Shown in pieces: positions 1 through 64,000 of a stretch of 64,000 bases of DNA (within the stretch, counting starts at the first letter, position 1; every line of letters begins with the position of its first letter). This stretch comes from Sphingopyxis sp. GTDB lineage: Bacteria; Pseudomonadota; Alphaproteobacteria; Sphingomonadales; Sphingomonadaceae. Under the pieces are notes generated by a model. That model saw only the letters and a list, made by a program, of their open reading frames with translations. It did no database searches and had not been told where the DNA came from. The stretch lies in assembly GCA_030145715.1 (NCBI GenBank), contig JAIXHQ010000001.1, forward strand, positions 129,701 to 193,700, in the 5' to 3' direction. A program made the translations under genes and the position numbers.

Positions 1-652
1 CCACGGCACCGCCAAACGCCGCGCCCGCCAGCATCCAGCCGAACCATTCGTCGTTCAACAGGTCAAAGATCAGATTGATCCCGATCAGTTTGAACATCTG
101 CGCGATCAGCAAGGTGAGCAGGAAGGTAATGGCGACAAACGCCAGGCTCGCCGCGCCAATGACCGCGTCGGTCCACGCATGGCTGTGCAATCGATCATAT
201 GGCATCCGCCACAGCGTCCAGAACCGCGCGCTGGGCGCGACATCGCGCCAAGTCTGGAACAGCGGCGTCGCGACCAGCACCGCCAGCATCCCCGACCCGA
301 ACGGCCATTCGATCGGCGAATTCTGTAGATTATAGCCCGTCGCCTGCCACATGATCAGCCCGAGTATCGCGCCCCACAACAGCGCAAAGCCGAGCGCCCA
401 TTGCCAGCGGCGCCGTTCGACCCCCAGCACGAACACCACCGTCGCCACCGCCAACGCGGTCGCCAGCGCGCTGCGCCATGGCGTCAGCGCGTCAGGGTAA
501 TTGCGATCGACCAGCCCAAAAAAGGCCAGCCCCGCCACAGCGCATATCGCGGCCATGATCCACGGCCGCATCGGCCACGGCGGATCCTGATCGTCAAGAC
601 GTGCGGACAATCGGAGCGAATCAGCGGCGTCGGATGAATTGGCATCTGTCAT
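1..652 (-). CDS. DUF4153-type integral membrane protein (3' end outside the window)
   Basis: The minus strand is open from an ATG at 652 to the left edge with no stop, giving about 217 residues of N-terminal sequence. It starts MTDANSSDAADSLRLS, a short acidic/polar cytoplasmic tail. Several hydrophobic segments follow, for example around IMAAICAVAGLAFFGLV, then ALATALAVATVVFVLGV, then a loop with YDRLHSHAWTDAVIG, then a long apolar stretch ending near FGWMLAGAAFGGAV. This layout matches DUF4153 family membrane proteins, whose molecular role is unknown. The family call is from memory of sequence style, so moderate confidence. The gene is divergent to the DUF3089 gene, and one 80-bp repeat copy lies between them. 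Confidence 0.6.
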   Translation of the reverse strand, partial: MTDANSSDAADSLRLSARLDDQDPPWPMRPWIMAAICAVAGLAFFGLVDRNYPDALTPWRSALATALAVATVVFVLGVERRRWQWALGFALLWGAILGLIMWQATGYNLQNSPIEWPFGSGMLAVLVATPLFQTWRDVAPSARFWTLWRMPYDRLHSHAWTDAVIGAASLAFVAITFLLTLLIAQMFKLIGINLIFDLLNDEWFGWMLAGAAFGGAV

Positions 653-730
653 GGTCGCAATCTGGGCTTGTTTCGGGCGCACGGGCAAGCCAAATGCGAG
701 GCTCTGCATCCTGGGAACCCCCTCTTGTTT

Positions 731-810
731 CCGCTCGCATCGCGCGAAATCGACATGCCCCAATGGTAAGCGCCGATGATCGGCGTCTCGACTTTGCGCG
801 ACACGAACGG
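731..810. repeat. 80-bp palindromic intergenic repeat, copy 1
   Basis: The outer arms begin CCGCTCGCATCGCGCGAAAT and end in GACTTTGCGCGACACGAACGG. The right arm reverse-complemented largely matches the left arm, so the RNA would fold into a long imperfect hairpin. A second copy of the same length and orientation is at 2145-2224. Repeats built on GAGCGAAGTCGAGA next to CCGTTCGTGTC are, as far as I recall, widespread between genes in sphingomonads. Confidence 0.85.
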
Positions 811-849
811 CTAAAAGGGCGGCAATCCTTCTCCCAATGGAGCCCCGTT

Positions 850-2142
850 TTGGCCCGCAAGTTCCTGTATTTCATCGCCGCGCTCATCATCCTGGTCCTC
901 GCCGCCGGGGTCGTCTATCAGCTTTTTCCCGGCTGGATCGCGCGTACCGCTTTCGTGCCCAGCACGGAATTTCGGCCGCAAGCCGCGGTTGCGCCCAACG
1001 CCTATGACGATCCAAAGATGTGGTTCGCGCGGCCGGGCATGGCGAATGATCCGTCCGCTTGGCGCCCCGCCGCCGACGGCAGCGACACACCAGGCACCGA
1101 CAGCGACGAGACGCCGCCTGCCGCCCCGATCGTTCCACCCGCGAACGCCGCCCTGCCCGCGACCGAAGCTCCCGCGCCGCGCGGCGACGCCGCGGTATTT
1201 TTTGTCCACCCGACCAGCTATTACAGCCGGTCGAGCTGGAACGCGCCGCTGGAGGACCGCGATTCGGACCACCGCGCCAACCTGTTCGTGCAGGGTATGG
1301 CGAGCGCCTTTGCCGACGCGGGCGAAATCTGGGCGCCGCGTTATCGCCAGGCGACGCTTGGCGCCTTCCTTGCCGAGGATCGGGTGACCGCTGGCAAGGC
1401 GATCGATTCCGCCTATCGTGACGTCGAAGAGGCTTTCAATGCCTTCCTCGCGGCAATCCCGAAGGACAAGCCGATCATCCTCGCGGGCCACAGCCAGGGC
1501 GCGCTCCACCTCACGACGCTGCTCAAGACCCGTATCGCCGGCACTCCGCTCGCCCGGCGCATCGTCGCGGCCTATGTGATCGGCTGGCCGATCAGCATCG
1601 ATACCGACATCGCGGGACTTGGCCTGCCCGCGTGCCAGACCCCTGATCAAAAGGGCTGCATCCTTGGCTGGGCGACCTTTGCCGATCCCGCCGATCCCGT
1701 GATGGTGACCGACGCCTATGACGGCACGATCGGCTTTGACGGCCGCCCGCGCGCCGGGACGCGGATGCTCTGCACCAATCCGATCACCGGCATCCCCGAT
1801 ACCGAGGCGCCGCCCGCCGCGAACCTGGGTACGCTGAAACCCACCGACGGCTTCAAATCGGGTGCGCTGGTCGCGGGCCGGATCGGCGCGCGATGCGACG
1901 ACACGCGCGGCTTCCTGATGATCGGCGATGCCGCCATCGCGAAAAACTATGTCGTCGCGGGCTATGTGCTGCCCGGCAACAATTATCATGTGTATGACAT
2001 CACCCTGTTCTGGGCGAATGTCCGCGCCGACGCACTGCGTCGGCTCGCGGCGTTTGAAAGCAAGCCGTCGCCGGTGCCGCCACCGGCTGCGCCGGTCGCA
2101 CCGCCCGCGCCTGTTCCGGCAACCGCGGCACCGAAAAGCTGA
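850..2142 (+). CDS. DUF3089 alpha/beta-hydrolase-type protein
   Basis: Predicted 430-residue secreted or membrane-anchored serine hydrolase of the DUF3089 (lipase-like) family; the substrate is unknown. The N-terminus MARKFLYFIAALIILVLA is a single hydrophobic segment, probably a signal anchor. A Pro/Ala-rich linker follows, then a domain opening with VFFVHPTSYYSRSSWNAPL, a typical DUF3089 block. The nucleophile elbow GHSQG has its Ser near residue 215. The C-terminus is a low-complexity Pro/Ala tail. Upstream in-frame codons run through the repeat at 731-810, so I place the start at TTG 850, which follows a TGGAG-like ribosome site. The stop lies two bases before the second repeat copy, so the gene sits between two repeats. 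Confidence 0.8.
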   Translation: MARKFLYFIAALIILVLAAGVVYQLFPGWIARTAFVPSTEFRPQAAVAPNAYDDPKMWFARPGMANDPSAWRPAADGSDTPGTDSDETPPAAPIVPPANAALPATEAPAPRGDAAVFFVHPTSYYSRSSWNAPLEDRDSDHRANLFVQGMASAFADAGEIWAPRYRQATLGAFLAEDRVTAGKAIDSAYRDVEEAFNAFLAAIPKDKPIILAGHSQGALHLTTLLKTRIAGTPLARRIVAAYVIGWPISIDTDIAGLGLPACQTPDQKGCILGWATFADPADPVMVTDAYDGTIGFDGRPRAGTRMLCTNPITGIPDTEAPPAANLGTLKPTDGFKSGALVAGRIGARCDDTRGFLMIGDAAIAKNYVVAGYVLPGNNYHVYDITLFWANVRADALRRLAAFESKPSPVPPPAAPVAPPAPVPATAAPKS

Positions 2143-2144
2143 TT

Positions 2145-2224
2145 CCGTTCGCATCGAGCGAAGTCGAGATGCCCATCGTCGGGGGTCGCCCTCCCGGTGT
2201 CTCGACTTCGCTCGACACGAACGG
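2145..2224. repeat. 80-bp palindromic intergenic repeat, copy 2
   Basis: Same length and orientation as the copy at 731-810. The left arm is CCGTTCGCATCGAGCGAAGT and the right arm ends CTTCGCTCGACACGAACGG. The two arms are nearly perfect inverted repeats; the centre differs from copy 1. It fills most of the space between the DUF3089 stop and the ruvX start. Confidence 0.88.
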
Positions 2225-2237
2225 ATAAGAAGGCCCC

Positions 2238-2699
2238 ATGATCACCACTACCGCCCCCGACTTCGCCGCCAGCTTTCCGAACGGTGGCCGCCTGATGGGC
2301 CTCGACGTCGGCACAAAAACCATCGGCGTCGCGTTCTGCGACACGAACTGGAGCTTTGCGACACCCGACAAGACGATCATCCGCAAGAAATTCTCGGCCG
2401 ATCTCGAAACACTGAAATCGCTGGTGGCACAGCACGACATCGTCGGCCTCGTCGTCGGCCTGCCGCTCAACATGGACGGCAGCGACAGCCCGCGCACGCA
2501 AAGCACCCGCGCCTTCGCCCGCAACCTCGCGCCCCTCGCCCTCCCTCTGCTCCTTTGGGACGAACGCTGGTCGACCGCCGCGGTCGAACGCGCGATGATC
2601 GCCGCCGATGTCAGCCGCGCCAAGCGCGCCGAACGGGTCGATAGCGCCGCCGCCGCCTTCATCCTGCAGGGTGCGATCGACGCCCTGATACGCCAATGA
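2238..2699 (+). CDS. ruvX: RuvX/YqgF-family Holliday junction resolvase-like nuclease
   Basis: A 153-residue protein of the YqgF/RuvX family, an RNase H-fold nuclease linked to pre-16S rRNA 5' processing and Holliday junction resolution. The N-terminal signature [15 protein letters not shown] carries the first catalytic Asp. The block [16 protein letters not shown] is the family's conserved GLP-N-DG motif, and [10 protein letters not shown] supplies the next acidic residue. [10 protein letters not shown] near the C-terminus carries the final Asp. The length is usual. The ATG at 2238 follows AGAAGG. The next gene starts 10 bases after the stop. Confidence 0.93.
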
Positions 2700-2709
2700 T
2701 GCCGCGCGC

Positions 2710-3033
2710 TTGATCGAATATCTCGGATACTGGCTCGGAGCCGCGAACGGCATCGCCTTTGGCCTGATGGTCGCCGACAAGCGGCGTGCGCAGTCCGGCG
2801 AGCGCCGCATTCCCGAATCCACCCTGCTCCTCTGGTCCTTCCTCGGCGGCGCCTTCGGCACCGTGCTCGCGGCGCGGCTCGTCCGTCACAAGACCCGCAA
2901 ACAGCCCTTTGCGACGTGGATGCTGATCTGGCTGTGGCTCGACATCATCCTGATCGCGCTGTGGGCACTTGGAATTTTCGATCGACTGATCCTCCCTGTC
3001 GCGCAGCGATGGGGAGGGGGACCGCTCGCGTAG
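2710..3033 (+). CDS. DUF1294 small membrane protein with repeat-encoded C-terminus
   Basis: A 107-residue protein with the DUF1294 pattern: MVADKRRAQ, then [19 protein letters not shown], then RHKTRKQPF, then a hydrophobic helix [18 protein letters not shown]. Function unknown. TTG at 2710 is the only start that keeps the conserved N-terminus, because ATG codons just upstream run into a stop. The last residues (about [14 protein letters not shown]) and the TAG stop are encoded by an intergenic repeat starting near 2989, so the original C-terminus has apparently been replaced or extended. Confidence 0.78.
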
Positions 3034-3115
3034 CGAGTGGTGGAGGGGCGGCGCCACAGCCCCTCCGTCAGCACTTCGTGCTGCCACCTCCCCATGCCGA
3101 CGGCACGGGGAGGAT
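2989..3115. repeat. Complex palindromic intergenic repeat (second family)
   Basis: Outer arms ATCCTCCC and CGGGGAGGAT enclose two internal inverted repeats. One is CCGCTCGCGTAGCGAGTGG; the other is the short palindrome GCACTTCGTGC, flanked by CCCCTCC and CCTCCCC blocks. The element overlaps the end of the DUF1294 gene and stops about 44 bp before pyrB. Similar elements occur between sphingomonad genes as I remember them; copy number in the genome cannot be judged here. Confidence 0.75.
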
Positions 3116-3158
3116 ATGCTTGCAGGAATCGCCGCACCGGACTAGAGGCGTGGCTTTA

Positions 3159-4154
3159 ATGACAAGCGCAACAATCCGACCCGCCAGCGATTATCCGCCC
3201 GGCGGCGATGCCTTTCGCCATCGCCACCTGACCGGCATCGCGCAGCTCACCCCGTGGGAGATTTCCTACGTCCTCGACGCCGCCGAAGAGTGGGTCGACA
3301 TGAACCGCAGCGGCGCCGCCAAGCATGACGACCGGCTTGCCGGCCTGACGATCATCAACGCCTTTTTCGAAAATTCGACGCGCACTTTGCTGTCGTTCGA
3401 AATCGCGGGCAAGCGCCTCGGCGCCGACGTCGTCAACATGCATGCCGGACAGTCGAGCGTGAAGAAGGGCGAAACGCTGATCGACACCGCGATGACGCTG
3501 AACGCGATGCGCGCCGATGCCATCGTGATCCGCCATGCGTCGTCGGGCGCGGTACAGCTTATCGCCGACAAGGTCGACTGCCCCGTGCTCAACGCGGGTG
3601 ATGGCCGCCATGAACATCCGACGCAGGCGCTGCTGGACGCGCTCACCATCCGCCGCCGCCTTGGCCGGGTCGAGGGGCTGACGATCGCGATCTGCGGCGA
3701 TGTCCTGCACAGCCGCGTTGCGCGGTCCAACATCCTGGCGCTCACCCTGCTCGGCAATGAAGTGCGCATCGTCGCGCCGCCGACGCTGACCCCCCCTGCG
3801 ATGGACCGGCTGCATGTGACAAGCTTCACCGACATGGACGAAGGCATAAGGGACGCCGACGTCGTGATGATGCTCCGCCTTCAGAATGAACGCATGGACG
3901 GCGCCTATCTGCCCAGCGCGCGCGAATATCACGCGCTCTATGGGCTCACCCCGAAACGGCTCAAAAGGGCGAAACCCGACGCAATCGTCATGCATCCCGG
4001 TCCGATGAATCGCGGGGTAGAGATCGACAGCAGCGTCGCCGATGATCCCGTCCGCTCGACGATCACCGAACAGGTCGAAATGGGGGTCGCCGTCCGCATG
4101 GCCTGTCTCGACATCTTGACGCGCCGAAAGCGGGGGATCGCGGGATGGAACTGA
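3159..4154 (+). CDS. pyrB: Aspartate carbamoyltransferase catalytic subunit
   Basis: 331 residues. Catalyses carbamoyl phosphate plus L-aspartate to N-carbamoyl-aspartate, the first committed step of pyrimidine synthesis in the cytoplasm. The carbamoyl-phosphate loop FENSTRT is at about residues 70-76. Later signatures include the Ser/Lys loop [21 protein letters not shown], and the aspartate-binding region near [11 protein letters not shown]. The ATG at 3159 gives the normal family length; the frame is open upstream but reaches into the repeat. The coding end overlaps the next gene by 10 bp, which indicates translational coupling. No pyrI-like regulatory gene is adjacent. Confidence 0.96.
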
Positions 4155-5368
4155 GACCGCTTCACATCGTCAATGCCCTTCTGATCGACGGCGACACGCC
4201 GCGCGCGGGCAGCTTGCTTGCGGTCGATGGCCGCATCGCCGCGCTCGACCCCGCCGACCGTCCCAATGGCGCCGAGACCATCGATGCACGCGGCCAGTGG
4301 CTCGCGCCCGGCATCATCGATTTCGGCGTCTTTGCGACCGACAAGCCCGCTTTTCACTTCGGGGGCATAACCCGCGCCGCGCTGATGCCCGACAGCGGCC
4401 CGCTCGACGGTGCCGGACTGGTTGAGCGCGCCGCAAAGGGCGGCAAGCCCGACCTCTGGGTCCATCCGCTCGCCGCCGCCACGAAAGGGCTCGAAGGCAG
4501 GGAACTCGCCGAAATCGGCCTGATGAAACAGGCTGGCGCGCGGGCCATCGCCACGGGCCGTGCGCGCATCGCCGACAGCGGCGTGATGCGGCGCGTATTG
4601 TCTTACGCGGCATCGCTCGGCCTCGTCACGATCATCCATGCAGAGGACGAGGGACTGACCGCCGGCGCGGTCGCGACCGACGGCGAAATGGCGACGCGGC
4701 TTGGCCTTGCCTCCGCGCCCGCCATCGCCGAAGCGATCGCGATCGCGCGCGATCTGGCGCTGGTCGAGGAAACCGGCGCGCCCGTCCATTTCCGACAGGT
4801 TACGACCGCACGCGGCATCGACCTGATCCGCGCCGCAAAGGCCAAGGGGCTGCCCGTCCGCTGCGGCATCACGCCCGCGCATCTCCTGCTGTCGGACACC
4901 GCGATCGGGGATTTCCGCACCTTTGCCCGCCTGTCGCCGCCGCTGCGGTCAGAGGATGACCGTCAGGCCTGCCTGGCCGCCGTCGCCGACGGCACGATCG
5001 ACATCCTCGCCTCGGGCCACGACCCGCGCGGCCCAGAGGACAAGCGCCTACCCTTTGCCGAGGCTTTGCCGGGCATGGCGGGTGCCGAAACCCTGCTCGC
5101 GCTCGGTCTCGGTCTCGTGCGCGACGGCCATGTATCGCCGGGCCGTCTGTTCGAACTGCTTGCCGCCACCCCCGGCCGCCTGCTCGGCGTCGCCGCCGGA
5201 CAGCTTACCGTCGGCCATGAAGCGGACCTTATCCTCGTGGATGCCGACACGCCGTGGCAGGTGGATGCAAAGAAAATGGCGGCGTGGGCGGGCAACACGC
5301 CCTTTGACGGTATGCCGGTGCAGGGCCGCGCGACGATGATGTGGAAGGGCGGATCGCGGATTCGCTAG
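4145..5368 (+). CDS. pyrC: Dihydroorotase-like protein lacking metal ligands (PyrC' type)
   Basis: 407 residues of the amidohydrolase superfamily, related to class I dihydroorotase. The metal-binding HxH that should follow the LAPGIID motif is replaced by FGVF, the later histidine block reads VHFRQVTT, and the usual TDHAPH site reads SGHDPR. IHAEDEG is kept. The zinc-dependent hydrolase activity is therefore probably lost. In several bacteria, notably Pseudomonas, a catalytically dead dihydroorotase encoded next to pyrB is needed to assemble or stabilise the transcarbamoylase. The 10-bp overlap with pyrB fits that role. An active dihydroorotase would then be encoded elsewhere; I see none here. 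Confidence 0.88.
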
Positions 5369-5445
5369 CGTGACTTCGATGGAAATGGAACATTTCGCGG
5401 CTCGGAAATCACGTCGGAAAACCGGCTAATTGTCGCGCAAACCCC

Positions 5446-6330
5446 TTATCCGAACACCCACGACCGCCGCGGATAGCCCTGCGCCCACAGCAACGCCGTC
5501 AGGTCGTGGTGGCGGATCACCGCCGCCGCGGCCTCGGCCGCCGCGGGGTGGGGATAATAGCCGACTCCCAGCCCTGCCGACGTAATCATCGGAATATCGT
5601 TGGCGCCGTCGCCCACCGCCAGCGTCTCGGCCAGCCGCAGGCCAAGCTTTGCCGCCTCGGCTTTCAGCGTTTCCAGCTTCGCCGCGCTATCGACGATCGG
5701 CTCCATCACCCTACCCGTCAATCTGCCGTCGGCGATCTCCAGCTTGTTCGCGATCACCGTGTCGAACCCGATCGCTTCGCCCACCGGGCCGGCAAAGGCT
5801 GTAAAGCCGCCCGAAATCAGAATGGCATGAGCGCCATGGGCCTTCATCGTCTGGACCAGGGTGCGCGCGCCGCGCGTCAGCCGCACCCGTTCCATCCGGC
5901 ATTCGGCCAACGTCGATTCGGGCATCCCCGCCAACAGGCCCACCCGTTCGGTCAACGCGGCGCGAAAATCCAGTTCGCCGCGCATCGCGCGCTCGGTGAT
6001 CGCCGCGATCTGGGGCTTCAACCCGGCATAATCGGCCAGTTCGTCGATGCATTCGACGGTAATCATCGTCGAATCCATGTCGGCGATAATCAGCTTCTTG
6101 GTCCGGTCGCCCAGCGGCTGGACGACGATATCCAGTGCGCCATGGTCCATTTTCGCCAGTTCTTCGCGCGCGCTGACCAGGCTGCCCTGAAAGACAATAT
6201 CCGCGGCATCGCCGTCGTCCAGCCAGTGCGGCGCGCCGACGTCATGCCCCGTCGCGTCAAGCCGGTCGATTGCTTCGCGCACCACCTCGCCCGTCAGCTT
6301 CCCGGCTGCTATCAGCGTCGCTACGAACAT
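5446..6330 (-). CDS. serB: Phosphoserine phosphatase
   Basis: 294 residues. Releases phosphate from O-phospho-L-serine in the last step of serine synthesis. An N-terminal regulatory-type region of about 80 residues precedes the HAD domain. The nucleophile motif is DMDSTMI near residue 83, the second motif ISGGFTAF, and motifs [14 protein letters not shown]. The start is set by an AAGGAG Shine-Dalgarno five bases before the ATG at 6330. That ATG overlaps the miaA ATG on the other strand within a shared CATG. Confidence 0.95.
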
Positions 6331-7288
6331 GGATGCTCCTTCTTTCTTCTCCGGCGATCGGCCGCCCGTCGCGCTTATTGCTGGCCCCACCGCCAGCGGC
6401 AAGAGCGCATTGGCGATCGCGATCGCAAAAGCCATAGGCCCCGCCGTCGTCATCAACGCCGACGCCAGTCAGGTCTATTCCGATCTCGCCATATTGTCCG
6501 CACGGCCCACCGATCGGGAGATGGAGGGCATCCCCCACCGCCTGTTCGGCCATGTCGATGCGGCAGAGGCGCATAACGCCGCGCGCTGGGCGGGCGAAGC
6601 CCGAACCGCGATCGTCGCCGCGCATGACGCGGGCGCCGTCCCCATCCTCGTCGGCGGCACCGGCCTTTATCTGCGCACGTTGCTGAACGGCATCGCCCCC
6701 GTGCCCGACATCGATCCCGGCGTTCGCGAAGCGGTGCGCGCGATGGATGTCGGCGACGCCCATGCCGCGCTCGCCCGGCTCGACCCCGCCGCCGCAGCGC
6801 GCCTCGCCGTCGCCGACACCACGCGCGTCGCCCGCGCGCTGGAGGTTGTGCGCGCAACCGGCCGCACCCTCGCGTCATGGCAATCCGCGACCGAGGGCGG
6901 GATAGCGGACGATATTTCCCTTGCCCCCCTCATCCTGTTGCCGCCGCGCGACTGGCTGCGCGAACGCTGCGACCTGCGCCTCGTGCAGATGTTCGATGAT
7001 GGCGGCATCGAAGAGGCGCGTGCGCTGATCGCCCGCGACCTCGACCCCGCCCTGCCCGCGATGCGCGCCATCGGTGTCCCGCAGATTGCGCGCTATCTGG
7101 CGGGCGAGATTGACCGTCCGGCGGCGCTCGAACTCGCCCAGGCGGCCACCCGTCAATATGCGAAACGCCAGTTCACCTGGTTCCGCCACCAGCCTCCTGG
7201 CAATTGGCAGCGCCACGAAGAGTCATTAAACGTCGATTATGTGGAGAAATTGGTAATATTATTACGTGATAAGCTGTTGACAGGATAG
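6329..7288 (+). CDS. miaA: tRNA dimethylallyltransferase
   Basis: 319 residues. Transfers a dimethylallyl group to N6 of A37 in tRNAs reading UNN codons. The Walker A loop [11 protein letters not shown] is at about residues 19-29; [11 protein letters not shown] and the GGTGLYLR block are the substrate signatures, and FTWFRHQ lies near the C-terminus. ATG 6329 is the only start before the P-loop and has no clear Shine-Dalgarno, so a leaderless or weakly initiated message is possible. The last 60 bp of the gene are unusually AT-rich (7224-7270) and probably hold the ilv promoter. Confidence 0.95.
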
Positions 7289-7292
7289 AATC

Positions 7293-7373
7293 ATGCATTT
7301 ATTGGCCGCAACCCTGTTGCAGCGCACAAGCACCACCGTCGTGGCGGTCGTTCGGGTTGCCACAGGCTTTTAA
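7293..7373 (+). CDS. ilv leader peptide (26 residues)
   Basis: An ATG-to-TAA reading frame between miaA and ilvB encodes MHLLAATLL, a short linker, and a run TTVVAVVRVATGF. Leu, Thr and Val make up about half of the peptide, as expected of a leader that senses charging of branched-chain tRNAs. It resembles the E. coli ilvB leader in kind, not in sequence. The stop is 15 bases before the ilvB GTG. The leader region also contains mutually exclusive stems (see the attenuator entry). Confidence 0.72.
   Translation: MHLLAATLLQRTSTTVVAVVRVATGF
7308..7371 (+). promoter_or_regulatory. Candidate transcription attenuator of the ilv operon
   Basis: GCAACCC at 7308-7314 is exactly complementary to GGGTTGC at 7354-7360 (antiterminator pairing). 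The same right-hand segment can instead form GTGGC (7341-7345) with GCCAC (7359-7363), extended by G-U pairs and followed by TTTT at 7368-7371 (terminator-like). GCAAC-cct-GTTGC at 7308-7320 is a third local stem. The stems lie over the Leu and Val codons of the leader peptide, the arrangement expected of ribosome-mediated attenuation. The terminator stem is short, so the call is provisional. Confidence 0.55.
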
Positions 7374-7388
7374 GGAAGGAGTTTCGTC

Positions 7389-9143
7389 GTGACGGAAATG
7401 AGTGGTGCCGACATGGTGGTTCAGGCGCTGGTCGACCTTGGGGTCGACACGGTGTTCGGCTATCCGGGCGGCGCGGTCCTTCCCATTTACGATGCGCTCT
7501 ATAAACATCCGACGATCAAGCATATCCTCGTCCGCCATGAACAGGCGGCGACCCATGCGGCAGAGGGCTACGCCCGCTCGACCGGAAAGCCCGGCGTCGT
7601 CCTCGTCACCTCGGGCCCCGGCGCGACCAATGCCGTCACGGGTATCACCGATGCGCTGCTCGATTCGATCCCGATGGTCGTGCTGACCGGACAGGTTCCG
7701 ACGACGCTGATCGGCACCGACGCCTTTCAGGAATGCGACACCGTCGGCATCACGCGCCATTGCACCAAGCATAATTATCTCGTGATGGATCCCGACCGCC
7801 TTGGCCCCATCATGCACGAGGCCTTTCATATCGCGACGCACGGCCGTCCCGGCCCGGTGGTGATCGACATACCAAAGAATGTGCAGGTCGCGACCGGCAC
7901 CTACAGCGTTCCCGCCTTTATCCAGCATAACAGCTATCGTCCGCAGGTCGAACCCGATGCCGCCGCGATCGCCGCGGCGGTGGAAATGATCGCCGCGGCT
8001 GAACGCCCGGTTTTCTATACCGGCGGCGGTGTCATCAACGCGGGGCCGGACGCCAGTGTCTCGCTGCGCCAGCTTGTCGCGCTGACCGGCGCGCCGATCA
8101 CCTCGACATTGATGGGCCTTGGTGCCTTTCCGTCGGACGACGACAAATGGCTCGGGATGCTGGGTATGCACGGCACCTATGAAGCCAATATGGCGATGAA
8201 CCGCGCCGACCTCATCATCGCGGTCGGTGCGCGCTTTGACGACCGCGTTACGGGCCGACTGGACGCCTTTGCGCCCGAGGCAAAGAAAATCCACATCGAC
8301 ATCGACCGCAGTTCGATCAACAAGATCGTCCCCGTCGACCTTGCCGTCATCGGCGACGCCGGGCGCGCGCTCGACGCGATCATTGCGGGATGGCAGGCGG
8401 CGGGCCACAAGGCGCGCGACCTTGGCGAATGGTGGCGCCGCGTCGATGGCTGGCGCGCGACGCGCTGCCTCGACTTCCCTGAAAAGAAGGAACCGGACGC
8501 CGATATCATGCCGCAGCGCGCCGTCCGGGCGCTGTTCGACGCGACGCGCGGCTGCGATCCGATCATCACGACCGAGGTTGGCCAGCACCAGATGTGGGCG
8601 GCCCAGCATTTTGGCTTCTCTGATCCCAACCGCTGGCTGACCAGCGGCGGACTTGGCACCATGGGTTATGGCTTCCCCGCCGCGGTCGGCGCACAGATCG
8701 CCAACCCAGACCGCCTGGTCATCTGCATCGCGGGCGAAGCCAGTCTGCAGATGAACATCCAGGAAATGGGGACCGTCGCGCAATATCGCCTGCCGGTCAA
8801 AATCTTCATCCTCAACAATGAATGGATGGGGATGGTCCGCCAGTGGCAGGAACTGACCTATGAAAGCCGCTATTCGAACAGCTATTCGGACAGCCTTCCC
8901 GATTTCGTGAAGCTTGCCGATGCTTATGGCTGGACGGGCCTTCGCATCGACACGCTCGGCGAACTGGAAGCGGGTATCCGGACGATGATCGACACGCCGG
9001 GACCGGTGATCGTCGATTGCCGCGTCGCAAAGCTCGCCAACTGCTTCCCGATGATCCCCTCGGGCGCCGCGCACACCGACATGATCCTTCAGCCGAACGA
9101 CATCGTCGGCACGATGGACGACGAAGCCAAGGCACTGGTGTAA
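7389..9143 (+). CDS. ilvB: Acetolactate synthase large subunit
   Basis: 584 residues. ThDP-dependent condensation of two pyruvates, or pyruvate with 2-oxobutyrate, in the first common step of Val/Leu/Ile synthesis. The N-terminal ThDP domain carries FGYPGGAVLPIYDAL and the catalytic Glu in RHEQAATHAAEGYAR. The central domain has the FAD-binding region. The C-terminal domain has FILNNEWMGMVRQWQE. The metal/ThDP motif normally starting GD reads GEASLQMN, a conservative Asp-to-Glu change. GTG 7389 follows AAGGAAGGAG. It lies 3 bp before ilvH. Confidence 0.96.
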   Translation: MTEMSGADMVVQALVDLGVDTVFGYPGGAVLPIYDALYKHPTIKHILVRHEQAATHAAEGYARSTGKPGVVLVTSGPGATNAVTGITDALLDSIPMVVLTGQVPTTLIGTDAFQECDTVGITRHCTKHNYLVMDPDRLGPIMHEAFHIATHGRPGPVVIDIPKNVQVATGTYSVPAFIQHNSYRPQVEPDAAAIAAAVEMIAAAERPVFYTGGGVINAGPDASVSLRQLVALTGAPITSTLMGLGAFPSDDDKWLGMLGMHGTYEANMAMNRADLIIAVGARFDDRVTGRLDAFAPEAKKIHIDIDRSSINKIVPVDLAVIGDAGRALDAIIAGWQAAGHKARDLGEWWRRVDGWRATRCLDFPEKKEPDADIMPQRAVRALFDATRGCDPIITTEVGQHQMWAAQHFGFSDPNRWLTSGGLGTMGYGFPAAVGAQIANPDRLVICIAGEASLQMNIQEMGTVAQYRLPVKIFILNNEWMGMVRQWQELTYESRYSNSYSDSLPDFVKLADAYGWTGLRIDTLGELEAGIRTMIDTPGPVIVDCRVAKLANCFPMIPSGAAHTDMILQPNDIVGTMDDEAKALV

Positions 9144-9146
9144 CCC

Positions 9147-10776
<1,630 letters not shown>

Positions 10777-10805
10777 TTCCCTTCCGCGTTTGCGGACATC
10801 GGTTT

Positions 10806-10837
10806 AAGGTCGGGCGATGACGGCATCGTCCGACCTT
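10806..10837 (+). terminator. Strong hairpin downstream of ilvC
   Basis: AAGGTCGGGCGATG and CATCGTCCGACCTT form a 14-bp stem (one G-U on RNA) around the loop ACGG, 30 bases after the ilvC stop. The stem is clearly above background, but the following bases TGGCTGTG hold no T-run. It may end the ilv transcript with Rho help or protect its 3' end. The remaining bases up to bioF (10838-10979) show only the GGAG ribosome site of bioF. Confidence 0.55.
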
Positions 10838-10979
10838 GGCTGTGACCGTTCGATGCCGAAATGCCGGGCGTGGTCGCTCAACCTCATCGATTGGCCGACC
10901 AAGAAATCGTTGCTCGCCCCGACATCTGACCCCTTCCGTACGGGTTTGCCATTTCGATCGCATGGATTAAGGAGCCTCG

Positions 10980-12119
10980 ATGCCGGGCTCTCTCCCCTTC
11001 TCGGCCCACCGTGCCGATCTCGACGTGCTGGCGGCTAAGGGCCGTCGGCGCCTTCTGACGCCGCGCGCCGGCCGCGATTTCGCGTCCAATGACTATCTTG
11101 GTCTCGCCGATTCGGATGCGTTGCGCAGTGCGCTCGCCGCGGGAATCGAACGCGGCATTTCTGCGGGTTCAGGCGGTTCGCGCCTGCTGCGCGGCAATCA
11201 TGACGAGCATCAGGCGCTCGAAGCCCATGCCGCACGCCATTATGGCAGCGAGGCGGCGCTGTTCTTCTCGACCGGCTTCGCGGCGAATGGCGCCTTGTTC
11301 GCGGCGATGCCACAGCGTGGCGACCTGATCGTCCATGACGAACTGATCCATGCCAGTGTGCACGACGGGATGCGGCTGGGCCGTGCGGACTATGTCGCCG
11401 CCGTGCACAATGATGCGCAATGTTTCGACGACATCATCGCCCGATGGCGCGACGGCGGCGGCACCGGGACACCCTGGATCGCGGTCGAAAGCCTCTACAG
11501 CATGGACGGCGACCGCGCGCCGCTCGCCGCGCTGGCCGAGATCGCCGACCGCCACGACGCGATACTCGTCGTCGACGAAGCCCATGCGACCGGCGTTTTC
11601 GGTCCCGGTGGCGCCGGGCTCGCACATGGCCTCGTCCGCCGCGACAACCTCATCACGCTCCACACCTGCGGCAAGGCGCTCGGCGCTGAAGGCGCGCTGC
11701 TGTGCGGCCCCGCCATCGCGATCGATTTCCTTATCAACCGCGGCCGCCCCTTCATCTTCTCGACCGCCCCCTCGCCCCTGATGGCGTGGCTCGTTCACCA
11801 GGCGATCGAGATTGTGGCGAACGAGCCTGAACGGCAGGCGCGGCTCCACGCGCTCGTCCGCCACGCCGCCGAACGCCTGGTCCCGCTTGGCATTCCCGCC
11901 AGCGGCACTCAGATTTTGCCCGTCATCATCGGCGACAACAACCGCACGATGCTGATCGCCAACCAACTGCGTGATGCCGGGTTCGACCTTCGCGGGATTC
12001 GCCCGCCGACCGTGGCGTGGGGCACCGCGCGTCTGCGCATCGCGATCACGCTCAATGTCGACGAACGCCAGATCGACGATATGGCCGACGCGCTCGCTTC
12101 GGCGATGGCTGCGGCGTGA
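10980..12119 (+). CDS. bioF: 8-amino-7-oxononanoate synthase
   Basis: 379 residues. PLP enzyme that condenses pimeloyl thioester with L-alanine in biotin synthesis. Fold-type I signatures: [40 protein letters not shown], the PLP-Asp block [15 protein letters not shown], and the PLP-Lys block [17 protein letters not shown] 10980 follows AAGGAG five bases upstream. It overlaps bioD by 4 bp (GTGA). The other alpha-oxoamine synthases are longer or have different neighbours, so the biotin context settles the name. Confidence 0.94.
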
Positions 12120-12724
12120 CCCGCTTCGTCGTTACGGGCACCGATACCGACATCGGCAAGACCGTCTTTTCCTCAGCCTTGGCACAGGCGACACAGACGC
12201 CTTATTGGAAGCCGATCCAGTCGGGGCTCGCGGACGAAACGGACGGAGAATTCGTCGCACGTCTCGCCGGCGTGCGCGTCCTGGCGGAGGCCTATCGCCT
12301 CGTCACCCCCGCCTCGCCGCATCTCGCGGCCGACATCGACGGCGTGACGATCGATTCCGACGCCCTGACACCGCCCGATGGCCCGCTGATCGTCGAGGGC
12401 GCGGGCGGCGCGCTTGTCCCCGTCACCCGCACCCTGCTCTATGCCGATCTGTTCGCCCGCTGGCAGATTCCGGTCATCATCTGCGCACGCACCAGCCTCG
12501 GCACGATCAACCACAGCCTGCTGACGATCGAGGCGTTGAAAAGCCGCGGCGTGCCAATCCACGGTGTCGCCTTCCTTGGCGACGCGATGGACGACAGCGA
12601 GGCTATTATTGTAAATCTGGGTGGGGTGCGCCATTTGGGTCGCCTGCCGATCGTCGATCCGCTGACGCCGGACACGCTCGCTGCCGCTTTCTCGGCGAAT
12701 TTTGCGCTCGCGGATTTCGCATGA
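12116..12724 (+). CDS. bioD: Dethiobiotin synthetase
   Basis: 202 residues. ATP-dependent closure of the ureido ring of dethiobiotin from 7,8-diaminopelargonic acid and CO2. Walker A is GTDTDIGKT at residues 8-16; KPIQSG is the substrate lysine motif, and [11 protein letters not shown] is the conserved Mg/carbamate motif. GTG 12116 shares GTGA with the bioF stop, and the gene's own stop shares ATGA with bioA, so the three are translationally coupled. Confidence 0.95.
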
Positions 12725-13968
12725 CATCGCCCGTTTGGCACCCGTTTACCCAGCACGGGCTTGGCGATCCGATCCCGCTGATCGCGCGCGGCGATGGCGC
12801 GCGTCTCCACGACGCGGACGGCAATCACTGGATCGACGCGATTTCAAGCTGGTGGGTCACCACCCATGGCCATGCCCACCCGCGCATCATGGCGGCGATC
12901 CGCGACCAGTCCGAACGGCTCGACCAGTTGATCTTCGCCGGCTGGACGCACGAACCGGCAGAGACGCTCGCCGCCGAACTGGTCCGCATCACGCCCGATC
13001 CGCTGACGCGCGTCTTTTTCTCGGACTCAGGGTCAACCAGCGTCGAGGTCGCGCTCAAGATGGCGCTCGGCTATTGGTATAATATCGGCGAGGCGCGCAG
13101 CCGCATCCTCGTTCTGGAACACAGCTATCATGGCGACACGATCGGCACGATGTCGGTTGGCGAACGCGGCGTCTATAACCGCGCATGGCAGCCACTGTTG
13201 TTCGACGTCGATACCATCCCCTTCCCGCACGAAGGGATGGAGCAGCGCGCGCTCGACGCCCTTGAGTCCGCCTGCGTTCAAAAGCCCGCCGCCTTCATCG
13301 TCGAACCGCTGATCCTCGGCGCCGGGGGTATGCTGATCTATCCGGCGTGGGTGCTGGCGGAAATGCGCGCCATCTGCGCGCGCTATGGCGTCCTGTTCAT
13401 CGCGGATGAGGTGATGACCGGCTGGGGCCGCACCGGCACCCGCTTCGCCTGCGATCAGGCAGGGGTCATTCCCGACATCGTCTGCCTGTCAAAGGGGCTG
13501 ACCGGCGGCGCGCTCCCGCTCGCGGTGACGCTCTGCATCGAACCGATCTACGACGCGCATTTTTCGGACGACCGCGCCCGGACCTTCTATCATTCGTCCA
13601 GCTATACCGCGAACCCGATCGCCTGCGCCGCCGCCAACGCCAATCTGGCCATCTGGCGCGAGGAGCCGATTCAACAGCGCATCGACGCCCTCGCCGATGC
13701 GCAGGCCGCGCACCTGTCGATGCTCGGCCACGACCCACGTGTCACCAATCCGCGCCGTCTCGGCACCATCGCCGCGCTCGACATCGTGGCGCCTGACGCA
13801 GGCTATCTCTCGAACCTCGCGCCGCGCCTGACCGCCTTCTACCGCGACCACGGCGTCCTCCTCCGTCCTCTGGGCAACTGCATCTATGTCATGCCGCCCT
13901 ATTGCATCACCGCGGACGACCTCGCGCACGTCTGGCGCACGATCGCCGCCTCGCTGGACCATGGCTGA
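12721..13968 (+). CDS. bioA: Adenosylmethionine-8-amino-7-oxononanoate aminotransferase
   Basis: 415 residues. Class III aminotransferase that converts 8-amino-7-oxononanoate to diaminopelargonate using S-adenosylmethionine as amino donor. N-terminal VWHPFTQHG and [13 protein letters not shown] are BioA-specific substrate motifs. The PLP Asp is in [15 protein letters not shown] and the PLP Lys in [13 protein letters not shown]. Last gene of bioFDA; bioB and an early pimeloyl module are absent from the window. Confidence 0.96.
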
Positions 13969-14044
13969 AGACGCGCAGGGCGCGCCTGTCACCCGATATG
14001 GCCAGCCGACTTGCGCGGGGCCGCGCATCGGCTAAAGACAGCCG

Positions 14045-15331
14045 ATGGATCAGATCGTCATTCGCGGCGGCCAGCGACTCAAGGGCCGGATTCCCATCAG
14101 CGGTGCCAAGAATGCGGCGCTCACCCTTTTGCCATGCGCGCTGCTCACCGACGAGCCGCTGACGCTCCGAAACCTGCCGCGCCTCGCCGACGTCGATGGG
14201 TTCGGCCATCTGCTGAACCAGCTTGGCTGCTCGACGACGATCGAGGGATCGCGGCCCGAGGATTTCGGCCGCGTGATGACCGCGCGCACGACGACTCTCA
14301 CTTCGACCGTCGCGCCCTATGACATCGTGCGCAAGATGCGCGCATCGATCCTCGTGCTCGGCCCGCTGCTCGCGCGCGCGGGAGAAGCGACCGTGTCGCT
14401 GCCTGGCGGCTGCGCGATCGGCAACCGCCCGATCGACCTGCACCTCAAGGCTCTTGAAGCCTTTGGCGCAGAGATCGAGCTGGCGTCAGGCTATGTAAAG
14501 GCCAGCGCACCCGGCGGCGGGCGCCTGCCCGGCGGCAAGTTCACCTTTCCCGTCGTTTCGGTCGGCGCGACTGAAAATGCCCTGATGGCGGCCGTTCTCG
14601 CCAAGGGAATATGCGTTCTGGAAAATGCGGCGCGCGAGCCGGAGATCGTCGATCTGTGCAACTGCCTGGTCGCGATGGGCGCGCATATCGACGGCATCGG
14701 CACCGAAACGCTGACCATCGAGGGCGTCGATCGGCTGCATGGCGCGACATATCGCGTTATGGCCGACCGGATCGAGGCGGGCAGCTACGCCTGCGCCGCC
14801 GTGATTACCGAGGGCGATGTCGAACTGGTCGGGGCAAAGGCAAGCGAAATGGAAGCCACGCTGGCGTCGCTCCGCGAAGCTGGCGCAACCGTCGAGGAAA
14901 CCAAGGGCGGCATCCGCGTCGCGATGACGGGCCGCGCCGAACCCGTCACCCTGTCGACGGCGCCCTATCCGGGCTTTGCCACCGATATGCAGGCGCAGTT
15001 CATGGCGATGGCGACGCTCGGCAAGGGCGCGTCGCTGTTCACCGAAACGATTTTCGAGAACCGCTATATGCACGTCCCCGAACTCGCCCGCATGGGCTGC
15101 GACATCGACGTGCGCGGCCGCAGCGCGGTGGTGCGCGGCGTCGATCATCTGGTCGGCGCACCAGTGATGGCGACCGATCTGCGCGCTTCGATGAGCCTCA
15201 TCATCGCGGGCCTCGCCGCGCAGGGCACAACCGAAGTCAACCGCGTCTATCACCTCGACCGCGGTTACGAGCGGCTGGAAGAAAAATTGCAGGCGGTCGG
15301 CGCCGACATCGAACGGATCAGCGCGGGATAA
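14045..15331 (+). CDS. murA: UDP-N-acetylglucosamine 1-carboxyvinyltransferase
   Basis: 428 residues. Transfers enolpyruvate from PEP to UDP-GlcNAc, the first committed step of peptidoglycan synthesis. It starts with the signature [20 protein letters not shown] (catalytic Lys in GAKNA). The active-site Cys is in [11 protein letters not shown], so the fosfomycin target cysteine is present rather than Asp. [12 protein letters not shown] carries the conserved Asp. Single-gene unit, 76 bp after bioA. Confidence 0.97.
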
Positions 15332-15376
15332 GTCGGGTTCGCAACGCCACAGCCGCCACGAACGACGGCGCTGCGG

Positions 15377-16336
15377 TCACTCTGGCCGATCGACCGACAC
15401 CGCGACCATATTGCCGCTGACCGTCGGACGCGGTGGTCGCTTCGCGACCGCGATCACCAGCCCGACGAACGCGACGACGCCACCGGCGATCGACAGCGTC
15501 GCCCAGCGATAATCCTCGAACGCGGTCGAAAAACCCATTGCGATGATCGGGATCAGCACGCCCGACCACGCCGCCTGCCCCGGCCCCACGGCACGGATGA
15601 TATTGAAATAGAGCGGAAAGGTCACGGCGCTGGCAATCACGCCCAGGTAGAGGACGCCGCCGATATAGGCCGCGGTGGGCTCGATCATCGGCGCGCCGGT
15701 CGTGACCCAGGCAAAGGCGCCGTCGGCCAGCGTACCGAACAGCATCGCCCATGCGATCATCACCGTCATCGACTGCGCACGGGCGATGCTGGTCCCCTGC
15801 ATGACATTGGCAATGGACGCGCTGAGCACCCCGGACAAGGTCAATAGCATCCCGGCGGTCACGGCTCCGGGCCCCAACGCAGCGGCGCGATATTCGTGGA
15901 GGATCATCATCCCGACGCCGACGATCGCGATCCCAGCACCGGCCAGAAACCGCCCCTCGACCGGGGTTTTCAAAAAGGCCCGGCCGAAAAGCGTGTTGGG
16001 GACGATCAGCAGCGCGAACAGCACCGCCACCAGGCCAGAGGTGATATGCTGTTCGGCGCGATAGACGAAGTTGAAGTTGAAGGCGAACTGCGCCACGCCC
16101 AGCATCGCGGCAAAGCCGAGCGCCTTCGCGCCCGGCCACAACCGCTCACGCCGGATCAATGCAAAGGCGAACATCGCGGCCGCCGCGACCGCGAACCGAT
16201 AAGTCACCGACCAACTGGGCGGCACCGCCCCCAACTGCCCCTTGATGACGATCCATGTCGAACCCCAGATCAGCGTCACCAACGCAAAGGGCAACAGGAC
16301 GCGCGGACTAAGCAGCGTCGGCGGCTGCTCGTTCAT
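15377..16336 (-). CDS. EamA/DMT-family membrane transporter
   Basis: 319 residues with about ten hydrophobic helices in two EamA repeats (roughly residues 10-145 and 155-300). It opens with FALVTLIWGSTWIVIKGQLG, the usual first helix of drug/metabolite transporters. The substrate is not predictable, though exporters of amino acids and related metabolites are common in the family. The ATG at 16336 overlaps the stop of the upstream threonine aldolase-like gene by 4 bp, so the two are co-translated and an amino-acid-related export role is possible. Confidence 0.88.
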   Translation of the reverse strand: MNEQPPTLLSPRVLLPFALVTLIWGSTWIVIKGQLGAVPPSWSVTYRFAVAAAAMFAFALIRRERLWPGAKALGFAAMLGVAQFAFNFNFVYRAEQHITSGLVAVLFALLIVPNTLFGRAFLKTPVEGRFLAGAGIAIVGVGMMILHEYRAAALGPGAVTAGMLLTLSGVLSASIANVMQGTSIARAQSMTVMIAWAMLFGTLADGAFAWVTTGAPMIEPTAAYIGGVLYLGVIASAVTFPLYFNIIRAVGPGQAAWSGVLIPIIAMGFSTAFEDYRWATLSIAGGVVAFVGLVIAVAKRPPRPTVSGNMVAVSVDRPE

Positions 16337-17343
16337 AAACTGCCGATCGCGGCGGCCAGCGGCGCCACAGCCTCAGCATCCTGATCCCAACTGACGACCA
16401 GGCGCGCCGCGCCCTCCCCCCAATCGTAAAAATCGAAACCAGCGCCGCGCAATCGTGCCGCCTCCGCAGGGGTCAGCCGGACGAACAATTCATTCGCTTC
16501 GACTGGATACATCAGTCGGTCGCCACAGGCAGCGGCGAGTTTTGCCGCGCCAGCGTTCGCAGCGCGCGCATTGGCCAGCCACAGGTCATTGGCCAGCATC
16601 GCGCGAATCTGCGCCGCCACGAACCGCCCCTTGCTGAGCAAATGGCCACCACGTTTCTTGAGTTCGCGGACTCCCGGCCCGCCGGCGCCGCCGAAAAAAA
16701 CGATGGCTTCGGCCATCATCGCACCGTTTTTTGTAAAGCCGAACGACAGCGCATCGACCCCCGCGCGCCAGGTGACATCCGCGGGCGCGCAGCCCAGAAA
16801 CGCGACGGCGTTGGCAAAGCGCGCGCCATCCATATGGAGCTTCATCCCGCTCGCGCGGGCGATGTCGCTGATTTCGGCGATCTCGCCCGCGCGCCACGAC
16901 AGGCCATATTCGGTGGCGTTGGTGATGCTGATCGCCGCCGGCTGGACCTGATGAACATCCTTGCAGATACCGGCGATCCGCGCTTTCAGTGCGTCGGCAT
17001 CGATCTTTGCCCCGCGACCGGGCAGCGGCATCAGCTTGGCGCCGCCCGAATAGAATGTCGGGGCGCCGCATTCATCGACCTCGATATGCGCTTCCTCATA
17101 ACAGAGGATGCCCTGCCAGGGCCGCACGAAATGCGCCAGAATGATGCTGTTGGCGGCGGTGCCGGTCGGAATCCAGACGACCTCGCAATCGGTTTCGAAC
17201 AGATCGGAAAAGGCGGCGTCGAGCGATTGGCTGAGCGCATCGCCATCATAGGCCGTATCGGCATGATTGGCGGCCGCCAGCGCATCCATCACCACGGGAT
17301 GGACGGTCGCGGCATTGTCGGAGAAAAAGCGGGTCGCGGTCAC
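16333..17343 (-). CDS. Low-specificity L-threonine aldolase family PLP enzyme
   Basis: 336 residues of the beta-eliminating lyase/threonine aldolase family, which cleaves L-threonine or L-allo-threonine to glycine and acetaldehyde. Seen motifs: FFSDNAATVHP at the start, WIPTGTAANSIIL, YEEAHIEVDECGAP, LHMDGARFANAV (PLP Asp) and the Schiff-base Lys in SFGFTKNGAMMAEA. It is coupled by an ATGA overlap to the downstream EamA transporter. An ltaE name is likely, but substrate preference cannot be read. Confidence 0.9.
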   Translation of the reverse strand: MTATRFFSDNAATVHPVVMDALAAANHADTAYDGDALSQSLDAAFSDLFETDCEVVWIPTGTAANSIILAHFVRPWQGILCYEEAHIEVDECGAPTFYSGGAKLMPLPGRGAKIDADALKARIAGICKDVHQVQPAAISITNATEYGLSWRAGEIAEISDIARASGMKLHMDGARFANAVAFLGCAPADVTWRAGVDALSFGFTKNGAMMAEAIVFFGGAGGPGVRELKKRGGHLLSKGRFVAAQIRAMLANDLWLANARAANAGAAKLAAACGDRLMYPVEANELFVRLTPAEAARLRGAGFDFYDWGEGAARLVVSWDQDAEAVAPLAAAIGSL

Positions 17344-17432
17344 GAATCGCGCCTTAGCGCAGGTCGCCTTCCCATGCTAATCCGTTATTTCTGCTGCCGT
17401 GCGCAAATGCCCGCAGCCGCCCGATTCAGTGG

Positions 17433-18650
17433 TCAGCGATCGCGCCGCGCCAGCAGCTTCAGGCGCAGCGCGTTCAGCTTGATAAAGCCGGCCGCGTCCT
17501 TCTGGTCATAGGCGCCGGCATCATCCTCGAACGTCACATGGCGTTCGCTGTACAGGCTGTTGGGCGACTTGCGACCGACGACGTTGGCGTTGCCCTTATA
17601 CAGCTTCAGCCGCACCGTGCCGCTGACCTTTTCCTGGCTGTGATCGATCGCGGCCTGCAACATCTCACGCTCCGGCGCGAACCAGAAGCCGTTATAGATC
17701 AGCTCGGCATATTTCGGCATCAGTTCATCTTTCAGATGCGCCGCGCCGCGATCCAGCGTGATGCTTTCGATGCCGCGATGCGCGCGGGCGTAAATCTCGC
17801 CGCCCGGTGTTTCGTACATGCCGCGCGATTTCATGCCGACGAAACGATTTTCGACCAGGTCGAGCCGGCCGATCCCATGCTTGCGTCCCAGGTCGTTCAG
17901 CGCCGCCAGCAACGTCGCGGGCGACATCGCCTGTCCATTCAGCGCAACGCCGTCGCCGCGTTCGAAATCAATCGTGATATATTCGGGCGTATCGGGCGCC
18001 TGCTGCGGATCGATGGTGCGCGAATAGACGTAATCGGGGGTTTCCTCCCATGGGTCCTCCAGCACCTTGCCCTCCGACGAGGTGTGCAACAGATTGGCGT
18101 CGGTCGAAAAGGGGCTTTCGCCGCGCTTGTCCTTGGGCACCGGAATCTGGTTCTTTTCGGCAAAGTCGATCAGCGCGGTGCGGCTTGTCAGATCCCATTC
18201 GCGCCACGGCGCGATCACCTTGATGTCGGGGTTCAGCGCATAGCAGGACAGTTCGAACCGCACCTGGTCATTGCCCTTGCCCGTCGCGCCATGCGCCACG
18301 GCGTCGGCGCCGACTTCCTTGGCGATCTCGACCAGCCGTTTGGAAATCAGCGGCCGCGCAATCGAGGTGCCGAGCAGATAGTCGCCCTCATAACGCGCGT
18401 TGGCGCGCATCATCGGAAAAACGAAATCGCGGACGAATTCCTCGCGCACGTCGTCGATATAGATATGTTCGGGCTTGATCCCCATCAATTCGGCCTTGGC
18501 GCGCGCGGGTTCCAATTCTTCGCCCTGCCCCAGGTCGGCGGTAAAGGTCACGACCTCGCAGCCATAGGTGACCTGCAGCCACTTCAGGATGACGCTGGTA
18601 TCGAGACCGCCCGAATAGGCAAGAACGACGCGCTTGAACGATTCGGACAT
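17433..18650 (-). CDS. argG: Argininosuccinate synthase
   Basis: 405 residues. ATP-dependent ligation of citrulline and aspartate in arginine synthesis. The N-type ATP PPi-loop [15 protein letters not shown] is at residues 10-24; further conserved blocks are [22 protein letters not shown] and [18 protein letters not shown] 18650 is just before the N-terminal [15 protein letters not shown]. The 133-bp space upstream shows no gene and presumably holds the promoter. Confidence 0.97.
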
Positions 18651-18783
18651 GAGGGCACCTTTGGCGAGGGAGAGACGCGGGCGCGGCTAGCAGCCCGCCG
18701 ACCGCGGCGCAACCGCATAGGCGCCCCGACAGCAATCCGCCCAGCCTCTTTCCCGCCAGGCGCCCAGTGCCGAGCGCGCGAAC

Positions 18784-20022
18784 CTAGTTCCCGTAACGCC
18801 GCTCGACCTCGCCCAAATAGTCGCGCGTCAGTGGCAGCGCGTGGCGGCTGCGTGCGAACTGGATCTGGTAATTGCCCATCCCGCCGCTCTCGAACGCGGC
18901 GGTCGCCCCCGCGAGATAGAAGCACCACATCCGAAAAAAACGTCCGCCCATCATCCGGACGATCTCCGCCTCATGCGCCAGCGTCCGCGCATACCATTCG
19001 CGCAGGGTCAGCGCATAATGGAGCCGCAGCGTCTCGACATCGGTCGCGATCAGCCGACTCTTTTCGCTTGCCGCCAGCGTCTCGCTAAGCGCGGGAATAT
19101 AGCCGCCGGGAAAGATATATTTGCGCGTAAAGGCGTCGGTCGCGCCCGGCTTTCCGAACCGTCCGATGGTGTGGAGCAGCATCACCCCGTCGGCGGTCAT
19201 CAGATTGGCGGCGGCGCGAAAGAAAGTCTCGAAATTCGGGGCACCGACATGTTCGAACATGCCGACCGACACGATGCGGTCGAACTGCCCGGCCTCACGC
19301 GCGGCAAGGTCGCGATAGTCGATCAGTTCGAACGTCACCCGTTCGGCGACCCCGGCCACCGCGGCGCGCTGGCGGGCGAGCGCCAGTTGCTCCTCGGACA
19401 GGGTGATCCCCAGCACCGTGACTTTTTCCAGTTTCGCCAGCGTGATCGCCATGCCGCCCCAGCCGCATCCGATGTCGAGAATGCGCTGCCCCGGCGCCAG
19501 CGCGAGCTTCGCCGCGATATGGGCCTTTTTCGCGGCCTGCGCGTCTTCCAGCGTCATGTCGGGACGGGACCAATAGGCGCAGCTATATTGCATGTCATCG
19601 TCGAGGAAGAGACGATAGAGATCGTTGCCGATGTCGTAGTGATGCTTGACGTTCGCGCGCGATTGGCGTTGCCGATTGATCGAACCGAGCCGTGTCTTGA
19701 CCCACTCGGCGCGCTCGCCGAACCAGCTCAGTTCCTTGATCGTGGCCCCGCGATCCCACGGCGTGTTCGCCCGGATCAGCCCGACCAGATCCATGACGTC
19801 GCCCTGCTCCACCACCATCTCGCCGTCCATGAACGCCTCTGCGGCGCCTAGTCGCGGGTCGAGGATGATGCGGCGCATGGCGCGGCGATTGACAAAGCGG
19901 ATGGTGACGTCGGGAAAACCGGACGCGGCCTGACCAAATTGCTCGCGCGCGCCATCGGGCGCGACGACGGTCAGCCGACCCTGACGAATGACTCGGGAAA
20001 GAAACGGACGCAGGATCGACAT
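18784..20022 (-). CDS. cfa: Cyclopropane-fatty-acyl-phospholipid synthase family methyltransferase
   Basis: 412 residues. SAM-dependent methylene transfer to cis double bonds of membrane phospholipid acyl chains. The N-terminal lipid-binding part includes EAFMDGEMVVEQGD. HHYDIGNDLYRLFLDDDMQYSCAYW is the hallmark run of the CFA family, here seen as HHYDIGND and MQYSCAYW, and the SAM site is DIGCGWGGMAI. EHVGAPNFETFF is also typical. Single gene, divergently spaced from nothing: both neighbours are leftward. Confidence 0.92.
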   Translation of the reverse strand: MSILRPFLSRVIRQGRLTVVAPDGAREQFGQAASGFPDVTIRFVNRRAMRRIILDPRLGAAEAFMDGEMVVEQGDVMDLVGLIRANTPWDRGATIKELSWFGERAEWVKTRLGSINRQRQSRANVKHHYDIGNDLYRLFLDDDMQYSCAYWSRPDMTLEDAQAAKKAHIAAKLALAPGQRILDIGCGWGGMAITLAKLEKVTVLGITLSEEQLALARQRAAVAGVAERVTFELIDYRDLAAREAGQFDRIVSVGMFEHVGAPNFETFFRAAANLMTADGVMLLHTIGRFGKPGATDAFTRKYIFPGGYIPALSETLAASEKSRLIATDVETLRLHYALTLREWYARTLAHEAEIVRMMGGRFFRMWCFYLAGATAAFESGGMGNYQIQFARSRHALPLTRDYLGEVERRYGN

Positions 20023-20143
20023 ATCTTACGAACCGAACATATTGCGGCCGAAAGGGTTCCGATCAAATTCCCGCATATCAATCATAATCGATATGGTCTT
20101 CCCAATATCCGCCTTTACCCACGCGGACCCGGGCATTTCTTTC

Positions 20144-20207
20144 CGGTGAAGGGGCAGCGGGAATGTCGGCCGCCTTCCCGGCGGCGCCCCTCGCCCCTTC
20201 ACGCCGG
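20144..20207 (-). terminator. Nested inverted repeats after the acyl-CoA ligase gene
   Basis: GTGAAGGGGC and GCCCCTTCAC form an outer stem closed by CCGG on both sides, with an inner stem GGCCGCC-ttcc-CGGCGG. It lies just beyond the stop of the leftward ligase gene, so a terminator or 3'-end stabiliser is the simplest reading. A T-run is missing. The 20208-20022 side shows no gene. Confidence 0.45.
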
Positions 20208-20211
20208 CCGG

Positions 20212-21918
20212 TTACGCCACGACCTCCGCGGCATATTCCTTGCGATACCGGTTACGCAGACTGACCTTGTCGATCTTTTCGCTGCCAAGCTTGGGCAGCG
20301 CCTCACTGGCCATCCAGATTCGGCACGGCACCTTGAACGCTGCCAGCCGCGCACCCAGAAATTCCGCCAGATCGTCGGCGGTCAAGCTGCTGCCCGGCTT
20401 GGTCCAGACGACCGCACCGACGCATTCGCCTAGCCGCTCGTCGGGCAGGCCGAACACCGCACATTCGTTGACGTCCGCATGTTCATAGATCGCGGCCTCA
20501 ACCTCCTGGCAACTGATGTTTTCGCCGCCGCGAATGATGATGTCCTTCTTGCGATCGACGATGAACAGATAACCGTCCTCGTCAAGATAGCCGAGGTCGC
20601 CGGAACGGAAATATCCATTGTCGAAAAAGGCCGCTTTCGTCGCCGCCTCATTGTTCCAATAGCCTTCGAAATTGCACACCGACCGAATGCAGACCTCACC
20701 GACCCCGCCCTGCGGCAGCGGCTCGCCATTGTCATCCAGGATCGCAAGGTCGACGAGCGGCTTTGATGCCGGACCGGTCGACATCGGCTTTGCGACATAA
20801 TTTTCATTGACGATGCCACAGCCGACCGCGTTGGTTTCGGTCAGGCCGTAACCCAGCAAGGGCTTTGCATCCCCCATCTCCGACGCCAGCCGCCGCACAT
20901 GCTCCGGTGGACGCGGAGCGCCGCCGCCGGCATAGCTCCTGCACGTCGACAGATCGTAATTCTGCCGGTTCGGACTGACCAGAATCTCATAGCTCATCAG
21001 CGGTACGCCGACGAAATAATTGCATTGCTCGTCCTGAATCAACCGCATCGCCTCGTCGGCGTTCCATTTGGGCATCAGCACCAGCTTGCGGCCGAGCGCG
21101 AAGCTTTGCAGGAACACGGGAATTTCGGCGGTGACGTGAAACAGCGGGGTGCAGATCAGCGTTGCGGGCTGGATGTCCGACATCAGCCCATCCTGCGTCA
21201 GCAGATGGACAATACTCGCGGTCTGCGTGACATAATTGAAGATCGCCTGCACCACCGCCTCGTGCCGCGAATAGGCGCCCTTCGACTGGCCCGTCGATCC
21301 CGATGTAAACAGGATGGTCGCCAGATCCTGCCCGGTCAGCGTCGGCAGCACCGTCGCCGCGCTGCCACCCGCGCCAGTGATCGGCGCGATGGCAAGGTCG
21401 ATCGGCTGGGTCGGGTCAATCGTGACGATCCGCGCGCCATGCTCGACGCCTTCCAGCCGCGCCGCGCGCTGCGGGTCGGCGATAACCAGCTTTGCTTCAG
21501 TATCGAGGATGCCCGCGGCAAGTTCGCCGCCCTGCCACCAGCCGTTGAGCAGCGTGGCGCAACCGCCCGCCATCAATATGCCGATATAGGAAACGCACCA
21601 TGCGTTGGCGTTGCGCATCGCCAGCCCGACACGGTCGCCGCGCTGGACGCCATATCCTTCGACCAGGCCGGCCGCCACCTGCCGTGCCGCCATATAGACC
21701 TGTTTGAACGACAGGCGTTCGTCGCCTTCGACAAGGAAGGTCGCATCGCCGTGCTGCGCCGCGAAAAACGCAACATAATCGGCCAGATTGGTTGGCGCCG
21801 TGGTGATGATGGGAAGCTGGTGACCGAAGCGTTCGGCGGAACCCACCTGAATTGGCCCGCCCGGGCCGGTAATAAGATTATAGGCAGCTTCCAGGCGCAG
21901 ATCGAGCGCAGATGGCAT
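20212..21918 (-). CDS. Class I adenylate-forming enzyme (acyl-CoA ligase type)
   Basis: 568 residues. Activates a carboxylic acid as acyl-AMP and probably transfers it to CoA. Core motifs: A3 TILFTSGSTGQSKGAY, A5 LGYGLTETNAVGC, A7/A8 YFRSGDLGYLDEDGYLFIV then DRKKDIIIRGGENI, and the A10 Lys region in LPKLGSEKIDK, which differs from the common PRTxxGKI form. The acid is unknown; long- or medium-chain fatty acyl or aromatic acids are possible. Its start region overlaps nothing functional: lgt starts divergently 78 bp away. Confidence 0.88.
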   Translation of the reverse strand: MPSALDLRLEAAYNLITGPGGPIQVGSAERFGHQLPIITTAPTNLADYVAFFAAQHGDATFLVEGDERLSFKQVYMAARQVAAGLVEGYGVQRGDRVGLAMRNANAWCVSYIGILMAGGCATLLNGWWQGGELAAGILDTEAKLVIADPQRAARLEGVEHGARIVTIDPTQPIDLAIAPITGAGGSAATVLPTLTGQDLATILFTSGSTGQSKGAYSRHEAVVQAIFNYVTQTASIVHLLTQDGLMSDIQPATLICTPLFHVTAEIPVFLQSFALGRKLVLMPKWNADEAMRLIQDEQCNYFVGVPLMSYEILVSPNRQNYDLSTCRSYAGGGAPRPPEHVRRLASEMGDAKPLLGYGLTETNAVGCGIVNENYVAKPMSTGPASKPLVDLAILDDNGEPLPQGGVGEVCIRSVCNFEGYWNNEAATKAAFFDNGYFRSGDLGYLDEDGYLFIVDRKKDIIIRGGENISCQEVEAAIYEHADVNECAVFGLPDERLGECVGAVVWTKPGSSLTADDLAEFLGARLAAFKVPCRIWMASEALPKLGSEKIDKVSLRNRYRKEYAAEVVA

Positions 21919-21995
21919 CTTTTATCTCTCCTCTTGGTCTCGCTCGCCTTACCCCTTATGGGGAGGCCTCTCCTGGGGAAGGACAGCGCGACTAT

Positions 21996-22877
21996 ATGTT
22001 TCTTTTTGCAACCTTAGCCGAAGCAACGCAATATCTTAACTTTCAAGATATGATGGGAGAGAATAGCGAAGTCGCCTTCAGCATCTTCGGCCTGCCCATC
22101 CGCTGGTATGCGCTCGCCTATCTCGCCGGAATTTTCGTCGGTTACTGGTATCTGCTCAAACTGATCGCGCAGCCCGGCGCCCCGATGGCCCGGCGCCATG
22201 CCGACGACATGATCTTCTATGCCATGCTCGGAATCATCGTCGGCGGCCGGCTCGGCTATGTGCTGTTCTACAATCTGGAATCCTATATCCGGGAGCCGCT
22301 ATCCGTCTTTCGGCTGTGGGACGGCGGCATGTCCCTGCACGGCGGAACATTGGGCGTCCTGATCGCCATCTGGTACATCACCCGCAAGGAAAAGCTCAGT
22401 TTTCTGCGCTTTTGCGATTATGTCGCCTGCGTCGTCCCCTTCGGCCTCTTCTTTGGTCGTCTCGCCAATTTCGTGAACGGCGAATTATGGGGCCGGGCGA
22501 CGACCGTGCCGTGGGCGATCATCTTTCCGGGCAGCGGCACGAATGACCCGCGTCACCCCAGCCAGCTTTACGAAGCGGGGATGGAAGGCCTGGTGATGAT
22601 GCTGATCCTCGGCTGGCTCTTTTGGCGCACCGATGCGCGGTACAAGCCCGGCCTGCTCTTTGGCGTGGCGGCGATCGACTATGGCGTCAGCCGGTTCCTG
22701 ATTGAATTTGTTCGCCAGCCCGATGTGCAGCGCCAATGGCTCGTCGATGCCACCGGGCTGTCGATGGGCCAGTGGCTGTCGGTGCCGATGATCGTCGGCG
22801 GCATCTGGCTAGTCGCCACGGCCAAGCGCCGCCGGGTAGGAATCGAACCCGTCGCCGGGCCCGCCAGCGTTGCGTGA
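21996..22877 (+). CDS. lgt: Phosphatidylglycerol:prolipoprotein diacylglyceryl transferase
   Basis: About 293 residues, inner-membrane enzyme that attaches diacylglycerol to the lipobox cysteine of prolipoproteins. Seven or so hydrophobic helices. Conserved blocks: GLPIRWYALAYLAG, MSLHGGTLGV (essential His) and the Lgt signature GRLANFVNGELWGR, followed by HPSQLYEA. I prefer ATG 21996 because it follows GGAAGGACAGC; the frame remains open to 21912, and an ATG near 22050 would still keep the first helix. The gene overlaps midA by 8 bp. Confidence 0.93.
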   Translation: MFLFATLAEATQYLNFQDMMGENSEVAFSIFGLPIRWYALAYLAGIFVGYWYLLKLIAQPGAPMARRHADDMIFYAMLGIIVGGRLGYVLFYNLESYIREPLSVFRLWDGGMSLHGGTLGVLIAIWYITRKEKLSFLRFCDYVACVVPFGLFFGRLANFVNGELWGRATTVPWAIIFPGSGTNDPRHPSQLYEAGMEGLVMMLILGWLFWRTDARYKPGLLFGVAAIDYGVSRFLIEFVRQPDVQRQWLVDATGLSMGQWLSVPMIVGGIWLVATAKRRRVGIEPVAGPASVA

Positions 22878-23940
22878 CGGGCCGCCGTCCCCCGAAACGC
22901 TGTTAAGCGACATCGCGGCGGCGCGGCCGATGACCGTCGCCGATTTCATCGCGGCGGCGAACAGCCATTATTATGCCACGCGCGATCCGCTGGGCGCGGC
23001 GGGCGATTTTACCACGGCACCCGAAATCAGCCAGATGTTCGGCGAAATGGTCGGTGTCTGGATCGCTGACCTGTGGACCCGCGCGGGCCGCCCCCCCTTT
23101 CATTATGTCGAACTGGGCCCCGGCCGGGGCACGCTTGCCGCCGACGCCCTGCGCACCCTGGCGCGCTTCGGCGGCACCCCGCTGGGCATCCATCTCGTCG
23201 AAACAAGCCCGATGCTGCGCGCGGCGCAATTGGCGCGTCTGCCGGATGCGGTCCATCATGACACCATCGACGCCCTCCCCGACGACGCCCCGCTCGTCAT
23301 CGTCGCCAATGAATTTTTCGATGCCTTGCCCATTCATCAATATGTCCGCACCGTCGATGGCTGGCGCGAACGGATGGTGTTGCGCCGCGATGGCGGGCTG
23401 GCCGCCGTGCCGGGCGATGTTCCGGCGGACGACGCGATCCCGATGTCGCTGCGCGGCAGCCCGCAGGGCAGTATCGTCGAGACCGCTCCCGCGTCGGCGG
23501 CGGTCATGCAGGGCTGCGCCTTTCGCCTCGCACGTCACGGCGGCGCTCTGCTCGCAATCGATTATGGCTATCGCGGCCCGGCGGTCGGCGACACGTTACA
23601 GGCGGTAAAGGCGCACCGTTTCGCCAACCCCTTCGCCGATCCGGGCGAGGTCGATCTGACCGCGCATGTCGATTTTTCCGCGCTGGCCATCGCCGCCGCC
23701 AGCGCCGGGGCGCGGGTCGCTGGTCCGATCGGCCAGGGCGCATGGCTGCGTTTGCTCGGCATCGACGCGCGGCTGACCATATTGGCCAAGGGCGCTCCGC
23801 ATCGCGCCGACGAACTCGCATCGCAGCGCGACCGGCTGGTCGATCCGGCGGCGATGGGGGAATTGTTCAAGGTCATGGCCGCCTGTGCCCCCGGCTGGCC
23901 GCGACCCGAAGGTTTCGGGGCAATCGGGGAATCCCTATGA
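22870..23940 (+). CDS. MidA/NDUFAF7-family SAM-dependent methyltransferase
   Basis: 356 residues. The family (mitochondrial NDUFAF7/MidA) dimethylates an arginine of a complex I subunit; bacterial members are inferred to act on similar targets. Seen: YYATRDPLGAAGDFTTAPEISQMFGE split across the N-terminus, the SAM motif YVELGPGRGTLAADAL, VIVANEFFDALPI, and LLAIDYGYRG. TTG 22870 overlaps the lgt stop; no ATG/GTG lies in this frame before the conserved block. It shares ATGA with the next gene. Confidence 0.9.
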   Translation: MRDGPPSPETLLSDIAAARPMTVADFIAAANSHYYATRDPLGAAGDFTTAPEISQMFGEMVGVWIADLWTRAGRPPFHYVELGPGRGTLAADALRTLARFGGTPLGIHLVETSPMLRAAQLARLPDAVHHDTIDALPDDAPLVIVANEFFDALPIHQYVRTVDGWRERMVLRRDGGLAAVPGDVPADDAIPMSLRGSPQGSIVETAPASAAVMQGCAFRLARHGGALLAIDYGYRGPAVGDTLQAVKAHRFANPFADPGEVDLTAHVDFSALAIAAASAGARVAGPIGQGAWLRLLGIDARLTILAKGAPHRADELASQRDRLVDPAAMGELFKVMAACAPGWPRPEGFGAIGESL

Positions 23941-24455
23941 CGACGATCACCGTCGCGCGCGACGAAGACGTGGGCGAATTGACGCTGTTCGCCAGCGCCT
24001 CCTTCACCCACACCTTTGGCCATATCTATGACCCCGCCGACCTTGCCAGCTTTCTTGCCGGCTGGAATCCGCCCGAACGCCTGCGCGCGCAGATCGCCGA
24101 CCCGGCGTGGGCGATCGCGCTGGCGCATGATGACGCGGGTATGATCGCGGGCTTTATCAAGATGGGCCCGATCGATTTCGACCTCCCACCCGGCCAGCCA
24201 TACGAAAACGCGACCGAACTGCACCAGCTCTACGTCGGCGAAGCGGCAAAGGGCACCGGGGTCGCGGCCGCGCTGACTGATTGGGGGATCGCCTGGGCGC
24301 GGGAGCGCGCGTCGATCCTCTACCTCTCGGTCTTCACTGAAAATCCGCGCGCCCAGGCATTTTATCGGCGCTACGGCTTTGTCGATGTCGGTCGCAACGC
24401 GTTTCGCGTCGGCAATCATATCGACGAGGATCGCATCTTCCGGCTCGACCTGTGA
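23937..24455 (+). CDS. GNAT-family N-acetyltransferase
   Basis: 172 residues with the GNAT fold: LHQLYVGEAAKGTGVAAALTD is the acetyl-CoA loop (split V-x-x-x-x-K-G-T-G-V), and YLSVFTENPRAQAFYRRYGF is the C-terminal motif B. The substrate is unknown. Its ATG shares ATGA with the midA stop, and its own stop overlaps the GTG of pgeF, so it belongs to the lgt-midA-GNAT-pgeF unit. Confidence 0.9.
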   Translation: MTTITVARDEDVGELTLFASASFTHTFGHIYDPADLASFLAGWNPPERLRAQIADPAWAIALAHDDAGMIAGFIKMGPIDFDLPPGQPYENATELHQLYVGEAAKGTGVAAALTDWGIAWARERASILYLSVFTENPRAQAFYRRYGFVDVGRNAFRVGNHIDEDRIFRLDL

Positions 24456-25213
24456 CAATTCCCTTCGTTACCGCCCCGACGCTAGCTGGCGCGCCGCACG
24501 GCTTCTTCGGCCGCCGCGGCGGCGTGTCCGCCGGACAGCTTGCATCGCTCAATTGCGGCCTCGGTTCGGGCGACGATCCGGCACTGATTGCCGAGAACCG
24601 CCGACGCGTTACCGATGCGATCCTGCCCGGCGCGGCGCTCGCGGGCGTCTATCAGGTGCATGGCAACCGCTGCGTCACCGTCGACGACGCCACCGACCTT
24701 GCCCAACGGGCAGAGGCCGATGCGCTGGTGACGCGTACGCCCGGCATCCTGCTGGGCATTTTGACGGCGGATTGCGTCCCGGTCCTGTTTGCCGATACTA
24801 CGGCCGGCATCGTCGGCGCGGCCCATGCGGGGTGGAAGGGCGCGATCGCGGGCGTGACCGACGCGACGATCGATGCGATGGAACGCCTTGGTGCCGACCG
24901 TGCGCGGATCGCGGTCGCCATCGGTCCGTGCATCGCACGCGCCTCTTATGAAGTCGATCAGGCCTTCGCCGAACGCTTTGTGACCGACGATCCGGCGAAC
25001 GAACATTTCTTTGCCGCGGGCAGGCCCGGCCATGCAATGTTCGACATCGCGGCCTATGTCGCGGCGCGGCTTGCACGGGCCGGCGTCACCCGAATTGCCA
25101 TCGGCGGGCAGGACACCTATGCCGATGCCGACGATTATTTCAGCTATCGCCGCGCGTGTCACATGGGCGAGGACGGCTATGGCCGCCAATTGTCGGTGAT
25201 CGGGCTGGATTAG
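24452..25213 (+). CDS. pgeF: PgeF/YfiH-family protein (peptidoglycan editing factor, laccase-domain fold)
   Basis: 253 residues of the DUF152/YfiH family. E. coli PgeF removes wrongly incorporated residues from peptidoglycan precursors; related members show purine nucleoside phosphorylase or laccase-type activity. Metal/active-site motifs: GVYQVHGNR (His), ILTADCVPVLFAD (Cys) and GAAHAGWKG (His), plus IGPCIARASYEV. GTG 24452 sits on the GNAT stop as GTGA. Cell-wall context fits lgt in the same unit. Confidence 0.9.
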   Translation: MTIPFVTAPTLAGAPHGFFGRRGGVSAGQLASLNCGLGSGDDPALIAENRRRVTDAILPGAALAGVYQVHGNRCVTVDDATDLAQRAEADALVTRTPGILLGILTADCVPVLFADTTAGIVGAAHAGWKGAIAGVTDATIDAMERLGADRARIAVAIGPCIARASYEVDQAFAERFVTDDPANEHFFAAGRPGHAMFDIAAYVAARLARAGVTRIAIGGQDTYADADDYFSYRRACHMGEDGYGRQLSVIGLD

Positions 25214-25241
25214 GATCGCGGCGCAAGAATCGGGGGATGGA

Positions 25242-26525
25242 ATGAAGGCCTTGGCGATACCGCGAAAACGGCTGGTCTCGATCGTCGGCGGATCGATGGG
25301 CAATCTGGTCGAATGGTATGACTGGTTCGCTTATGCCGCCTTTGCCATCTATTTCGCGCCGGTCTTTTTCCCACAGGCCGATCCGACCGCTCAGCTTCTG
25401 AACTCGGCGGCGATCTTTGCCGTCGGCTTTGTCATGCGGCCGATCGGGGCATGGGTAATGGGGCGGTTCGCCGACACGCGCGGGCGCAAGGCGGGGCTGT
25501 CGCTGTCGGTCGCGCTGATGTTCAGCGGATCGATGCTGATCGCGGTGGCGCCGACCTATGCCGTCGCGGGGCTGCTCGGCCCTGCCACCCTGCTTGTCGC
25601 GCGCATGTTGCAGGGCTTGTCGCTCGGCGGCGAATATGGCGCGAGTGCGACCTATCTGTCCGAAATGGCGCCGCGCGACCACCGGGGGTTCTGGGCAAGT
25701 TTTCAATATATGACGCTGTGCGGCGGACAGCTTTGCGCGATCTTTGTCGCGGTGGTGCTGCAATTCTTCCTGACTGAAGCCGAATTGACCGCATGGGGAT
25801 GGCGCATCCCCTTTGTCATCGGCGCCCTGCTCGCGCTCGGCGTCTATCTGCTCCGCCGCAATCTTGCCGAAACGCCGTCGTTCGAAAATCAGGCGGTAGA
25901 CCGCCCGGTATCGACTGCCAAGCTGTTGTGGAAGGAACATCGCCGCGAAAGCATCCTGGTCGGCATGTTGTCGGCGGGCGGCGGTCTCGCCGCCTATACC
26001 TATACCAGCTATATGCAGAAATTCCTGTATAATACCGTCGGTTTCGACAAGGCGACCGCCACCTATATCATCGCCGCCGCGCTCCTGTGGTTTACCGCGA
26101 TGCAGCCGGTGTTCGGCGCTCTCGCCGACCGGTTCGGGCGCAAACCGATGCTGCTGTTGTTCGGGATCGGCGGCGCGATCGCCGCGGTGCCGACCTTCAT
26201 AACGCTGGAAACGGTGACGTCCCCCATCGTCGCGGCGTTGCTCATCATGATCCCGCTGACGCTGCAAAGCGGCTACAGCGCGAACAATGCGCTGGTAAAG
26301 GCGGAGTTGTTTCCCGCCCATATCCGCGGGCTGGGCGTCGCCCTGCCCTATGCGATCGGCAATGCGATGTTCGCCGGTACGCTGGAAATCGTCGCGCTGG
26401 CGCTGAAGGACGCGGGCATAGAGCGGCTGTTCTATTTCTATGTCGCCTCCGTCATCGCGATGGCCGGGGTGGCGACGCTGTTGCTGCCCGAAACGAAAGA
26501 GCGCAGCCTGATCGTCGAGGACTGA
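25242..26525 (+). CDS. MFS transporter, metabolite:H+ symporter (MHS) type
   Basis: 427 residues, twelve predicted helices. The N-terminus SIVGGSMGNLVEWYDWFAYA is the MHS family signature shared by KgtP, ShiA and ProP. The loop 2-3 motif is MGRFADTRGRKAGL and the matching motif in the second half is ALADRFGRKPMLL. GLSLGGEYGASATYLSEMAP is also typical. KgtP-like dicarboxylate/alpha-ketoglutarate uptake is possible, but the substrate is not determinable. Confidence 0.9.
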   Translation: MKALAIPRKRLVSIVGGSMGNLVEWYDWFAYAAFAIYFAPVFFPQADPTAQLLNSAAIFAVGFVMRPIGAWVMGRFADTRGRKAGLSLSVALMFSGSMLIAVAPTYAVAGLLGPATLLVARMLQGLSLGGEYGASATYLSEMAPRDHRGFWASFQYMTLCGGQLCAIFVAVVLQFFLTEAELTAWGWRIPFVIGALLALGVYLLRRNLAETPSFENQAVDRPVSTAKLLWKEHRRESILVGMLSAGGGLAAYTYTSYMQKFLYNTVGFDKATATYIIAAALLWFTAMQPVFGALADRFGRKPMLLLFGIGGAIAAVPTFITLETVTSPIVAALLIMIPLTLQSGYSANNALVKAELFPAHIRGLGVALPYAIGNAMFAGTLEIVALALKDAGIERLFYFYVASVIAMAGVATLLLPETKERSLIVED

Positions 26526-26568
26526 CGGGATACGCCGCCTGGTCCTGTTTCAGACAGATGGAACCGCT

Positions 26569-27294
26569 CTAACGACCGCGCCGCGCGCGCCAGTCGACGA
26601 CCTGCCACCCCATCTTCGGCGCCAACAGCTTCAGCTTGCGCGATGGCGTCGTCGCGACGGCCTCGTCGGCGAAATGCAGCATCGGGTGATCGGACACATG
26701 GTCGGAATAGGCGCGGACGTGCATCGCCTCGCGCGTGATCTGGTTCGCCGACAGCCAGTCGGCGATGCGCGCGAACTTTGCGTCGCCATAGCAATTGTCG
26801 CCGCAAAGACGCGCATGGATATGATCGGCACCGTCGGGTTCGTCCAGCCGCGTCGCCAGCACGTCGTCGATCCCCAGTCGCCGTGCGATCGCATCGACGT
26901 AAAGATGGAACGATGCTGTCGCCAGCAACAACCGGTAACCCGCCTCGCGATCGGCGGCGATCTGTTCCAGCGCGGCGGGGTGCAGTCCGCGGGCGACGAC
27001 CTTGTCGGCATAGCTTTCGGCCAGCGGCGCGATCTCGGTTCGGCGAAAACGTTTGCCGACAAGTAAGCGGAGGTTGATCGCCTTCAACCGCGACCGGTCG
27101 ATCAGGCGCAGCGAATAGGCCGCGCCCGCAATCCCGACCAGCGGCAGCAACAGCAAACGCCATTGCTGCCGCCGCCGCGCAACATGCATCAAGAAACCAC
27201 TGTAAGTCCCTGAACGCGTTACCGTTCGGTCCATGTCATACATTGCGACACGGTGGGCATAATCGGGTATCGGCGTGGCGAGCGGATCGTCCAT
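26569..27294 (-). CDS. HAD-IB family phosphatase
   Basis: About 241 residues. HAD motif I is YDMDRTVTRSGTYSGF near residue 20, with a one-helix insertion after it (WRLLLLPLVGIAGAAYSL). Motif II is in LLLATASFHLYVDAIA, and motif IV near AYSDHVSDHPML. The architecture matches SerB/CicA-type HAD-IB hydrolases that act on phosphomonoesters such as lysophospholipid or phosphoserine. ATG 27294 is preferred over a GTG at 27315. It is divergent to the Mla operon, 90 bp away. Confidence 0.85.
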   Translation of the reverse strand: MDDPLATPIPDYAHRVAMYDMDRTVTRSGTYSGFLMHVARRRQQWRLLLLPLVGIAGAAYSLRLIDRSRLKAINLRLLVGKRFRRTEIAPLAESYADKVVARGLHPAALEQIAADREAGYRLLLATASFHLYVDAIARRLGIDDVLATRLDEPDGADHIHARLCGDNCYGDAKFARIADWLSANQITREAMHVRAYSDHVSDHPMLHFADEAVATTPSRKLKLLAPKMGWQVVDWRARRGR

Positions 27295-27344
27295 AGGCGC
27301 CCCATAGCCCCCCACCGCGCGGCGGCCAAGGGAAACGGGATTCG

Positions 27345-27372
27345 CTTGCCGTGTTTGTGTAAATAATACAAT
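27345..27372 (+). promoter_or_regulatory. Candidate promoter of the Mla operon
   Basis: CTTGCC (27345-27350), a 16-bp spacer, and TACAAT (27367-27372) in an AT-rich patch between the divergent HAD-IB and mlaE genes. A start site near 27379 would leave a leader of only about five bases before the mlaE ATG. Match to consensus is moderate. Confidence 0.4.
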
Positions 27373-27383
27373 GTCGCGACAAG

Positions 27384-28490
27384 ATGGTGGCGAGAGCGGA
27401 TTTTGAACAAAGCGAAGGTGCGAACGGCACCGCTGTCCGCTTCACCGGTCGGCTGACGCTTGCCCGCTTGGGCGATCTGCCCGCGCGCCTCGACGCCCTC
27501 GGCCCGATCGGGACACTGGACCTGTCGGCGCTCGAACGGATCGACACCGTCGGCGCATGGATCGTCACGCGCACCGCCAACGAACATGGCGCAACGATCG
27601 TGGGCGCGAGCGAGGAAGCGAAACGGCTGCTCGAAGCGCTGGCGAGCGACAAGAGCGAGTATCGCGTCCACCGCGACCGCCGCCCCGCCTGGATGCGGAT
27701 GCTGGAACAGGTCGGGTCGGCAAGCGTCGCGGTATGGCGCGAACTGATCGGCATCGTCGGCTTTTTCGGCGCGATGGTCGTCGCGCTCGCTATCCAGATA
27801 CGGGCGCGGCGGCGTTTCCGCTGGAACGCCGTCGTCACCCGGTTTCAGACGGTCGGCGTAGACGCACTGCCGATCATCGGCCTGATGAGTTTCCTGATCG
27901 GCATCGTCATCGCGCAACAGGGCGCGGTTCAGCTTAAACAATTCGGGCTGGAGGTTTTCACGATCAACCTCGTCGGCCGGGCCTCGATCCGCGAACTCGG
28001 CCTGCTGATGACCGCGATCATGGTCGCGGGGCGGTCGGGATCGGCTTTCGCGGCACAGATCGGCACGATGAAACTGACCGAGGAAATCGACGCGATGCGG
28101 ACGATCGGAGTCTCGCCGATGGAGGCGATCGTGTTGCCGCGCGTCGCCGCATCGACGATCACCATGCCGCTTCTCGGCTTTTACGCCAGCCTGTGCGCGA
28201 TCGCGGGCGGCGGCCTGTTTTGCTGGGTCGGTCTGGAAATTCCGCCGCTGACCTATATTCAGCGGCTGCGCGAAATCATTCCGATGACCGATTTCTGGAT
28301 CATGCTCATCAAGGCCCCCGTCTATGGCATATTGATCGGCGTCACCGGCTGTTACGAAGGGATGCAGGTTCGCCAGAACGCCGAAGAGGTGGGGCGACGC
28401 ACGACTTCCGCTGTCGTCGCCGCTATTTTCCTCGTCATCGTCCTCGACGCGATGTTCGCCGTCTTCTTCTCGTCGCTGGGATGGAATTGA
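27384..28490 (+). CDS. mlaE: STAS-MlaE fusion permease of a lipid ABC transporter
   Basis: 368 residues. Residues 1-95 form a STAS/MlaB-like domain (TLDLSALERIDTVGAWIV); residues 100-368 form the MlaE permease with the family blocks VGVDALPIIGLMSFLIGIVI, RELGLLMTAIMVAGRSGSAFAAQIG and EEIDAMRTIGVSPMEAIVLP. In E. coli MlaB is a separate STAS subunit that binds MlaF; here it is fused to the permease. First gene of the operon, joined to mlaF by a TGATG overlap. Expected role: phospholipid movement between inner and outer membranes. Confidence 0.93.
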   Translation: MVARADFEQSEGANGTAVRFTGRLTLARLGDLPARLDALGPIGTLDLSALERIDTVGAWIVTRTANEHGATIVGASEEAKRLLEALASDKSEYRVHRDRRPAWMRMLEQVGSASVAVWRELIGIVGFFGAMVVALAIQIRARRRFRWNAVVTRFQTVGVDALPIIGLMSFLIGIVIAQQGAVQLKQFGLEVFTINLVGRASIRELGLLMTAIMVAGRSGSAFAAQIGTMKLTEEIDAMRTIGVSPMEAIVLPRVAASTITMPLLGFYASLCAIAGGGLFCWVGLEIPPLTYIQRLREIIPMTDFWIMLIKAPVYGILIGVTGCYEGMQVRQNAEEVGRRTTSAVVAAIFLVIVLDAMFAVFFSSLGWN

Positions 28491-29356
28491 TGAGCGACGA
28501 GATCGACCAGGACATCGCAGAGGAACTGGCCGCCGCCGACGCCGTGCGGCCGGACAGGTTCGAAAATGCGATCTGCATCCGCGGGCTGTGGAACCAGTTT
28601 GGCGATACCGTGATCCATGAAAATCTGGATCTCGACGTCCGATCCGGGGAAATTCTGGGCGTGGTGGGCGGTTCGGGGACCGGCAAGTCGGTGCTGATGC
28701 GCTCGATCGTCGGCCTTCAGACTCCGACCGCTGGCGAGATCGAGGTTTATGGCAAGACACTCGACGCCATCGCCGATGAAGAGGAATCGCGCGATCTGCG
28801 CCGGCGATGGGGCGTGATGTTTCAGGGCGGTGCGCTGTTTTCCACGTTGAGCGTGGCAGAGAATATCCAGGTGCCGCTGCGCGAATATTATCCGCGGCTC
28901 GACCAGAAACTGCTCGACGAAATTGCGGCCTACAAGGTCGCGATGGTTGGACTGCCCCCCGATGCCGGCCCCAAATATCCGGCCGAACTATCGGGCGGCA
29001 TGGTAAAGCGCGCCGGGCTGGCGCGCGCGCTGGCGCTTGATCCCGCGCTGCTTTTTCTCGACGAGCCGACGGCGGGCCTCGATCCAATCGGCGCCGCCAA
29101 GTTCGATGAGTTGATCCGCGAACTCGCCGACACGATGGGACTGACCGTCTTCCTTATAACCCATGATCTGGACTCGCTTTATGCAACCTGTGACAGGGTG
29201 GCGGTATTGGCGGAAAAGCGGGTAATCGCAGTCGGCACGATTGCGGAACTGCTTGCCACCGAGCATCCGTGGATACAGGATTATTTCAACGGCCCGCGGG
29301 GGCGCGCGGCGGCGGGCGGAAACCAGACCCTCGCCGGTAAAGACAGGAAAAGCTGA
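28490..29356 (+). CDS. mlaF: MlaF-type ABC transporter ATPase
   Basis: 288 residues. Walker A GGSGTGKS at residues 60-67, Q-loop near MFQGGALFSTLSV, ABC signature LSGGMVKRAGLARAL, Walker B LLFLDEPTAGLDPIG, switch His in FLITHDL. The GALFSSL-like motif after the Q-loop is characteristic of MlaF ATPases. I choose ATG 28490, which overlaps the mlaE TGA by one base; ATG 28481 is an in-frame alternative. The acidic 20-residue N-terminal extension is not part of the core fold. Confidence 0.94.
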   Translation: MSDEIDQDIAEELAAADAVRPDRFENAICIRGLWNQFGDTVIHENLDLDVRSGEILGVVGGSGTGKSVLMRSIVGLQTPTAGEIEVYGKTLDAIADEEESRDLRRRWGVMFQGGALFSTLSVAENIQVPLREYYPRLDQKLLDEIAAYKVAMVGLPPDAGPKYPAELSGGMVKRAGLARALALDPALLFLDEPTAGLDPIGAAKFDELIRELADTMGLTVFLITHDLDSLYATCDRVAVLAEKRVIAVGTIAELLATEHPWIQDYFNGPRGRAAAGGNQTLAGKDRKS

Positions 29357-30297
29357 TGGAAACACGATCGAACAATGTGCTGGTCGGCGCTTTCGTCCTT
29401 CTTTTCACGGCGGCGCTGGCCTTTTTCATCGTCTGGCTGGCGAACGACAGCGGCGGCCACAAACGGGAATATGACATATTCTTCAAACAGTCGGTCGATG
29501 GGTTGAACAAGGGCGCGCAAGTCCAGTTTTCCGGCGTTCCCGCCGGGCAGGTGCGCGACATCGCACTGTGGCCCGAAGATCCGCAGTTCGTCCGCGTCCG
29601 GATCGAAGTGAATGAAGGCGTGCCCGTCTTGCAGGGCACAACCGCCGCGCTCGAAGGCGTGGGGTTTACCGGCGTGTCGCAGATTTCGCTGGACGGCGCG
29701 GTCAAGGGCGCCCCGGCGATCGCCGACAAGGGGCCGGCGGGTAAGCCGGTCATCCCTACCCGTGTCGGCGGCCTGGGCGAATTGCTCAACACCGCGCCGC
29801 AATTGCTTCAGCGCCTGTCGACGTTGACCGAACGCCTTGCTGAACTGGCTGATGACGAAAATCAGGCCAGCCTTCGCGGCATCCTCAACAATGTCGAGGC
29901 CAGCACCGCGATCCTCGCGCGCAACGGCCCGGCGATCGAAAGGGCGCTTGCCGACACGCGCATCGCAATCCAACAAACGGGCAACGCCGCCGAACAGATC
30001 GGCAATCTGGCCGCATCGGCGCAGGGCACCATCGACCGCAATGTCGATCCGGCAATGGCGAACCTGCGCGACACGTTGAAATCGGCCAATGCGTCGATGG
30101 CAACGCTTGAATCCGCCATTTCGGACGCGCGGCCGGGCCTCAAGACTTTCAGCGAAACGACGATACCCGAAGCCAATGCGCTGATCCGCGACCTTCGCCG
30201 CACGTCGGCCTCGTTGTCCAGCCTGACCGACAAGCTCGATCAGCAAGGCGCTGGCGCCGTGCTCGGCGGCAGCAAGCTTCCCGATTACAAGAAATGA
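29356..30297 (+). CDS. mlaD: MlaD-type MCE-domain protein
   Basis: 313 residues. One N-terminal transmembrane helix (VLLFTAALAFFIVWLA) then a single MCE domain (FKQSVDGLNKGAQVQFSGVP to VSQISLDG). A long helical, Gln/Ala-rich tail with NVEASTAIL and TIDRNVDPAMANL repeats probably forms a coiled coil into the periplasm. MCE proteins form hexameric rings that bind lipid. Starts on the last base of the mlaF stop (TGATG). Confidence 0.93.
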   Translation: METRSNNVLVGAFVLLFTAALAFFIVWLANDSGGHKREYDIFFKQSVDGLNKGAQVQFSGVPAGQVRDIALWPEDPQFVRVRIEVNEGVPVLQGTTAALEGVGFTGVSQISLDGAVKGAPAIADKGPAGKPVIPTRVGGLGELLNTAPQLLQRLSTLTERLAELADDENQASLRGILNNVEASTAILARNGPAIERALADTRIAIQQTGNAAEQIGNLAASAQGTIDRNVDPAMANLRDTLKSANASMATLESAISDARPGLKTFSETTIPEANALIRDLRRTSASLSSLTDKLDQQGAGAVLGGSKLPDYKK

Positions 30298-30917
30298 GGA
30301 CGCCGCCCATGCCCATCTCACCGCGAACCCTGCGCACCCCTCTGCTCGTCGCTGCGGCAGCGTTAACGCTCTCTGGCTGTATCGGCCTTGGCGGAAAGAC
30401 CCCGCCCTTTCTGCTGACGCTTGAGGCCGACGCCGCGCCGCCGATCGGCGCTGCGCGCACGGCGACCGAAGCCGCAACCCTGACGATCCTGATCCCGACC
30501 GCTCCGCAAAAGCTTCGCACCACGCGCATTCCGGTGCAGCAGGACGGTGCCAGCGTGACCTATGTAAAGGACGCCCAGTGGGTCGAGGCGCCGAACCGCC
30601 TGTTCCAGCGCCTTGTGTCCGAAACCGTCGCTTCGCGCACGGCCCGCGTCGTCCTCGACGAAGGGCAGTATCTGACCGCGCCGGGCGAACAACTGGCGGG
30701 GCAGCTTATGGATTTTGGCGTCGATGCGCGTACGAACGAAGCGGTCGTCGTCTATCAGGCGATGCTCGTTTCGGCGGGCGGCAAATCGGTGACGCAGCGC
30801 CGCTTCGAAGCGCGCGAAGCGATTGGTGACAAGGTGGAGGCGAAACCCGTCGGCGAAGCCCTGACCCGCGCCGCGAACAAGGTAGCGGCCGAAGTCACCG
30901 GCTGGGTTGGCGGTTGA
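30294..30917 (+). CDS. ABC-type transport auxiliary lipoprotein (PqiC/LptE-like superfamily)
   Basis: 207 residues. The N-terminus TLRTPLLVAAAALTLSGCIG ends in a lipobox (LSGC, Cys near residue 29), so the product is a lipoprotein. The rest matches the ABC-type transport auxiliary component family (PqiC-like): ILIPTAPQKLRTTRIPV, YVKDAQWVEAPNRLFQRLV and LDFGVDA-like blocks. It replaces the MlaC/MlaA type partner seen in E. coli. ATGA overlap with mlaD; ATG 30309 is an alternative start with the same lipobox. Confidence 0.87.
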   Translation: MRTPPMPISPRTLRTPLLVAAAALTLSGCIGLGGKTPPFLLTLEADAAPPIGAARTATEAATLTILIPTAPQKLRTTRIPVQQDGASVTYVKDAQWVEAPNRLFQRLVSETVASRTARVVLDEGQYLTAPGEQLAGQLMDFGVDARTNEAVVVYQAMLVSAGGKSVTQRRFEAREAIGDKVEAKPVGEALTRAANKVAAEVTGWVGG

Positions 30918-30968
30918 CCGCCGCGACCTAAACTGTCGACCGACGACCTGAGGCGTTCGGAATGGGTC

Positions 30969-31005
30969 GGGGTGGGCCAGCGGCGGCGGCGTAATCGCCC
31001 ACCCC
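30969..31005 (+). terminator. Hairpin after the Mla operon
   Basis: GGGGTGGGC (30969-30977) and GCCCACCCC (30997-31005) form a perfect 9-bp stem with a 19-base loop, 52 bp after the last Mla gene. No T-run follows directly. It may end the Mla transcript before the downstream pair of genes. Confidence 0.45.
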
Positions 31006-31079
31006 GCCGCGCCTAGAAGTCTCGCGGCCTCAAAGCTCACTCTGGCCAATCCCTCTACCCTTTTCTATGGCGACAGGCG

Positions 31080-32117
31080 ATGGCCGACGATCCTTTCCAA
31101 CACCGCTTTTCCGCCGATGCCAGCCTGTTGCCGCATATGGCGGACGTGACGAATGACCGCGTTCTGGTCGCCCTGCTCGGCGAGGCAGACTATCGCGGCG
31201 CGAGTTTTCTCGACCAGCGCCTGCTCACCGACCGCGTCGGGCGCGAGTGGATGGCGTGGGACGCGCTGCCCGATCTTGGCGCGACCGCACCGCGCCCGGA
31301 TTATATCTTCCACATCGGCCATGTCGGCTCCACGCTCGGCTCGCGGCTGCTGGCAGAGCTTGGCGATATTTTGCCGCTTCGCGAACCGATGCTGCTGCGC
31401 ACATTGGCGCAGGTGGCCGAGCGCATCGAGCGCCCGGAGTCGGTTTGGTCGCCCGATCTCTATCGTCAGCGCGTCTTACAGGTAGGCGGCTGGCTGGGTC
31501 GCGGCTTTCGTCCCGGTCAGCGCGCGATCGTCAAGGCGTCGAGCGTCATCACCGCGATCGCAGACGATCTGACCGGCGTCGGCGGCCGCGCCCTTTTTCT
31601 CTACGTTCCGCTGCCGCGCTATATCGAGACGATCCTCGCGGGAGAGGCGTCGATGACTGAAACGCTGGCACAGGCGCCCGCGCGCATCGCTCGCCTGGCG
31701 ACCCTCATGGCCGATTTCCCGTTTCAGCTATGGCAGTTGCCGCCGGTCACGCGCATCGCGATGAGCTGGCTTTGCGAAATGGCGACCGCGCACCATCGCC
31801 TTCCCCCCACCGATCCGCGCTACCAGTGGGTCGATTTCGAAGCGATGCTGGTCGATCCCGCCGCCAGCCTGACGGCGCAGGCACGGCATTTCGGCCTGAC
31901 ACCGGAAGTCGCGCGGATCGATGCGGCGCTCGCCGGCCCGATCATGCGCCAATATTCGAAGGCGCCCGAACATGGCTATAGCCCTGACCTGCGCCGACAG
32001 TTGCAGGCCCAGTCGGCCGCCGACCATGCCGCCGACATCGCCGGCGCCATCGCATGGGTTGAAGCATTGGCTGCGCGCGATAAGACAATCGGCGACCTGC
32101 TAATCTACGCCCGATAG
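31080..32117 (+). CDS. Sulfotransferase-like P-loop protein of unknown function
   Basis: 345 residues. A variant P-loop FHIGHVGSTLGSRLLAELGD is near residue 78, followed by LPLREPMLLRTLA, a spacing seen in sulfotransferase-superfamily proteins where the first block binds PAPS. RAIVKASSV then LFLYVPLPRYIETIL give the later beta strands. No definite catalytic residue assignment is possible. It is 8 bp before a PKHD-type hydroxylase gene, so both probably act together, perhaps on an outer-membrane or peptide substrate. A TPR/asparaginyl-hydroxylase role is not supported by the sequence. Confidence 0.6.
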   Translation: MADDPFQHRFSADASLLPHMADVTNDRVLVALLGEADYRGASFLDQRLLTDRVGREWMAWDALPDLGATAPRPDYIFHIGHVGSTLGSRLLAELGDILPLREPMLLRTLAQVAERIERPESVWSPDLYRQRVLQVGGWLGRGFRPGQRAIVKASSVITAIADDLTGVGGRALFLYVPLPRYIETILAGEASMTETLAQAPARIARLATLMADFPFQLWQLPPVTRIAMSWLCEMATAHHRLPPTDPRYQWVDFEAMLVDPAASLTAQARHFGLTPEVARIDAALAGPIMRQYSKAPEHGYSPDLRRQLQAQSAADHAADIAGAIAWVEALAARDKTIGDLLIYAR

Positions 32118-32125
32118 GAAACGCG

Positions 32126-32782
32126 ATGTTCAAGATTATCCCGCTGCTCGACCCGAGCGAGGTCCGCGCGCTACGCGACATCGCCGCAAGTGGAAAATTC
32201 GTCGATGGCAGGATCAGCAACCCGCATTCGACGGTAAAAAACAATCTTCAGCTTCATGATGCGGGCGCCTATGAACGCTCGTCGAAAATCCTGCTCGATG
32301 CGATGGTGCGCCATCCCGATTTCATGGCCTTCTCCTTTCCGGCGCGCATCGCTCCGCCCCTCATGACGCGCTACACTCCCGGAATGCATTATGGGCTCCA
32401 CCCCGATGCGGCGTTCATCCCCCTGCCCGATGGCCAGTTGCGCACCGACGTCAGTTGCACGATATTCCTCAACGACCCCACCGATTATGACGGCGGCGCG
32501 CTGCATGTTCAGCTTGGCAATGCCGACCTGCGCTTCAAGGAGGCGCCGGGCGTCGCGATCGTCTATCCCTCGCACACGCTGCACGAGGTCGAACCTGTGA
32601 CGCGCGGTGAGCGGTTGGTTGCGATAAGCTTCATTCAGAGCCTGATCCCCGACGTCGCCCACCGCAATCTGATGTATGAACTGAACGAGGTCGCGGCGCT
32701 CGAGGGGGGCGCGATGGATCCCGCGAACTTCACGCGGCTCCAGGCGGTCCAGTATCAGTTGCTCCGGATGTGGCGACGCTGA
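32126..32782 (+). CDS. PKHD-type Fe(II)/2-oxoglutarate hydroxylase (PiuC-like)
   Basis: 218 residues. Double-stranded beta-helix dioxygenase; the iron ligands are probably His and Asp in MHYGLHPDAAF and the distal His in HTLHEVEPVTRGER, with the Arg that binds 2-oxoglutarate in the same block. NNLQLHDAGAYERSSKILLDA is the expected N-terminal region. PiuC-type genes often sit beside TonB-dependent siderophore receptors; here one TonB receptor starts 1 kb downstream, beyond folE. The target residue or compound is unknown. Confidence 0.88.
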   Translation: MFKIIPLLDPSEVRALRDIAASGKFVDGRISNPHSTVKNNLQLHDAGAYERSSKILLDAMVRHPDFMAFSFPARIAPPLMTRYTPGMHYGLHPDAAFIPLPDGQLRTDVSCTIFLNDPTDYDGGALHVQLGNADLRFKEAPGVAIVYPSHTLHEVEPVTRGERLVAISFIQSLIPDVAHRNLMYELNEVAALEGGAMDPANFTRLQAVQYQLLRMWRR

Positions 32783-32792
32783 ACACGCCCGC

Positions 32793-33395
32793 TCAATAGC
32801 CCATCAGGCTGAGCACTTCCTTGCGGCTGCGCTGATCGTCCAGAAAGCAGCCGAGCAGACGGCTCGTCACCATGCCGACGCCCGGGGTCCGCACCCCGCG
32901 TCCGGTCATGCAGCCGTGCTGGGCATCGACGACCACCGCGACGCCGTGCGGGTGAAGATTGTCCCAGATACAACGCGCGACCTCGGCGGTCAGCCGTTCC
33001 TGAACCTGCAACCGCCGCGCATAGCCGTTCAGCACACGCGCCAGTTTGGAAATGCCGACCACGCGGTCGCGGGGCAGATAGGCGATCGACGCCTTGCCGG
33101 TGATCGGCGCCATATGATGTTCGCAGTGCGACTGAAACGGTATGTCGCGCAGCAGCACGATCTCGTCATAACCGCCAACCTCTTCAAAGGTACGCGACAG
33201 ATGGATCGCCGGATCGTCGGCATAGCCCGAACAATATTCCTTCCAAGCGCGCGCGACACGGCGCGGAGTATCGCGCAGGCCTTCACGCGCCGGATCGTCA
33301 CCGGCCCATTCGATCAGCGTCCGAACCGCGTCCGCCACATGGTCCGGCACGACCACCTTGCCATCCGGTCCCAGTTCCTGATTCCCGTCGCTCAT
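32793..33395 (-). CDS. folE: GTP cyclohydrolase I
   Basis: 200 residues. Converts GTP to 7,8-dihydroneopterin triphosphate for folate synthesis. Zinc ligands: Cys and His in FQSHCEHHMAPI and Cys in AQHGCMTGRGV. Other blocks: GLRDTPRRVARAWKEYCSGY and the substrate region YLPRDRVVGISKLARVLNGY. TGRGV differs slightly from the usual xMRGV. ATG 33395 gives normal length; the frame extends further upstream without conserved sequence. The gene is convergent with the hydroxylase gene, 10 bp apart. Confidence 0.95.
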   Translation of the reverse strand: MSDGNQELGPDGKVVVPDHVADAVRTLIEWAGDDPAREGLRDTPRRVARAWKEYCSGYADDPAIHLSRTFEEVGGYDEIVLLRDIPFQSHCEHHMAPITGKASIAYLPRDRVVGISKLARVLNGYARRLQVQERLTAEVARCIWDNLHPHGVAVVVDAQHGCMTGRGVRTPGVGMVTSRLLGCFLDDQRSRKEVLSLMGY

Positions 33396-33832
33396 CCGCC
33401 CGCCCTCACTGTTGCGCTCATGCCGCACATTTCGGCGTCCAGAGGGCGATACGCAAGGGCCCGAAGACAAGAATTTCGCCCTGCGCATGAAGTTTACGTT
33501 GCGGAAACCAAGCTTTTCCGCCTTTCAAAGAAGTGCGGATTCGCGTCCTTTTCCGCGGCCAACAAGTGACTTGACGCTTGCGTCAACTCGGCGCACCCTT
33601 GTCTTGCATTACAGAACTCGCTCAAGCGGGTCGTGATCCGGAGAGGCTGGCGTTTTTTCCCCGACGCCGGTGGGAGAGGACGATGACCAGCATCGCCGCC
33701 AAGTGGGACACCCAGGGGCACAGAGCCGTTTCGGCCCGGTGCCCTTTGCCATGTCTGGTCGTTTCCCCTCCCCTTACCACAGTTTGATGTTGGGCGGCCC
33801 GCACCTCGCGGGTTGAAAAAGGGAGGATATAG
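33396..33832. promoter_or_regulatory. 437-bp divergent intergenic region of folE and a TonB receptor gene
   Basis: No coding sequence is convincing. Two inverted repeats stand out. GCGGAAA (33501-33507) with TTTCCGC (33515-33521) is closer to folE. TTGACGC-tt-GCGTCAA (33571-33586) could be an operator and also offers a TTGACG -35 box for the receptor. The receptor ATG at 33833 has a GGGAGG ribosome site. No Fur-box-like sequence was recognised. Confidence 0.5.
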
Positions 33833-36787
33833 ATGAAGTTCAAGGCATTGATCGGGACCTCGATCCTTGCGATGACGGTGGCGACGCCGACATTTGCGCA
33901 GGACGCAGTGAATGAAACCGAACGCGACGCATTCGGCGGCGAGATCGTCGTCACGGCCCAGCGCCAGGCGGAACGACTGCAGGACGTGCCCATCGCCGTC
34001 AGCGCCTTTTCGGCGGAGGCGCTGCAAGCGCAACAGATCGAAAATGCCAGCGACCTCCAACTGACCCTTCCAAATGTGACCTTTTCGAAGGGCAATTTTA
34101 CCGGCTCCAGCTTTACCATTCGCGGGATCGGGGACCTTTGCGTGGGGTTCAGTTGCGACAGCGCGACCGCCATCCACATCAACGGCAGTCCATTGTTCGG
34201 CACCCGCCTGTTCGAAACCGAATATTTCGACCTGGAACGGATCGAGGTGCTGCGCGGCCCGCAAGGAACCTTGTTTGGACGCAATGCGACGTCGGGGGTG
34301 GTGAACTTCGTGACCGCAAAGCCGAAACTGTCGCAGTTCGAAGCTGGCCTGGACGCCGAATATGGCAATTATAATGCCTTTAAGGTCAGGGGCATGGTCA
34401 ATGTGCCCCTTGGCGACACGCTCGGCTTTCGTGCCGCCGGCTTCTTTCTCAGGCGTGATGGCTATACGACCAACCTGTTCGACGGGCGCGACATCGACGG
34501 GCGCAAGATGTACGCGGTCCGGGGATCGCTGCGCTGGGAACCGACGCCCAATACAACTGTCGATCTCATGGGCTATTATTTCCGCGAAAACGACAATCGC
34601 CTGCGCATCCAGAAACAGCTTTGTCAGCGCGACCCGACCGGGGTGCTCGGCTGTCTCAACAACCGGCTTGACGTTGCCAAGGTGAATTCCAACGCTACTT
34701 TCCCGAGTGTGCTGGGCTCGCGCGAGGTGTTCGGACTCAACGGCATCAATCCCCTGCTCGGACTAGGAACCGGCAGCCTTTATGGTGCCGACGCCAACGC
34801 GGCCTTCGTCGAACCTAACGGCGTGCGGACGGTCAATACCGATTTCAATCCGGAGTATTTTACCGACGAAATCCAGGGACAGGCCAAGGTCGATCATAGT
34901 TTCGGCAACATCAATTTGCAGCTTACCGGCATTTATCAGCGCACGCGCGTCGATTCGCGGCAGGATTATAATCTGGACGTTGCGGGTCGCGGGCCAATTC
35001 AACCTGGCCTGAACTCGCTCGCCTTCCTGGCCGCCAACGGCATTACCGGGATACCCGGATCAGCCGCCTATTTCGCACCGATCGCCGCGGCACTGATTCC
35101 CGACGGCCCGACGGGCAGGCTTTGTACATCCAACACCAATCCCAACGGCCTTGGTGTCTTCGGCGGCGATGCGGTTTGCGGCATGAATCCACAGGCGTTC
35201 GACCGCTCCGTCGCCAAGAATGAGAGTTGGTCGGCAGAAGCGATCGTCTCCAGCGACTTCGACGGCCCGTTCAACTTCCTTCTCGGCGGCATCTATGCCA
35301 ATTCCACGACGACAAACGGCGACTATTACGTCAACGCTTTTTCGATCGATTATTTCGCGTCGCTGTTCGGCACCTTCACCGCGCTCAGCACCGGACGTCC
35401 GCCGTCCTTCCTCGGCTCACCATATTTCAAGAACCATGACGCCCGGTTCAACCTCAAATCCTATGGCATTTTTGGCGAAGTCTATGTCGAATTGAGCGAC
35501 CGGCTGAAACTGACCGGCGGTTTGCGCTATAATAATGACAAGAAAAACGACATATCCAACTCCACGCTGGCGTCGTTTCTTGTCCCCTATGGCACCACCG
35601 GCGACATCTTCAACTCGCCCTTCGCCGGAACTTTTGACGCCGACGCCGGACCGCTCGGGACCCCTGGCGCCCAACGTTTCCGCAACCGGACTGTGAAATA
35701 TGACGAAATAACCGGGCGGTTCGTCATCGATTTCAAAATCTCGGAAGATAATCTGCTCTACGCGTCTTATTCGCGGGGCTATAAATCGGGCGGCATCAAT
35801 CCGGCGCTTCAGGTCAATGTTCCCGGCGTGACCGATGGCTTTGATCCAGAGATTATCGACTCATTCGAAATCGGGTCGAAAAACACCTTTGGCAACGGCG
35901 CGCTGCAACTCAACCTGACCGCATTCTACTATAAATACAAAGGATTGCAGCTTAGCCGTATCGTAGCCAGAACGTCGGTCAACGATAATGTCGATGCCGA
36001 TATTTATGGCCTCGAAGCCGAAGCCGTGGTCCGTCCGGGACCCGATACTTTGGTCAATCTCGGCTTCAGCTACCTGAAGACCAAGGTCACCGACGACAAG
36101 CTGTTCGTCAATCAGCGGGATCCGTCCGGTGGGCGACCAAACTCGGTCATTATCAAGGATATTGGTCAGGCCTTTAACTGCGCCGTGGTGGCCAATGCCG
36201 GTGGCCAGGCCGCAGCAGACGGTTTCGTGACTGCCGTGAACAATGGAATCAACGCATCGCGTGGCCTGACTGCGGCCAACGGCCTCCGCGGCCCGACCGC
36301 CTTTCCGTCGGACGCCAATCTTGGCGCAGGCAGCGGCGCGTTTAGCCTTTGCAGTGCATTGTTGACCGCGTCGGCCGGCACGGGCGGCGCGATCACAGTA
36401 TATGAGGGCGGCGTAGAGGTCAGCATCAAGGGCAATGAACTGCCACAGGCGCCAAACTTCAAATTTTCGGCGGGGGTACAGCATAGCTTCAAAATGGGTG
36501 CCGACATGGCGCTCGTCCCTCGGCTTGACCTGACCTACACCGGTGAAAGCTATGGCAACATCTTCAACGGCCGCGTCAACAAGGTTCCCGGCTATGCTCA
36601 GGCCAATGCCCAACTCCAACTCAATGGTGCGGACAGTCGCTGGTATGCGCGCGCTTTCATCCAGAACATCTTTGACAATAACGCCACGACGGGCCTGTAT
36701 CTGACCGACCAGTCGTCGGGGCTGTTCACCAATATCTTCACCCTCGAACCGCGGCGCTATGGCATCGCGGCGGGCGTGAAATTCTGA
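33833..36787 (+). CDS. TonB-dependent receptor
   Basis: 984 residues, outer-membrane gated channel. Signal peptide MKFKALIGTSILAMTVATPTFA, then a TonB-box-like GEIVVTAQRQ. The plug domain (about 45-165) has VPIAVSAFSAEALQ, RGIGD and the hallmark LERIEVLRGPQGTLFGRNAT. A long 22-strand barrel follows, ending in RRYGIAAGVKF with the C-terminal Phe needed for Bam insertion. The barrel holds Cys pairs, for example in GDLCVGFSCDS, which is uncommon. Ligand unknown. Convergent with another receptor gene. Confidence 0.93.
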   Translation: MKFKALIGTSILAMTVATPTFAQDAVNETERDAFGGEIVVTAQRQAERLQDVPIAVSAFSAEALQAQQIENASDLQLTLPNVTFSKGNFTGSSFTIRGIGDLCVGFSCDSATAIHINGSPLFGTRLFETEYFDLERIEVLRGPQGTLFGRNATSGVVNFVTAKPKLSQFEAGLDAEYGNYNAFKVRGMVNVPLGDTLGFRAAGFFLRRDGYTTNLFDGRDIDGRKMYAVRGSLRWEPTPNTTVDLMGYYFRENDNRLRIQKQLCQRDPTGVLGCLNNRLDVAKVNSNATFPSVLGSREVFGLNGINPLLGLGTGSLYGADANAAFVEPNGVRTVNTDFNPEYFTDEIQGQAKVDHSFGNINLQLTGIYQRTRVDSRQDYNLDVAGRGPIQPGLNSLAFLAANGITGIPGSAAYFAPIAAALIPDGPTGRLCTSNTNPNGLGVFGGDAVCGMNPQAFDRSVAKNESWSAEAIVSSDFDGPFNFLLGGIYANSTTTNGDYYVNAFSIDYFASLFGTFTALSTGRPPSFLGSPYFKNHDARFNLKSYGIFGEVYVELSDRLKLTGGLRYNNDKKNDISNSTLASFLVPYGTTGDIFNSPFAGTFDADAGPLGTPGAQRFRNRTVKYDEITGRFVIDFKISEDNLLYASYSRGYKSGGINPALQVNVPGVTDGFDPEIIDSFEIGSKNTFGNGALQLNLTAFYYKYKGLQLSRIVARTSVNDNVDADIYGLEAEAVVRPGPDTLVNLGFSYLKTKVTDDKLFVNQRDPSGGRPNSVIIKDIGQAFNCAVVANAGGQAAADGFVTAVNNGINASRGLTAANGLRGPTAFPSDANLGAGSGAFSLCSALLTASAGTGGAITVYEGGVEVSIKGNELPQAPNFKFSAGVQHSFKMGADMALVPRLDLTYTGESYGNIFNGRVNKVPGYAQANAQLQLNGADSRWYARAFIQNIFDNNATTGLYLTDQSSGLFTNIFTLEPRRYGIAAGVKF

Positions 36788-36821
36788 ACCAGGCGCGCTG
36801 GCGACAGCGTCAGTGCCAACA

Positions 36822-36862
36822 AAAAGCCCCGGCCTCTGAACAGAGGCCGGGGTTATTTTTAT
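36822..36862. terminator. Bidirectional intrinsic terminator between convergent TonB receptor genes
   Basis: CCCCGGCCTCTG (36827-36838) and CAGAGGCCGGGG (36841-36852) form a perfect 12-bp GC-rich stem. AAAAAG precedes it and TTATTTTT follows, so it provides a U-tract in both directions. It lies 39 bp after one receptor stop and about 50 bp after the other. Confidence 0.93.
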
Positions 36863-36909
36863 CAAGGCTGTCGTTACCGCCGGGACGAGAAACGCCCCGG
36901 CGACATCGA

Positions 36910-39558
36910 TCAGAATTTGTAACGGATCGTCCCGCCATAGGTACGCGGCTGGCTGGGATAGCCCGATACGCTGCCCGCCTGGGCAACCGCCGGGAAAATC
37001 GTCGTCAGATATTGCGCGTTGGTCAGGTTGCGGCCCCACACGCCAACGTCGATGCCGCTGGTCAGACGCAGGGTGAACGACGCGTTGAGCGAGTTCACTT
37101 CGCGCTTCAGATTCTGCGCGACGCTTGCCGGAAAGCCCGACAGCCCCTCGACGATCTGAACCGGGCTTTCATAGGCGTAATCGACGTGAGCGATCGCCTT
37201 GGTCCCGCCAGCGAATTCATGCGTATAGGTGCCGCCGATCGACATCGACAGTTCGGGGATGCCCGCGGGCGTGCTGCCCGAAATGTCGCCGAACGCCGAA
37301 TTGACGAAGCTGTCATATTTCGCGTCGAGATAGGTCGCGGCCAGCGTCAGGTTGAGGCCGGCGACAGGACGGACCGACCCGTCGAATTCGATCCCGAACG
37401 TCGACTGCTTGCCCGCATTGGCCAATGCAAAGCCGGTGCCGGTAAAGACGTTCGACTGGAATCCCTTGATCGACTGCTTAAACACCGCAACGTTGACCGC
37501 AGCGACGCTCCACTGGCCCTTCAAACCGAATTCATAGACGGTCGATTCTTCGGGGTTGGCGAAACGCGAACCTGCCACCAGGTTCGGGGTCCGCAAACCG
37601 GCGGTGGTAATCGCTGCCAGGTCCGAAGCCAGCGGACGGCTGTCGCGCGACAGGTTGATCGAACTCGCCTTGAAGCCCGTCGCATAGGTCGCATAAATGT
37701 TGACCGTGTCGGTCAGTTCATACGCAGCACGAAGGCTGTACGAGAAATCGCCGTCGTTCGTCCGTCCGCTTTCCACCGCGTTCGGAACGTTGGGGAACGG
37801 CGGCAGGAACTGAAACGCCTTCAGGCCGTTAAGCGGATTCACTGCCGGATTGTTCTGGTTGGCGGTGGCGAAGGCCTGAACCTGCCCAGCTATCCCGGCA
37901 TAGGCTGCTGGATTTGCACCCGCAAACGTCTGAATTTCGGCGGCGGTCGCAGGGCGGCCGAGGTTAAGGACGGCAGGACCGCCGATCGTCTGCGCAATAC
38001 CGCCTTGGAATAGCAGTTGGTTGCGGAACGGAGCGTATGCGGGGGCATCGAGGTTGATGCCCGAGAACACGTCGCTGCTGACCACATTGGTCGAGAAATT
38101 CTTGCGATCCTTGGTGTAATTGCCCCCCACCGTCAGCGTCAGGCGATCGGTCACTTCGAAATCGACAGTGCCAAAGATCGAGAAAGCCTCGTTCTTCATG
38201 TCATAGGCTTCGCTCAGTCCGTTACCGGTGCGGAAAAAGCTCCCTGTATATTTCGCCGGATTGCCTTCGAGCGCCCCGAGCGTCGTCTCAAGCAGTCCGA
38301 CATTGAGCGCATTGCCGCTCGCCGCGCGGATCAGCGCGTCGCCATAGGGCCGGAACTGAGTCCCAAACCGGATCGCGCTCTGCTGGTCGACCTTTTCGTT
38401 GAAATAATATCCGCCGATCAGGAAATTGATGGGGCCGTCGAAATCCGACGCCAGGCGCAGCTCCTGCGTGAAGGTGTTGATGTCGACATAGTCGCTTTTC
38501 TCACCGATCAGGTCGGCGCCGGTGAAGTCCGAATCCTGATTGGTGTCGGCGCGGACCTGACGATAAGCGGTGATCGAGGTCAGCGCCATGGTGCCCAGAT
38601 CATAATCGATCTGTGCCGAACCACCGTAATTCTGGATTTTATTCGACGACAGGAAATTATTGTAAACATTGTAAGAAAAGGGGTTGTTCGCATCGACGCT
38701 GGGCCCGCCGGCGAGCCCATTGGTGATCGCGACGGTCGGACCGGCGATGACATTGCCCGCGATGCAGCAATTTTCGTTGATCTTGTCATAATCGCCGATC
38801 AGGCGGATCGACAGGGCTTCGGTCGGTTCGAACAGCAATTGCCCGCGAACGCCCCAGCGGTTGCGGTCGTTGACGTCGGTGTTCAGCTTCAGGTCCCGCG
38901 CATAGCCGTCGCGGCGATTATAGCTGCCGCCGATCGAGAATGCGACCTTGTCGCTGATCGGGCCGGTAACGTCGCCCTTGATGGTGATCGCGTCATAATT
39001 GCCATAGGTCACTTCGGCCGAACCGCCGAATTCATATTGCGGCTTTTGCGTCACGATGCTGATGACGCCCGCCGATGCGTTCTTGCCGAACAGCGTCGAT
39101 TGCGGACCGCGCAGCACTTCGATGCGCTCGACATTCGGAAGGTCGCCGATCTGTGCCGCCGAACGCGAACGGTAAACACCGTCGATGAACACGCCGACCG
39201 ACGGTTCGATACCGGCGTTGTTTGCACCATTGCCGAAACCACGGATGATGAAATTGGTATTCGCGCTCGACTGAAGCTGCGACACGCGCAGGCTGGGCAC
39301 GGCGGTCTGAAGGTCGATGAGGTCGCGGATCTGCGCTTCTTCCAGCGCGGCGGCCGAGGTCACGGACACCGCGACGGGCGTGTCCTGCAACGTCTGCGAC
39401 CTTTTGCTGGCGGTGACGATGATGTCGTTGCCATAATCCATATCGTCGACAGCGACCGCCGTATCGTCGGCGGGTGCGGCGGTCTGGGCGAAAGCGATGG
39501 CGGGGGTGGCGCTGGCGCACAGCATGGTGGCGCCCAGCAAAATGTTGCGCAAAGTCAT
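36910..39558 (-). CDS. TonB-dependent receptor
   Basis: 882 residues. Signal peptide MTLRNILLGATMLCASATPA(IAFAQ), then DIIVTASKRSQTLQDTPVAV, a TonB-box plus plug start. Plug signatures: IRGFGNGANNAG and VERIEVLRGPQSTLFGKNAS. The barrel ends RTYGGTIRYKF. ATG 39558 follows GAGAGAGA; the frame remains open upstream but loses signal-peptide character. It resembles sphingomonad receptors for plant or aromatic compounds and siderophores; the ligand cannot be named. Confidence 0.93.
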   Translation of the reverse strand: MTLRNILLGATMLCASATPAIAFAQTAAPADDTAVAVDDMDYGNDIIVTASKRSQTLQDTPVAVSVTSAAALEEAQIRDLIDLQTAVPSLRVSQLQSSANTNFIIRGFGNGANNAGIEPSVGVFIDGVYRSRSAAQIGDLPNVERIEVLRGPQSTLFGKNASAGVISIVTQKPQYEFGGSAEVTYGNYDAITIKGDVTGPISDKVAFSIGGSYNRRDGYARDLKLNTDVNDRNRWGVRGQLLFEPTEALSIRLIGDYDKINENCCIAGNVIAGPTVAITNGLAGGPSVDANNPFSYNVYNNFLSSNKIQNYGGSAQIDYDLGTMALTSITAYRQVRADTNQDSDFTGADLIGEKSDYVDINTFTQELRLASDFDGPINFLIGGYYFNEKVDQQSAIRFGTQFRPYGDALIRAASGNALNVGLLETTLGALEGNPAKYTGSFFRTGNGLSEAYDMKNEAFSIFGTVDFEVTDRLTLTVGGNYTKDRKNFSTNVVSSDVFSGINLDAPAYAPFRNQLLFQGGIAQTIGGPAVLNLGRPATAAEIQTFAGANPAAYAGIAGQVQAFATANQNNPAVNPLNGLKAFQFLPPFPNVPNAVESGRTNDGDFSYSLRAAYELTDTVNIYATYATGFKASSINLSRDSRPLASDLAAITTAGLRTPNLVAGSRFANPEESTVYEFGLKGQWSVAAVNVAVFKQSIKGFQSNVFTGTGFALANAGKQSTFGIEFDGSVRPVAGLNLTLAATYLDAKYDSFVNSAFGDISGSTPAGIPELSMSIGGTYTHEFAGGTKAIAHVDYAYESPVQIVEGLSGFPASVAQNLKREVNSLNASFTLRLTSGIDVGVWGRNLTNAQYLTTIFPAVAQAGSVSGYPSQPRTYGGTIRYKF

Positions 39559-39945
39559 GATGTCTCTCTCTCCAAACCGGTGAAAAGCGCGGCCTTTTGG
39601 CCAAGAGGGAGATGCCCCACCGGAATGGACCGCTGTAATATCGCCGCCCACCGCGTCAACGCCATCGGCGCGCGAAAAGCGGATTTTTTCGCCATTAGTG
39701 GCTGAAAAGCAACAGTTTACGCTACGGCCAGCGTAACGCTTCCGTCATAAAAAGCAGAAAACCCTTTGCCGACGAATGTCGCGGCTGACCGTCGAACCGT
39801 CGTGGATATTATCTGGGTCGATCGCGGCAGGGACGTGTCCGTGCAGCGGATCGATCGGTACAACAGCCAAATTCCGTGCTGCGGGTCATGATCAGGTTCA
39901 TGAACCGCAGCACGGAAATCCTTCAAATGGGTTCTCCGGTTCGGA
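39559..39945. other. 387-bp intergenic region without a supported gene
   Basis: It holds the promoter side of the leftward receptor gene (39559-39700) and the 3' side of the leftward aminotransferase gene. An inverted repeat TTACGCT-acggcc-AGCGTAA is at 39717-39736, and a strong hairpin is at 39872-39917 (own entry). The reading frame at 39717-39945 that continues into the aminotransferase shows no protein character. Confidence 0.6.
39872..39917 (-). terminator. Hairpin downstream of the aminotransferase operon
   Basis: TTCCGTGCTGCGG and CCGCAGCACGGAA form a perfect 13-bp stem, extended by TCA/TGA after one mismatch. It begins about 29 bp past the aminotransferase stop on the minus strand and is followed by TTTGG. 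Likely the end of the TonB-receptor-to-aminotransferase transcript. Confidence 0.65.
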
Positions 39946-41118
39946 TCAATCCACTCGGTCGTTAAAAAATCGCGCGAGCCGATCCATCGCCTCCGACAGC
40001 CGTTCTTCGGTCTGCGATCCGAAGCAAATCCGAAGATGGCCTTCGCCGGACGCTCCGTAAAAGCTGCCGGCTTCAACCACCACGCCAGCTTCGTCGAGTA
40101 TGCGCTCGGCAAGACTTTGGGCGGCTATTCCCGTGTCGGAGATGTCGGGAAACGCATATATCGTGCCCTCTGGCGAGGCGCACCGCACCCCCGGCATCTG
40201 GTTCATGCGCGAAACGACCAGGTCGCGCTTTTTGCGGTCCGTCGACACCATTTCCTCCAGCCTTTGCGCCGGCCCGTTGACCGCCGCGATGCCGCCATAT
40301 TGGATGAACGTGTTGACATGGGTCACGGCGCTGGTCGCGATCGTCCGCAGCGCCGGCATGAAGGCCGTATCGGCGACGGCATAGCCGAGGCGCCACCCGT
40401 CCATCGCATAAGCCTTGGTAAAGGCGAACAACGAGATCGTCCGCTCTCGCATACCGGGAAGCGTAGCGATGCTGATGTGCGGAGCATCGAACGTGATATA
40501 TTCATAGACTTCGTCAGAAACGACGAAGAGATCGTGACGGATGGCAACATCGGCCAGACTTTGCAGTTCCTCGCGAGAATATACCCGGCCGGTCGGATTG
40601 CATGGGTTCACCAGCACGATCATGCGCGTCGCAGGCGTTATCGCCGCCTCGATCCAGTCTGCGCGGATCGAAAATCCGTTCGCCGCGTCCAGCGGCACCC
40701 TAACACAACTGGCTCCGGCAAGTTCGATCTTGCCAACATGCTGAGGATAATATGGATCGAGCAGGATCACCTCGTCGCCGGGGTTGAGCAACGCCATGAA
40801 TGCGCAGAACGACGCCTGGGTAAGGCCGTTGGTGACGAGCACTTCGTCGGCACTTGCATTGATTCCGTTGAATGATGCGAGCTTCGATGCCAGTGCTTCG
40901 CGAAATAGCGGATTGCCCTGCATATCGTCGTAATGGACATGTCCGGCCCGCAGGGCGTCGATCGTCGCCTGCTTGATATGGTCGGGCGTGTCGTCCACTG
41001 GTCGGCCCAATTCCAGGTGAATGAGGTCGGCACCGGTGGCGGCGAGTTTGCGCGCACGGTCATACATGCCGTAGCTTTTCTTTGTGGATTGGCTGACGCG
41101 TTGGGCAATCTGGGGCAT
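39946..41118 (-). CDS. Class I/II PLP-dependent aminotransferase
   Basis: 390 residues, fold-type I aminotransferase of the aspartate aminotransferase superfamily. Seen: HLELGRPVDDTP, VLVTNGLTQASFCAFMALL, the cofactor region NPCNPTGRVYSREEL, VVSDEVYEYITFD (PLP Asp/Tyr) and the Schiff-base Lys in SLFAFTKAYAMDGWRLGY. The C-terminus has the carboxylate-binding Arg in GHLRICFGSQ. ATG 41118 gives family length. Last gene of the leftward operon; it probably recycles or completes deamination started by the oxidase and RidA. Confidence 0.9.
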   Translation of the reverse strand: MPQIAQRVSQSTKKSYGMYDRARKLAATGADLIHLELGRPVDDTPDHIKQATIDALRAGHVHYDDMQGNPLFREALASKLASFNGINASADEVLVTNGLTQASFCAFMALLNPGDEVILLDPYYPQHVGKIELAGASCVRVPLDAANGFSIRADWIEAAITPATRMIVLVNPCNPTGRVYSREELQSLADVAIRHDLFVVSDEVYEYITFDAPHISIATLPGMRERTISLFAFTKAYAMDGWRLGYAVADTAFMPALRTIATSAVTHVNTFIQYGGIAAVNGPAQRLEEMVSTDRKKRDLVVSRMNQMPGVRCASPEGTIYAFPDISDTGIAAQSLAERILDEAGVVVEAGSFYGASGEGHLRICFGSQTEERLSEAMDRLARFFNDRVD

Positions 41119-41153
41119 CGAAATCTCTGCTCTGGAGGAAAAGGGATGAAGGG

Positions 41154-41540
41154 TCAGTCCGGACGCCGGCGCCGCGCGGTAAATTCGATCTCGATCCGCG
41201 CGCCGGGCGCCGGAATGCCGCAGATCAACGTGGTATTTGCCGGAGGAAACTCGGCAAACTTGGCGCGCAGGATCGCCGCTGCCGCAGGCATGTCCGCCGC
41301 ATCGGTCAGATAGACGCGGTGCCGCACGACGTCTCCCAAAGTCAGGCCGCATTGATCCAGCGCCTGTTCGACAATGGCGAAAATCCGTTCGCCCTGCCCT
41401 TCGATGCTGTCCGGCATCGTGCCGTCGGGATTGGAGCCAACCGTCCCTGAGACGTGAACATAGTCACCATCGTCAACGGCACGGGAATAGGCGGCAAGCG
41501 TCTCGAAACGAGAGCCCGAGCTGTGGCGGATCAGGGTCAT
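41154..41540 (-). CDS. RidA/YjgF-family imine deaminase
   Basis: 128 residues. RidA proteins hydrolyse reactive enamine/imine intermediates to ketoacids and ammonia. Signatures: VHVSGTVGSNPDGT, VRHRVYLTDAADMPA, and the C-terminal FPPANTTLICGIPAPGARIEIE. The catalytic Arg that binds the carboxylate of the imino acid in RidA is within VRHRVYL. The gene overlaps the upstream transporter by 4 bp, and it lies between an FAD oxidase producing imines and an aminotransferase. Confidence 0.9.
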   Translation of the reverse strand: MTLIRHSSGSRFETLAAYSRAVDDGDYVHVSGTVGSNPDGTMPDSIEGQGERIFAIVEQALDQCGLTLGDVVRHRVYLTDAADMPAAAAILRAKFAEFPPANTTLICGIPAPGARIEIEFTARRRRPD

Positions 41541-42463
41541 ATATTGGTCTCCATAGCCTTCGTCGACAATGATTGTTGTTCGGCATTTTCACGTTCGAAG
41601 CGCGTGCGCAGCCAGGCCACCGCAGGAATGCCGATCACCATTCCAAGGACGGTATTGACGATCATCGGCAGCGACATGTCGCTTCGGCCAAGCAGGTTGA
41701 CGGCGACGAAGATCGCAGTTCCTTCCTGCCGGACGATATGCTCCATCACGACAGCGATCCTTTCGCCGCGGTCAAGTCCGCCAAGTCTGGATACAAGAAG
41801 CGCGATGCCGACGTTCACGACATTCATCGCGACGACGATCGCCAGGATCACACCGGCAGAGCTGCGTAGTACGTCCCATTGCTGCGCGACGATCATCGCA
41901 AAGACGAGGACCAGAACAATCGTCGAAACAGTCTTTATCGTCGGTTCAACACGCAGCGCGAAAGTCGGCACAATCAGGCGACAGATCATGCCGACGGCAA
42001 TCGGCACCACCGTAACCATCATGATGCCCTGCACCGCGTCCATCATCGGGATCGCGAGGGCTTGGCTTTCGCCGTAGACAATCCTCAGCGCGAGCGACGA
42101 CGTGAAGGGCACCGTGAAGATATAAATCACGCTGACGAAAAGACTCATCGACACCGACAGTGCGACATTGCCCCGCGCCAGATTGGTCAGAAGGTTGGAC
42201 AGGATACCGCCCGGACAGGTCGCGAGCAGGATCAGCCCCACAGTCAACGCCGGGGTCGGTCCAAAAGCCAGCGCCAGCGCGGTGCCGACGGCGGGCACCA
42301 ACAGGATCATGCTGCCGGTGCCGAGGATGAAGGCACGGCTGCTTTCGAAAATGCGCGCAAAATCACGAGGCAACAGGCCCACGCCCATCGAAAACATGAC
42401 CAGCCACAGTGCTACGGGGAGCAGATATCCCTCTGCGAGCATTTGAATCTGGGAGATATTCAT
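41537..42463 (-). CDS. Bile acid:Na+ symporter (BASS) family transporter
   Basis: 308 residues with nine or ten hydrophobic helices. Typical BASS features: FSMGVGLLPRDFAR in the first helix region, LLATCPGGILSNLLTNLARGN (the crossover motif) and VEHIVRQEGTAIFVAV with the second crossover. BASS proteins carry small organic anions and ketoacids. Here it likely moves the operon's substrate or product across the inner membrane. ATGA overlap with ridA. Confidence 0.88.
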   Translation of the reverse strand: MNISQIQMLAEGYLLPVALWLVMFSMGVGLLPRDFARIFESSRAFILGTGSMILLVPAVGTALALAFGPTPALTVGLILLATCPGGILSNLLTNLARGNVALSVSMSLFVSVIYIFTVPFTSSLALRIVYGESQALAIPMMDAVQGIMMVTVVPIAVGMICRLIVPTFALRVEPTIKTVSTIVLVLVFAMIVAQQWDVLRSSAGVILAIVVAMNVVNVGIALLVSRLGGLDRGERIAVVMEHIVRQEGTAIFVAVNLLGRSDMSLPMIVNTVLGMVIGIPAVAWLRTRFERENAEQQSLSTKAMETNI

Positions 42464-42497
42464 TTCATATCCTAACCCTAAAACAATATCTGGTGGA

Positions 42498-43808
42498 TCA
42501 GCTTTTGGATGGACGAAGCTGCTTGGCGATCAATGCGGCCTTCATCAACAGGCGCGGCAGGTGTTGCGCCATGAAAAAGCCGGCCACCCGGCGCGGCGGC
42601 TCAAGGTCCAGCAGCGGCCGACCGCTCGAACTGCCGAGCAGTCGCGAGACTTCCCTGCCGATTGCGGAATTTATCGCAAGGCCCCGGCCGTTGCACGCCT
42701 GAACCGCGATCAGCCCTTCAGCCACTTTGGTGACTCGCGGCAGGAAATCGACGTTCACCCAGGCCGTCCCGAACCAGATATTCTCGATCTCCAGCGGCCG
42801 GTAATCGATCAACATGCGTTTCAGCCGCCGATTAACCGCCGCCGCGATCGTCGCAGCCGATTGATCGGGCGTCGCGGGCAGCGGCACGATCAGCCTGTCG
42901 CCAGCGACGCGGCGAACAGAGAAGACGTCGGACTCGAGGTCGGTCAGGCTTTCGCCGCCAGGTAGGACGCTGGCCATTTCAGGCGGCAGCGCCTCCGTGG
43001 CGACTTCGCATACGGTCAGGGGCAGCACCGTGCCGCGAAGTTCGGGAACAAGATCGGCGTTGCCGCCGTTCGCGGCCATGACCACATGCCTGGCGACGAT
43101 GCGGCATCCGTTCGCCTCGACGGCCCAGCGCCCATCGCCCGCAGGCGTGACGGCCGTGACTGGCGAGTCTTCATGGACCTGCACCCCAGCCGCCGTGGCG
43201 GCGTGCTGTAATCCGATCGCAAAGAGCAAGGGATCGACGCCGCCGCCGGTCGGATCAAAGATCGCGGCGTCATAACCGGCGCAGCCGGTCACCGCCCTGG
43301 TCTGCTCGGCATCAAGTACGCGCAGGTCAGAGCGCACCACTTTCCATTCCTGGACCAATTTTTCCAAGTTGCGGCCCGCAGATTTGCCGGATTGCGGCGC
43401 GATAAATCCGTTCATTCGCGCATCGCACGATATGGCGTGCCGCGCGATCAGGTCGGCGATCGTCGTCCCGCTGGTGCCGATAAATTCCAACATGCGCCGT
43501 CCGCGATCCTGGCCCAACCGGCGCAAGACCTTGGCAGGGGTGGTGCGGACGAGTTGGGGCGCGATCACACCCGCGCTGGCTCCGGTGGCGCCGTCGCCGA
43601 TCCGGCCACGCTCGACAAGTGCTACCGACATCCCACCTTCGGCCAGATGCAGCGCGCTGGACAATCCCGCCACGCCGCCGCCGATAACGGCAACATCGAC
43701 CTCAAGTGCCGACGCCAGGGGATTAGACAGCGGCCGCTTGCCACCTATGCCCCATGCCGATCGGCGTTCGCCACTCGTCAAATCCAACGGTTTATTCCTG
43801 CTGCTCAC
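42498..43808 (-). CDS. FAD-dependent amine/D-amino acid oxidase (DAO family)
   Basis: 436 residues. The dinucleotide-binding motif VDVAVIGGGVAGLSSALHLA is near residues 38-57, then VERGRIGDGATGASAGVI. C-terminal GxG block VQACNGRGLAINSAIGR closes the FAD site. The short N-terminal extension with SAWGIGGKRP resembles the gamma-glutamylputrescine oxidase (PuuB) group. Such enzymes oxidise secondary amines or amino acids to imines. GTG 43808 follows GGAAGA. Its position next to ridA explains the need for imine removal. Confidence 0.9.
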   Translation of the reverse strand: MSSRNKPLDLTSGERRSAWGIGGKRPLSNPLASALEVDVAVIGGGVAGLSSALHLAEGGMSVALVERGRIGDGATGASAGVIAPQLVRTTPAKVLRRLGQDRGRRMLEFIGTSGTTIADLIARHAISCDARMNGFIAPQSGKSAGRNLEKLVQEWKVVRSDLRVLDAEQTRAVTGCAGYDAAIFDPTGGGVDPLLFAIGLQHAATAAGVQVHEDSPVTAVTPAGDGRWAVEANGCRIVARHVVMAANGGNADLVPELRGTVLPLTVCEVATEALPPEMASVLPGGESLTDLESDVFSVRRVAGDRLIVPLPATPDQSAATIAAAVNRRLKRMLIDYRPLEIENIWFGTAWVNVDFLPRVTKVAEGLIAVQACNGRGLAINSAIGREVSRLLGSSSGRPLLDLEPPRRVAGFFMAQHLPRLLMKAALIAKQLRPSKS

Positions 43809-43823
43809 TATCGATCTTCCGGG

Positions 43824-44054
43824 CTAAGCCAATGCCGCATCATCGCTCAAGACGAGCAAGTCCGTGTAGTCTTCCAAGGCACAAGCCGGGGAATAAGGGG
43901 TTTTAGCGAGCATTACGGCTTCGTCGGGGTGCATTGAACGAATAGTCATATCATGTGCGCCAGCAGGGATAGCCGGCGCGACAGGACTGCTCGGGATCAG
44001 ATATTTCATGAGGTTCATCATCAGATGGAGTATGAATGGCGCGATGCCATTCAT
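43824..44054 (-). CDS. Small ORF of unknown function between a TonB receptor and an FAD oxidase
   Basis: 76 codons from ATG 44054; GTG 44069 (abutting the receptor TAA), ATG 44021, 44018 and 44009 are other starts in the same frame, and none has a clear Shine-Dalgarno. The first 22 residues are hydrophobic (IAPFILHLMMNLMKYLIPSS). The last 36 are acidic and contain a lone Cys (TPYSPACALEDYTDLLV, then LSDDAALA). No family is recognised. It ends 16 bp before the oxidase gene and starts inside a strong hairpin. It could be a small operon protein, a peptide precursor, or non-coding linker RNA. Confidence 0.4.
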   Translation of the reverse strand: MNGIAPFILHLMMNLMKYLIPSSPVAPAIPAGAHDMTIRSMHPDEAVMLAKTPYSPACALEDYTDLLVLSDDAALA

Positions 44055-44059
44055 ACTCC
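44027..44059 (-). terminator. Perfect hairpin between the receptor gene and the rest of the operon
   Basis: GGAGTATGAATGGC and GCCATTCATACTCC form a flawless 14-bp stem with the loop GCGAT (plus strand). On the minus-strand transcript it begins about 11 bases after the receptor stop codon. It lacks a U-tract, so it is more likely an mRNA processing/stability or partial-termination element that sets receptor expression above that of the enzymes. Its stem contains one candidate start of the small ORF. Confidence 0.75.
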
Positions 44060-44069
44060 GGGGTATCAC

Positions 44070-46943
44070 TTAAAAGCTCTTGCGTACGCCGACAGTGAAG
44101 CGGCGCCCGATATAGTCATATGTCTGCCGATCACTGAGATACGGCGGATCCTTGTCGAGCAAATTGTCGATATTCGCATAGAAGGTCACGTCGGGCGTCA
44201 CCGTCGCCGAAAGCGAGAGATCGAAATAGTTGACGTTCGGCGCCTTTGGCACTGCAAGCAAAGGCATATCATCCCCGGCCGAAATAGCCTGGGTAATCCG
44301 CTCATCGCGTGCCGTACCGATAAAGCGGTGACGGAGTGAAACCTCGAACTGGTCGCTCGTCCAGGTCAAGCGCTGGGTAAAGCGCCATTTCGGGTTCGTG
44401 CTGTAACAGCTACTGCCCGTCCCGACATAGCCTGCGCAGTCAAGTGGACGCAGGATCGGGCTGCTCGTGTACTTGTTCTCGATCGTATAGGTGCCGGCGA
44501 TGAAATAGCTCAGTCGGCCGGAGCCAGCATCGATGCTTGCAACGTCAACGCGCCAGTCGACGCCCTTTGACGTGATGCCGCCGATGTTCTCGTTGAGAAG
44601 CGGCACATCCTGAAGCTGCCCGTCCGGAGTACGCGTGGCGAGCGGCGTACAGAAGGGGTTGCTGAGCGACAGGTCCGACCGGCAAGCGGCGATCGTCTGA
44701 CCGATGCCACCAGCAAAGGCAGCGATCGCATTTTTGATGTTGATATTATAATAATCAACGGTGAACTGCAGGTTCGGGGCGAAGCTCGGCGTATAAACAC
44801 CGCCTACGGACCAGGTGTTTGACGTTTCGGCACGAAGATTGGGGTTCCCGCCCAGAAGCGTGCGGATAACGATATTTTCCTGCTGGAACACATCGATCAC
44901 GCTGCCCGGCACACCCAGCGTTAAGCAGAAATCGCGTTCGGCAGCGGTCCGTGTCGGCCCGGCATTACAGAAATCGGTGGCGACAGGAGCCTCGTTGACC
45001 ACGCCCGAAAACAGCTCGGTGATGTTGGGTGCTCGAACCGCGCGCTGAAACAGGCCGCGGAACTTCAGTCCCCTGAAAGGCGAATATTCACCGCCCGCCT
45101 TGAACGAAAAAACGCCGCCGGCCGAAGAATAGTCGGAATATCGCGCACCGCCTTCAAAGGCGAGAAGTTCGGCGCCCGGCTTGTCCGCCAGGATCGGAAC
45201 ATAGACTTCGCCAAAAACTTCCTTGACGTTGTACGAACCCCTGGTCGGCTGAAGACCGGCCGCACGCGAGATGGCGTTGTTCTGGGTGTAGAGATTGTCC
45301 GGGTCAAACCGCGCCGACTCACGGCGATATTCGGTCCCGAGTGAAAAGCCCAGCGGGCCGGCCGGCAAGTCGAACAGGGAACCCGTCAGCGTTGCCCCGA
45401 TTTGCGTTTGAGTGACCTGGTTGCGGTTGGTCAGCGTGGTGCCGATGTAATTCGCCATTTCAGGCGTCAGCGTCCCGGCGCCAAACGGATTGAGGATGAC
45501 GCAGCCAGCTTGCGTGGACGCACAAGCCGCCGGATTGCCCGGCGCCGTAACAAAGCCGTTGGCGAAGCGATCGAGGATGACGCCGCCCGTCTGTGTATCG
45601 ACGACCGAATTTTCACCGCGATTGAAATAGGCTTCCCACTTCAACCGGCTGTTGAGCTCGCCCCTGAAACCGCCAACGAAGCGCCAGAAATCGCGCGTCT
45701 GGCGCGTGGTGCGCAACCCTACCTCGGTGGTACGACGGTTGATGTTGACCGGCACAAAGCCATCGCCATCCTGATCCAGATTGGTGACCAGGAAATCGCG
45801 CAGCGATGCCGGCAGATAAGGATTGCGGGTGTCGAACTGGAAGTTGGAGATAAAGCCGGAGCTGCTCATCGGCAGCGCGGCCTCCTGAGCCCCCACCTTG
45901 GTGCGCGCATAGGTCGCTTCCCAGAATGCCTCGATTGACGATCCCAGTTCATAGCGACCATTAACCGCGGCCTGGACACGCTCCATGGGTAGCTGGAGGG
46001 TGCTATAGACACGGTCGTTGAATGCGTCCGAGTCATTATACGCCCGCCATCCCTCCGGCGCGAAAAAGATGCCGTCGGTGCCGATGGTGTTGCCGAATTG
46101 ATCCTGCAAGCCCACGAGATCGGGCGAGAACAAAGTGCCTTGCGGCGTCACCGCGTTTCCGCCGGGCAGAAGCACGCCTTTGCCATCGACGACGGCATCG
46201 ACCAGGTATCGCGAAGCATAGGAACGCGCGCCGGAAAGCGTTTCGGCGCGTTTGAAATAATTGGCGTAGAAGGTGATGTTGCCCTTTCCATCGGCGAAGT
46301 TTCCGCCTGCGGTAAAATCAACATTATAACGAGCGGAATCGCCTCTTGAGGAAACACCCGCCTGAGCGTTCATCTCCACGCCTTCAAAGTCGTCCTTCAG
46401 GGTGAAGTTCACGACGCCCGCCATGGCGTCCGAGCCATAGACCGCCGAGGCACCACCGGTGACGACCTCAACGCGCTTGATGAGCGCCGGCGGGATGAGG
46501 TTGATGTCGACGACACCATCATTGGTCGCACCGACGACGCGGCGACCGTTGAGCAGCACCAGCGTACGCACAGAGCCAAGGTTGCGCAGGTTCAGCGTAG
46601 CCGTCCCGTTGCCGGGATCATTCGACTGCGAACCGAAGCCGGCTGTGATTTGAGGCAGGGAATTGAGAATCTGCTCAGTCTCGGCGCTTCCCGTACGGGA
46701 AATTTCCGCCTCACCGACAACATTGACCGGGCTGTTCGATACCATGTCGGACCGGGCGATACGCGAACCGGTGACGGTAATTTCGACCGGATCGCTATCA
46801 GACGACTCCTCCGGGGAAACTACAGACTGATCCGAGACGGTTGCGTCTGCCTCTTGAGCATGGCCGCTTTGCGCGACCAAAGCCAATGCGATTGCGGTTG
46901 CCGATGTAACAGCCCTACCAATTTTGCGATGAAAAACTTGCAT
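44070..46943 (-). CDS. TonB-dependent receptor heading a catabolic operon
   Basis: 957 residues. Signal peptide VTSATAIALALVAQSGHA, then an acidic linker and TonB-box-like EITVTGSRIARSDMVSNSP. The plug has the pattern of the sphingomonad/Caulobacter receptor group: LRNLGSVRTLVLLNGRRVVG, ALIKRVEVVTGGASAVYGSDA and GVVNFTLKDDFEG. Barrel with several Cys pairs near its end; the final residues GRRFTVGVRKSF end in Phe. This group is often associated with oligosaccharide or peptide uptake. First gene of the operon controlled from 47003-47038. Confidence 0.94.
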   Translation of the reverse strand: MQVFHRKIGRAVTSATAIALALVAQSGHAQEADATVSDQSVVSPEESSDSDPVEITVTGSRIARSDMVSNSPVNVVGEAEISRTGSAETEQILNSLPQITAGFGSQSNDPGNGTATLNLRNLGSVRTLVLLNGRRVVGATNDGVVDINLIPPALIKRVEVVTGGASAVYGSDAMAGVVNFTLKDDFEGVEMNAQAGVSSRGDSARYNVDFTAGGNFADGKGNITFYANYFKRAETLSGARSYASRYLVDAVVDGKGVLLPGGNAVTPQGTLFSPDLVGLQDQFGNTIGTDGIFFAPEGWRAYNDSDAFNDRVYSTLQLPMERVQAAVNGRYELGSSIEAFWEATYARTKVGAQEAALPMSSSGFISNFQFDTRNPYLPASLRDFLVTNLDQDGDGFVPVNINRRTTEVGLRTTRQTRDFWRFVGGFRGELNSRLKWEAYFNRGENSVVDTQTGGVILDRFANGFVTAPGNPAACASTQAGCVILNPFGAGTLTPEMANYIGTTLTNRNQVTQTQIGATLTGSLFDLPAGPLGFSLGTEYRRESARFDPDNLYTQNNAISRAAGLQPTRGSYNVKEVFGEVYVPILADKPGAELLAFEGGARYSDYSSAGGVFSFKAGGEYSPFRGLKFRGLFQRAVRAPNITELFSGVVNEAPVATDFCNAGPTRTAAERDFCLTLGVPGSVIDVFQQENIVIRTLLGGNPNLRAETSNTWSVGGVYTPSFAPNLQFTVDYYNINIKNAIAAFAGGIGQTIAACRSDLSLSNPFCTPLATRTPDGQLQDVPLLNENIGGITSKGVDWRVDVASIDAGSGRLSYFIAGTYTIENKYTSSPILRPLDCAGYVGTGSSCYSTNPKWRFTQRLTWTSDQFEVSLRHRFIGTARDERITQAISAGDDMPLLAVPKAPNVNYFDLSLSATVTPDVTFYANIDNLLDKDPPYLSDRQTYDYIGRRFTVGVRKSF

Positions 46944-47002
46944 GTCGTCCCTCTACTAACGATGCCAAAATTCCGCCTGCGAATGTCATTTTATTTTCAT
47001 TA

Positions 47003-47038
47003 TTATGTGATTATGCACATAAAATAAGGTCGGGTCAA
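47003..47038 (-). promoter_or_regulatory. Promoter with overlapping palindrome (candidate MarR operator)
   Basis: Reading leftward: TTGACC (47038-47033), exactly 17 bp, CATAAT (47015-47010). The -10 box lies in the middle of the inverted repeat TTATGTG-attatg-CACATAA (47003-47022). A transcript would start near 47002 and have a leader of about 60 nt before the receptor ATG at 46943. A MarR-family gene is divergent 190 bp away, so the palindrome is its probable binding site. The remaining bases to 47226 hold the marR promoter, not resolved. Confidence 0.7.
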
Positions 47039-47226
47039 CACTCGGTTTTGGCAGGCTCCACGCCATAAATAATTCCCTATATCATTGATAATAATGGACT
47101 TTCGTCCCGTGGCGCATTCGGCCTGGTGCGGTGGCGTTTAAAGTGATTTCGGCTATATGAACGGAGGCGAATCACTCGATCCGAGCTGCATGATGCGTTC
47201 GCCTAAATTTTGGCTGAGAAGGCGAT

Positions 47227-47709
47227 ATGGCCCGTAATCCCGATTTCGAAGTGACGAGTCCTGCCGATCCGGAATTCAAACTGACCCGTTCGCCATTCTA
47301 TCTGATGGCGCACGCTGATTTCAAATATCACGAGGACATTTCCGTGGTGCTCGGGCGGCGCTCCGTCACCAAGATAATGTACCGCATCCTCACGGTTTTG
47401 CGCGAGCGAAAGGTCGCCAATGTGGGAGAGCTTGCCGACTTGTCGCTGTCAAAGCGGCCAACCGCAAGTCGCGCGATCGACAGGCTGGAACAGATGGGTT
47501 TGGTAGAGACGATTGCCAGCGATGAGGATGGAAGAATCACCGAGGTGAGCCTGACGCCAAAAGGGTCAGAAATTTTGGGCGAGCTATCGACAGTTGTGGG
47601 CCGCCAATTCGCGCGCGCGCTGGAAGGTATTAGCGATCGAGAGATCGAGGGGCTTGTTAACACGCTTGGGAAGATTGTCGCCAATCTCAACAAGCTGGCA
47701 ATCGAATGA
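47227..47709 (+). CDS. MarR-family transcriptional regulator
   Basis: 160 residues. A winged helix-turn-helix lies at about residues 58-115: VANVGELADLSLSKRPTASR is the recognition region, RAIDRLEQMGLVETIASDEDGR the wing. N- and C-terminal helices give the usual dimer interface. MarR proteins typically repress divergent genes and release DNA on binding a small phenolic or organic ligand. Divergent to the TonB-receptor operon, with a palindrome on that promoter. Confidence 0.92.
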   Translation: MARNPDFEVTSPADPEFKLTRSPFYLMAHADFKYHEDISVVLGRRSVTKIMYRILTVLRERKVANVGELADLSLSKRPTASRAIDRLEQMGLVETIASDEDGRITEVSLTPKGSEILGELSTVVGRQFARALEGISDREIEGLVNTLGKIVANLNKLAIE

Positions 47710-48109
47710 CGTAATACCTCTCCGGCGTTGCCGACGACCGCAACGCCTCAATATCCGCTTGAGAACGGCCCGCCATGAAAGGATTCCGCACAGCTTGCGG
47801 CGTCCGAACGCGACGCCGACCATGGCGCCGAAGACGTCGAGGCCTTGCGCCACAAATTACGAACGTCATTGGACTTCACGGAATTTGGGAGCACGCAAAA
47901 TGCGCGCCGCCCGGAGCGGCCACAAGCCCGCTTCGGGCCGGCCTCCTCGTCGATGATCGCATAAAATACTGAACTACCAGCGCGAATGCGAAGATTTTTT
48001 GGCGATGGTAGAAATCGCCAATAGCTGAATGGCTCTTTGCCAGAGCATGATTCCACCCCGCGCCGAAAGCGTTTTCGGCCGGAAGCATCAGGATTTCCGA
48101 GTGAAAGAA
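47710..48109. other. 400-bp intergenic region between marR and tRNA-Thr
   Basis: No reading frame here has convincing protein character. One short hairpin, GCCGAAA-gcgt-TTTCGGC (48062-48079), lies 30 bp past the tRNA 3' end and may help end the tRNA transcript. Nothing else was recognised. Confidence 0.5.
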
Positions 48110-48185
48110 TGGTGCCGCTTACAGGACTCGAACCTGTGACCCCATCATTACGAATGATGTGCTCTACCAACTGAGCTAAAGCGGC
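48110..48185 (-). tRNA. tRNA-Thr (anticodon CGT)
   Basis: A full cloverleaf reads on the minus strand. The acceptor pair is GCCGCTT/AAGCGGC with discriminator A and an encoded CCA; the D-arm is GCTCAGTTGGTAGAGC. The anticodon arm CATCA-TTCGTAA-TGATG has anticodon CGT at 48152-48150, and the T-arm is ACAGG-TTCGAGT-CCTGT. Length 76 with CCA. Confidence 0.97.
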
Positions 48186-48889
48186 AACGAGGGGCGCCTC
48201 TATCAGCGTGTCGGCGTGAAGACAAGCGTCGTAGCGCACTTTCCTGGCGCTTGGGGCGAGAGGCTATCCGCAGCGGAAAAACATCGTCAGCCTGCCCCTG
48301 CTGACGGGCACTCGAAAGGCCAAGCCGCCGACCGCATAAAAGCAGCATGTCGCCCCGGAAAGGCGGACATCGCTCATTCCGCCGACAAAAACCGGGGCGC
48401 CTCGCTCGGGACATCGCTCAACTCCTGTAAGCAGGTCTCAGCCGTTGCGACACCTCAAGCGGTGGGCCGCCAGAAAATGGCTCTGGAGCCATCGCCTATT
48501 CCGGTCCGCATTTCGAGCGAGATCGAGTGAGATCCCCTCCGACCCCAAAAGACAAGACCAAGCATGAGGCATATTCATGCCGCTTTCTTGAGGGTTCTGG
48601 AGTGTCAGGAGAGGGGAAAATGGTGCCAGAAGAGGACGGCAAAGTAATACTCAATTATTTGAAATACTTGGTAGATATACATTTCGGAGATTGAAATGCC
48701 ACTTGCCATGCCCCCAAGTCAGATTTGCAGTAAAGATTTGGGTCTCTAGGCGGTGTTTCAGGCACATTCATCTTGTAGCACGGCGTAACTGCTAACTGCA
48801 AGGTTTTTGGAAATTCTGAAGTATGATCCATCTTCGAATTGGATCAAATTTCGAGTCCGAAATGCCACATGATCCGACCAGAGGTGGGT
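48186..48889. other. 704-bp region without a supported gene, at the edge of a mobile element
   Basis: Only short frames without protein character occur. GC content drops visibly after about 48,640. The direct repeat GAAATGCCAC occurs near 48,695 and 48,860. The tRNA-3'-end-like site at 48621-48637 has its own entry. This looks like the chromosome-to-element boundary. Confidence 0.5.
48621..48637 (-). other. Candidate attachment site (tRNA 3'-end remnant)
   Basis: TGGTGCCAGAAGAGGAC, read on the minus strand, is GTCCTCTTCTGGCACCA. That is a T-stem end, a 7-nt acceptor strand, a discriminator A and CCA of a tRNA, without the rest of the tRNA. Elements that integrate into tRNA 3' ends leave such a fragment at the far boundary. 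Everything to the right has mobile-element content. The right-hand partner site is outside the window. Confidence 0.42.
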
Positions 48890-49456
48890 CTAGGCCTGCA
48901 ACGCTTCAACCACTTCCGGTCGCAGTTGCCAACGCCATTCCGGGTAGCTTTCGGGATCGTCACTCTCGTTGCTATCCACACCTGTTGCCAGAGCAAAGGT
49001 CCAGATGACGGAGCCATCGGCCCGTCGCTCGGCAGGAGTGTAATCCATCTCCTCCGCCAATGCGCGAGCCAGCAGCCCATACTGCAGATTGGCATATTCA
49101 TGCCCAAGCTTTCCCGCTGCCTTGGAGAGTTGCGTTGCGGTCAAGATGTTGTCGGGCGCGGCGAGGTGCGCTTCGAGCATCGCTTGCTGGCCATCGGCAG
49201 GCTTGAGTTGTTCATAGGCTGCCCGCACATGCTTCGCGGTCGGATAACCGTCAGCGCCGCGTGAAGCCCTTTCCTGAGCAGCTGACTGATCGAGGTCAGC
49301 GCAAACAAGGGTCACAACCGCATCGCTGGTGGGCGCTGTACGAACCTCGGCGACCGGGGCCTTCCCCCTGAACGCCCGGCCTTCCCACGTATTCCCGGAC
49401 TTTCGCGCGATGATCGTGTGACGGCGGTGCATGACGGTGATGCGATCATTTGCCAT
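48890..49456 (-). CDS. Unknown protein with a winged-HTH-like C-terminal region
   Basis: 188 residues, no named family recognised. Residues about 75-160 (VRAAYEQLKPADGQQAMLEA, LTATQLSKAAGK, ANLQYGLLARALAEEM) resemble the DNA-binding domain found at the N-terminus of some McrA/HNH-type restriction proteins. Here no nuclease domain follows; the chain ends with YPEWRWQLRPEVVEAL. It begins 4 bp after the stop of the upstream gene, so both are co-expressed. A regulatory or defence-linked role is conjecture. Confidence 0.6.
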   Translation of the reverse strand: MANDRITVMHRRHTIIARKSGNTWEGRAFRGKAPVAEVRTAPTSDAVVTLVCADLDQSAAQERASRGADGYPTAKHVRAAYEQLKPADGQQAMLEAHLAAPDNILTATQLSKAAGKLGHEYANLQYGLLARALAEEMDYTPAERRADGSVIWTFALATGVDSNESDDPESYPEWRWQLRPEVVEALQA

Positions 49457-49460
49457 GGCG

Positions 49461-49913
49461 TCAGTTCCTCTCGCTCAATGCAGTGCGCATCGAATTAACA
49501 GTCTGGCTGGCCATGACGACGCGCCAATCATTATCGCCGGACTTGTACCAATTCAGGAGTACGGCTTCCGGGTTCTTCGTGATCGTCCGCACTCGCTTCG
49601 TGAGGCCAGCCCAAGCACCCCGAAGCTGATCCGGCGTGGCGTTGAGCAGGCGGGTGATATCGGTCATCAAGAACCGACCTTCACGACTGACAATCTCACT
49701 CAGGATCGCGACGGATTTTTCGCTGCAGTTATTGAGGAAGTGCTTCGCATCGGCGACGCTAAGCTTGGCAAGCCCCTCCTCATCGTCCGCCAGGTCTTCA
49801 CCAGCGGTAATGCCCATTGCTGCCAGGACGAACTCGCTCAGTTCAGCGCGTGTCTCGGCGCTGAAGGTTTTTATGGCGGCATAGGGGATTATGATCCCAC
49901 CTCGTTCGTTCAC
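49461..49913 (-). CDS. Unknown 150-residue protein
   Basis: No family recognised. Mixed acidic, soluble sequence with a possible helix-turn-helix-type region (IVSREGRFLMTDITRLLNA, then QLRGAWAGLTKRVRTIT), which may bind nucleic acid. GTG 49913 is chosen because AAGGAG precedes it by seven bases; ATG 49943 would add ten residues without a ribosome site. Upstream DNA has phased A-tracts (49984-50027). It is the first gene of a two-gene unit with the 188-residue protein. Confidence 0.6.
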   Translation of the reverse strand: MNERGGIIIPYAAIKTFSAETRAELSEFVLAAMGITAGEDLADDEEGLAKLSVADAKHFLNNCSEKSVAILSEIVSREGRFLMTDITRLLNATPDQLRGAWAGLTKRVRTITKNPEAVLLNWYKSGDNDWRVVMASQTVNSMRTALSERN

Positions 49914-49983
49914 GTCCAATCTCCTTCGATTTCGTGAATTCATATGGGGCGAAATGCCTGGCGGAGTCAAGCTGCCATGTGAA

Positions 49984-50027
49984 ATTTTATCGCATTACGT
50001 CAATTTTCACGTATTTTCGTGCATTTT
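49984..50027 (-). promoter_or_regulatory. Phased A-tracts and short palindrome upstream of a two-gene unit
   Basis: ATTTT tracts begin at 49984, 50003, 50013 and 50023, so three are spaced exactly 10 bp and the fourth about two turns away, an arrangement that bends DNA. CACG-tatttt-CGTG (50008-50021) is embedded. The site lies 70-115 bp upstream of the GTG at 49913, where a promoter would be expected. -35/-10 boxes could not be fixed. Confidence 0.4.
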
Positions 50028-50063
50028 AGAGACTGACGGCGTCGTCAAGCGACGCCCGCCAGT

Positions 50064-51314
50064 TCAATTGGCGTCATTCGCCAAGCGGAAGCAGGTCGCG
50101 AAGCGCCCTCGGTCGGCTTCGCTCACCTCGGCCTGTTTGAACTGTGCCTCCCAGCCTCCGGCCACCTGCATGCGCATGTCTTCGACCATGGCTTGGGCCT
50201 GGTCGGGCGCGAGGTCGAACCCGGCAGCGCCAGCAAGAGCATTGGCGACAGTGGCGTCCCGGCCTTGCGGGCCAATGCCCAGCACCAGGCGTCGTTCAAG
50301 ACCTACCTGCGGTTTGGGCACGACATCGTAGAGCGGTGACAGTCGCCAGCCCTTGCCGTCGAACAGGAAGCCATGGTTGCGCAGGTGGTCATCATCGTTG
50401 GTGACGAGGATGTTGAACACCATGCGCCGGAACAGTTCGTGGAGGTCGCGGCGCACCTCGGTGCCATGCTGGCGAAGAACGGCGGCGAGGTCCGCATAGC
50501 TGTAGCGGCTTACTTCGCTCTCGTGCGCGCCGAGCATGGTCAGGCCGGAGGCGAAAGGCCGCCGCTCCAGCCAGTTGCCGTGCGATACGCGATCGAACCG
50601 TTCGATCAGATAGATGTCGCGTTCCAGCACGCGCCTGAAGTCGAGCGCCGGAACGTCGAGGCCACAGGCCGCAGCAAGGCGCATGGTCGCCAGCTCGACC
50701 CGGCATTCGGGGAAACTGTCATTGCGGGCCTGGAACTTGGCAATCCAGGGCTGGCCCTCGATTTCGGTCGCGGCCTTCGGGCGCGCGCCGCCTAGTGACG
50801 AACCGGCGGTCAGCAACCGCCGCAGGTTTTCGTCGAGCTGATCGACATGCTGCGCGCGCTCGGCAGCTTCGGCCAGTTCTTCCAGGGTAAAGTGTTCGCC
50901 CGGCGCGTTACCATCGCCCCACGGGGTGATGCGCTCCGGACGCTCGGGCGTCGGGCCGAATGCCAATGCGCCCACCCGGTAATCGCCAGAGGCCAGGATC
51001 AGATCGATATCGCTCGGCAGGCGGTCGCCCATCGCCTTGTACATCAGGTACTGGCCCCAGCCATCGGGAGCTGCGTCGCGAATGCCGCCGAAGACGGCAA
51101 AGCCTTCTTCAGTCCGGAATGTGCGTTCGGTGCCCGGGTCATGAAGCGGCAGCGCCACAGGATCGACGGGGACGCGGTCCGGACGGGCGAGGTAGCGGCG
51201 ACCATAGGCGAAAGTCGCGAACTGATTGCGCGGCTCGGCGGTCATCGTCAGCAGTCCTGCCGGAACAGGGCCGCCTTCGAGGTGAACGAACACATAGGTG
51301 CGGACCGTTGCCAT
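50064..51314 (-). CDS. hipA: HipA-family serine/threonine kinase toxin
   Basis: 416 residues. HipA toxins phosphorylate translation factors or aminoacyl-tRNA synthetases and cause growth arrest. N-terminal subdomain with FEYGRRYLxRP-type block (here FAYGRRYLARPD). The regulatory Ser/Gly loop is SSLGGARPKA, the Lys strand is WIAKFQ, YLIERFDR follows, and the kinase catalytic motif is VTNDDDHLRNHGF with LSPLYDVVP as the metal-binding block. All core residues appear intact. hipB lies 5 bp upstream. Confidence 0.92.
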   Translation of the reverse strand: MATVRTYVFVHLEGGPVPAGLLTMTAEPRNQFATFAYGRRYLARPDRVPVDPVALPLHDPGTERTFRTEEGFAVFGGIRDAAPDGWGQYLMYKAMGDRLPSDIDLILASGDYRVGALAFGPTPERPERITPWGDGNAPGEHFTLEELAEAAERAQHVDQLDENLRRLLTAGSSLGGARPKAATEIEGQPWIAKFQARNDSFPECRVELATMRLAAACGLDVPALDFRRVLERDIYLIERFDRVSHGNWLERRPFASGLTMLGAHESEVSRYSYADLAAVLRQHGTEVRRDLHELFRRMVFNILVTNDDDHLRNHGFLFDGKGWRLSPLYDVVPKPQVGLERRLVLGIGPQGRDATVANALAGAAGFDLAPDQAQAMVEDMRMQVAGGWEAQFKQAEVSEADRGRFATCFRLANDAN

Positions 51315-51319
51315 GGCCG

Positions 51320-51661
51320 TCAGAAGTCCAGCTCGTCGCTGCTCACAGCATGCGTCGTCTTGGGCAGCCGGGCGAGGTCTTCGCTGATGCCTGCCCGGTC
51401 AGTGTCCGGGGCGACGAGTTCGGCGAGGCGCTGGGTCATGCCGAACACATGGAGGGCGCTGGCCAACACGGCCAGACCTACTGTCGCATCGCCTGCCTCA
51501 AGGCGCTGAAGCGTCTGCACCGAAACCAGCATGCGTTCGGCCATCAGTCTTTGCGGCAGCTTGCGACGGCGGCGGGCAATGGAAATGTCCTTGCCCAGCT
51601 GCGCAATCGCGCGCTGGCTCTGGGGCGGCAGGCCGCTGGCAGCTCTGGAGGCGCGTGACAT
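51320..51661 (-). CDS. hipB: HipB-like helix-turn-helix antitoxin
   Basis: 113 residues. A Cro/C1-type HTH occupies about residues 17-70: ISIARRRRKLPQRLMAERML then VSVQTLQRLEAGDATVGL. The C-terminal tail with RLPKTTHAVSSDELDF probably contacts HipA. I choose ATG 51661 because the promoter at 51669-51696 places the transcript start at this codon. An ATG at 51682 would add MIWHIFI but lies between the -35 and -10 boxes. Expected to repress its own operon. Confidence 0.88.
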   Translation of the reverse strand: MSRASRAASGLPPQSQRAIAQLGKDISIARRRRKLPQRLMAERMLVSVQTLQRLEAGDATVGLAVLASALHVFGMTQRLAELVAPDTDRAGISEDLARLPKTTHAVSSDELDF

Positions 51662-51668
51662 GATGAAT

Positions 51669-51710
51669 ATATGCCATATCATGTGAAAAATGTCAATTCA
51701 GCATGATATG
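51669..51710 (-). promoter_or_regulatory. hipBA promoter with paired operators
   Basis: Leftward: TTGACA (51696-51691), 17 bp, CATATA (51674-51669). CATATCATG (51675-51683) and CATGATATG (51702-51710) are perfect inverted repeats with an 18-bp spacer that brackets the -35 box. The transcript would start about 51662, one base from the hipB ATG, so the message is probably leaderless. The arrangement suits autorepression by HipB dimers. Bases 51711-51933 show no gene. Confidence 0.7.
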
Positions 51711-51933
51711 TCACTACATGACGAGGTGTTTCAGCGTGTAGCATGCAGTTCGCAGCGGTGCCACGCGCTACCAGTTGATTTCCAGAAATGTGCACCTCGG
51801 ACCCTCTCCGCGCACTGAAAATCCGCCGCAAACCCAAGCGAAACTGCAATCGGGGAGTAGTGTTGGCCCAGCAGAAGGAATGGAAGAAGAACAGGTGCTT
51901 GCCTCAATCCATTGAATCAAGAATATTCATTCC

Positions 51934-52851
51934 ATGACAGAGAGGTCAGCGCCCTCAGTAGTTCCGCAGCCGAACGGCGCGTTGGCGCTGGACGAGTCAT
52001 TTGCCCGATTCTGCAGCTTGAAACGCACCCAGCCGACTGCGGACCTGCTGGGGGGCAAGGTGCTCGACTGCATGCTGGTCGCGGCAACCGAGTGCGAAAC
52101 GACACACAAACGATATGCCGCACTTGCTTTTCCAGGCGCTGCATTCGGCATTGCCGGAGCCCTCGAATACATTCGCAACAGACGCTTTCTCGCGTTGGCT
52201 ATCGGTCTTGCTGGCGCAGCAGCAGCCTCGCCCCTGTTGCGGGCAAGAACCCATCGCACCGAACCGTCGAAGGCAAAGCTGCTCGACACCGCGACGCTCA
52301 AGCAGCGCCGCTTCGTCATCGCCATGCTCGAATTTCAGGAGCACCTTGCCGCTGGACGCATCGCGGCCTTCGAGCGGATCACGCCCCACGAGCGAGACCG
52401 CCAATACCGCGAAGTTCACCCGAGCCTGTTCAGGGCCGACCATGCACTTGCGGCAATTGTCGGCGGCAATCGCTATTGGGCGTGCGCAAGGGTTCGCTCA
52501 ACCTTGCAGCACCAGTTGCCGACAACCGACTTGCTGTTCGAGATCGGCAGCGTCCGCGCCCGTGCTTACCTCGATGGCAAATATCTTGTCGAAGCATCGT
52601 CCGAGAGCTTCGCGCGGGCAAAGCAGGCGATCATGGCGCGCTTTCCCAATGACCGAACCCTGCACGCACATCTCGACAGCATCGAGAAAATGCGCGCCCT
52701 CGATCCAGCGAAGTTTCCGTCGCCTGCCGCCAAGGCGGCGGAAGTGGCAGGCCATATCGACAGGGCAAGAACGCAGACGCTGCTGGCCGAGGGGCTTTTG
52801 GATTACTTTGAGAACAGGATGAGACAGGTAGAAGTCGAAGGGCTCGCCTAG
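51934..52851 (+). CDS. Unknown protein with a central membrane hairpin
   Basis: 305 residues, no family recognised. A hydrophobic pair AALAFPGAAFGIAGALEYI and RFLALAIGLAGAAAASPLL lies at about residues 60-105, consistent with two membrane helices. The larger C-terminal part is soluble and Arg/Ala-rich, ending with an amphipathic helix (AAEVAGHIDRARTQTLLAEG). It stands between hipBA and the alpA-like gene, and is the first gene of the rightward mobile-element block. Confidence 0.6.
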   Translation: MTERSAPSVVPQPNGALALDESFARFCSLKRTQPTADLLGGKVLDCMLVAATECETTHKRYAALAFPGAAFGIAGALEYIRNRRFLALAIGLAGAAAASPLLRARTHRTEPSKAKLLDTATLKQRRFVIAMLEFQEHLAAGRIAAFERITPHERDRQYREVHPSLFRADHALAAIVGGNRYWACARVRSTLQHQLPTTDLLFEIGSVRARAYLDGKYLVEASSESFARAKQAIMARFPNDRTLHAHLDSIEKMRALDPAKFPSPAAKAAEVAGHIDRARTQTLLAEGLLDYFENRMRQVEVEGLA

Positions 52852-52929
52852 CTACTGAACTTTTATGACTGCCCACCGGCAGCACCGCCGCGCAACCTTG
52901 AGCTTCGCCACGAAGCGAAAGGATGCCCG

Positions 52930-53184
52930 ATGGAACAGCCACCCCTCTCCGGCTTGCTGACGACGCAGGACCTGATTGCCCTCGTCCGGCTCAGCCGCAC
53001 CTCGATATACAGAATGACACGGCAGGGGCGGTTTCCGCCAGCCTGCTCGATAGGCAACGGACATATCCGCTGGCGCGAAGCCGATGTCCGCGCCTGGATG
53101 GCTGAACTGCCATCGCAGGCCTACCCGCAGGGCGACGGCGAACCACGCTATGACCCGCCTCGCAGACCCCGGCGGCTGTCATGA
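52930..53184 (+). CDS. AlpA-type excisionase/regulator
   Basis: 84 residues. MerR-like HTH of the AlpA/phage excisionase group: LLTTQDLIALVRLSRTSIYR, then MTRQGRFPPACSIGNGHIRW and READVRAWMAEL. Such proteins control integrase expression or excision of genomic islands. Starts after a GAAAGGATG-type site. 4-bp overlap with the next gene. Confidence 0.88.
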   Translation: MEQPPLSGLLTTQDLIALVRLSRTSIYRMTRQGRFPPACSIGNGHIRWREADVRAWMAELPSQAYPQGDGEPRYDPPRRPRRLS

Positions 53185-53456
53185 GCGGCGGCCCCGTTTC
53201 CATCCCGCAGGCCGATGCCGAGCTGCATCCGGTGATCGAACGGATCACCGGCCATTCGGTCGATATCGAGTTCCTGTTCTGGCCAATCACCGGACCGGAA
53301 GGCGAATGCTGCGGCGGCCATCTCAATGTTGGCAGCGCACGCATCTGGCTTGACCCTGACCACGCCAGCAATCTCGCCGATCGGGTTCGCGCGGCCATCG
53401 ACCAGGCTGTCCTGAGCAACTTCCCATCCCCTGCAAGCCAACGGAGACTGTCATGA
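53181..53456 (+). CDS. Small unknown protein of the element
   Basis: 91 residues; ADAELHPVIERITGHSVD then FLFWPITGPEGECCGGHLNV. No family recognised. It is coupled to its neighbours on both sides by 4-bp overlaps (ATGA), which argues that it is translated. Two adjacent Cys residues are notable. Confidence 0.65.
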   Translation: MSGGPVSIPQADAELHPVIERITGHSVDIEFLFWPITGPEGECCGGHLNVGSARIWLDPDHASNLADRVRAAIDQAVLSNFPSPASQRRLS

Positions 53457-53953
53457 GAATCTCACAGGCAGACGCACTCGCCATTGTCGCTTCGGACTCG
53501 TTCCAGGAGCAAATTGTTGGCCCGATGATCGAGGCCTTTGTCCGTCGTCTCAGTCGCCCTGGCGAAGACGGCAAGACCTACCGCTCGTTCATCCTCGACT
53601 GGCTCTATTTCGAACGTCCGATGCTCGACCGCTTTATCGGCGAGCAGTTCAACGTCCAGTTTGAAGGTCCGGCGCTTGCTATCGACGGGACCGATTATCC
53701 CCTTGGCGGTTTCATCGAACGGCAGATCGAATGGGTTCGCCTTGATCCCGTCGATGCATTCGAATTGCGCACCAGATTGCGCAAGGCAGTGGACGCCGAA
53801 GTCACCGACTGGATCGACGGCAGGCCGATGAAATTCCTGCCCGCCATCGTCGAAAAGCCGTTCCCGGATCGGGCGGCAGCGGATGCCGAAGCCGCACGGA
53901 TCATCCGCGACTTTCAGGGCTCCACCGGAAAGCCCGAGGGAGGCCGCAGATGA
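53453..53953 (+). CDS. Unknown 166-residue protein of the element
   Basis: No family recognised. Acidic soluble protein; ISQADALAIVASDSFQEQIV at the N-terminus, then FERPMLDRFIGEQFNVQFEG. The C-terminus is Ala/Arg-rich. Four-bp overlap with the preceding small gene. Context next to conjugation genes suggests an accessory function. Confidence 0.65.
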   Translation: MRISQADALAIVASDSFQEQIVGPMIEAFVRRLSRPGEDGKTYRSFILDWLYFERPMLDRFIGEQFNVQFEGPALAIDGTDYPLGGFIERQIEWVRLDPVDAFELRTRLRKAVDAEVTDWIDGRPMKFLPAIVEKPFPDRAAADAEAARIIRDFQGSTGKPEGGRR

Positions 53954-54161
53954 CAATCAGGACTGTCATGCTGGATCACAATTCGGGCCACGATGCTACG
54001 CATCGAGGCAAGATAAGGTCTACACACCCCACGCACGCGTGCAGCGAGCATTTCCGCCGATTTGCGAGCGGGCGGATAGCGTGCTCGGAATTGTGTCAGC
54101 CCCGGATTGGCGCGTTTGCGCCATTCGCTGAGCGAGCCAAGCGCGCGCGCCGGAGCTGGCC
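53954..54161. other. 208-bp gap upstream of relaxosome genes (possible oriT region)
   Basis: No convincing gene; a frame at 53950-54168 has the composition of non-coding DNA (Arg, Cys and His rich). A perfect hairpin TGGCGC-gttt-GCGCCA is at 54108-54123. The position next to a small DNA-binding protein, TraD and a MobF relaxase is where an origin of transfer would be expected, but a nic site cannot be named. Confidence 0.35.
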
Positions 54162-54536
54162 ATGCTGACCGCGAGCAAGCGCACCGTGCGCCTCAACCCC
54201 TCGCAGGGCCGAACTCTTCGTGGGATCGCGGAACGCCGAGGCCTCACCGAATATGCGATGCTCCAGCGCATCATTGAGGCTGGCTTTCTGTCCGTGATCA
54301 ACGGGACCAACCGGGACACCGACACCCGCGAGATCGCCACCGGAGTTGGCGCGATAGCGGAGCGTCTGGCCGAGGTCGAGCGGGTGCTCGACCGCGCCCT
54401 GTTCACGGCCTGCGCCGCCTATGCCTACGCCCGCCATTCGGCCCTTGGGACCAAGAAGCCGGACGAGGCGATTGCCGCCGATGCCAAGGCGGCATTCGAG
54501 CGCCAGCGCTCACTTGCCCTGGAGATCGAGCCATGA
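54162..54536 (+). CDS. Small ribbon-helix-helix-like relaxosome protein
   Basis: 124 residues. RTVRLNPSQGRTLRGIAERR resembles a ribbon-helix-helix DNA-binding N-terminus, and a helical region AIAERLAEVERVLDRALFTA follows. Small proteins of this sort next to TraD and a MobF relaxase (TrwA/TraM-type role) bind oriT. Family assignment is by context and pattern. Overlaps traD by 4 bp. Confidence 0.6.
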   Translation: MLTASKRTVRLNPSQGRTLRGIAERRGLTEYAMLQRIIEAGFLSVINGTNRDTDTREIATGVGAIAERLAEVERVLDRALFTACAAYAYARHSALGTKKPDEAIAADAKAAFERQRSLALEIEP

Positions 54537-56353
54537 GCCGAGAGCACGATTTTGCGGCGCGGTCGCATTCGCTGTGGCGGATGCGGATGGCCCATTTGCA
54601 GCAGCGCTTCGGCTTCTTCTGGCGGCTCGTCATGGGCTGTACGTTGTGCGGTTCAGCCATCGCAGCCCAGATGTTTATGGTCCCGCGCACAAGTGTGCTC
54701 GCGGTGCAGTGCCTGGGGGCCAGGCTGCTAGTCTTGCTGGGCGACATGGTCGGCAGGGAGCTGCGCATGAACGCAACGCTTGGCGGCGAAAAGATGACCT
54801 TCCACGCCCGCGTTGTGGCCTATTCCGACTACTGGCTGCGGCCCTACGACCGCATGCTAGATTGCCTGTTCTGGGGCGCCTTGGCGGGGCTTGCCTTGGG
54901 CCTGCTTGTCATCTGGCTGATCCAGCGGACGATGTCGTCGCAAGGTGAGCAGACACTTGGCGACAGGGTGCTGGGGGGCACCCGTGTAATTGCGCAAAGC
55001 GAGCTTGCCGAGCGCACTGCGCAGCGCGCCGATACGGCTTCGCTGGCGATTGGACCGGTGCCCGTTCCGCGCGGCATCGAGACCCGGCATTTTGCCTTTC
55101 TCGGCACCACCGGGAGCGGCAAGACCACCGTCCTGCGCCAGATGCTCGACCGCATTGAAGCGCGCGGCGAAGCGGCGCTGGTCTATGACACCAGCGGCGA
55201 ATTCATCGCCCACTATTACAATCCCGAGCGCGGCGACGTTATCCTCAATCCGTTCGATGCCCGCTGCGCTTTCTGGTCGCCGTTCGACGAGATTTCCCAT
55301 CCCGCCGATGCCGACCGGATCGCCCGCCAGCTCGTTTCCGAAACCGGCAGCCAGGACGACGATGTCTGGCTGGAGACGAGCCGCATCCTCGTTGCCAACA
55401 TGCTCCGCTCGCTCTGGGCCGAAGGCAACTGCAACCTTGAAGCCCTGCTCGAAGCCTTGCAGGTCAGGAGCAAGGAACAGCTCAAGCACTGGCTCGGTCA
55501 TACCTCGTCGGCCCGGACCTTTGCCGATGACGCCGACCGTGCCACCGGCAGCGTCCTGTTCATGCTAGCCAAAGCCGCCAACCTGATCCAGTTCCTGCGG
55601 ATCGATGATGGCGGCACGGAGCGCTTTGCTTTCCGCGACTTCATTGCCGGTCTGGACGGACGTGAAGGTGCGAAGCCGTGGATCTTCGTGCCGCGCAAGG
55701 AAGACTATTTCGAGGCAGCCAAGCCGCTCATGGCCTGCTGGCTCGAATGCGCGGCGAGTGCCGTCCTCGGCCTCACGCCTTCGCCAGACCGGCGCATCTG
55801 GTTCGTGCTCGACGAACTGGCCGACCTGCCGCGCGTAGAAAACCTCGCCCGACTTCTGCCCGAGGGCCGCAAGTTTGGCGCGGCGATCGTGCTCACCTTT
55901 CAGGCCCTGGGCCAGATGCGCAATCGCTATGGTGCGAACATAGCCGAGGCCATGCTCGCCTGCTGCAACACCAAGCTGTTCTTGCAGACAGTCGACCGGG
56001 AAACCCGCCAGTGGGCCAGCCAGACCATCGGCGACTGCGAAGTCGAAATGCGCGTTGCCACCGACACGCTTTCCATCGGCAATGAAGTGCCGCGAACGAC
56101 CGTCGCGACCCAACGTGCCTTTAGGGCTGCTGTGCTCGAAAGCGAGCTGCGGCTCGCCCCACATCAGGGCTACCTGCTGCTGCCCGATGGCCTGCCTGTC
56201 GCGCGCATCGGGCTTACCGCCGATCACATCCGGGCGCGCGGGACCGCCCGCCAGCCTGCCTTTGTCGCGGGCGATCCGGCGGGCACCCTGTGGAGCCGAG
56301 TGAGCGAGATTGCCCGTAATGCCGCGCCCGATGCCAGGCCGGGACCGGTTTGA
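54533..56353 (+). CDS. traD: Type IV coupling protein (TraD family)
   Basis: 606 residues. Links the relaxosome to the secretion channel and powers DNA transfer. Two N-terminal membrane segments lie at about residues 28-60 and 110-130 (FWGALAGLALGLLVIWLIQ). The Walker A FLGTTGSGKTTVLRQML is at about 189-205, Walker B RIWFVLDELADLPR near 420, and a late LTFQALGQMRNRYG block. The N-terminal layout resembles TraD of F-like and ICE systems. The stop overlaps the relaxase start (TGATG). Confidence 0.92.
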   Translation: MSREHDFAARSHSLWRMRMAHLQQRFGFFWRLVMGCTLCGSAIAAQMFMVPRTSVLAVQCLGARLLVLLGDMVGRELRMNATLGGEKMTFHARVVAYSDYWLRPYDRMLDCLFWGALAGLALGLLVIWLIQRTMSSQGEQTLGDRVLGGTRVIAQSELAERTAQRADTASLAIGPVPVPRGIETRHFAFLGTTGSGKTTVLRQMLDRIEARGEAALVYDTSGEFIAHYYNPERGDVILNPFDARCAFWSPFDEISHPADADRIARQLVSETGSQDDDVWLETSRILVANMLRSLWAEGNCNLEALLEALQVRSKEQLKHWLGHTSSARTFADDADRATGSVLFMLAKAANLIQFLRIDDGGTERFAFRDFIAGLDGREGAKPWIFVPRKEDYFEAAKPLMACWLECAASAVLGLTPSPDRRIWFVLDELADLPRVENLARLLPEGRKFGAAIVLTFQALGQMRNRYGANIAEAMLACCNTKLFLQTVDRETRQWASQTIGDCEVEMRVATDTLSIGNEVPRTTVATQRAFRAAVLESELRLAPHQGYLLLPDGLPVARIGLTADHIRARGTARQPAFVAGDPAGTLWSRVSEIARNAAPDARPGPV

Positions 56354-59100
56354 TGGTTGCCTCGGTCTCGGCCCTGTCGAGCGCCGGTCAGGCCGCAAGC
56401 TACTACGAAGCCGACGACTACTATGCCGAAGGTGGCCTTGCCCCGTCCGAATGGTTCGGCTTGGCCGCCAGGGCACTGGGCCTAGACGGAGAGGTAGACC
56501 GCGAGCAGTTTGCGGCCCTGCTTGAAGGGCGGGTTGGCGACGAGCAACTGGGCACCACGCGTGACGGCAAGGTCGAGCACAGGCCCGGTTGGGATATCAC
56601 CTTGTCCGCCCCCAAGTCCGTCTCGATCATGGCCGAGGTCGCAGGCGATAAGCGGCTGATCGCGGCGCACGGCGCGGCGGTGAAAGTGGCGCTGGCCCAT
56701 GTCGAGAGCCACATGGCCGCCACCCGCGTGCGCGAGGGCGGCGAGGTCCAGCGGCAGGCCACCGGCAATCTTGCCATTGCCACCTTCCGCCATGCGACGA
56801 GCCGGGCACAGGACCCGCAGCTTCACACTCATGCCGTCGTCATCAACGCCACCCAGGACAAGGATGGCAAATGGCGCAGTTTGGAGCCGCGCGCCTTCTA
56901 CCAGCTCCAGAAGGAAATCGGCGCCATCTACCGCCAGGAGCTGGCGCATGGCGTTTCCGAGCTTGGCTACCGGATTGCACCAGGCAAGGACGCCATGTTC
57001 GAGATTGCCGGAGTGCCGGACAAGGTGATTGAGGCGCTGAGCCAGCGCACGGCAGCGATCGATGCCCGGCTTGCCGAGCGCGGCACAAGCCGGGAGGAGG
57101 CGAGTGCCGCCGAGAAGCAGATTGCTGCGCTCGACACCCGCGAGGCCAAGACCCACGTCGATATTCGTGAATTGCGCGCCGACTGGCGCGCGACAACCGA
57201 TGCCAGCGGGTTCGACGCCGAGGCGCGGGACCGACTTGTGGTTGGTGCAATGGAACAGGCGCGGGAAATCGAGATGGCGGCCAACCCCGAGCTGCTCGCG
57301 CGGCAGGCGGTTGCCTTTGCTGCCGCCAAGCTATCCGAGCGCGAATCCGTGATGTCAGCCAGCACGCTGGCGCGCGAGGCAGGGGACTTCGCCTTCGGCA
57401 AAGTTGGTCATGGCCAGATCAGCGCGGCCATTGCCGGGGCCGAGCAACGCTGTGAACTGGTGCCCCGGACATTTCTGGACCGGAGCGGCGCGGAGTTTGC
57501 CGGGTTCACGACACCGCAAACCCTCAAAACCGAGCGGACATTATTGCGGCTTGAAGCAGCCGGTCGCGGCTTGGCAGAGCCGCTCGTCAGCGCGATGACG
57601 GCGGCGCGGACCGTTGAGCGCGCAGCACGACAATCGGCCCGTTCGGGCTATGCCCGGACCGACGATCAGAAGCGCGCAACCACCGACCTGCTGACTTCGC
57701 GGGACCGGATTGCCGCCGTTCAGGGCTACGCCGGAACGGCCAAGACCACGACCGTTCTGGCGACCTATGCCCGCGAAGCCGAGCGACAAGGGCTTGCCGT
57801 CACGGCACTTGCGCCCACCGCATCGGCGGCGACCGTTCTGGGTGAAGCGCTTGGCCTACGCGGCGATACTGTTGCCCGGCACCTGCTCACGCCCGAAGGG
57901 CGCATGGCGGGTAAGGATGCCGTCTGGATTGTCGATGAGGCTTCGATGCTCTCGGCGCAGGACATGGTGAAGCTGATGGCCAGCGCTGACGCAGCGGGAG
58001 CCCGGCTTGTTCTCGTCGGGGACGTGAAGCAGCTCGGTTCGGTAGGCGCAGGCGCGGCCTTCGCGCAGTTGCAGGCCGCAGGCATGACCACAACCAAGCT
58101 GGCCGAGGTTGTCCGGCAGACCAATGCCGAAACCCGCGAAGCCGTCATGGCATCGATCGAGGGTCATGCCGGCAAGGCCCTGGTTGCGCTGGACCGGGGC
58201 GGTGGCAAGGTTATCGAAGGAGCCACGCCGAAAGACCGCTTCGAGGCCATGACGCGGCATTACCTTTCCATGTCACCCGTCGAGCGAACGCGGACATTGG
58301 TGATCGAGCCTTCGCGCGAGGGCCGCGACACGCTCACCGGCATGATCCGGGAACACTTGTCTTCGCGCGGGGAGCTGTCGCGGGACCGAATTCAGTTTGC
58401 CGCTTTGGAGGCCAAAGGCATGACCCGCGCCGAAGCGCGCGAGGCGGCGAGCTATGCCATCGGTGATGTCGTCCGGTTCAACCGCGACTATGCCGACAAG
58501 GATGTCCGCCGGGGCGAGGCCCTGACCGTCACTGGAGTTGATCCAGAGCGGAACCGTGTTGCTCTGACAGGCCGCGACGGTCGGTCGGTTGACTGGCACC
58601 CCCGGCAATGGGGGGCGGGCAAGGTAGAGGTATTCGAACCCAAGCCCATGGATTTGCGCACGGGAGACCGGGCGCAGTTTACCCGCAACGACCGCGATAC
58701 GGGACGGATCAATGGCCTTGGCGGGACAGTCACCGACCTCGATCCTTCCACCAGTCAGGCCACCCTGAAGCTGGCGAATGGTCGCGAGCAGCGGCTCGAC
58801 CTCTCCGATCCTCGCAACGCCCATCTGCGCCATGCCTATGTCCAGACCGCCCACGCTGCGCAGGGCCAGACCGCCGAGCGCGTCCTGATCCACGCCGACA
58901 GCCGTTCAACCAATCTGGTCGATCAGAAGTTGCTCTACGTCGCGTTGTCACGGGCCAGAAGCGAGGCGGTTGTTGTCACCGATGACAGGGAGCGGCTTGT
59001 CCGGGCGATAACCGAGCGGGCGGGGGAGAAGCAGACTGCCATGGCAGCGGCAGTGCCCGAGGTCGGCAAATCCAAGGCAATGGGGGCTGGTCTCGGGTGA
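56353..59100 (+). CDS. traI: MobF-family conjugative relaxase/helicase (TraI/TrwC type)
   Basis: 915 residues. N-terminal relaxase: Tyr pairs in ASYYEADDYYAEGG (about 17-24), the GWDITLSAPKSVSIM block, and the metal triad His147, His158, His160 in FRHATSR and QLHTHAVVIN. The C-terminal SF1 helicase has Walker A VQGYAGTAKTTTVLAT (about 457), Walker B VWIVDEASMLS, and VQTAHAAQGQTAERVLIH near the end. ATG 56353 is chosen, directly on the traD stop. Nicks oriT and unwinds the transferred strand. It is shorter than F-plasmid TraI, near the TrwC size. Confidence 0.93.
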   Translation: MVASVSALSSAGQAASYYEADDYYAEGGLAPSEWFGLAARALGLDGEVDREQFAALLEGRVGDEQLGTTRDGKVEHRPGWDITLSAPKSVSIMAEVAGDKRLIAAHGAAVKVALAHVESHMAATRVREGGEVQRQATGNLAIATFRHATSRAQDPQLHTHAVVINATQDKDGKWRSLEPRAFYQLQKEIGAIYRQELAHGVSELGYRIAPGKDAMFEIAGVPDKVIEALSQRTAAIDARLAERGTSREEASAAEKQIAALDTREAKTHVDIRELRADWRATTDASGFDAEARDRLVVGAMEQAREIEMAANPELLARQAVAFAAAKLSERESVMSASTLAREAGDFAFGKVGHGQISAAIAGAEQRCELVPRTFLDRSGAEFAGFTTPQTLKTERTLLRLEAAGRGLAEPLVSAMTAARTVERAARQSARSGYARTDDQKRATTDLLTSRDRIAAVQGYAGTAKTTTVLATYAREAERQGLAVTALAPTASAATVLGEALGLRGDTVARHLLTPEGRMAGKDAVWIVDEASMLSAQDMVKLMASADAAGARLVLVGDVKQLGSVGAGAAFAQLQAAGMTTTKLAEVVRQTNAETREAVMASIEGHAGKALVALDRGGGKVIEGATPKDRFEAMTRHYLSMSPVERTRTLVIEPSREGRDTLTGMIREHLSSRGELSRDRIQFAALEAKGMTRAEAREAASYAIGDVVRFNRDYADKDVRRGEALTVTGVDPERNRVALTGRDGRSVDWHPRQWGAGKVEVFEPKPMDLRTGDRAQFTRNDRDTGRINGLGGTVTDLDPSTSQATLKLANGREQRLDLSDPRNAHLRHAYVQTAHAAQGQTAERVLIHADSRSTNLVDQKLLYVALSRARSEAVVVTDDRERLVRAITERAGEKQTAMAAAVPEVGKSKAMGAGLG

Positions 59101-59104
59101 AGGC

Positions 59105-59121
59105 CATGCCGTCGGCATGGT
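59105..59121 (+). terminator. Short hairpin after the relaxase gene
   Basis: CCATGCC-gtc-GGCATGG begins five bases past the stop. A second stem GCCCG-tgc-CGGGC is at 59174-59186. Neither has a T-run. The region to 59322 otherwise holds the ribosome site GAAGGA of the next gene and nothing recognisable. Confidence 0.4.
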
Positions 59122-59322
59122 GGCCACGGCATCTCTCGTCCCCTCGTTGGAATGAACTGCTCCCTGGGTGACGGCCCGTGCCGGGCGGGATCAACAGCCT
59201 GCCCGCTCCTTTCGAGCTGACGCCCTCCCGTGTTGGCTGTTCCGCGTTGCCGCTGACCCGCCCGGCCAATCCGGCCCGTCCCTTCATCCGCGTTCCCAAC
59301 GACAGGACGAAGGATTTTCACC

Positions 59323-60201
59323 GTGGCTAGGACTCAAATCGCCAGCATTTACGACACCATCACCAACCAGATCATTGCCTCGCTTGAAGTCGGGGCGGGG
59401 AAATTCTCGCTCCCCTGGCATCGCAGCAACACCCCGCTGTCCCGCCCGATGAACGCCGTGACCCGGAAGGCCTATCGCGGCGTCAACGTCCTCGCCCTCT
59501 GGGCCTCTGCCGAAGCGCAGGACTTCGAGCATGGCCGCTGGGCAACCTATCGACAGTGGCAGTCGCTCGGCGCTCAGGTCCGCAAGGGCGAGAAGGCTTC
59601 GCCGATCGTGTTCTACAAGGTCTTCGATAAAGTCGATGGCACCGAGGCGGAGGAACGGGAAGGTTCAGCCCGGATCTTCGCGCAGGCGTCGCATGTGTTC
59701 AATGTTGGCCAGGTGGATGGCTATGCGATGCCGGAACTTCCCGAAGGCGCAGACTTCGATCCGATCCCGAACGCAGACGCTTTTGTTGCCGCAACCGGCG
59801 CAACCATCCGCATCCAGGGCGACAGCGCCCATTACACACCCTCGATCGACACCATCACCATGCCGGATAAGCAGCTCTTCTTCGCCACCGAATCCGGCAG
59901 CGCTGGGCAGAACTGGTATGCCACGCTGCTCCATGAACTGACCCATTGGTCCGGCGCAGAGCACCGTCTCGCACGAACCTTCGGAAAGCGGTTCGGTGAC
60001 GACGCCTATGCGATGGAAGAGCTGGTCGCCGAGCTTGGATCAGCATTCTTGTGCGGCGACCTTGGCCTGTCGTCCAAGCCTCGCCCCGACCATGCCCGCT
60101 ACCTTGCGAGCTGGCTCAAGGTGCTCAAGGCCGACAATCGGGCGATCTTCACGGCCGCGAGCGCGGCGGCGAAGGCGGCGGACTACTTAGGAGGGGGGTA
60201 A
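59323..60201 (+). CDS. ardC: ArdC-family antirestriction protein
   Basis: 292 residues. ArdC proteins have an N-terminal ssDNA-binding domain (DUF1738) and a C-terminal metallopeptidase-like domain; they protect incoming single-stranded DNA during conjugation. Seen: ASIYDTITNQIIASLEVG, FSLPWHRSNTPLSRPMNAVT, YRQWQSLGAQVRKGEKAS and the metal motif LLHELTHWSGAEHRL at about 202-216. GTG 59323. Typical cargo of conjugative elements. Confidence 0.92.
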   Translation: MARTQIASIYDTITNQIIASLEVGAGKFSLPWHRSNTPLSRPMNAVTRKAYRGVNVLALWASAEAQDFEHGRWATYRQWQSLGAQVRKGEKASPIVFYKVFDKVDGTEAEEREGSARIFAQASHVFNVGQVDGYAMPELPEGADFDPIPNADAFVAATGATIRIQGDSAHYTPSIDTITMPDKQLFFATESGSAGQNWYATLLHELTHWSGAEHRLARTFGKRFGDDAYAMEELVAELGSAFLCGDLGLSSKPRPDHARYLASWLKVLKADNRAIFTAASAAAKAADYLGGG

Positions 60202-60212
60202 TCCACGACAAG

Positions 60213-60953
60213 CTACCAACCAAATTGATGGCCGATTGCGTCCAGCCTTTGGATACGCTGCTCATAATCAGGCATGATCGTTTCAAGCTTCCGCCAGAAC
60301 TGACGGGAATGGTTATGTTCCTGAATGTGACATGCTTCGTGGGCTAAGACGTAGTCGATCAGCGAAACTGGCGCCATTACCAGTCGCCAGTTCAGACGAA
60401 TTCGACCCTTTGCATCGCAACTGCCCCACCGTTTGGATTGATCCACGACCGAGATTGATCGAGGCCCACAGCCCAAGGCGTGGCAGATTGATTGCATTCT
60501 GATCGTGAACTGTCGCTCAGCGTGCTTGATGTACCACTGTCGGAGAGCACTTCGCACAGCCGCTTTTGCGATGATCGGGTCAGGCCCGGGCGCTGTTGGC
60601 ACAACTAGGTTTGAACCCCGTGCGATGACGCGCGAGATCACGACACCAGGATCCGGCACTACCTTTAGGCGATAGGGACGACCGAGGTAATGAAAGGTCT
60701 CCCCACTCACAAATTCCTTGGGCGACGGCATGCCCGAAAGCTCGGTGTAAATGGCTTTCTTGCGCAGTACCCAGGCCGCCTTTTTCCTGACGAACTCTGA
60801 CACGCTGGCATCATTCAGATCGTTAGGTGCAAGCACTCGAACGCCGTCGAAACCGACAGTTATGGCAACGGTTTTGCGTCGTGCCGTGCGCGTCAGAGCG
60901 TAGCAGATTTCTTCTCCGCCAAAGTCTATGCGCTGGATGCTTCTGTTGCTCAT
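60213..60953 (-). CDS. YgjP/SprT-like zinc metallopeptidase (M48-type, DUF45)
   Basis: 246 residues. Signatures: RKTVAITVGFDGVRVLAP, SKRWGSCDAKGRIRLNWRLV, and the zinc motif VLAHEACHIQEHNHSRQFW with HExxH at residue 205. This DUF45/YgjP family is commonly encoded beside type I restriction genes. It overlaps hsdR by 4 bp (ATGA) and is therefore translated with it. Its precise role beside restriction enzymes is not established. Confidence 0.9.
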   Translation of the reverse strand: MSNRSIQRIDFGGEEICYALTRTARRKTVAITVGFDGVRVLAPNDLNDASVSEFVRKKAAWVLRKKAIYTELSGMPSPKEFVSGETFHYLGRPYRLKVVPDPGVVISRVIARGSNLVVPTAPGPDPIIAKAAVRSALRQWYIKHAERQFTIRMQSICHALGCGPRSISVVDQSKRWGSCDAKGRIRLNWRLVMAPVSLIDYVLAHEACHIQEHNHSRQFWRKLETIMPDYEQRIQRLDAIGHQFGW

Positions 60954-63919
60954 CTCGCGAGGCGCGCCCTTGCGACATCCATGATCTTTGCAGTTGATGC
61001 TTCAATCGAAGCGAAGTCAGCGCCTGATTTCCGCAGACTTTCCTTGATCGCTCGACGCATCTGCCGTTTCACGTCTTCCTTGTGCTGCCAGTCGACGACC
61101 TGCGTCATAGCTTCCAGCTCCAGCGCGATGTTGCTGGCGACTTCGCGCTGTTGCTGCTCGCTGAGATCGTCGCCGAAGGCGATCAACGGGAAAATCGCGC
61201 CGGAGGTACCAGTCAATTCCACGGATTTCTGATCGCCCCGCAGTTTCATTGTCCGGCCAGCCAGTTCCTCAAGCCGCGCGAGCTGGCTTGCGGCGCTCAC
61301 CCGGTCGATGCGTCGACGGGAAATGAGATCCTCCAAGTCTTCCCAGAGAGATTTATAGGCGGCAGGGTTCTCGTCGCGATGCACGTGAATTTCATGCCTG
61401 ATCGCGTGCTCAATCCGCGCTGCTTTGGCGTCCGGCGATCCGATTTCTTCAACGCTATCGCGAAACGCTGGATCGAGAATATCCAAGGGTTGAAGCAGCT
61501 GCTCCACCCCGTCAGATCGCAAGTGGCCTGCAATCAGCTCGCCAACTTTTGCGCCATAAAGCTTCGCATCAAATCGCTCGTCGCTGTACAAACGACGTGC
61601 AGCGGCGCGGATACGGGTTAGCCACTTCAAGTCGGTCAGGTAAGGCTCTTCCAGCGCTTTGGGATCGGGCAAGACCATATCCATTGCCTCGGCAAATCGC
61701 TGGAAATCGAGCTCGAACTTTGCTCGCACATCCTCGAGCGCCAACAGGGCAATGCATGCATCTTCGTCGGCGCGATCTATGTTGTCGAACAGGCGGACGG
61801 CAGCTCGATGCCTGCTTTCTAGAAGCTGTGCCTTTTCCGATGCCGGACGCATGGCAGAGAGAACGCCATCTTCTTCGGAGAACATGTCGAGCGCTTCGGA
61901 AATGCGTCGGTTGTCGCCCCAATAGTCCACCACAAGGCCGTAGCTCTTGTTTTCATACGTGCGATTTACGCGCGCTATGGCCTGCAACAAGGTATGCTCT
62001 CGCAACGGAGCGTCCAGGTACATCACCTGCTCTATCGGCGCGTCAAAGCCTGTTAGCAGCATGTCGCAAACGACGAGAATTTTTAGCGGGTCATCCTTGC
62101 GTTTGAAGCGGGCGATCAACTTGTCACGGTCCCGGCGGGATAGATGGTGTCGCTGAAGCCTGGCACTGTCGTTGTTTGACGACGACATGATGACTGCACA
62201 TTCCGGCCCACCGAGCGCCCTGAGCTTTTCGATGTAGCTGACGGCGACGTCACGGCTAACCGTGACCACCTGAGCCTTGAAGCCGTTAGGTTCGATGGTG
62301 GTCCGATAATGCTGCAAAATGTCAGCGCAAATCACCGATACGCGCGCGTCTGCCCCAGCGTACTTTTCCTGACGTCGCGTTCCTTGCTTGAGCTTCTGGA
62401 TTTCCTCATCCTTCAGCTCCGGAAAAGCCTTACGAATATCCGCTTCCAGGTCACGACCGTCCACGCGCATGCGCGCATCACGCATTTCGTAGAAGATCGG
62501 CACAGTTGCCCCGTCCTTCACTGCCTGGTCGATCAGGTAGCGGTGGATGTAATCACCAAAGACCTCGCGCGTGCTGCGGTCCTTCTTGTCGATGGGCGTT
62601 CCTGTAAAGGCAATCAGCGCAGCGTGAGGTAGGCCTGCACGCATCCGGGCTGCCAGCGCACCATATTGGGTGCGGTGGGCTTCATCGACCATCACGAAGA
62701 TATTTTCAGATTCGGAAATCACCGAGCTGCGCTTGGGCACAGCGGTATGGAACTTATGAACCGTCGTCAGGACTGTCGTCCCCGCGCCGCCAGACAGCAG
62801 TTCACGCAGATGCTGCCCACTCTCGGCCTGCACAGGGTTGGGAAAGCCGGAACGCTGAAACTGACCGGTGATCTGGCCATCAAGCTCCGTACGATCGGTG
62901 ACGATGACCAGCGTAGGGTTTTCAGTTTCCGGCAAACGCCGAAGCTTCACCGCGAGGTAGACCATGGTGAGCGATTTGCCCGACCCTTGCGTATGGTGGA
63001 TCACGCCGCTGCGCCGCTCAGGTCGAGGCGCATTGCGGATGCGCTCTATGGTGCGGCCTACCGCCACAAACTGCTGATAGCGGGCAATCTTCTTCAAGCG
63101 TCGCCCGTCCAGGGTCTCGAAGACTACAAAATTGCGAACCAGATCGATCAGATTGGCCGGTGCCAACACCCCCGCAAGCAAGATGTCCTGCGGTGTCGGG
63201 GTACGATTGATCCTGGAAGCAAGGCCATCTGCGGTCATCGGCCAAGGATCGCGCCATTCCGCCCAGTGGCGCGGCGGCGTGGCTGTTGTGCCGTATTTGG
63301 CAACGTCGCGGGCGAGCGCGATCGAGAATTGCGCTAGCTCGAATAGCCGCGGGGCACCCAAGCCGGAGAATTCCTCTCTGCCTTCGTAGCGGCGGAATTG
63401 GCGCTGCGCTTCGCCAATCGGATCGGCAAGCGCAGGCGATTTGCATTCGATCACAGCCAACGGAATGCCGTTCACGTAGACGACGATGTCCGGCACAATT
63501 TCCTGGCGTGGACCTTTGACCGGTACTTGCCTGGCAAACTCGAAGACGTTGGCGTCAATATCGTCAAAATCGAAATACCGGACCGTGCGATCCTGGCGAC
63601 GGCCCTTGTCGTCGGTGAACGGCAATGTCGTGCCATATGTCAGACGGATATGATCCTGCTCATTGGCGTCGATGAGATCGACCGATGAGATGCGGGTTAA
63701 GCCGGAGATGGCGCGCCCGACGCTTTCGCTGTCAAGCCAAGGGTTGAGCCGCCGCAACTGCTGCTCCAGACGGCCAACAAGCACGGCGTCTGATCGCTCT
63801 TCACGCAGTTCGGCAATATCGGTAGGCAATAGCTCGTTGTAATCGAACAGCACGCGCAGCAGGTCAGCCGCTGGCGTTTCGACCATCTCGATTTCCAGGC
63901 TGTCGCGTGCCTCGCTCAT
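60950..63919 (-). CDS. hsdR: Type I restriction endonuclease subunit R
   Basis: 989 residues. Translocase/nuclease subunit of a type I restriction-modification complex. The N-terminal PD-(D/E)xK nuclease has PDIVVYVNGIPLAVIECKSP (Asp144, Glu158, Lys160). SF2 helicase motifs: HHTQGSGKSLTMVYL (Walker A, 309-323), VMVDEAHRTQYG (412), FTGTPIDKKDR, and FDAPIEQVMYLDAPLREHTLLQ split through motifs V-VI with QAIARVNR. C-terminal helical region expected for HsdM/S contact. ATG 63919 overlaps the upstream gene by 4 bp. hsdM/hsdS presumably lie beyond the edge. Confidence 0.95.
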   Translation of the reverse strand: MSEARDSLEIEMVETPAADLLRVLFDYNELLPTDIAELREERSDAVLVGRLEQQLRRLNPWLDSESVGRAISGLTRISSVDLIDANEQDHIRLTYGTTLPFTDDKGRRQDRTVRYFDFDDIDANVFEFARQVPVKGPRQEIVPDIVVYVNGIPLAVIECKSPALADPIGEAQRQFRRYEGREEFSGLGAPRLFELAQFSIALARDVAKYGTTATPPRHWAEWRDPWPMTADGLASRINRTPTPQDILLAGVLAPANLIDLVRNFVVFETLDGRRLKKIARYQQFVAVGRTIERIRNAPRPERRSGVIHHTQGSGKSLTMVYLAVKLRRLPETENPTLVIVTDRTELDGQITGQFQRSGFPNPVQAESGQHLRELLSGGAGTTVLTTVHKFHTAVPKRSSVISESENIFVMVDEAHRTQYGALAARMRAGLPHAALIAFTGTPIDKKDRSTREVFGDYIHRYLIDQAVKDGATVPIFYEMRDARMRVDGRDLEADIRKAFPELKDEEIQKLKQGTRRQEKYAGADARVSVICADILQHYRTTIEPNGFKAQVVTVSRDVAVSYIEKLRALGGPECAVIMSSSNNDSARLQRHHLSRRDRDKLIARFKRKDDPLKILVVCDMLLTGFDAPIEQVMYLDAPLREHTLLQAIARVNRTYENKSYGLVVDYWGDNRRISEALDMFSEEDGVLSAMRPASEKAQLLESRHRAAVRLFDNIDRADEDACIALLALEDVRAKFELDFQRFAEAMDMVLPDPKALEEPYLTDLKWLTRIRAAARRLYSDERFDAKLYGAKVGELIAGHLRSDGVEQLLQPLDILDPAFRDSVEEIGSPDAKAARIEHAIRHEIHVHRDENPAAYKSLWEDLEDLISRRRIDRVSAASQLARLEELAGRTMKLRGDQKSVELTGTSGAIFPLIAFGDDLSEQQQREVASNIALELEAMTQVVDWQHKEDVKRQMRRAIKESLRKSGADFASIEASTAKIMDVARARLAR

Positions 63920-64000
63920 GCGTTTGCGACCTCAAGTGAAGCCTGTGTGTTTGAAAACCGTGCGACCATTGAGGCGGGCAAGCGCAACCGGCCCGAGAGC
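63916..64000 (-). CDS. 3' end of a gene upstream of hsdR (partial)
   Basis: The frame that ends in the TGA shared with the hsdR ATG (ATGA) is open to the window edge: 27 codons ending ARFSNTQASLEVANA. The overlap pattern matches the rest of the operon, so this frame is preferred over another open frame that stops at 63932. hsdS is a natural candidate by context, but the fragment is too short to identify. Confidence 0.55.
   Translation of the reverse strand, partial: LSGRLRLPASMVARFSNTQASLEVANA

Follow-up and report, generated by a model that had tools for sequence, protein, structure and literature searches.

A MarR-adjacent uptake and amine-oxidation gene cluster in Sphingopyxis as a possible branch feeding isatin catabolism

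The window analysed here, a 64,000 nucleotide stretch of a Sphingopyxis sp. contig, carries at positions 39946-47709 a gene cluster whose FAD-dependent amine oxidase and aminotransferase (AT) co-occur with isatin degradation genes across related genomes. We consider the chances about even that this cluster serves as a branch for uptake and deamination that supplies isatin-isatinate-anthraniloyl-CoA catabolism. It probably serves the use of oxidised tryptophan-like compounds as food. The initial annotation had likewise described genes for uptake and amine oxidation next to a MarR gene as fitting no named pathway, and no pathway in the available portions of the literature examined matches them.

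Gene coordinates together with Pfam and NCBIfam profile searches gave five minus strand genes, from a TonB receptor to the AT, and a divergent MarR gene, in agreement with the co-directional order first described. The TonB-dependent receptor (44070..46943, minus strand; Pfam plug and barrel) and the FAD oxidase (42498..43808, minus strand) are separated by 261 nt, and the oxidase and a BASS/SBF-family inner membrane carrier (41537..42463, minus strand) by 34 nt. The stop and start of the carrier and Rid-family genes (41154..41540, minus strand) overlap, and 35 nt lie between the Rid gene and the AT gene (39946..41118, minus strand), which is shorter than its ORF ending at 41352. Among 298 family genomes the oxidase was detected in 17 (cut-off 1e-60) and the AT in 21 (cut-off 1e-80), and the AT was present in 16 of the 17 oxidase-positive genomes compared to 1.2 expected at these cut-offs, indicating that the two genes group beyond chance. 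Neighbourhood comparison found the set kept in pieces among sphingomonads, with the FAD oxidase, AT and MarR genes also together in three Komagataeibacter loci. BASS relatives were found in 25 of 49 related loci, and the receptor shares 58-68% identity with receptors encoded next to DUF885 genes in L049, L059, L060 and L061.

An 81 codon open frame (43824..44069, minus strand) had been counted as a cluster member, which our results did not bear out. Profile searches of the frame against Pfam and NCBIfam (0.001) came up empty, as did tblastn against the 23 compared loci (1e-4), and its codon signal was weak, with a third-position G+C of 0.59 compared to 0.69-0.75 in the five other minus strand genes. 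Its 5' part is a perfect 14 bp stem-loop with a 5 nt loop (44027..44059, minus strand; fold -27.8 kcal/mol, z -4.21) that starts 10 nt past the TonB stop codon and has one site in the 88% complete genome. As the frame overlaps this single-copy hairpin and lacks a relative in those loci, it probably does not encode a protein, and the hairpin is probably a 3' processing or attenuation element. Many relatives carry a DUF3830 gene near this position. The frame was considered as a DUF3830 remnant and this was rejected, as comparison by eye found no similarity and the hairpin explains the region better. No DUF3830 gene was detected in the genome at its 88% completeness, and a literature search found no papers on this family.

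The FAD oxidase was assigned to the DAO fold of amine oxidases and dehydrogenases (glycine/sarcosine oxidase, proline dehydrogenase) with 168.9 bits against a Pfam cut-off of 27.9 (DAO, 2.9e-49). Its AF2 model (pLDDT 87) gave glycine oxidase (Foldseek E 2.5e-24), L-proline dehydrogenase and sarcosine oxidase as best folds. The label PuuB-like proved loose, as the top curated match was L-pipecolate oxidase AmaA. AmaA and the DAO, sarcosine oxidase and proline dehydrogenase group have the fold and Pfam domain in common with the window oxidase, but it reached only 184 bits with the AmaA model NF050086, for which the cut-off is 600, and was 13-21% identical to the solved members listed, and identification as AmaA was therefore rejected. 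Two records in a plasmid collection matched the oxidase, both below 40% identity. The BASS carrier scored 101 bits against the Pfam SBF cut-off of 24.3 (7.9e-29) and was below the TIGR00841 cut-off (113.7 compared to 326.3).

The initial annotation proposed oxidation to an imine followed by imine hydrolysis by RidA, a generic oxidative deamination with D-amino acids, polyamines and opines among the candidate substrates. The gene families are as named by Pfam, but the Rid protein (Ribonuc_L-PSP, 7.7e-21) argues against this chemistry. In RidA and Rid1-3 imine deaminases a conserved Arg (Arg105 of E. coli TdcF) is described as essential for imine hydrolysis in the available text of PMC4433059. 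The window protein shares the fold family of RidA, but Asn102 aligns with the essential Arg, and its closest solved relative, 3i7t, is an uncharacterised protein. The Rid homologues recovered at 1e-6 from the compared loci (G011, G225, G253, G289 and Neorhizobium) likewise carried the Asn, those of G011 and G225 adjoining MarR, isatin hydrolase and indolepyruvate oxidoreductase (IOR) genes. Because Asn replaces the essential Arg, the imine hydrolysis step is not supported and we rejected RidA as an imine hydrolase. No curated PuuB or DadA over its cut-off was among the 25 best matches of the oxidase, and we found no specific support for the three proposed substrate classes. Generic deamination would also leave the association with isatin genes unexplained, an association that across genomes favours an indole- or isatin-related substrate, and we consider it very improbable.

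The AT is a class I/II PLP aminotransferase (PF00155, Aminotran_1_2, 2.3e-64; 218 bits compared to a cut-off of 19.7). Residues K235, D202, Y205, R243 and R363, which we take to be PLP-site residues, were invariant in 20 sequences, and the relatives in family genomes are 58-74% identical. The best curated match was the gamma-hydroxyarginine cyclodehydratase GntC (NF041364). With 322 bits the AT was under the cut-off of 415 and hence is not GntC; by its name GntC acts on a gamma-hydroxy amino acid, and dioxindolylalanine is likewise gamma-hydroxy. The plasmid collection held 125 AT records, six of them at 60-80% identity, and three of these six were examined (one, from Neorhizobium, without annotation). 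One 73-kb Sulfitobacter plasmid carries the AT together with a cyclase-MarR-IOR set, the cyclase being 48% identical to the isatin hydrolase of the Sphingopyxis genome.

The route had first been presented as complete within the cluster. Uptake and amine oxidation stood, but the route apparently continues on another contig of the same genome. This contig, C6, carries a MarR gene, an isatin hydrolase, IOR alpha and beta subunits, two acyl-CoA dehydrogenases, an enoyl-CoA hydratase, an SDR and an aminobenzoyl-CoA-type monooxygenase. By sequence the hydrolase is an isatin hydrolase, matching 5nmp (isatin hydrolase) with 359.6 bits and aligning HTGTHFDAPVH with the metal motif HxG[T/A]HxDxPxH given in the available part of PMC6117287. 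Among the 298 family genomes, isatin hydrolase was found with the FAD oxidase in 15 of 17 (1.9 expected, p 2e-14) and with the AT in 19 of 21 (2.3 expected, p 3e-19), and the aminobenzoyl-CoA-type monooxygenase was again found in 15/17 and 19/21, respectively. The control gene pobA was mildly enriched with the oxidase (8/17, 4.0 expected, p 0.02) and occurred with the AT in 7/21 (4.9 expected, p 0.2). Counted by genus (96 genera), the oxidase was accompanied by isatin hydrolase in 11 of 12 (p 2e-8). All p values are from Fisher tests, which ignore the tree. None of the four genes (FAD oxidase, AT, isatin hydrolase, monooxygenase) was detected in six genomes of the same genus at the cut-offs used.

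These associations bear on whether the cluster instead degrades a cyclic or N-alkyl amino acid released from peptides, of the proline, pipecolate or N-methyl type, and merely shares genomes with isatin degradation. The FAD fold with its AmaA match, and the DPPIV-type S9, M24 and M20 peptidases in relatives, are consistent with such a substrate. Isatin genes were also absent from the FAD-DUF3830 loci of Rhodobacter type and of two gammaproteobacterial MAGs, indicating that the FAD family is not specific. However, the co-occurrence of oxidase and AT with isatin hydrolase and monooxygenase is very strong next to the weak pobA control, and in four genomes (G011, G095, G157 and G248) the AT and monooxygenase genes are about 100-160 bp apart. 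We therefore regard a cyclic or N-alkyl amino acid pathway as unlikely. For the isatin-feeding branch, the imported compound is probably a peptide or a peptide-derived amino acid, because peptidase genes are near in many relatives (S9 in 21 and DUF885 in 22 of the 49 loci). In the Sphingopyxis genome (88% complete) a search at 1e-15 detected no island-type S9 peptidase, and three full-length DUF885 members are on other contigs.

The link to isatin genes is looser in individual loci and genomes. In the Sphingopyxis genome itself the two clusters sit on separate contigs. Isatin hydrolase was local in only 10 of 42 tabulated FAD loci, and two genomes (G032 and G252, 99 and 100% complete) have the oxidase and AT without isatin hydrolase or monooxygenase. 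Conversely, 14 of the 33 isatin hydrolase genomes among the 298 lacked the AT at cut-off, and in three loci (G174, G242 and the AT-positive G220) the isatin hydrolase has a Rieske oxygenase as a neighbour within 10 kb, suggesting that the isatin module has other feeders. The genes may also belong to an ordinary tryptophan route, in which the AT would form indole-3-pyruvate, IOR would form indoleacetyl-CoA, and isatin hydrolase and monooxygenase would act later, preceded by an oxygenase encoded at another site. In its favour are the naming of IOR for indolepyruvate, the resemblance of the AT to aspartate and aromatic aminotransferases, and the Rieske oxygenases found no more than 10 kb from isatin hydrolase in L153, L154 and L156. 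The three Komagataeibacter loci point the other way. They carry DUF3830, FAD oxidase, AT, MarR, isatin hydrolase, IOR and monooxygenase genes within about 11 kb, K. xylinus additionally having an SBF carrier, a TonB receptor and an M20 peptidase within 10 kb, and among those of their frames that were searched and matched a Pfam family the CoA-dependent monooxygenase was the only oxygenase recognised. As the tryptophan route also assigns no function to the FAD oxidase, we think it doubtful.

The regulator most resembles those of auxin catabolism. The MarR protein (47227..47709, plus strand; Pfam MarR 4.1e-11) had as its seven best PDB matches only deposits listed in the available text of the auxin-catabolism MarR paper PMC9613470, and relatives of its type (43-58% identity) were present in 22 of the 49 loci, the window included. 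The IAA-binding MarR_73 is described there with contacts from Arg-46 and Trp-45. In alignment with 7kfo, which leaves out Ser-28/His-32 and uses our own chain numbering, the Arg is kept and the Trp is Tyr. A candidate operator, an inverted repeat with 7 bp arms and a 6 bp spacer (47003..47022) found by palindrome search, is centred on a promoter-like -10 element and overlaps the best promoter-like site for the operon (TTGACC-17-CATAAT, 47010..47038, minus strand; 10/12 matches). The operator is weak by itself because 163 of 1000 shuffles reached an arm of 7. Promoter-like sites were not above chance (three in the region, shuffle mean 3.3), nor were terminator-like sites in the region above shuffles. 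No operator common to the MarR loci was found among the palindromes listed, with one palindrome recurring in L057 and L084.

A variant of auxin (indole-3-acetate) catabolism would be consistent with this regulator and with the isatin hydrolase and IOR, which resemble parts of iad loci; these have iorB and iorA-type genes. The iad systems of Variovorax paradoxus CL14 and Bradyrhizobium share with the Sphingopyxis genes MarR regulators, IOR alpha/beta, a hydrolase annotated as kynurenine formamidase, dioxindole/isatin/isatinate chemistry and an anthranilate product, according to the available portions of PMC9613470 and PMC12633357. However, they start from indole-3-acetate with the Rieske dioxygenase IadCDE, whereas the window system has a TonB receptor, amine oxidase, BASS carrier and AT upstream. 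Neither the window cluster nor the C6 frames searched yielded a recognisable Rieske gene of the IadCDE type, and indole-3-acetate has no amine for the FAD oxidase or AT to act on. Fragmentary iad-like clusters are reported from Sphingomonas and Sphingopyxis, of the same order of bacteria as the window; we infer that these probably correspond to the MarR-isatin hydrolase-IOR module of C6, and the available part of that report (PMC11630574) assigns them no FAD oxidase, AT, BASS carrier or peptidase. Overall an iad-like pathway is quite improbable.

For the branch feeding isatin catabolism, all reactions of the window genes are ones that we infer. The TonB receptor would admit the compound and the BASS carrier would move it, or a product of it, through the inner membrane. 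Oxidation of a C-N bond in the probably secondary amine would fall to the FAD oxidase, the AT would convert the amino acid to its 2-oxo acid, and fragmentation of this acid would give isatin. On C6, isatin hydrolase would open isatin to give isatinate, the IOR alpha/beta pair would make anthraniloyl-CoA, presumably acting on isatinate, and the salicylyl-CoA 5-hydroxylase-type monooxygenase and acyl-CoA enzymes would complete breakdown. The substrate may be an oxidised tryptophan, namely dioxindolylalanine or the related hydroxypyrroloindoline, whose deamination would give dioxindolylpyruvate, and a retro-aldol split of the latter would give isatin and pyruvate; the substrate and this split, as the chemistry upstream of isatin, come from chemical reasoning. 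Only tentatively, at a low but appreciable probability, do we propose a dedicated pathway for oxidised Trp residues of protein. Dioxindolylalanine or hydroxypyrroloindoline peptides would be imported, the FAD oxidase would open the secondary-amine form, the AT would yield dioxindolylpyruvate, the retro-aldol step would perhaps be carried out by the Asn-type Rid protein (or by DUF3830 in relatives), and IOR would oxidatively decarboxylate isatinate to anthraniloyl-CoA. No paper describing this pathway was among the matches listed for isatin hydrolase/isatinate/aminobenzoyl-CoA and dioxindolylalanine/oxindolylalanine.

The literature examined, in its available portions, links the genes for isatin hydrolase and IOR with the degradation of auxin and indole. 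The TonB receptor, BASS carrier, DUF3830 and Arg-less Rid group, for which we found no assigned function, gain candidate roles here. If an amine-oxidising, peptide-linked branch feeds the isatin genes, a second natural source of isatin, plausibly oxidised protein tryptophan, becomes testable.

The minus-strand run from 46943 down to 39946 encodes, in order, a TonB receptor, an open frame of 81 codons, a DAO-fold FAD oxidoreductase, an SBF/BASS carrier, a Rid-family protein and a class I/II aminotransferase (AT), with a MarR gene diverging from 47227. The AT gene starts at 41118, not 41352, and ends at 39946. The BASS and RidA genes overlap, and the gaps are 35 nt (RidA-AT), 34 nt (FAD-BASS) and 261 nt (TonB-FAD). 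Coordinates and family matches confirmed the co-directional TonB-FAD-BASS-RidA-AT order with a divergent MarR gene proposed by the initial annotation. An inverted repeat at 47003-47022 is a candidate MarR operator; it shares positions with a promoter-like site (47010-47038) and was not significant by itself. The TonB-FAD gap contains a perfect 14-bp stem-loop (44027-44059; fold z -4.2) that lies 10 nt past the TonB stop and occurs once in the genome. The 81-codon frame, earlier counted as a cluster gene, reads through this stem-loop, matched no family, had no relative among the 23 loci compared and showed weak codon structure; we therefore set it aside as probably no gene and interpret this stretch as a hairpin with a 3' regulatory or processing role.

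Two more TonB receptors adjoin the cluster (33833-36787 and 36910-39651), and only the latter matched receptors of the related sphingomonad (island) loci, at 25-35% identity. A tRNA-Thr gene (48110-48185) lies 0.4 kb past the MarR gene at a local G+C drop to 54% and is a possible integration site. Further on is a HipA-like gene (50064-51682, PF07804), presumably forming a HipBA-type pair with the small frame upstream of it, which had no Pfam match at 1e-8.

The best curated match of the FAD oxidase was AmaA, at a score far under cut-off, and the folds nearest to its AF2 model (pLDDT 87) were glycine oxidase, L-proline dehydrogenase, sarcosine oxidase and L-amino acid deaminase, at 13-21% identity among the matches listed, so that sequence and model place it at class level only, as a predicted amine oxidase or dehydrogenase. 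Secondary amines are substrates of enzymes with several of these folds. The AT conserves the PLP-site residues; its best curated match was GntC, under cut-off, and its best solved relatives were aspartate and aromatic aminotransferases. The RidA imine-hydrolysis step drawn originally was not supported, as Asn102 aligns at the place of the imine-hydrolase arginine, whose change to alanine almost abolished imine hydrolysis according to PMC4433059. Asn was also found in the Rid homologues matched at 1e-6 from G011, G225, G253, G289 and Neorhizobium, a comparison confined to these closer homologues. In G011 and G225 the homologues (57-62% identical) adjoin MarR, isatin hydrolase or IOR genes, IOR being an indolepyruvate oxidoreductase-type alpha/beta pair. 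The seven best PDB matches of MarR (7l19, 7kua, 7kym, 7kki, 7kfo, 7l1i and 7krh) all come from one study of MarR proteins in auxin catabolism, PMC9613470, and at 44-70 bits the sequences indicate kinship, not orthology.

The same genome carries an isatin cluster of about 12 kb on another contig (C6:102853-114651; L107 from 8354 to its end), comprising a second MarR gene, isatin hydrolase, IOR alpha (TPP domain), IOR beta, two acyl-CoA dehydrogenases, an enoyl-CoA hydratase, an SDR and a salicylyl-CoA 5-hydroxylase-type monooxygenase. The hydrolase matched the solved structure 5nmp at 360 bits with the metal motif present, and the monooxygenase scored 1290 bits against a cut-off of 1078. The island PF04199 protein matched solved isatin hydrolases at 7e-114. 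Co-occurrence was assessed in 298 genomes of the family (96 genera) using cut-offs of 1e-50 for isatin hydrolase (33 carriers), 1e-200 for the monooxygenase (55), 1e-60 for FAD (17) and 1e-80 for AT (21). Isatin hydrolase accompanied FAD in 15/17 genomes (expected 1.9) and AT in 19/21 (expected 2.3), the monooxygenase accompanied them in 15/17 (expected 3.1) and 19/21 (expected 3.9), and all 33 isatin hydrolase genomes had the monooxygenase (expected 6.1); each p was < 1e-9, values that are optimistic because the Fisher tests ignore the tree. By genus, FAD and isatin hydrolase co-occurred in 11/12. The control gene pobA, present in 70/298 genomes, was found with FAD in 8/17 (expected 4.0, p 0.02), AT in 7/21 (expected 4.9, p 0.2) and isatin hydrolase in 9/33 (expected 7.8, p 0.4). 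Two genomes break the pattern, G032 and G252, which have neither isatin hydrolase nor the monooxygenase, and AT was missing at cut-off in 14/33 isatin hydrolase genomes. Six same-genus genomes lacked all four genes at these cut-offs, which fits joint gain or loss. Roughly 100-160 bp separate the AT and monooxygenase genes in G011, G095, G157 and G248.

Neighbourhoods were tabulated for 49 loci after removal of duplicates of one place; these were picked for matching FAD oxidase, AT or isatin hydrolase, so the counts describe company, not frequency. The FAD oxidase was present in 42/49, alongside DUF3830 in 32/42 (e.g. L075:9438-9923), AT in 18/42, IOR beta in 12/42, isatin hydrolase in 10/42 and monooxygenase in 6/42. 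Gene sizes are nearly equal in L093 (Qipengyuania) and L096 (labelled Anaerolineaceae); L096 seems to duplicate L093 with a different taxon label and is probably a mis-binned sphingomonad contig. In many sphingomonads the core is accompanied by a TonB receptor and by further genes, counted here across the 49 loci: DUF885 proteins in 22, DPPIV-type S9 peptidases in 21, amidohydrolases in 10, and M20 and M24 peptidases in 5 each. Another such companion, a TPR and 2OG-Fe(II) oxygenase protein (PF13759), occurred in 12/49 (L055, L057, L059, L062 and eight others), six of them also with isatin hydrolase. Komagataeibacter loci L075, L076 and L079 hold a compact version of about 11 kb, with DUF3830, FAD, AT and MarR on one arm and IOR alpha, IOR beta, isatin hydrolase, monooxygenase, SDR and a Rid gene on the divergent arm. 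In K. xylinus (L079) an SBF carrier adjoins the Rid gene, and a TonB receptor, M20 peptidase, hydantoin-racemase-type gene and purine/allantoin-type permease lie within 10 kb. Rhodobacter-type loci pair FAD and DUF3830 with a branched-chain-amino-acid-type ABC transporter, a GntR gene and an aldo-keto reductase, and isatin genes are absent from them. DUF3830, whose only solved relative at 0.01 was the uncharacterised protein 3kop, is absent from the window's own genome, and Rid and DUF3830 may substitute for each other.

Several variants were also seen. L045 (G253), L046 (G011) and L047 (G225) carry a divergent FAD oxidase (32-34%), AT (71-74%), hydantoinase A/B, an MFS carrier and a different TonB receptor, with the monooxygenase adjoining or close to AT in 2/3. 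In L153, L154 and L156 the isatin hydrolase-IOR genes have Rieske oxygenase genes less than 10 kb away, an alternative feeder of the isatin module, perhaps from auxin or indole. In genus g71 (L149:7393-15815 and L150) isatin hydrolase lies beside DUF885-like genes, an amidohydrolase and a TonB receptor, in genomes with neither FAD (1e-60) nor AT (1e-80). Flavin reductase, CN-hydrolase, FAA hydrolase and cupin genes close to the monooxygenase in L145 (2224-5956), L147 and L148 suggest a gentisate-like ring-cleavage branch for hydroxyanthranilate.

Judged from sequence, the genome combines a predicted outer-membrane receptor, carrier, amine oxidase and AT with isatin-breakdown genes. AT (or the FAD oxidase) would make a 2-oxo acid that breaks up to isatin. 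On chemical reasoning, the best-fitting substrate would be dioxindolylalanine, a doubly oxidised tryptophan whose 2-oxo acid is an aldol adduct of isatin and pyruvate and can therefore split into the two. Its gamma-hydroxy group would suit AT, since the curated family closest to that enzyme takes a gamma-hydroxy amino acid as substrate. Hydroxypyrroloindoline carboxylate, its cyclic relative, is a proline-like secondary amine and would thus give the DAO-type oxidase a role. No oxygenase fit for intact indole was recognised among the annotated frames of the Komagataeibacter loci, where some frames had no Pfam match, and this argues that the substrate reaches the cell already oxidised.

According to PMC9613470 and the preprint PMC12633357, iad loci, which carry IOR and MarR genes, convert indole-3-acetate to anthranilate by way of dioxindole, isatin and isatinate; the preprint disputes the early intermediates. 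Isatin hydrolase has been characterised (PMC6117287) and fragmentary iad-like clusters have been described from Sphingomonas and Sphingopyxis (PMC11630574). In the present cluster the IOR pair would act on isatinate. The Variovorax nine-gene region iadC-K2 reportedly reaches anthranilate without the IOR genes iadA/B. The portions of the iad and isatin-degradation literature searched describe no FAD oxidase-BASS-Rid-AT branch, in agreement with the earlier view that the cluster matches no named pathway. The biochemical steps as first drawn need revision, and the cluster itself is a real, conserved and uncharacterised catabolic branch whose substrate class is now much narrowed.
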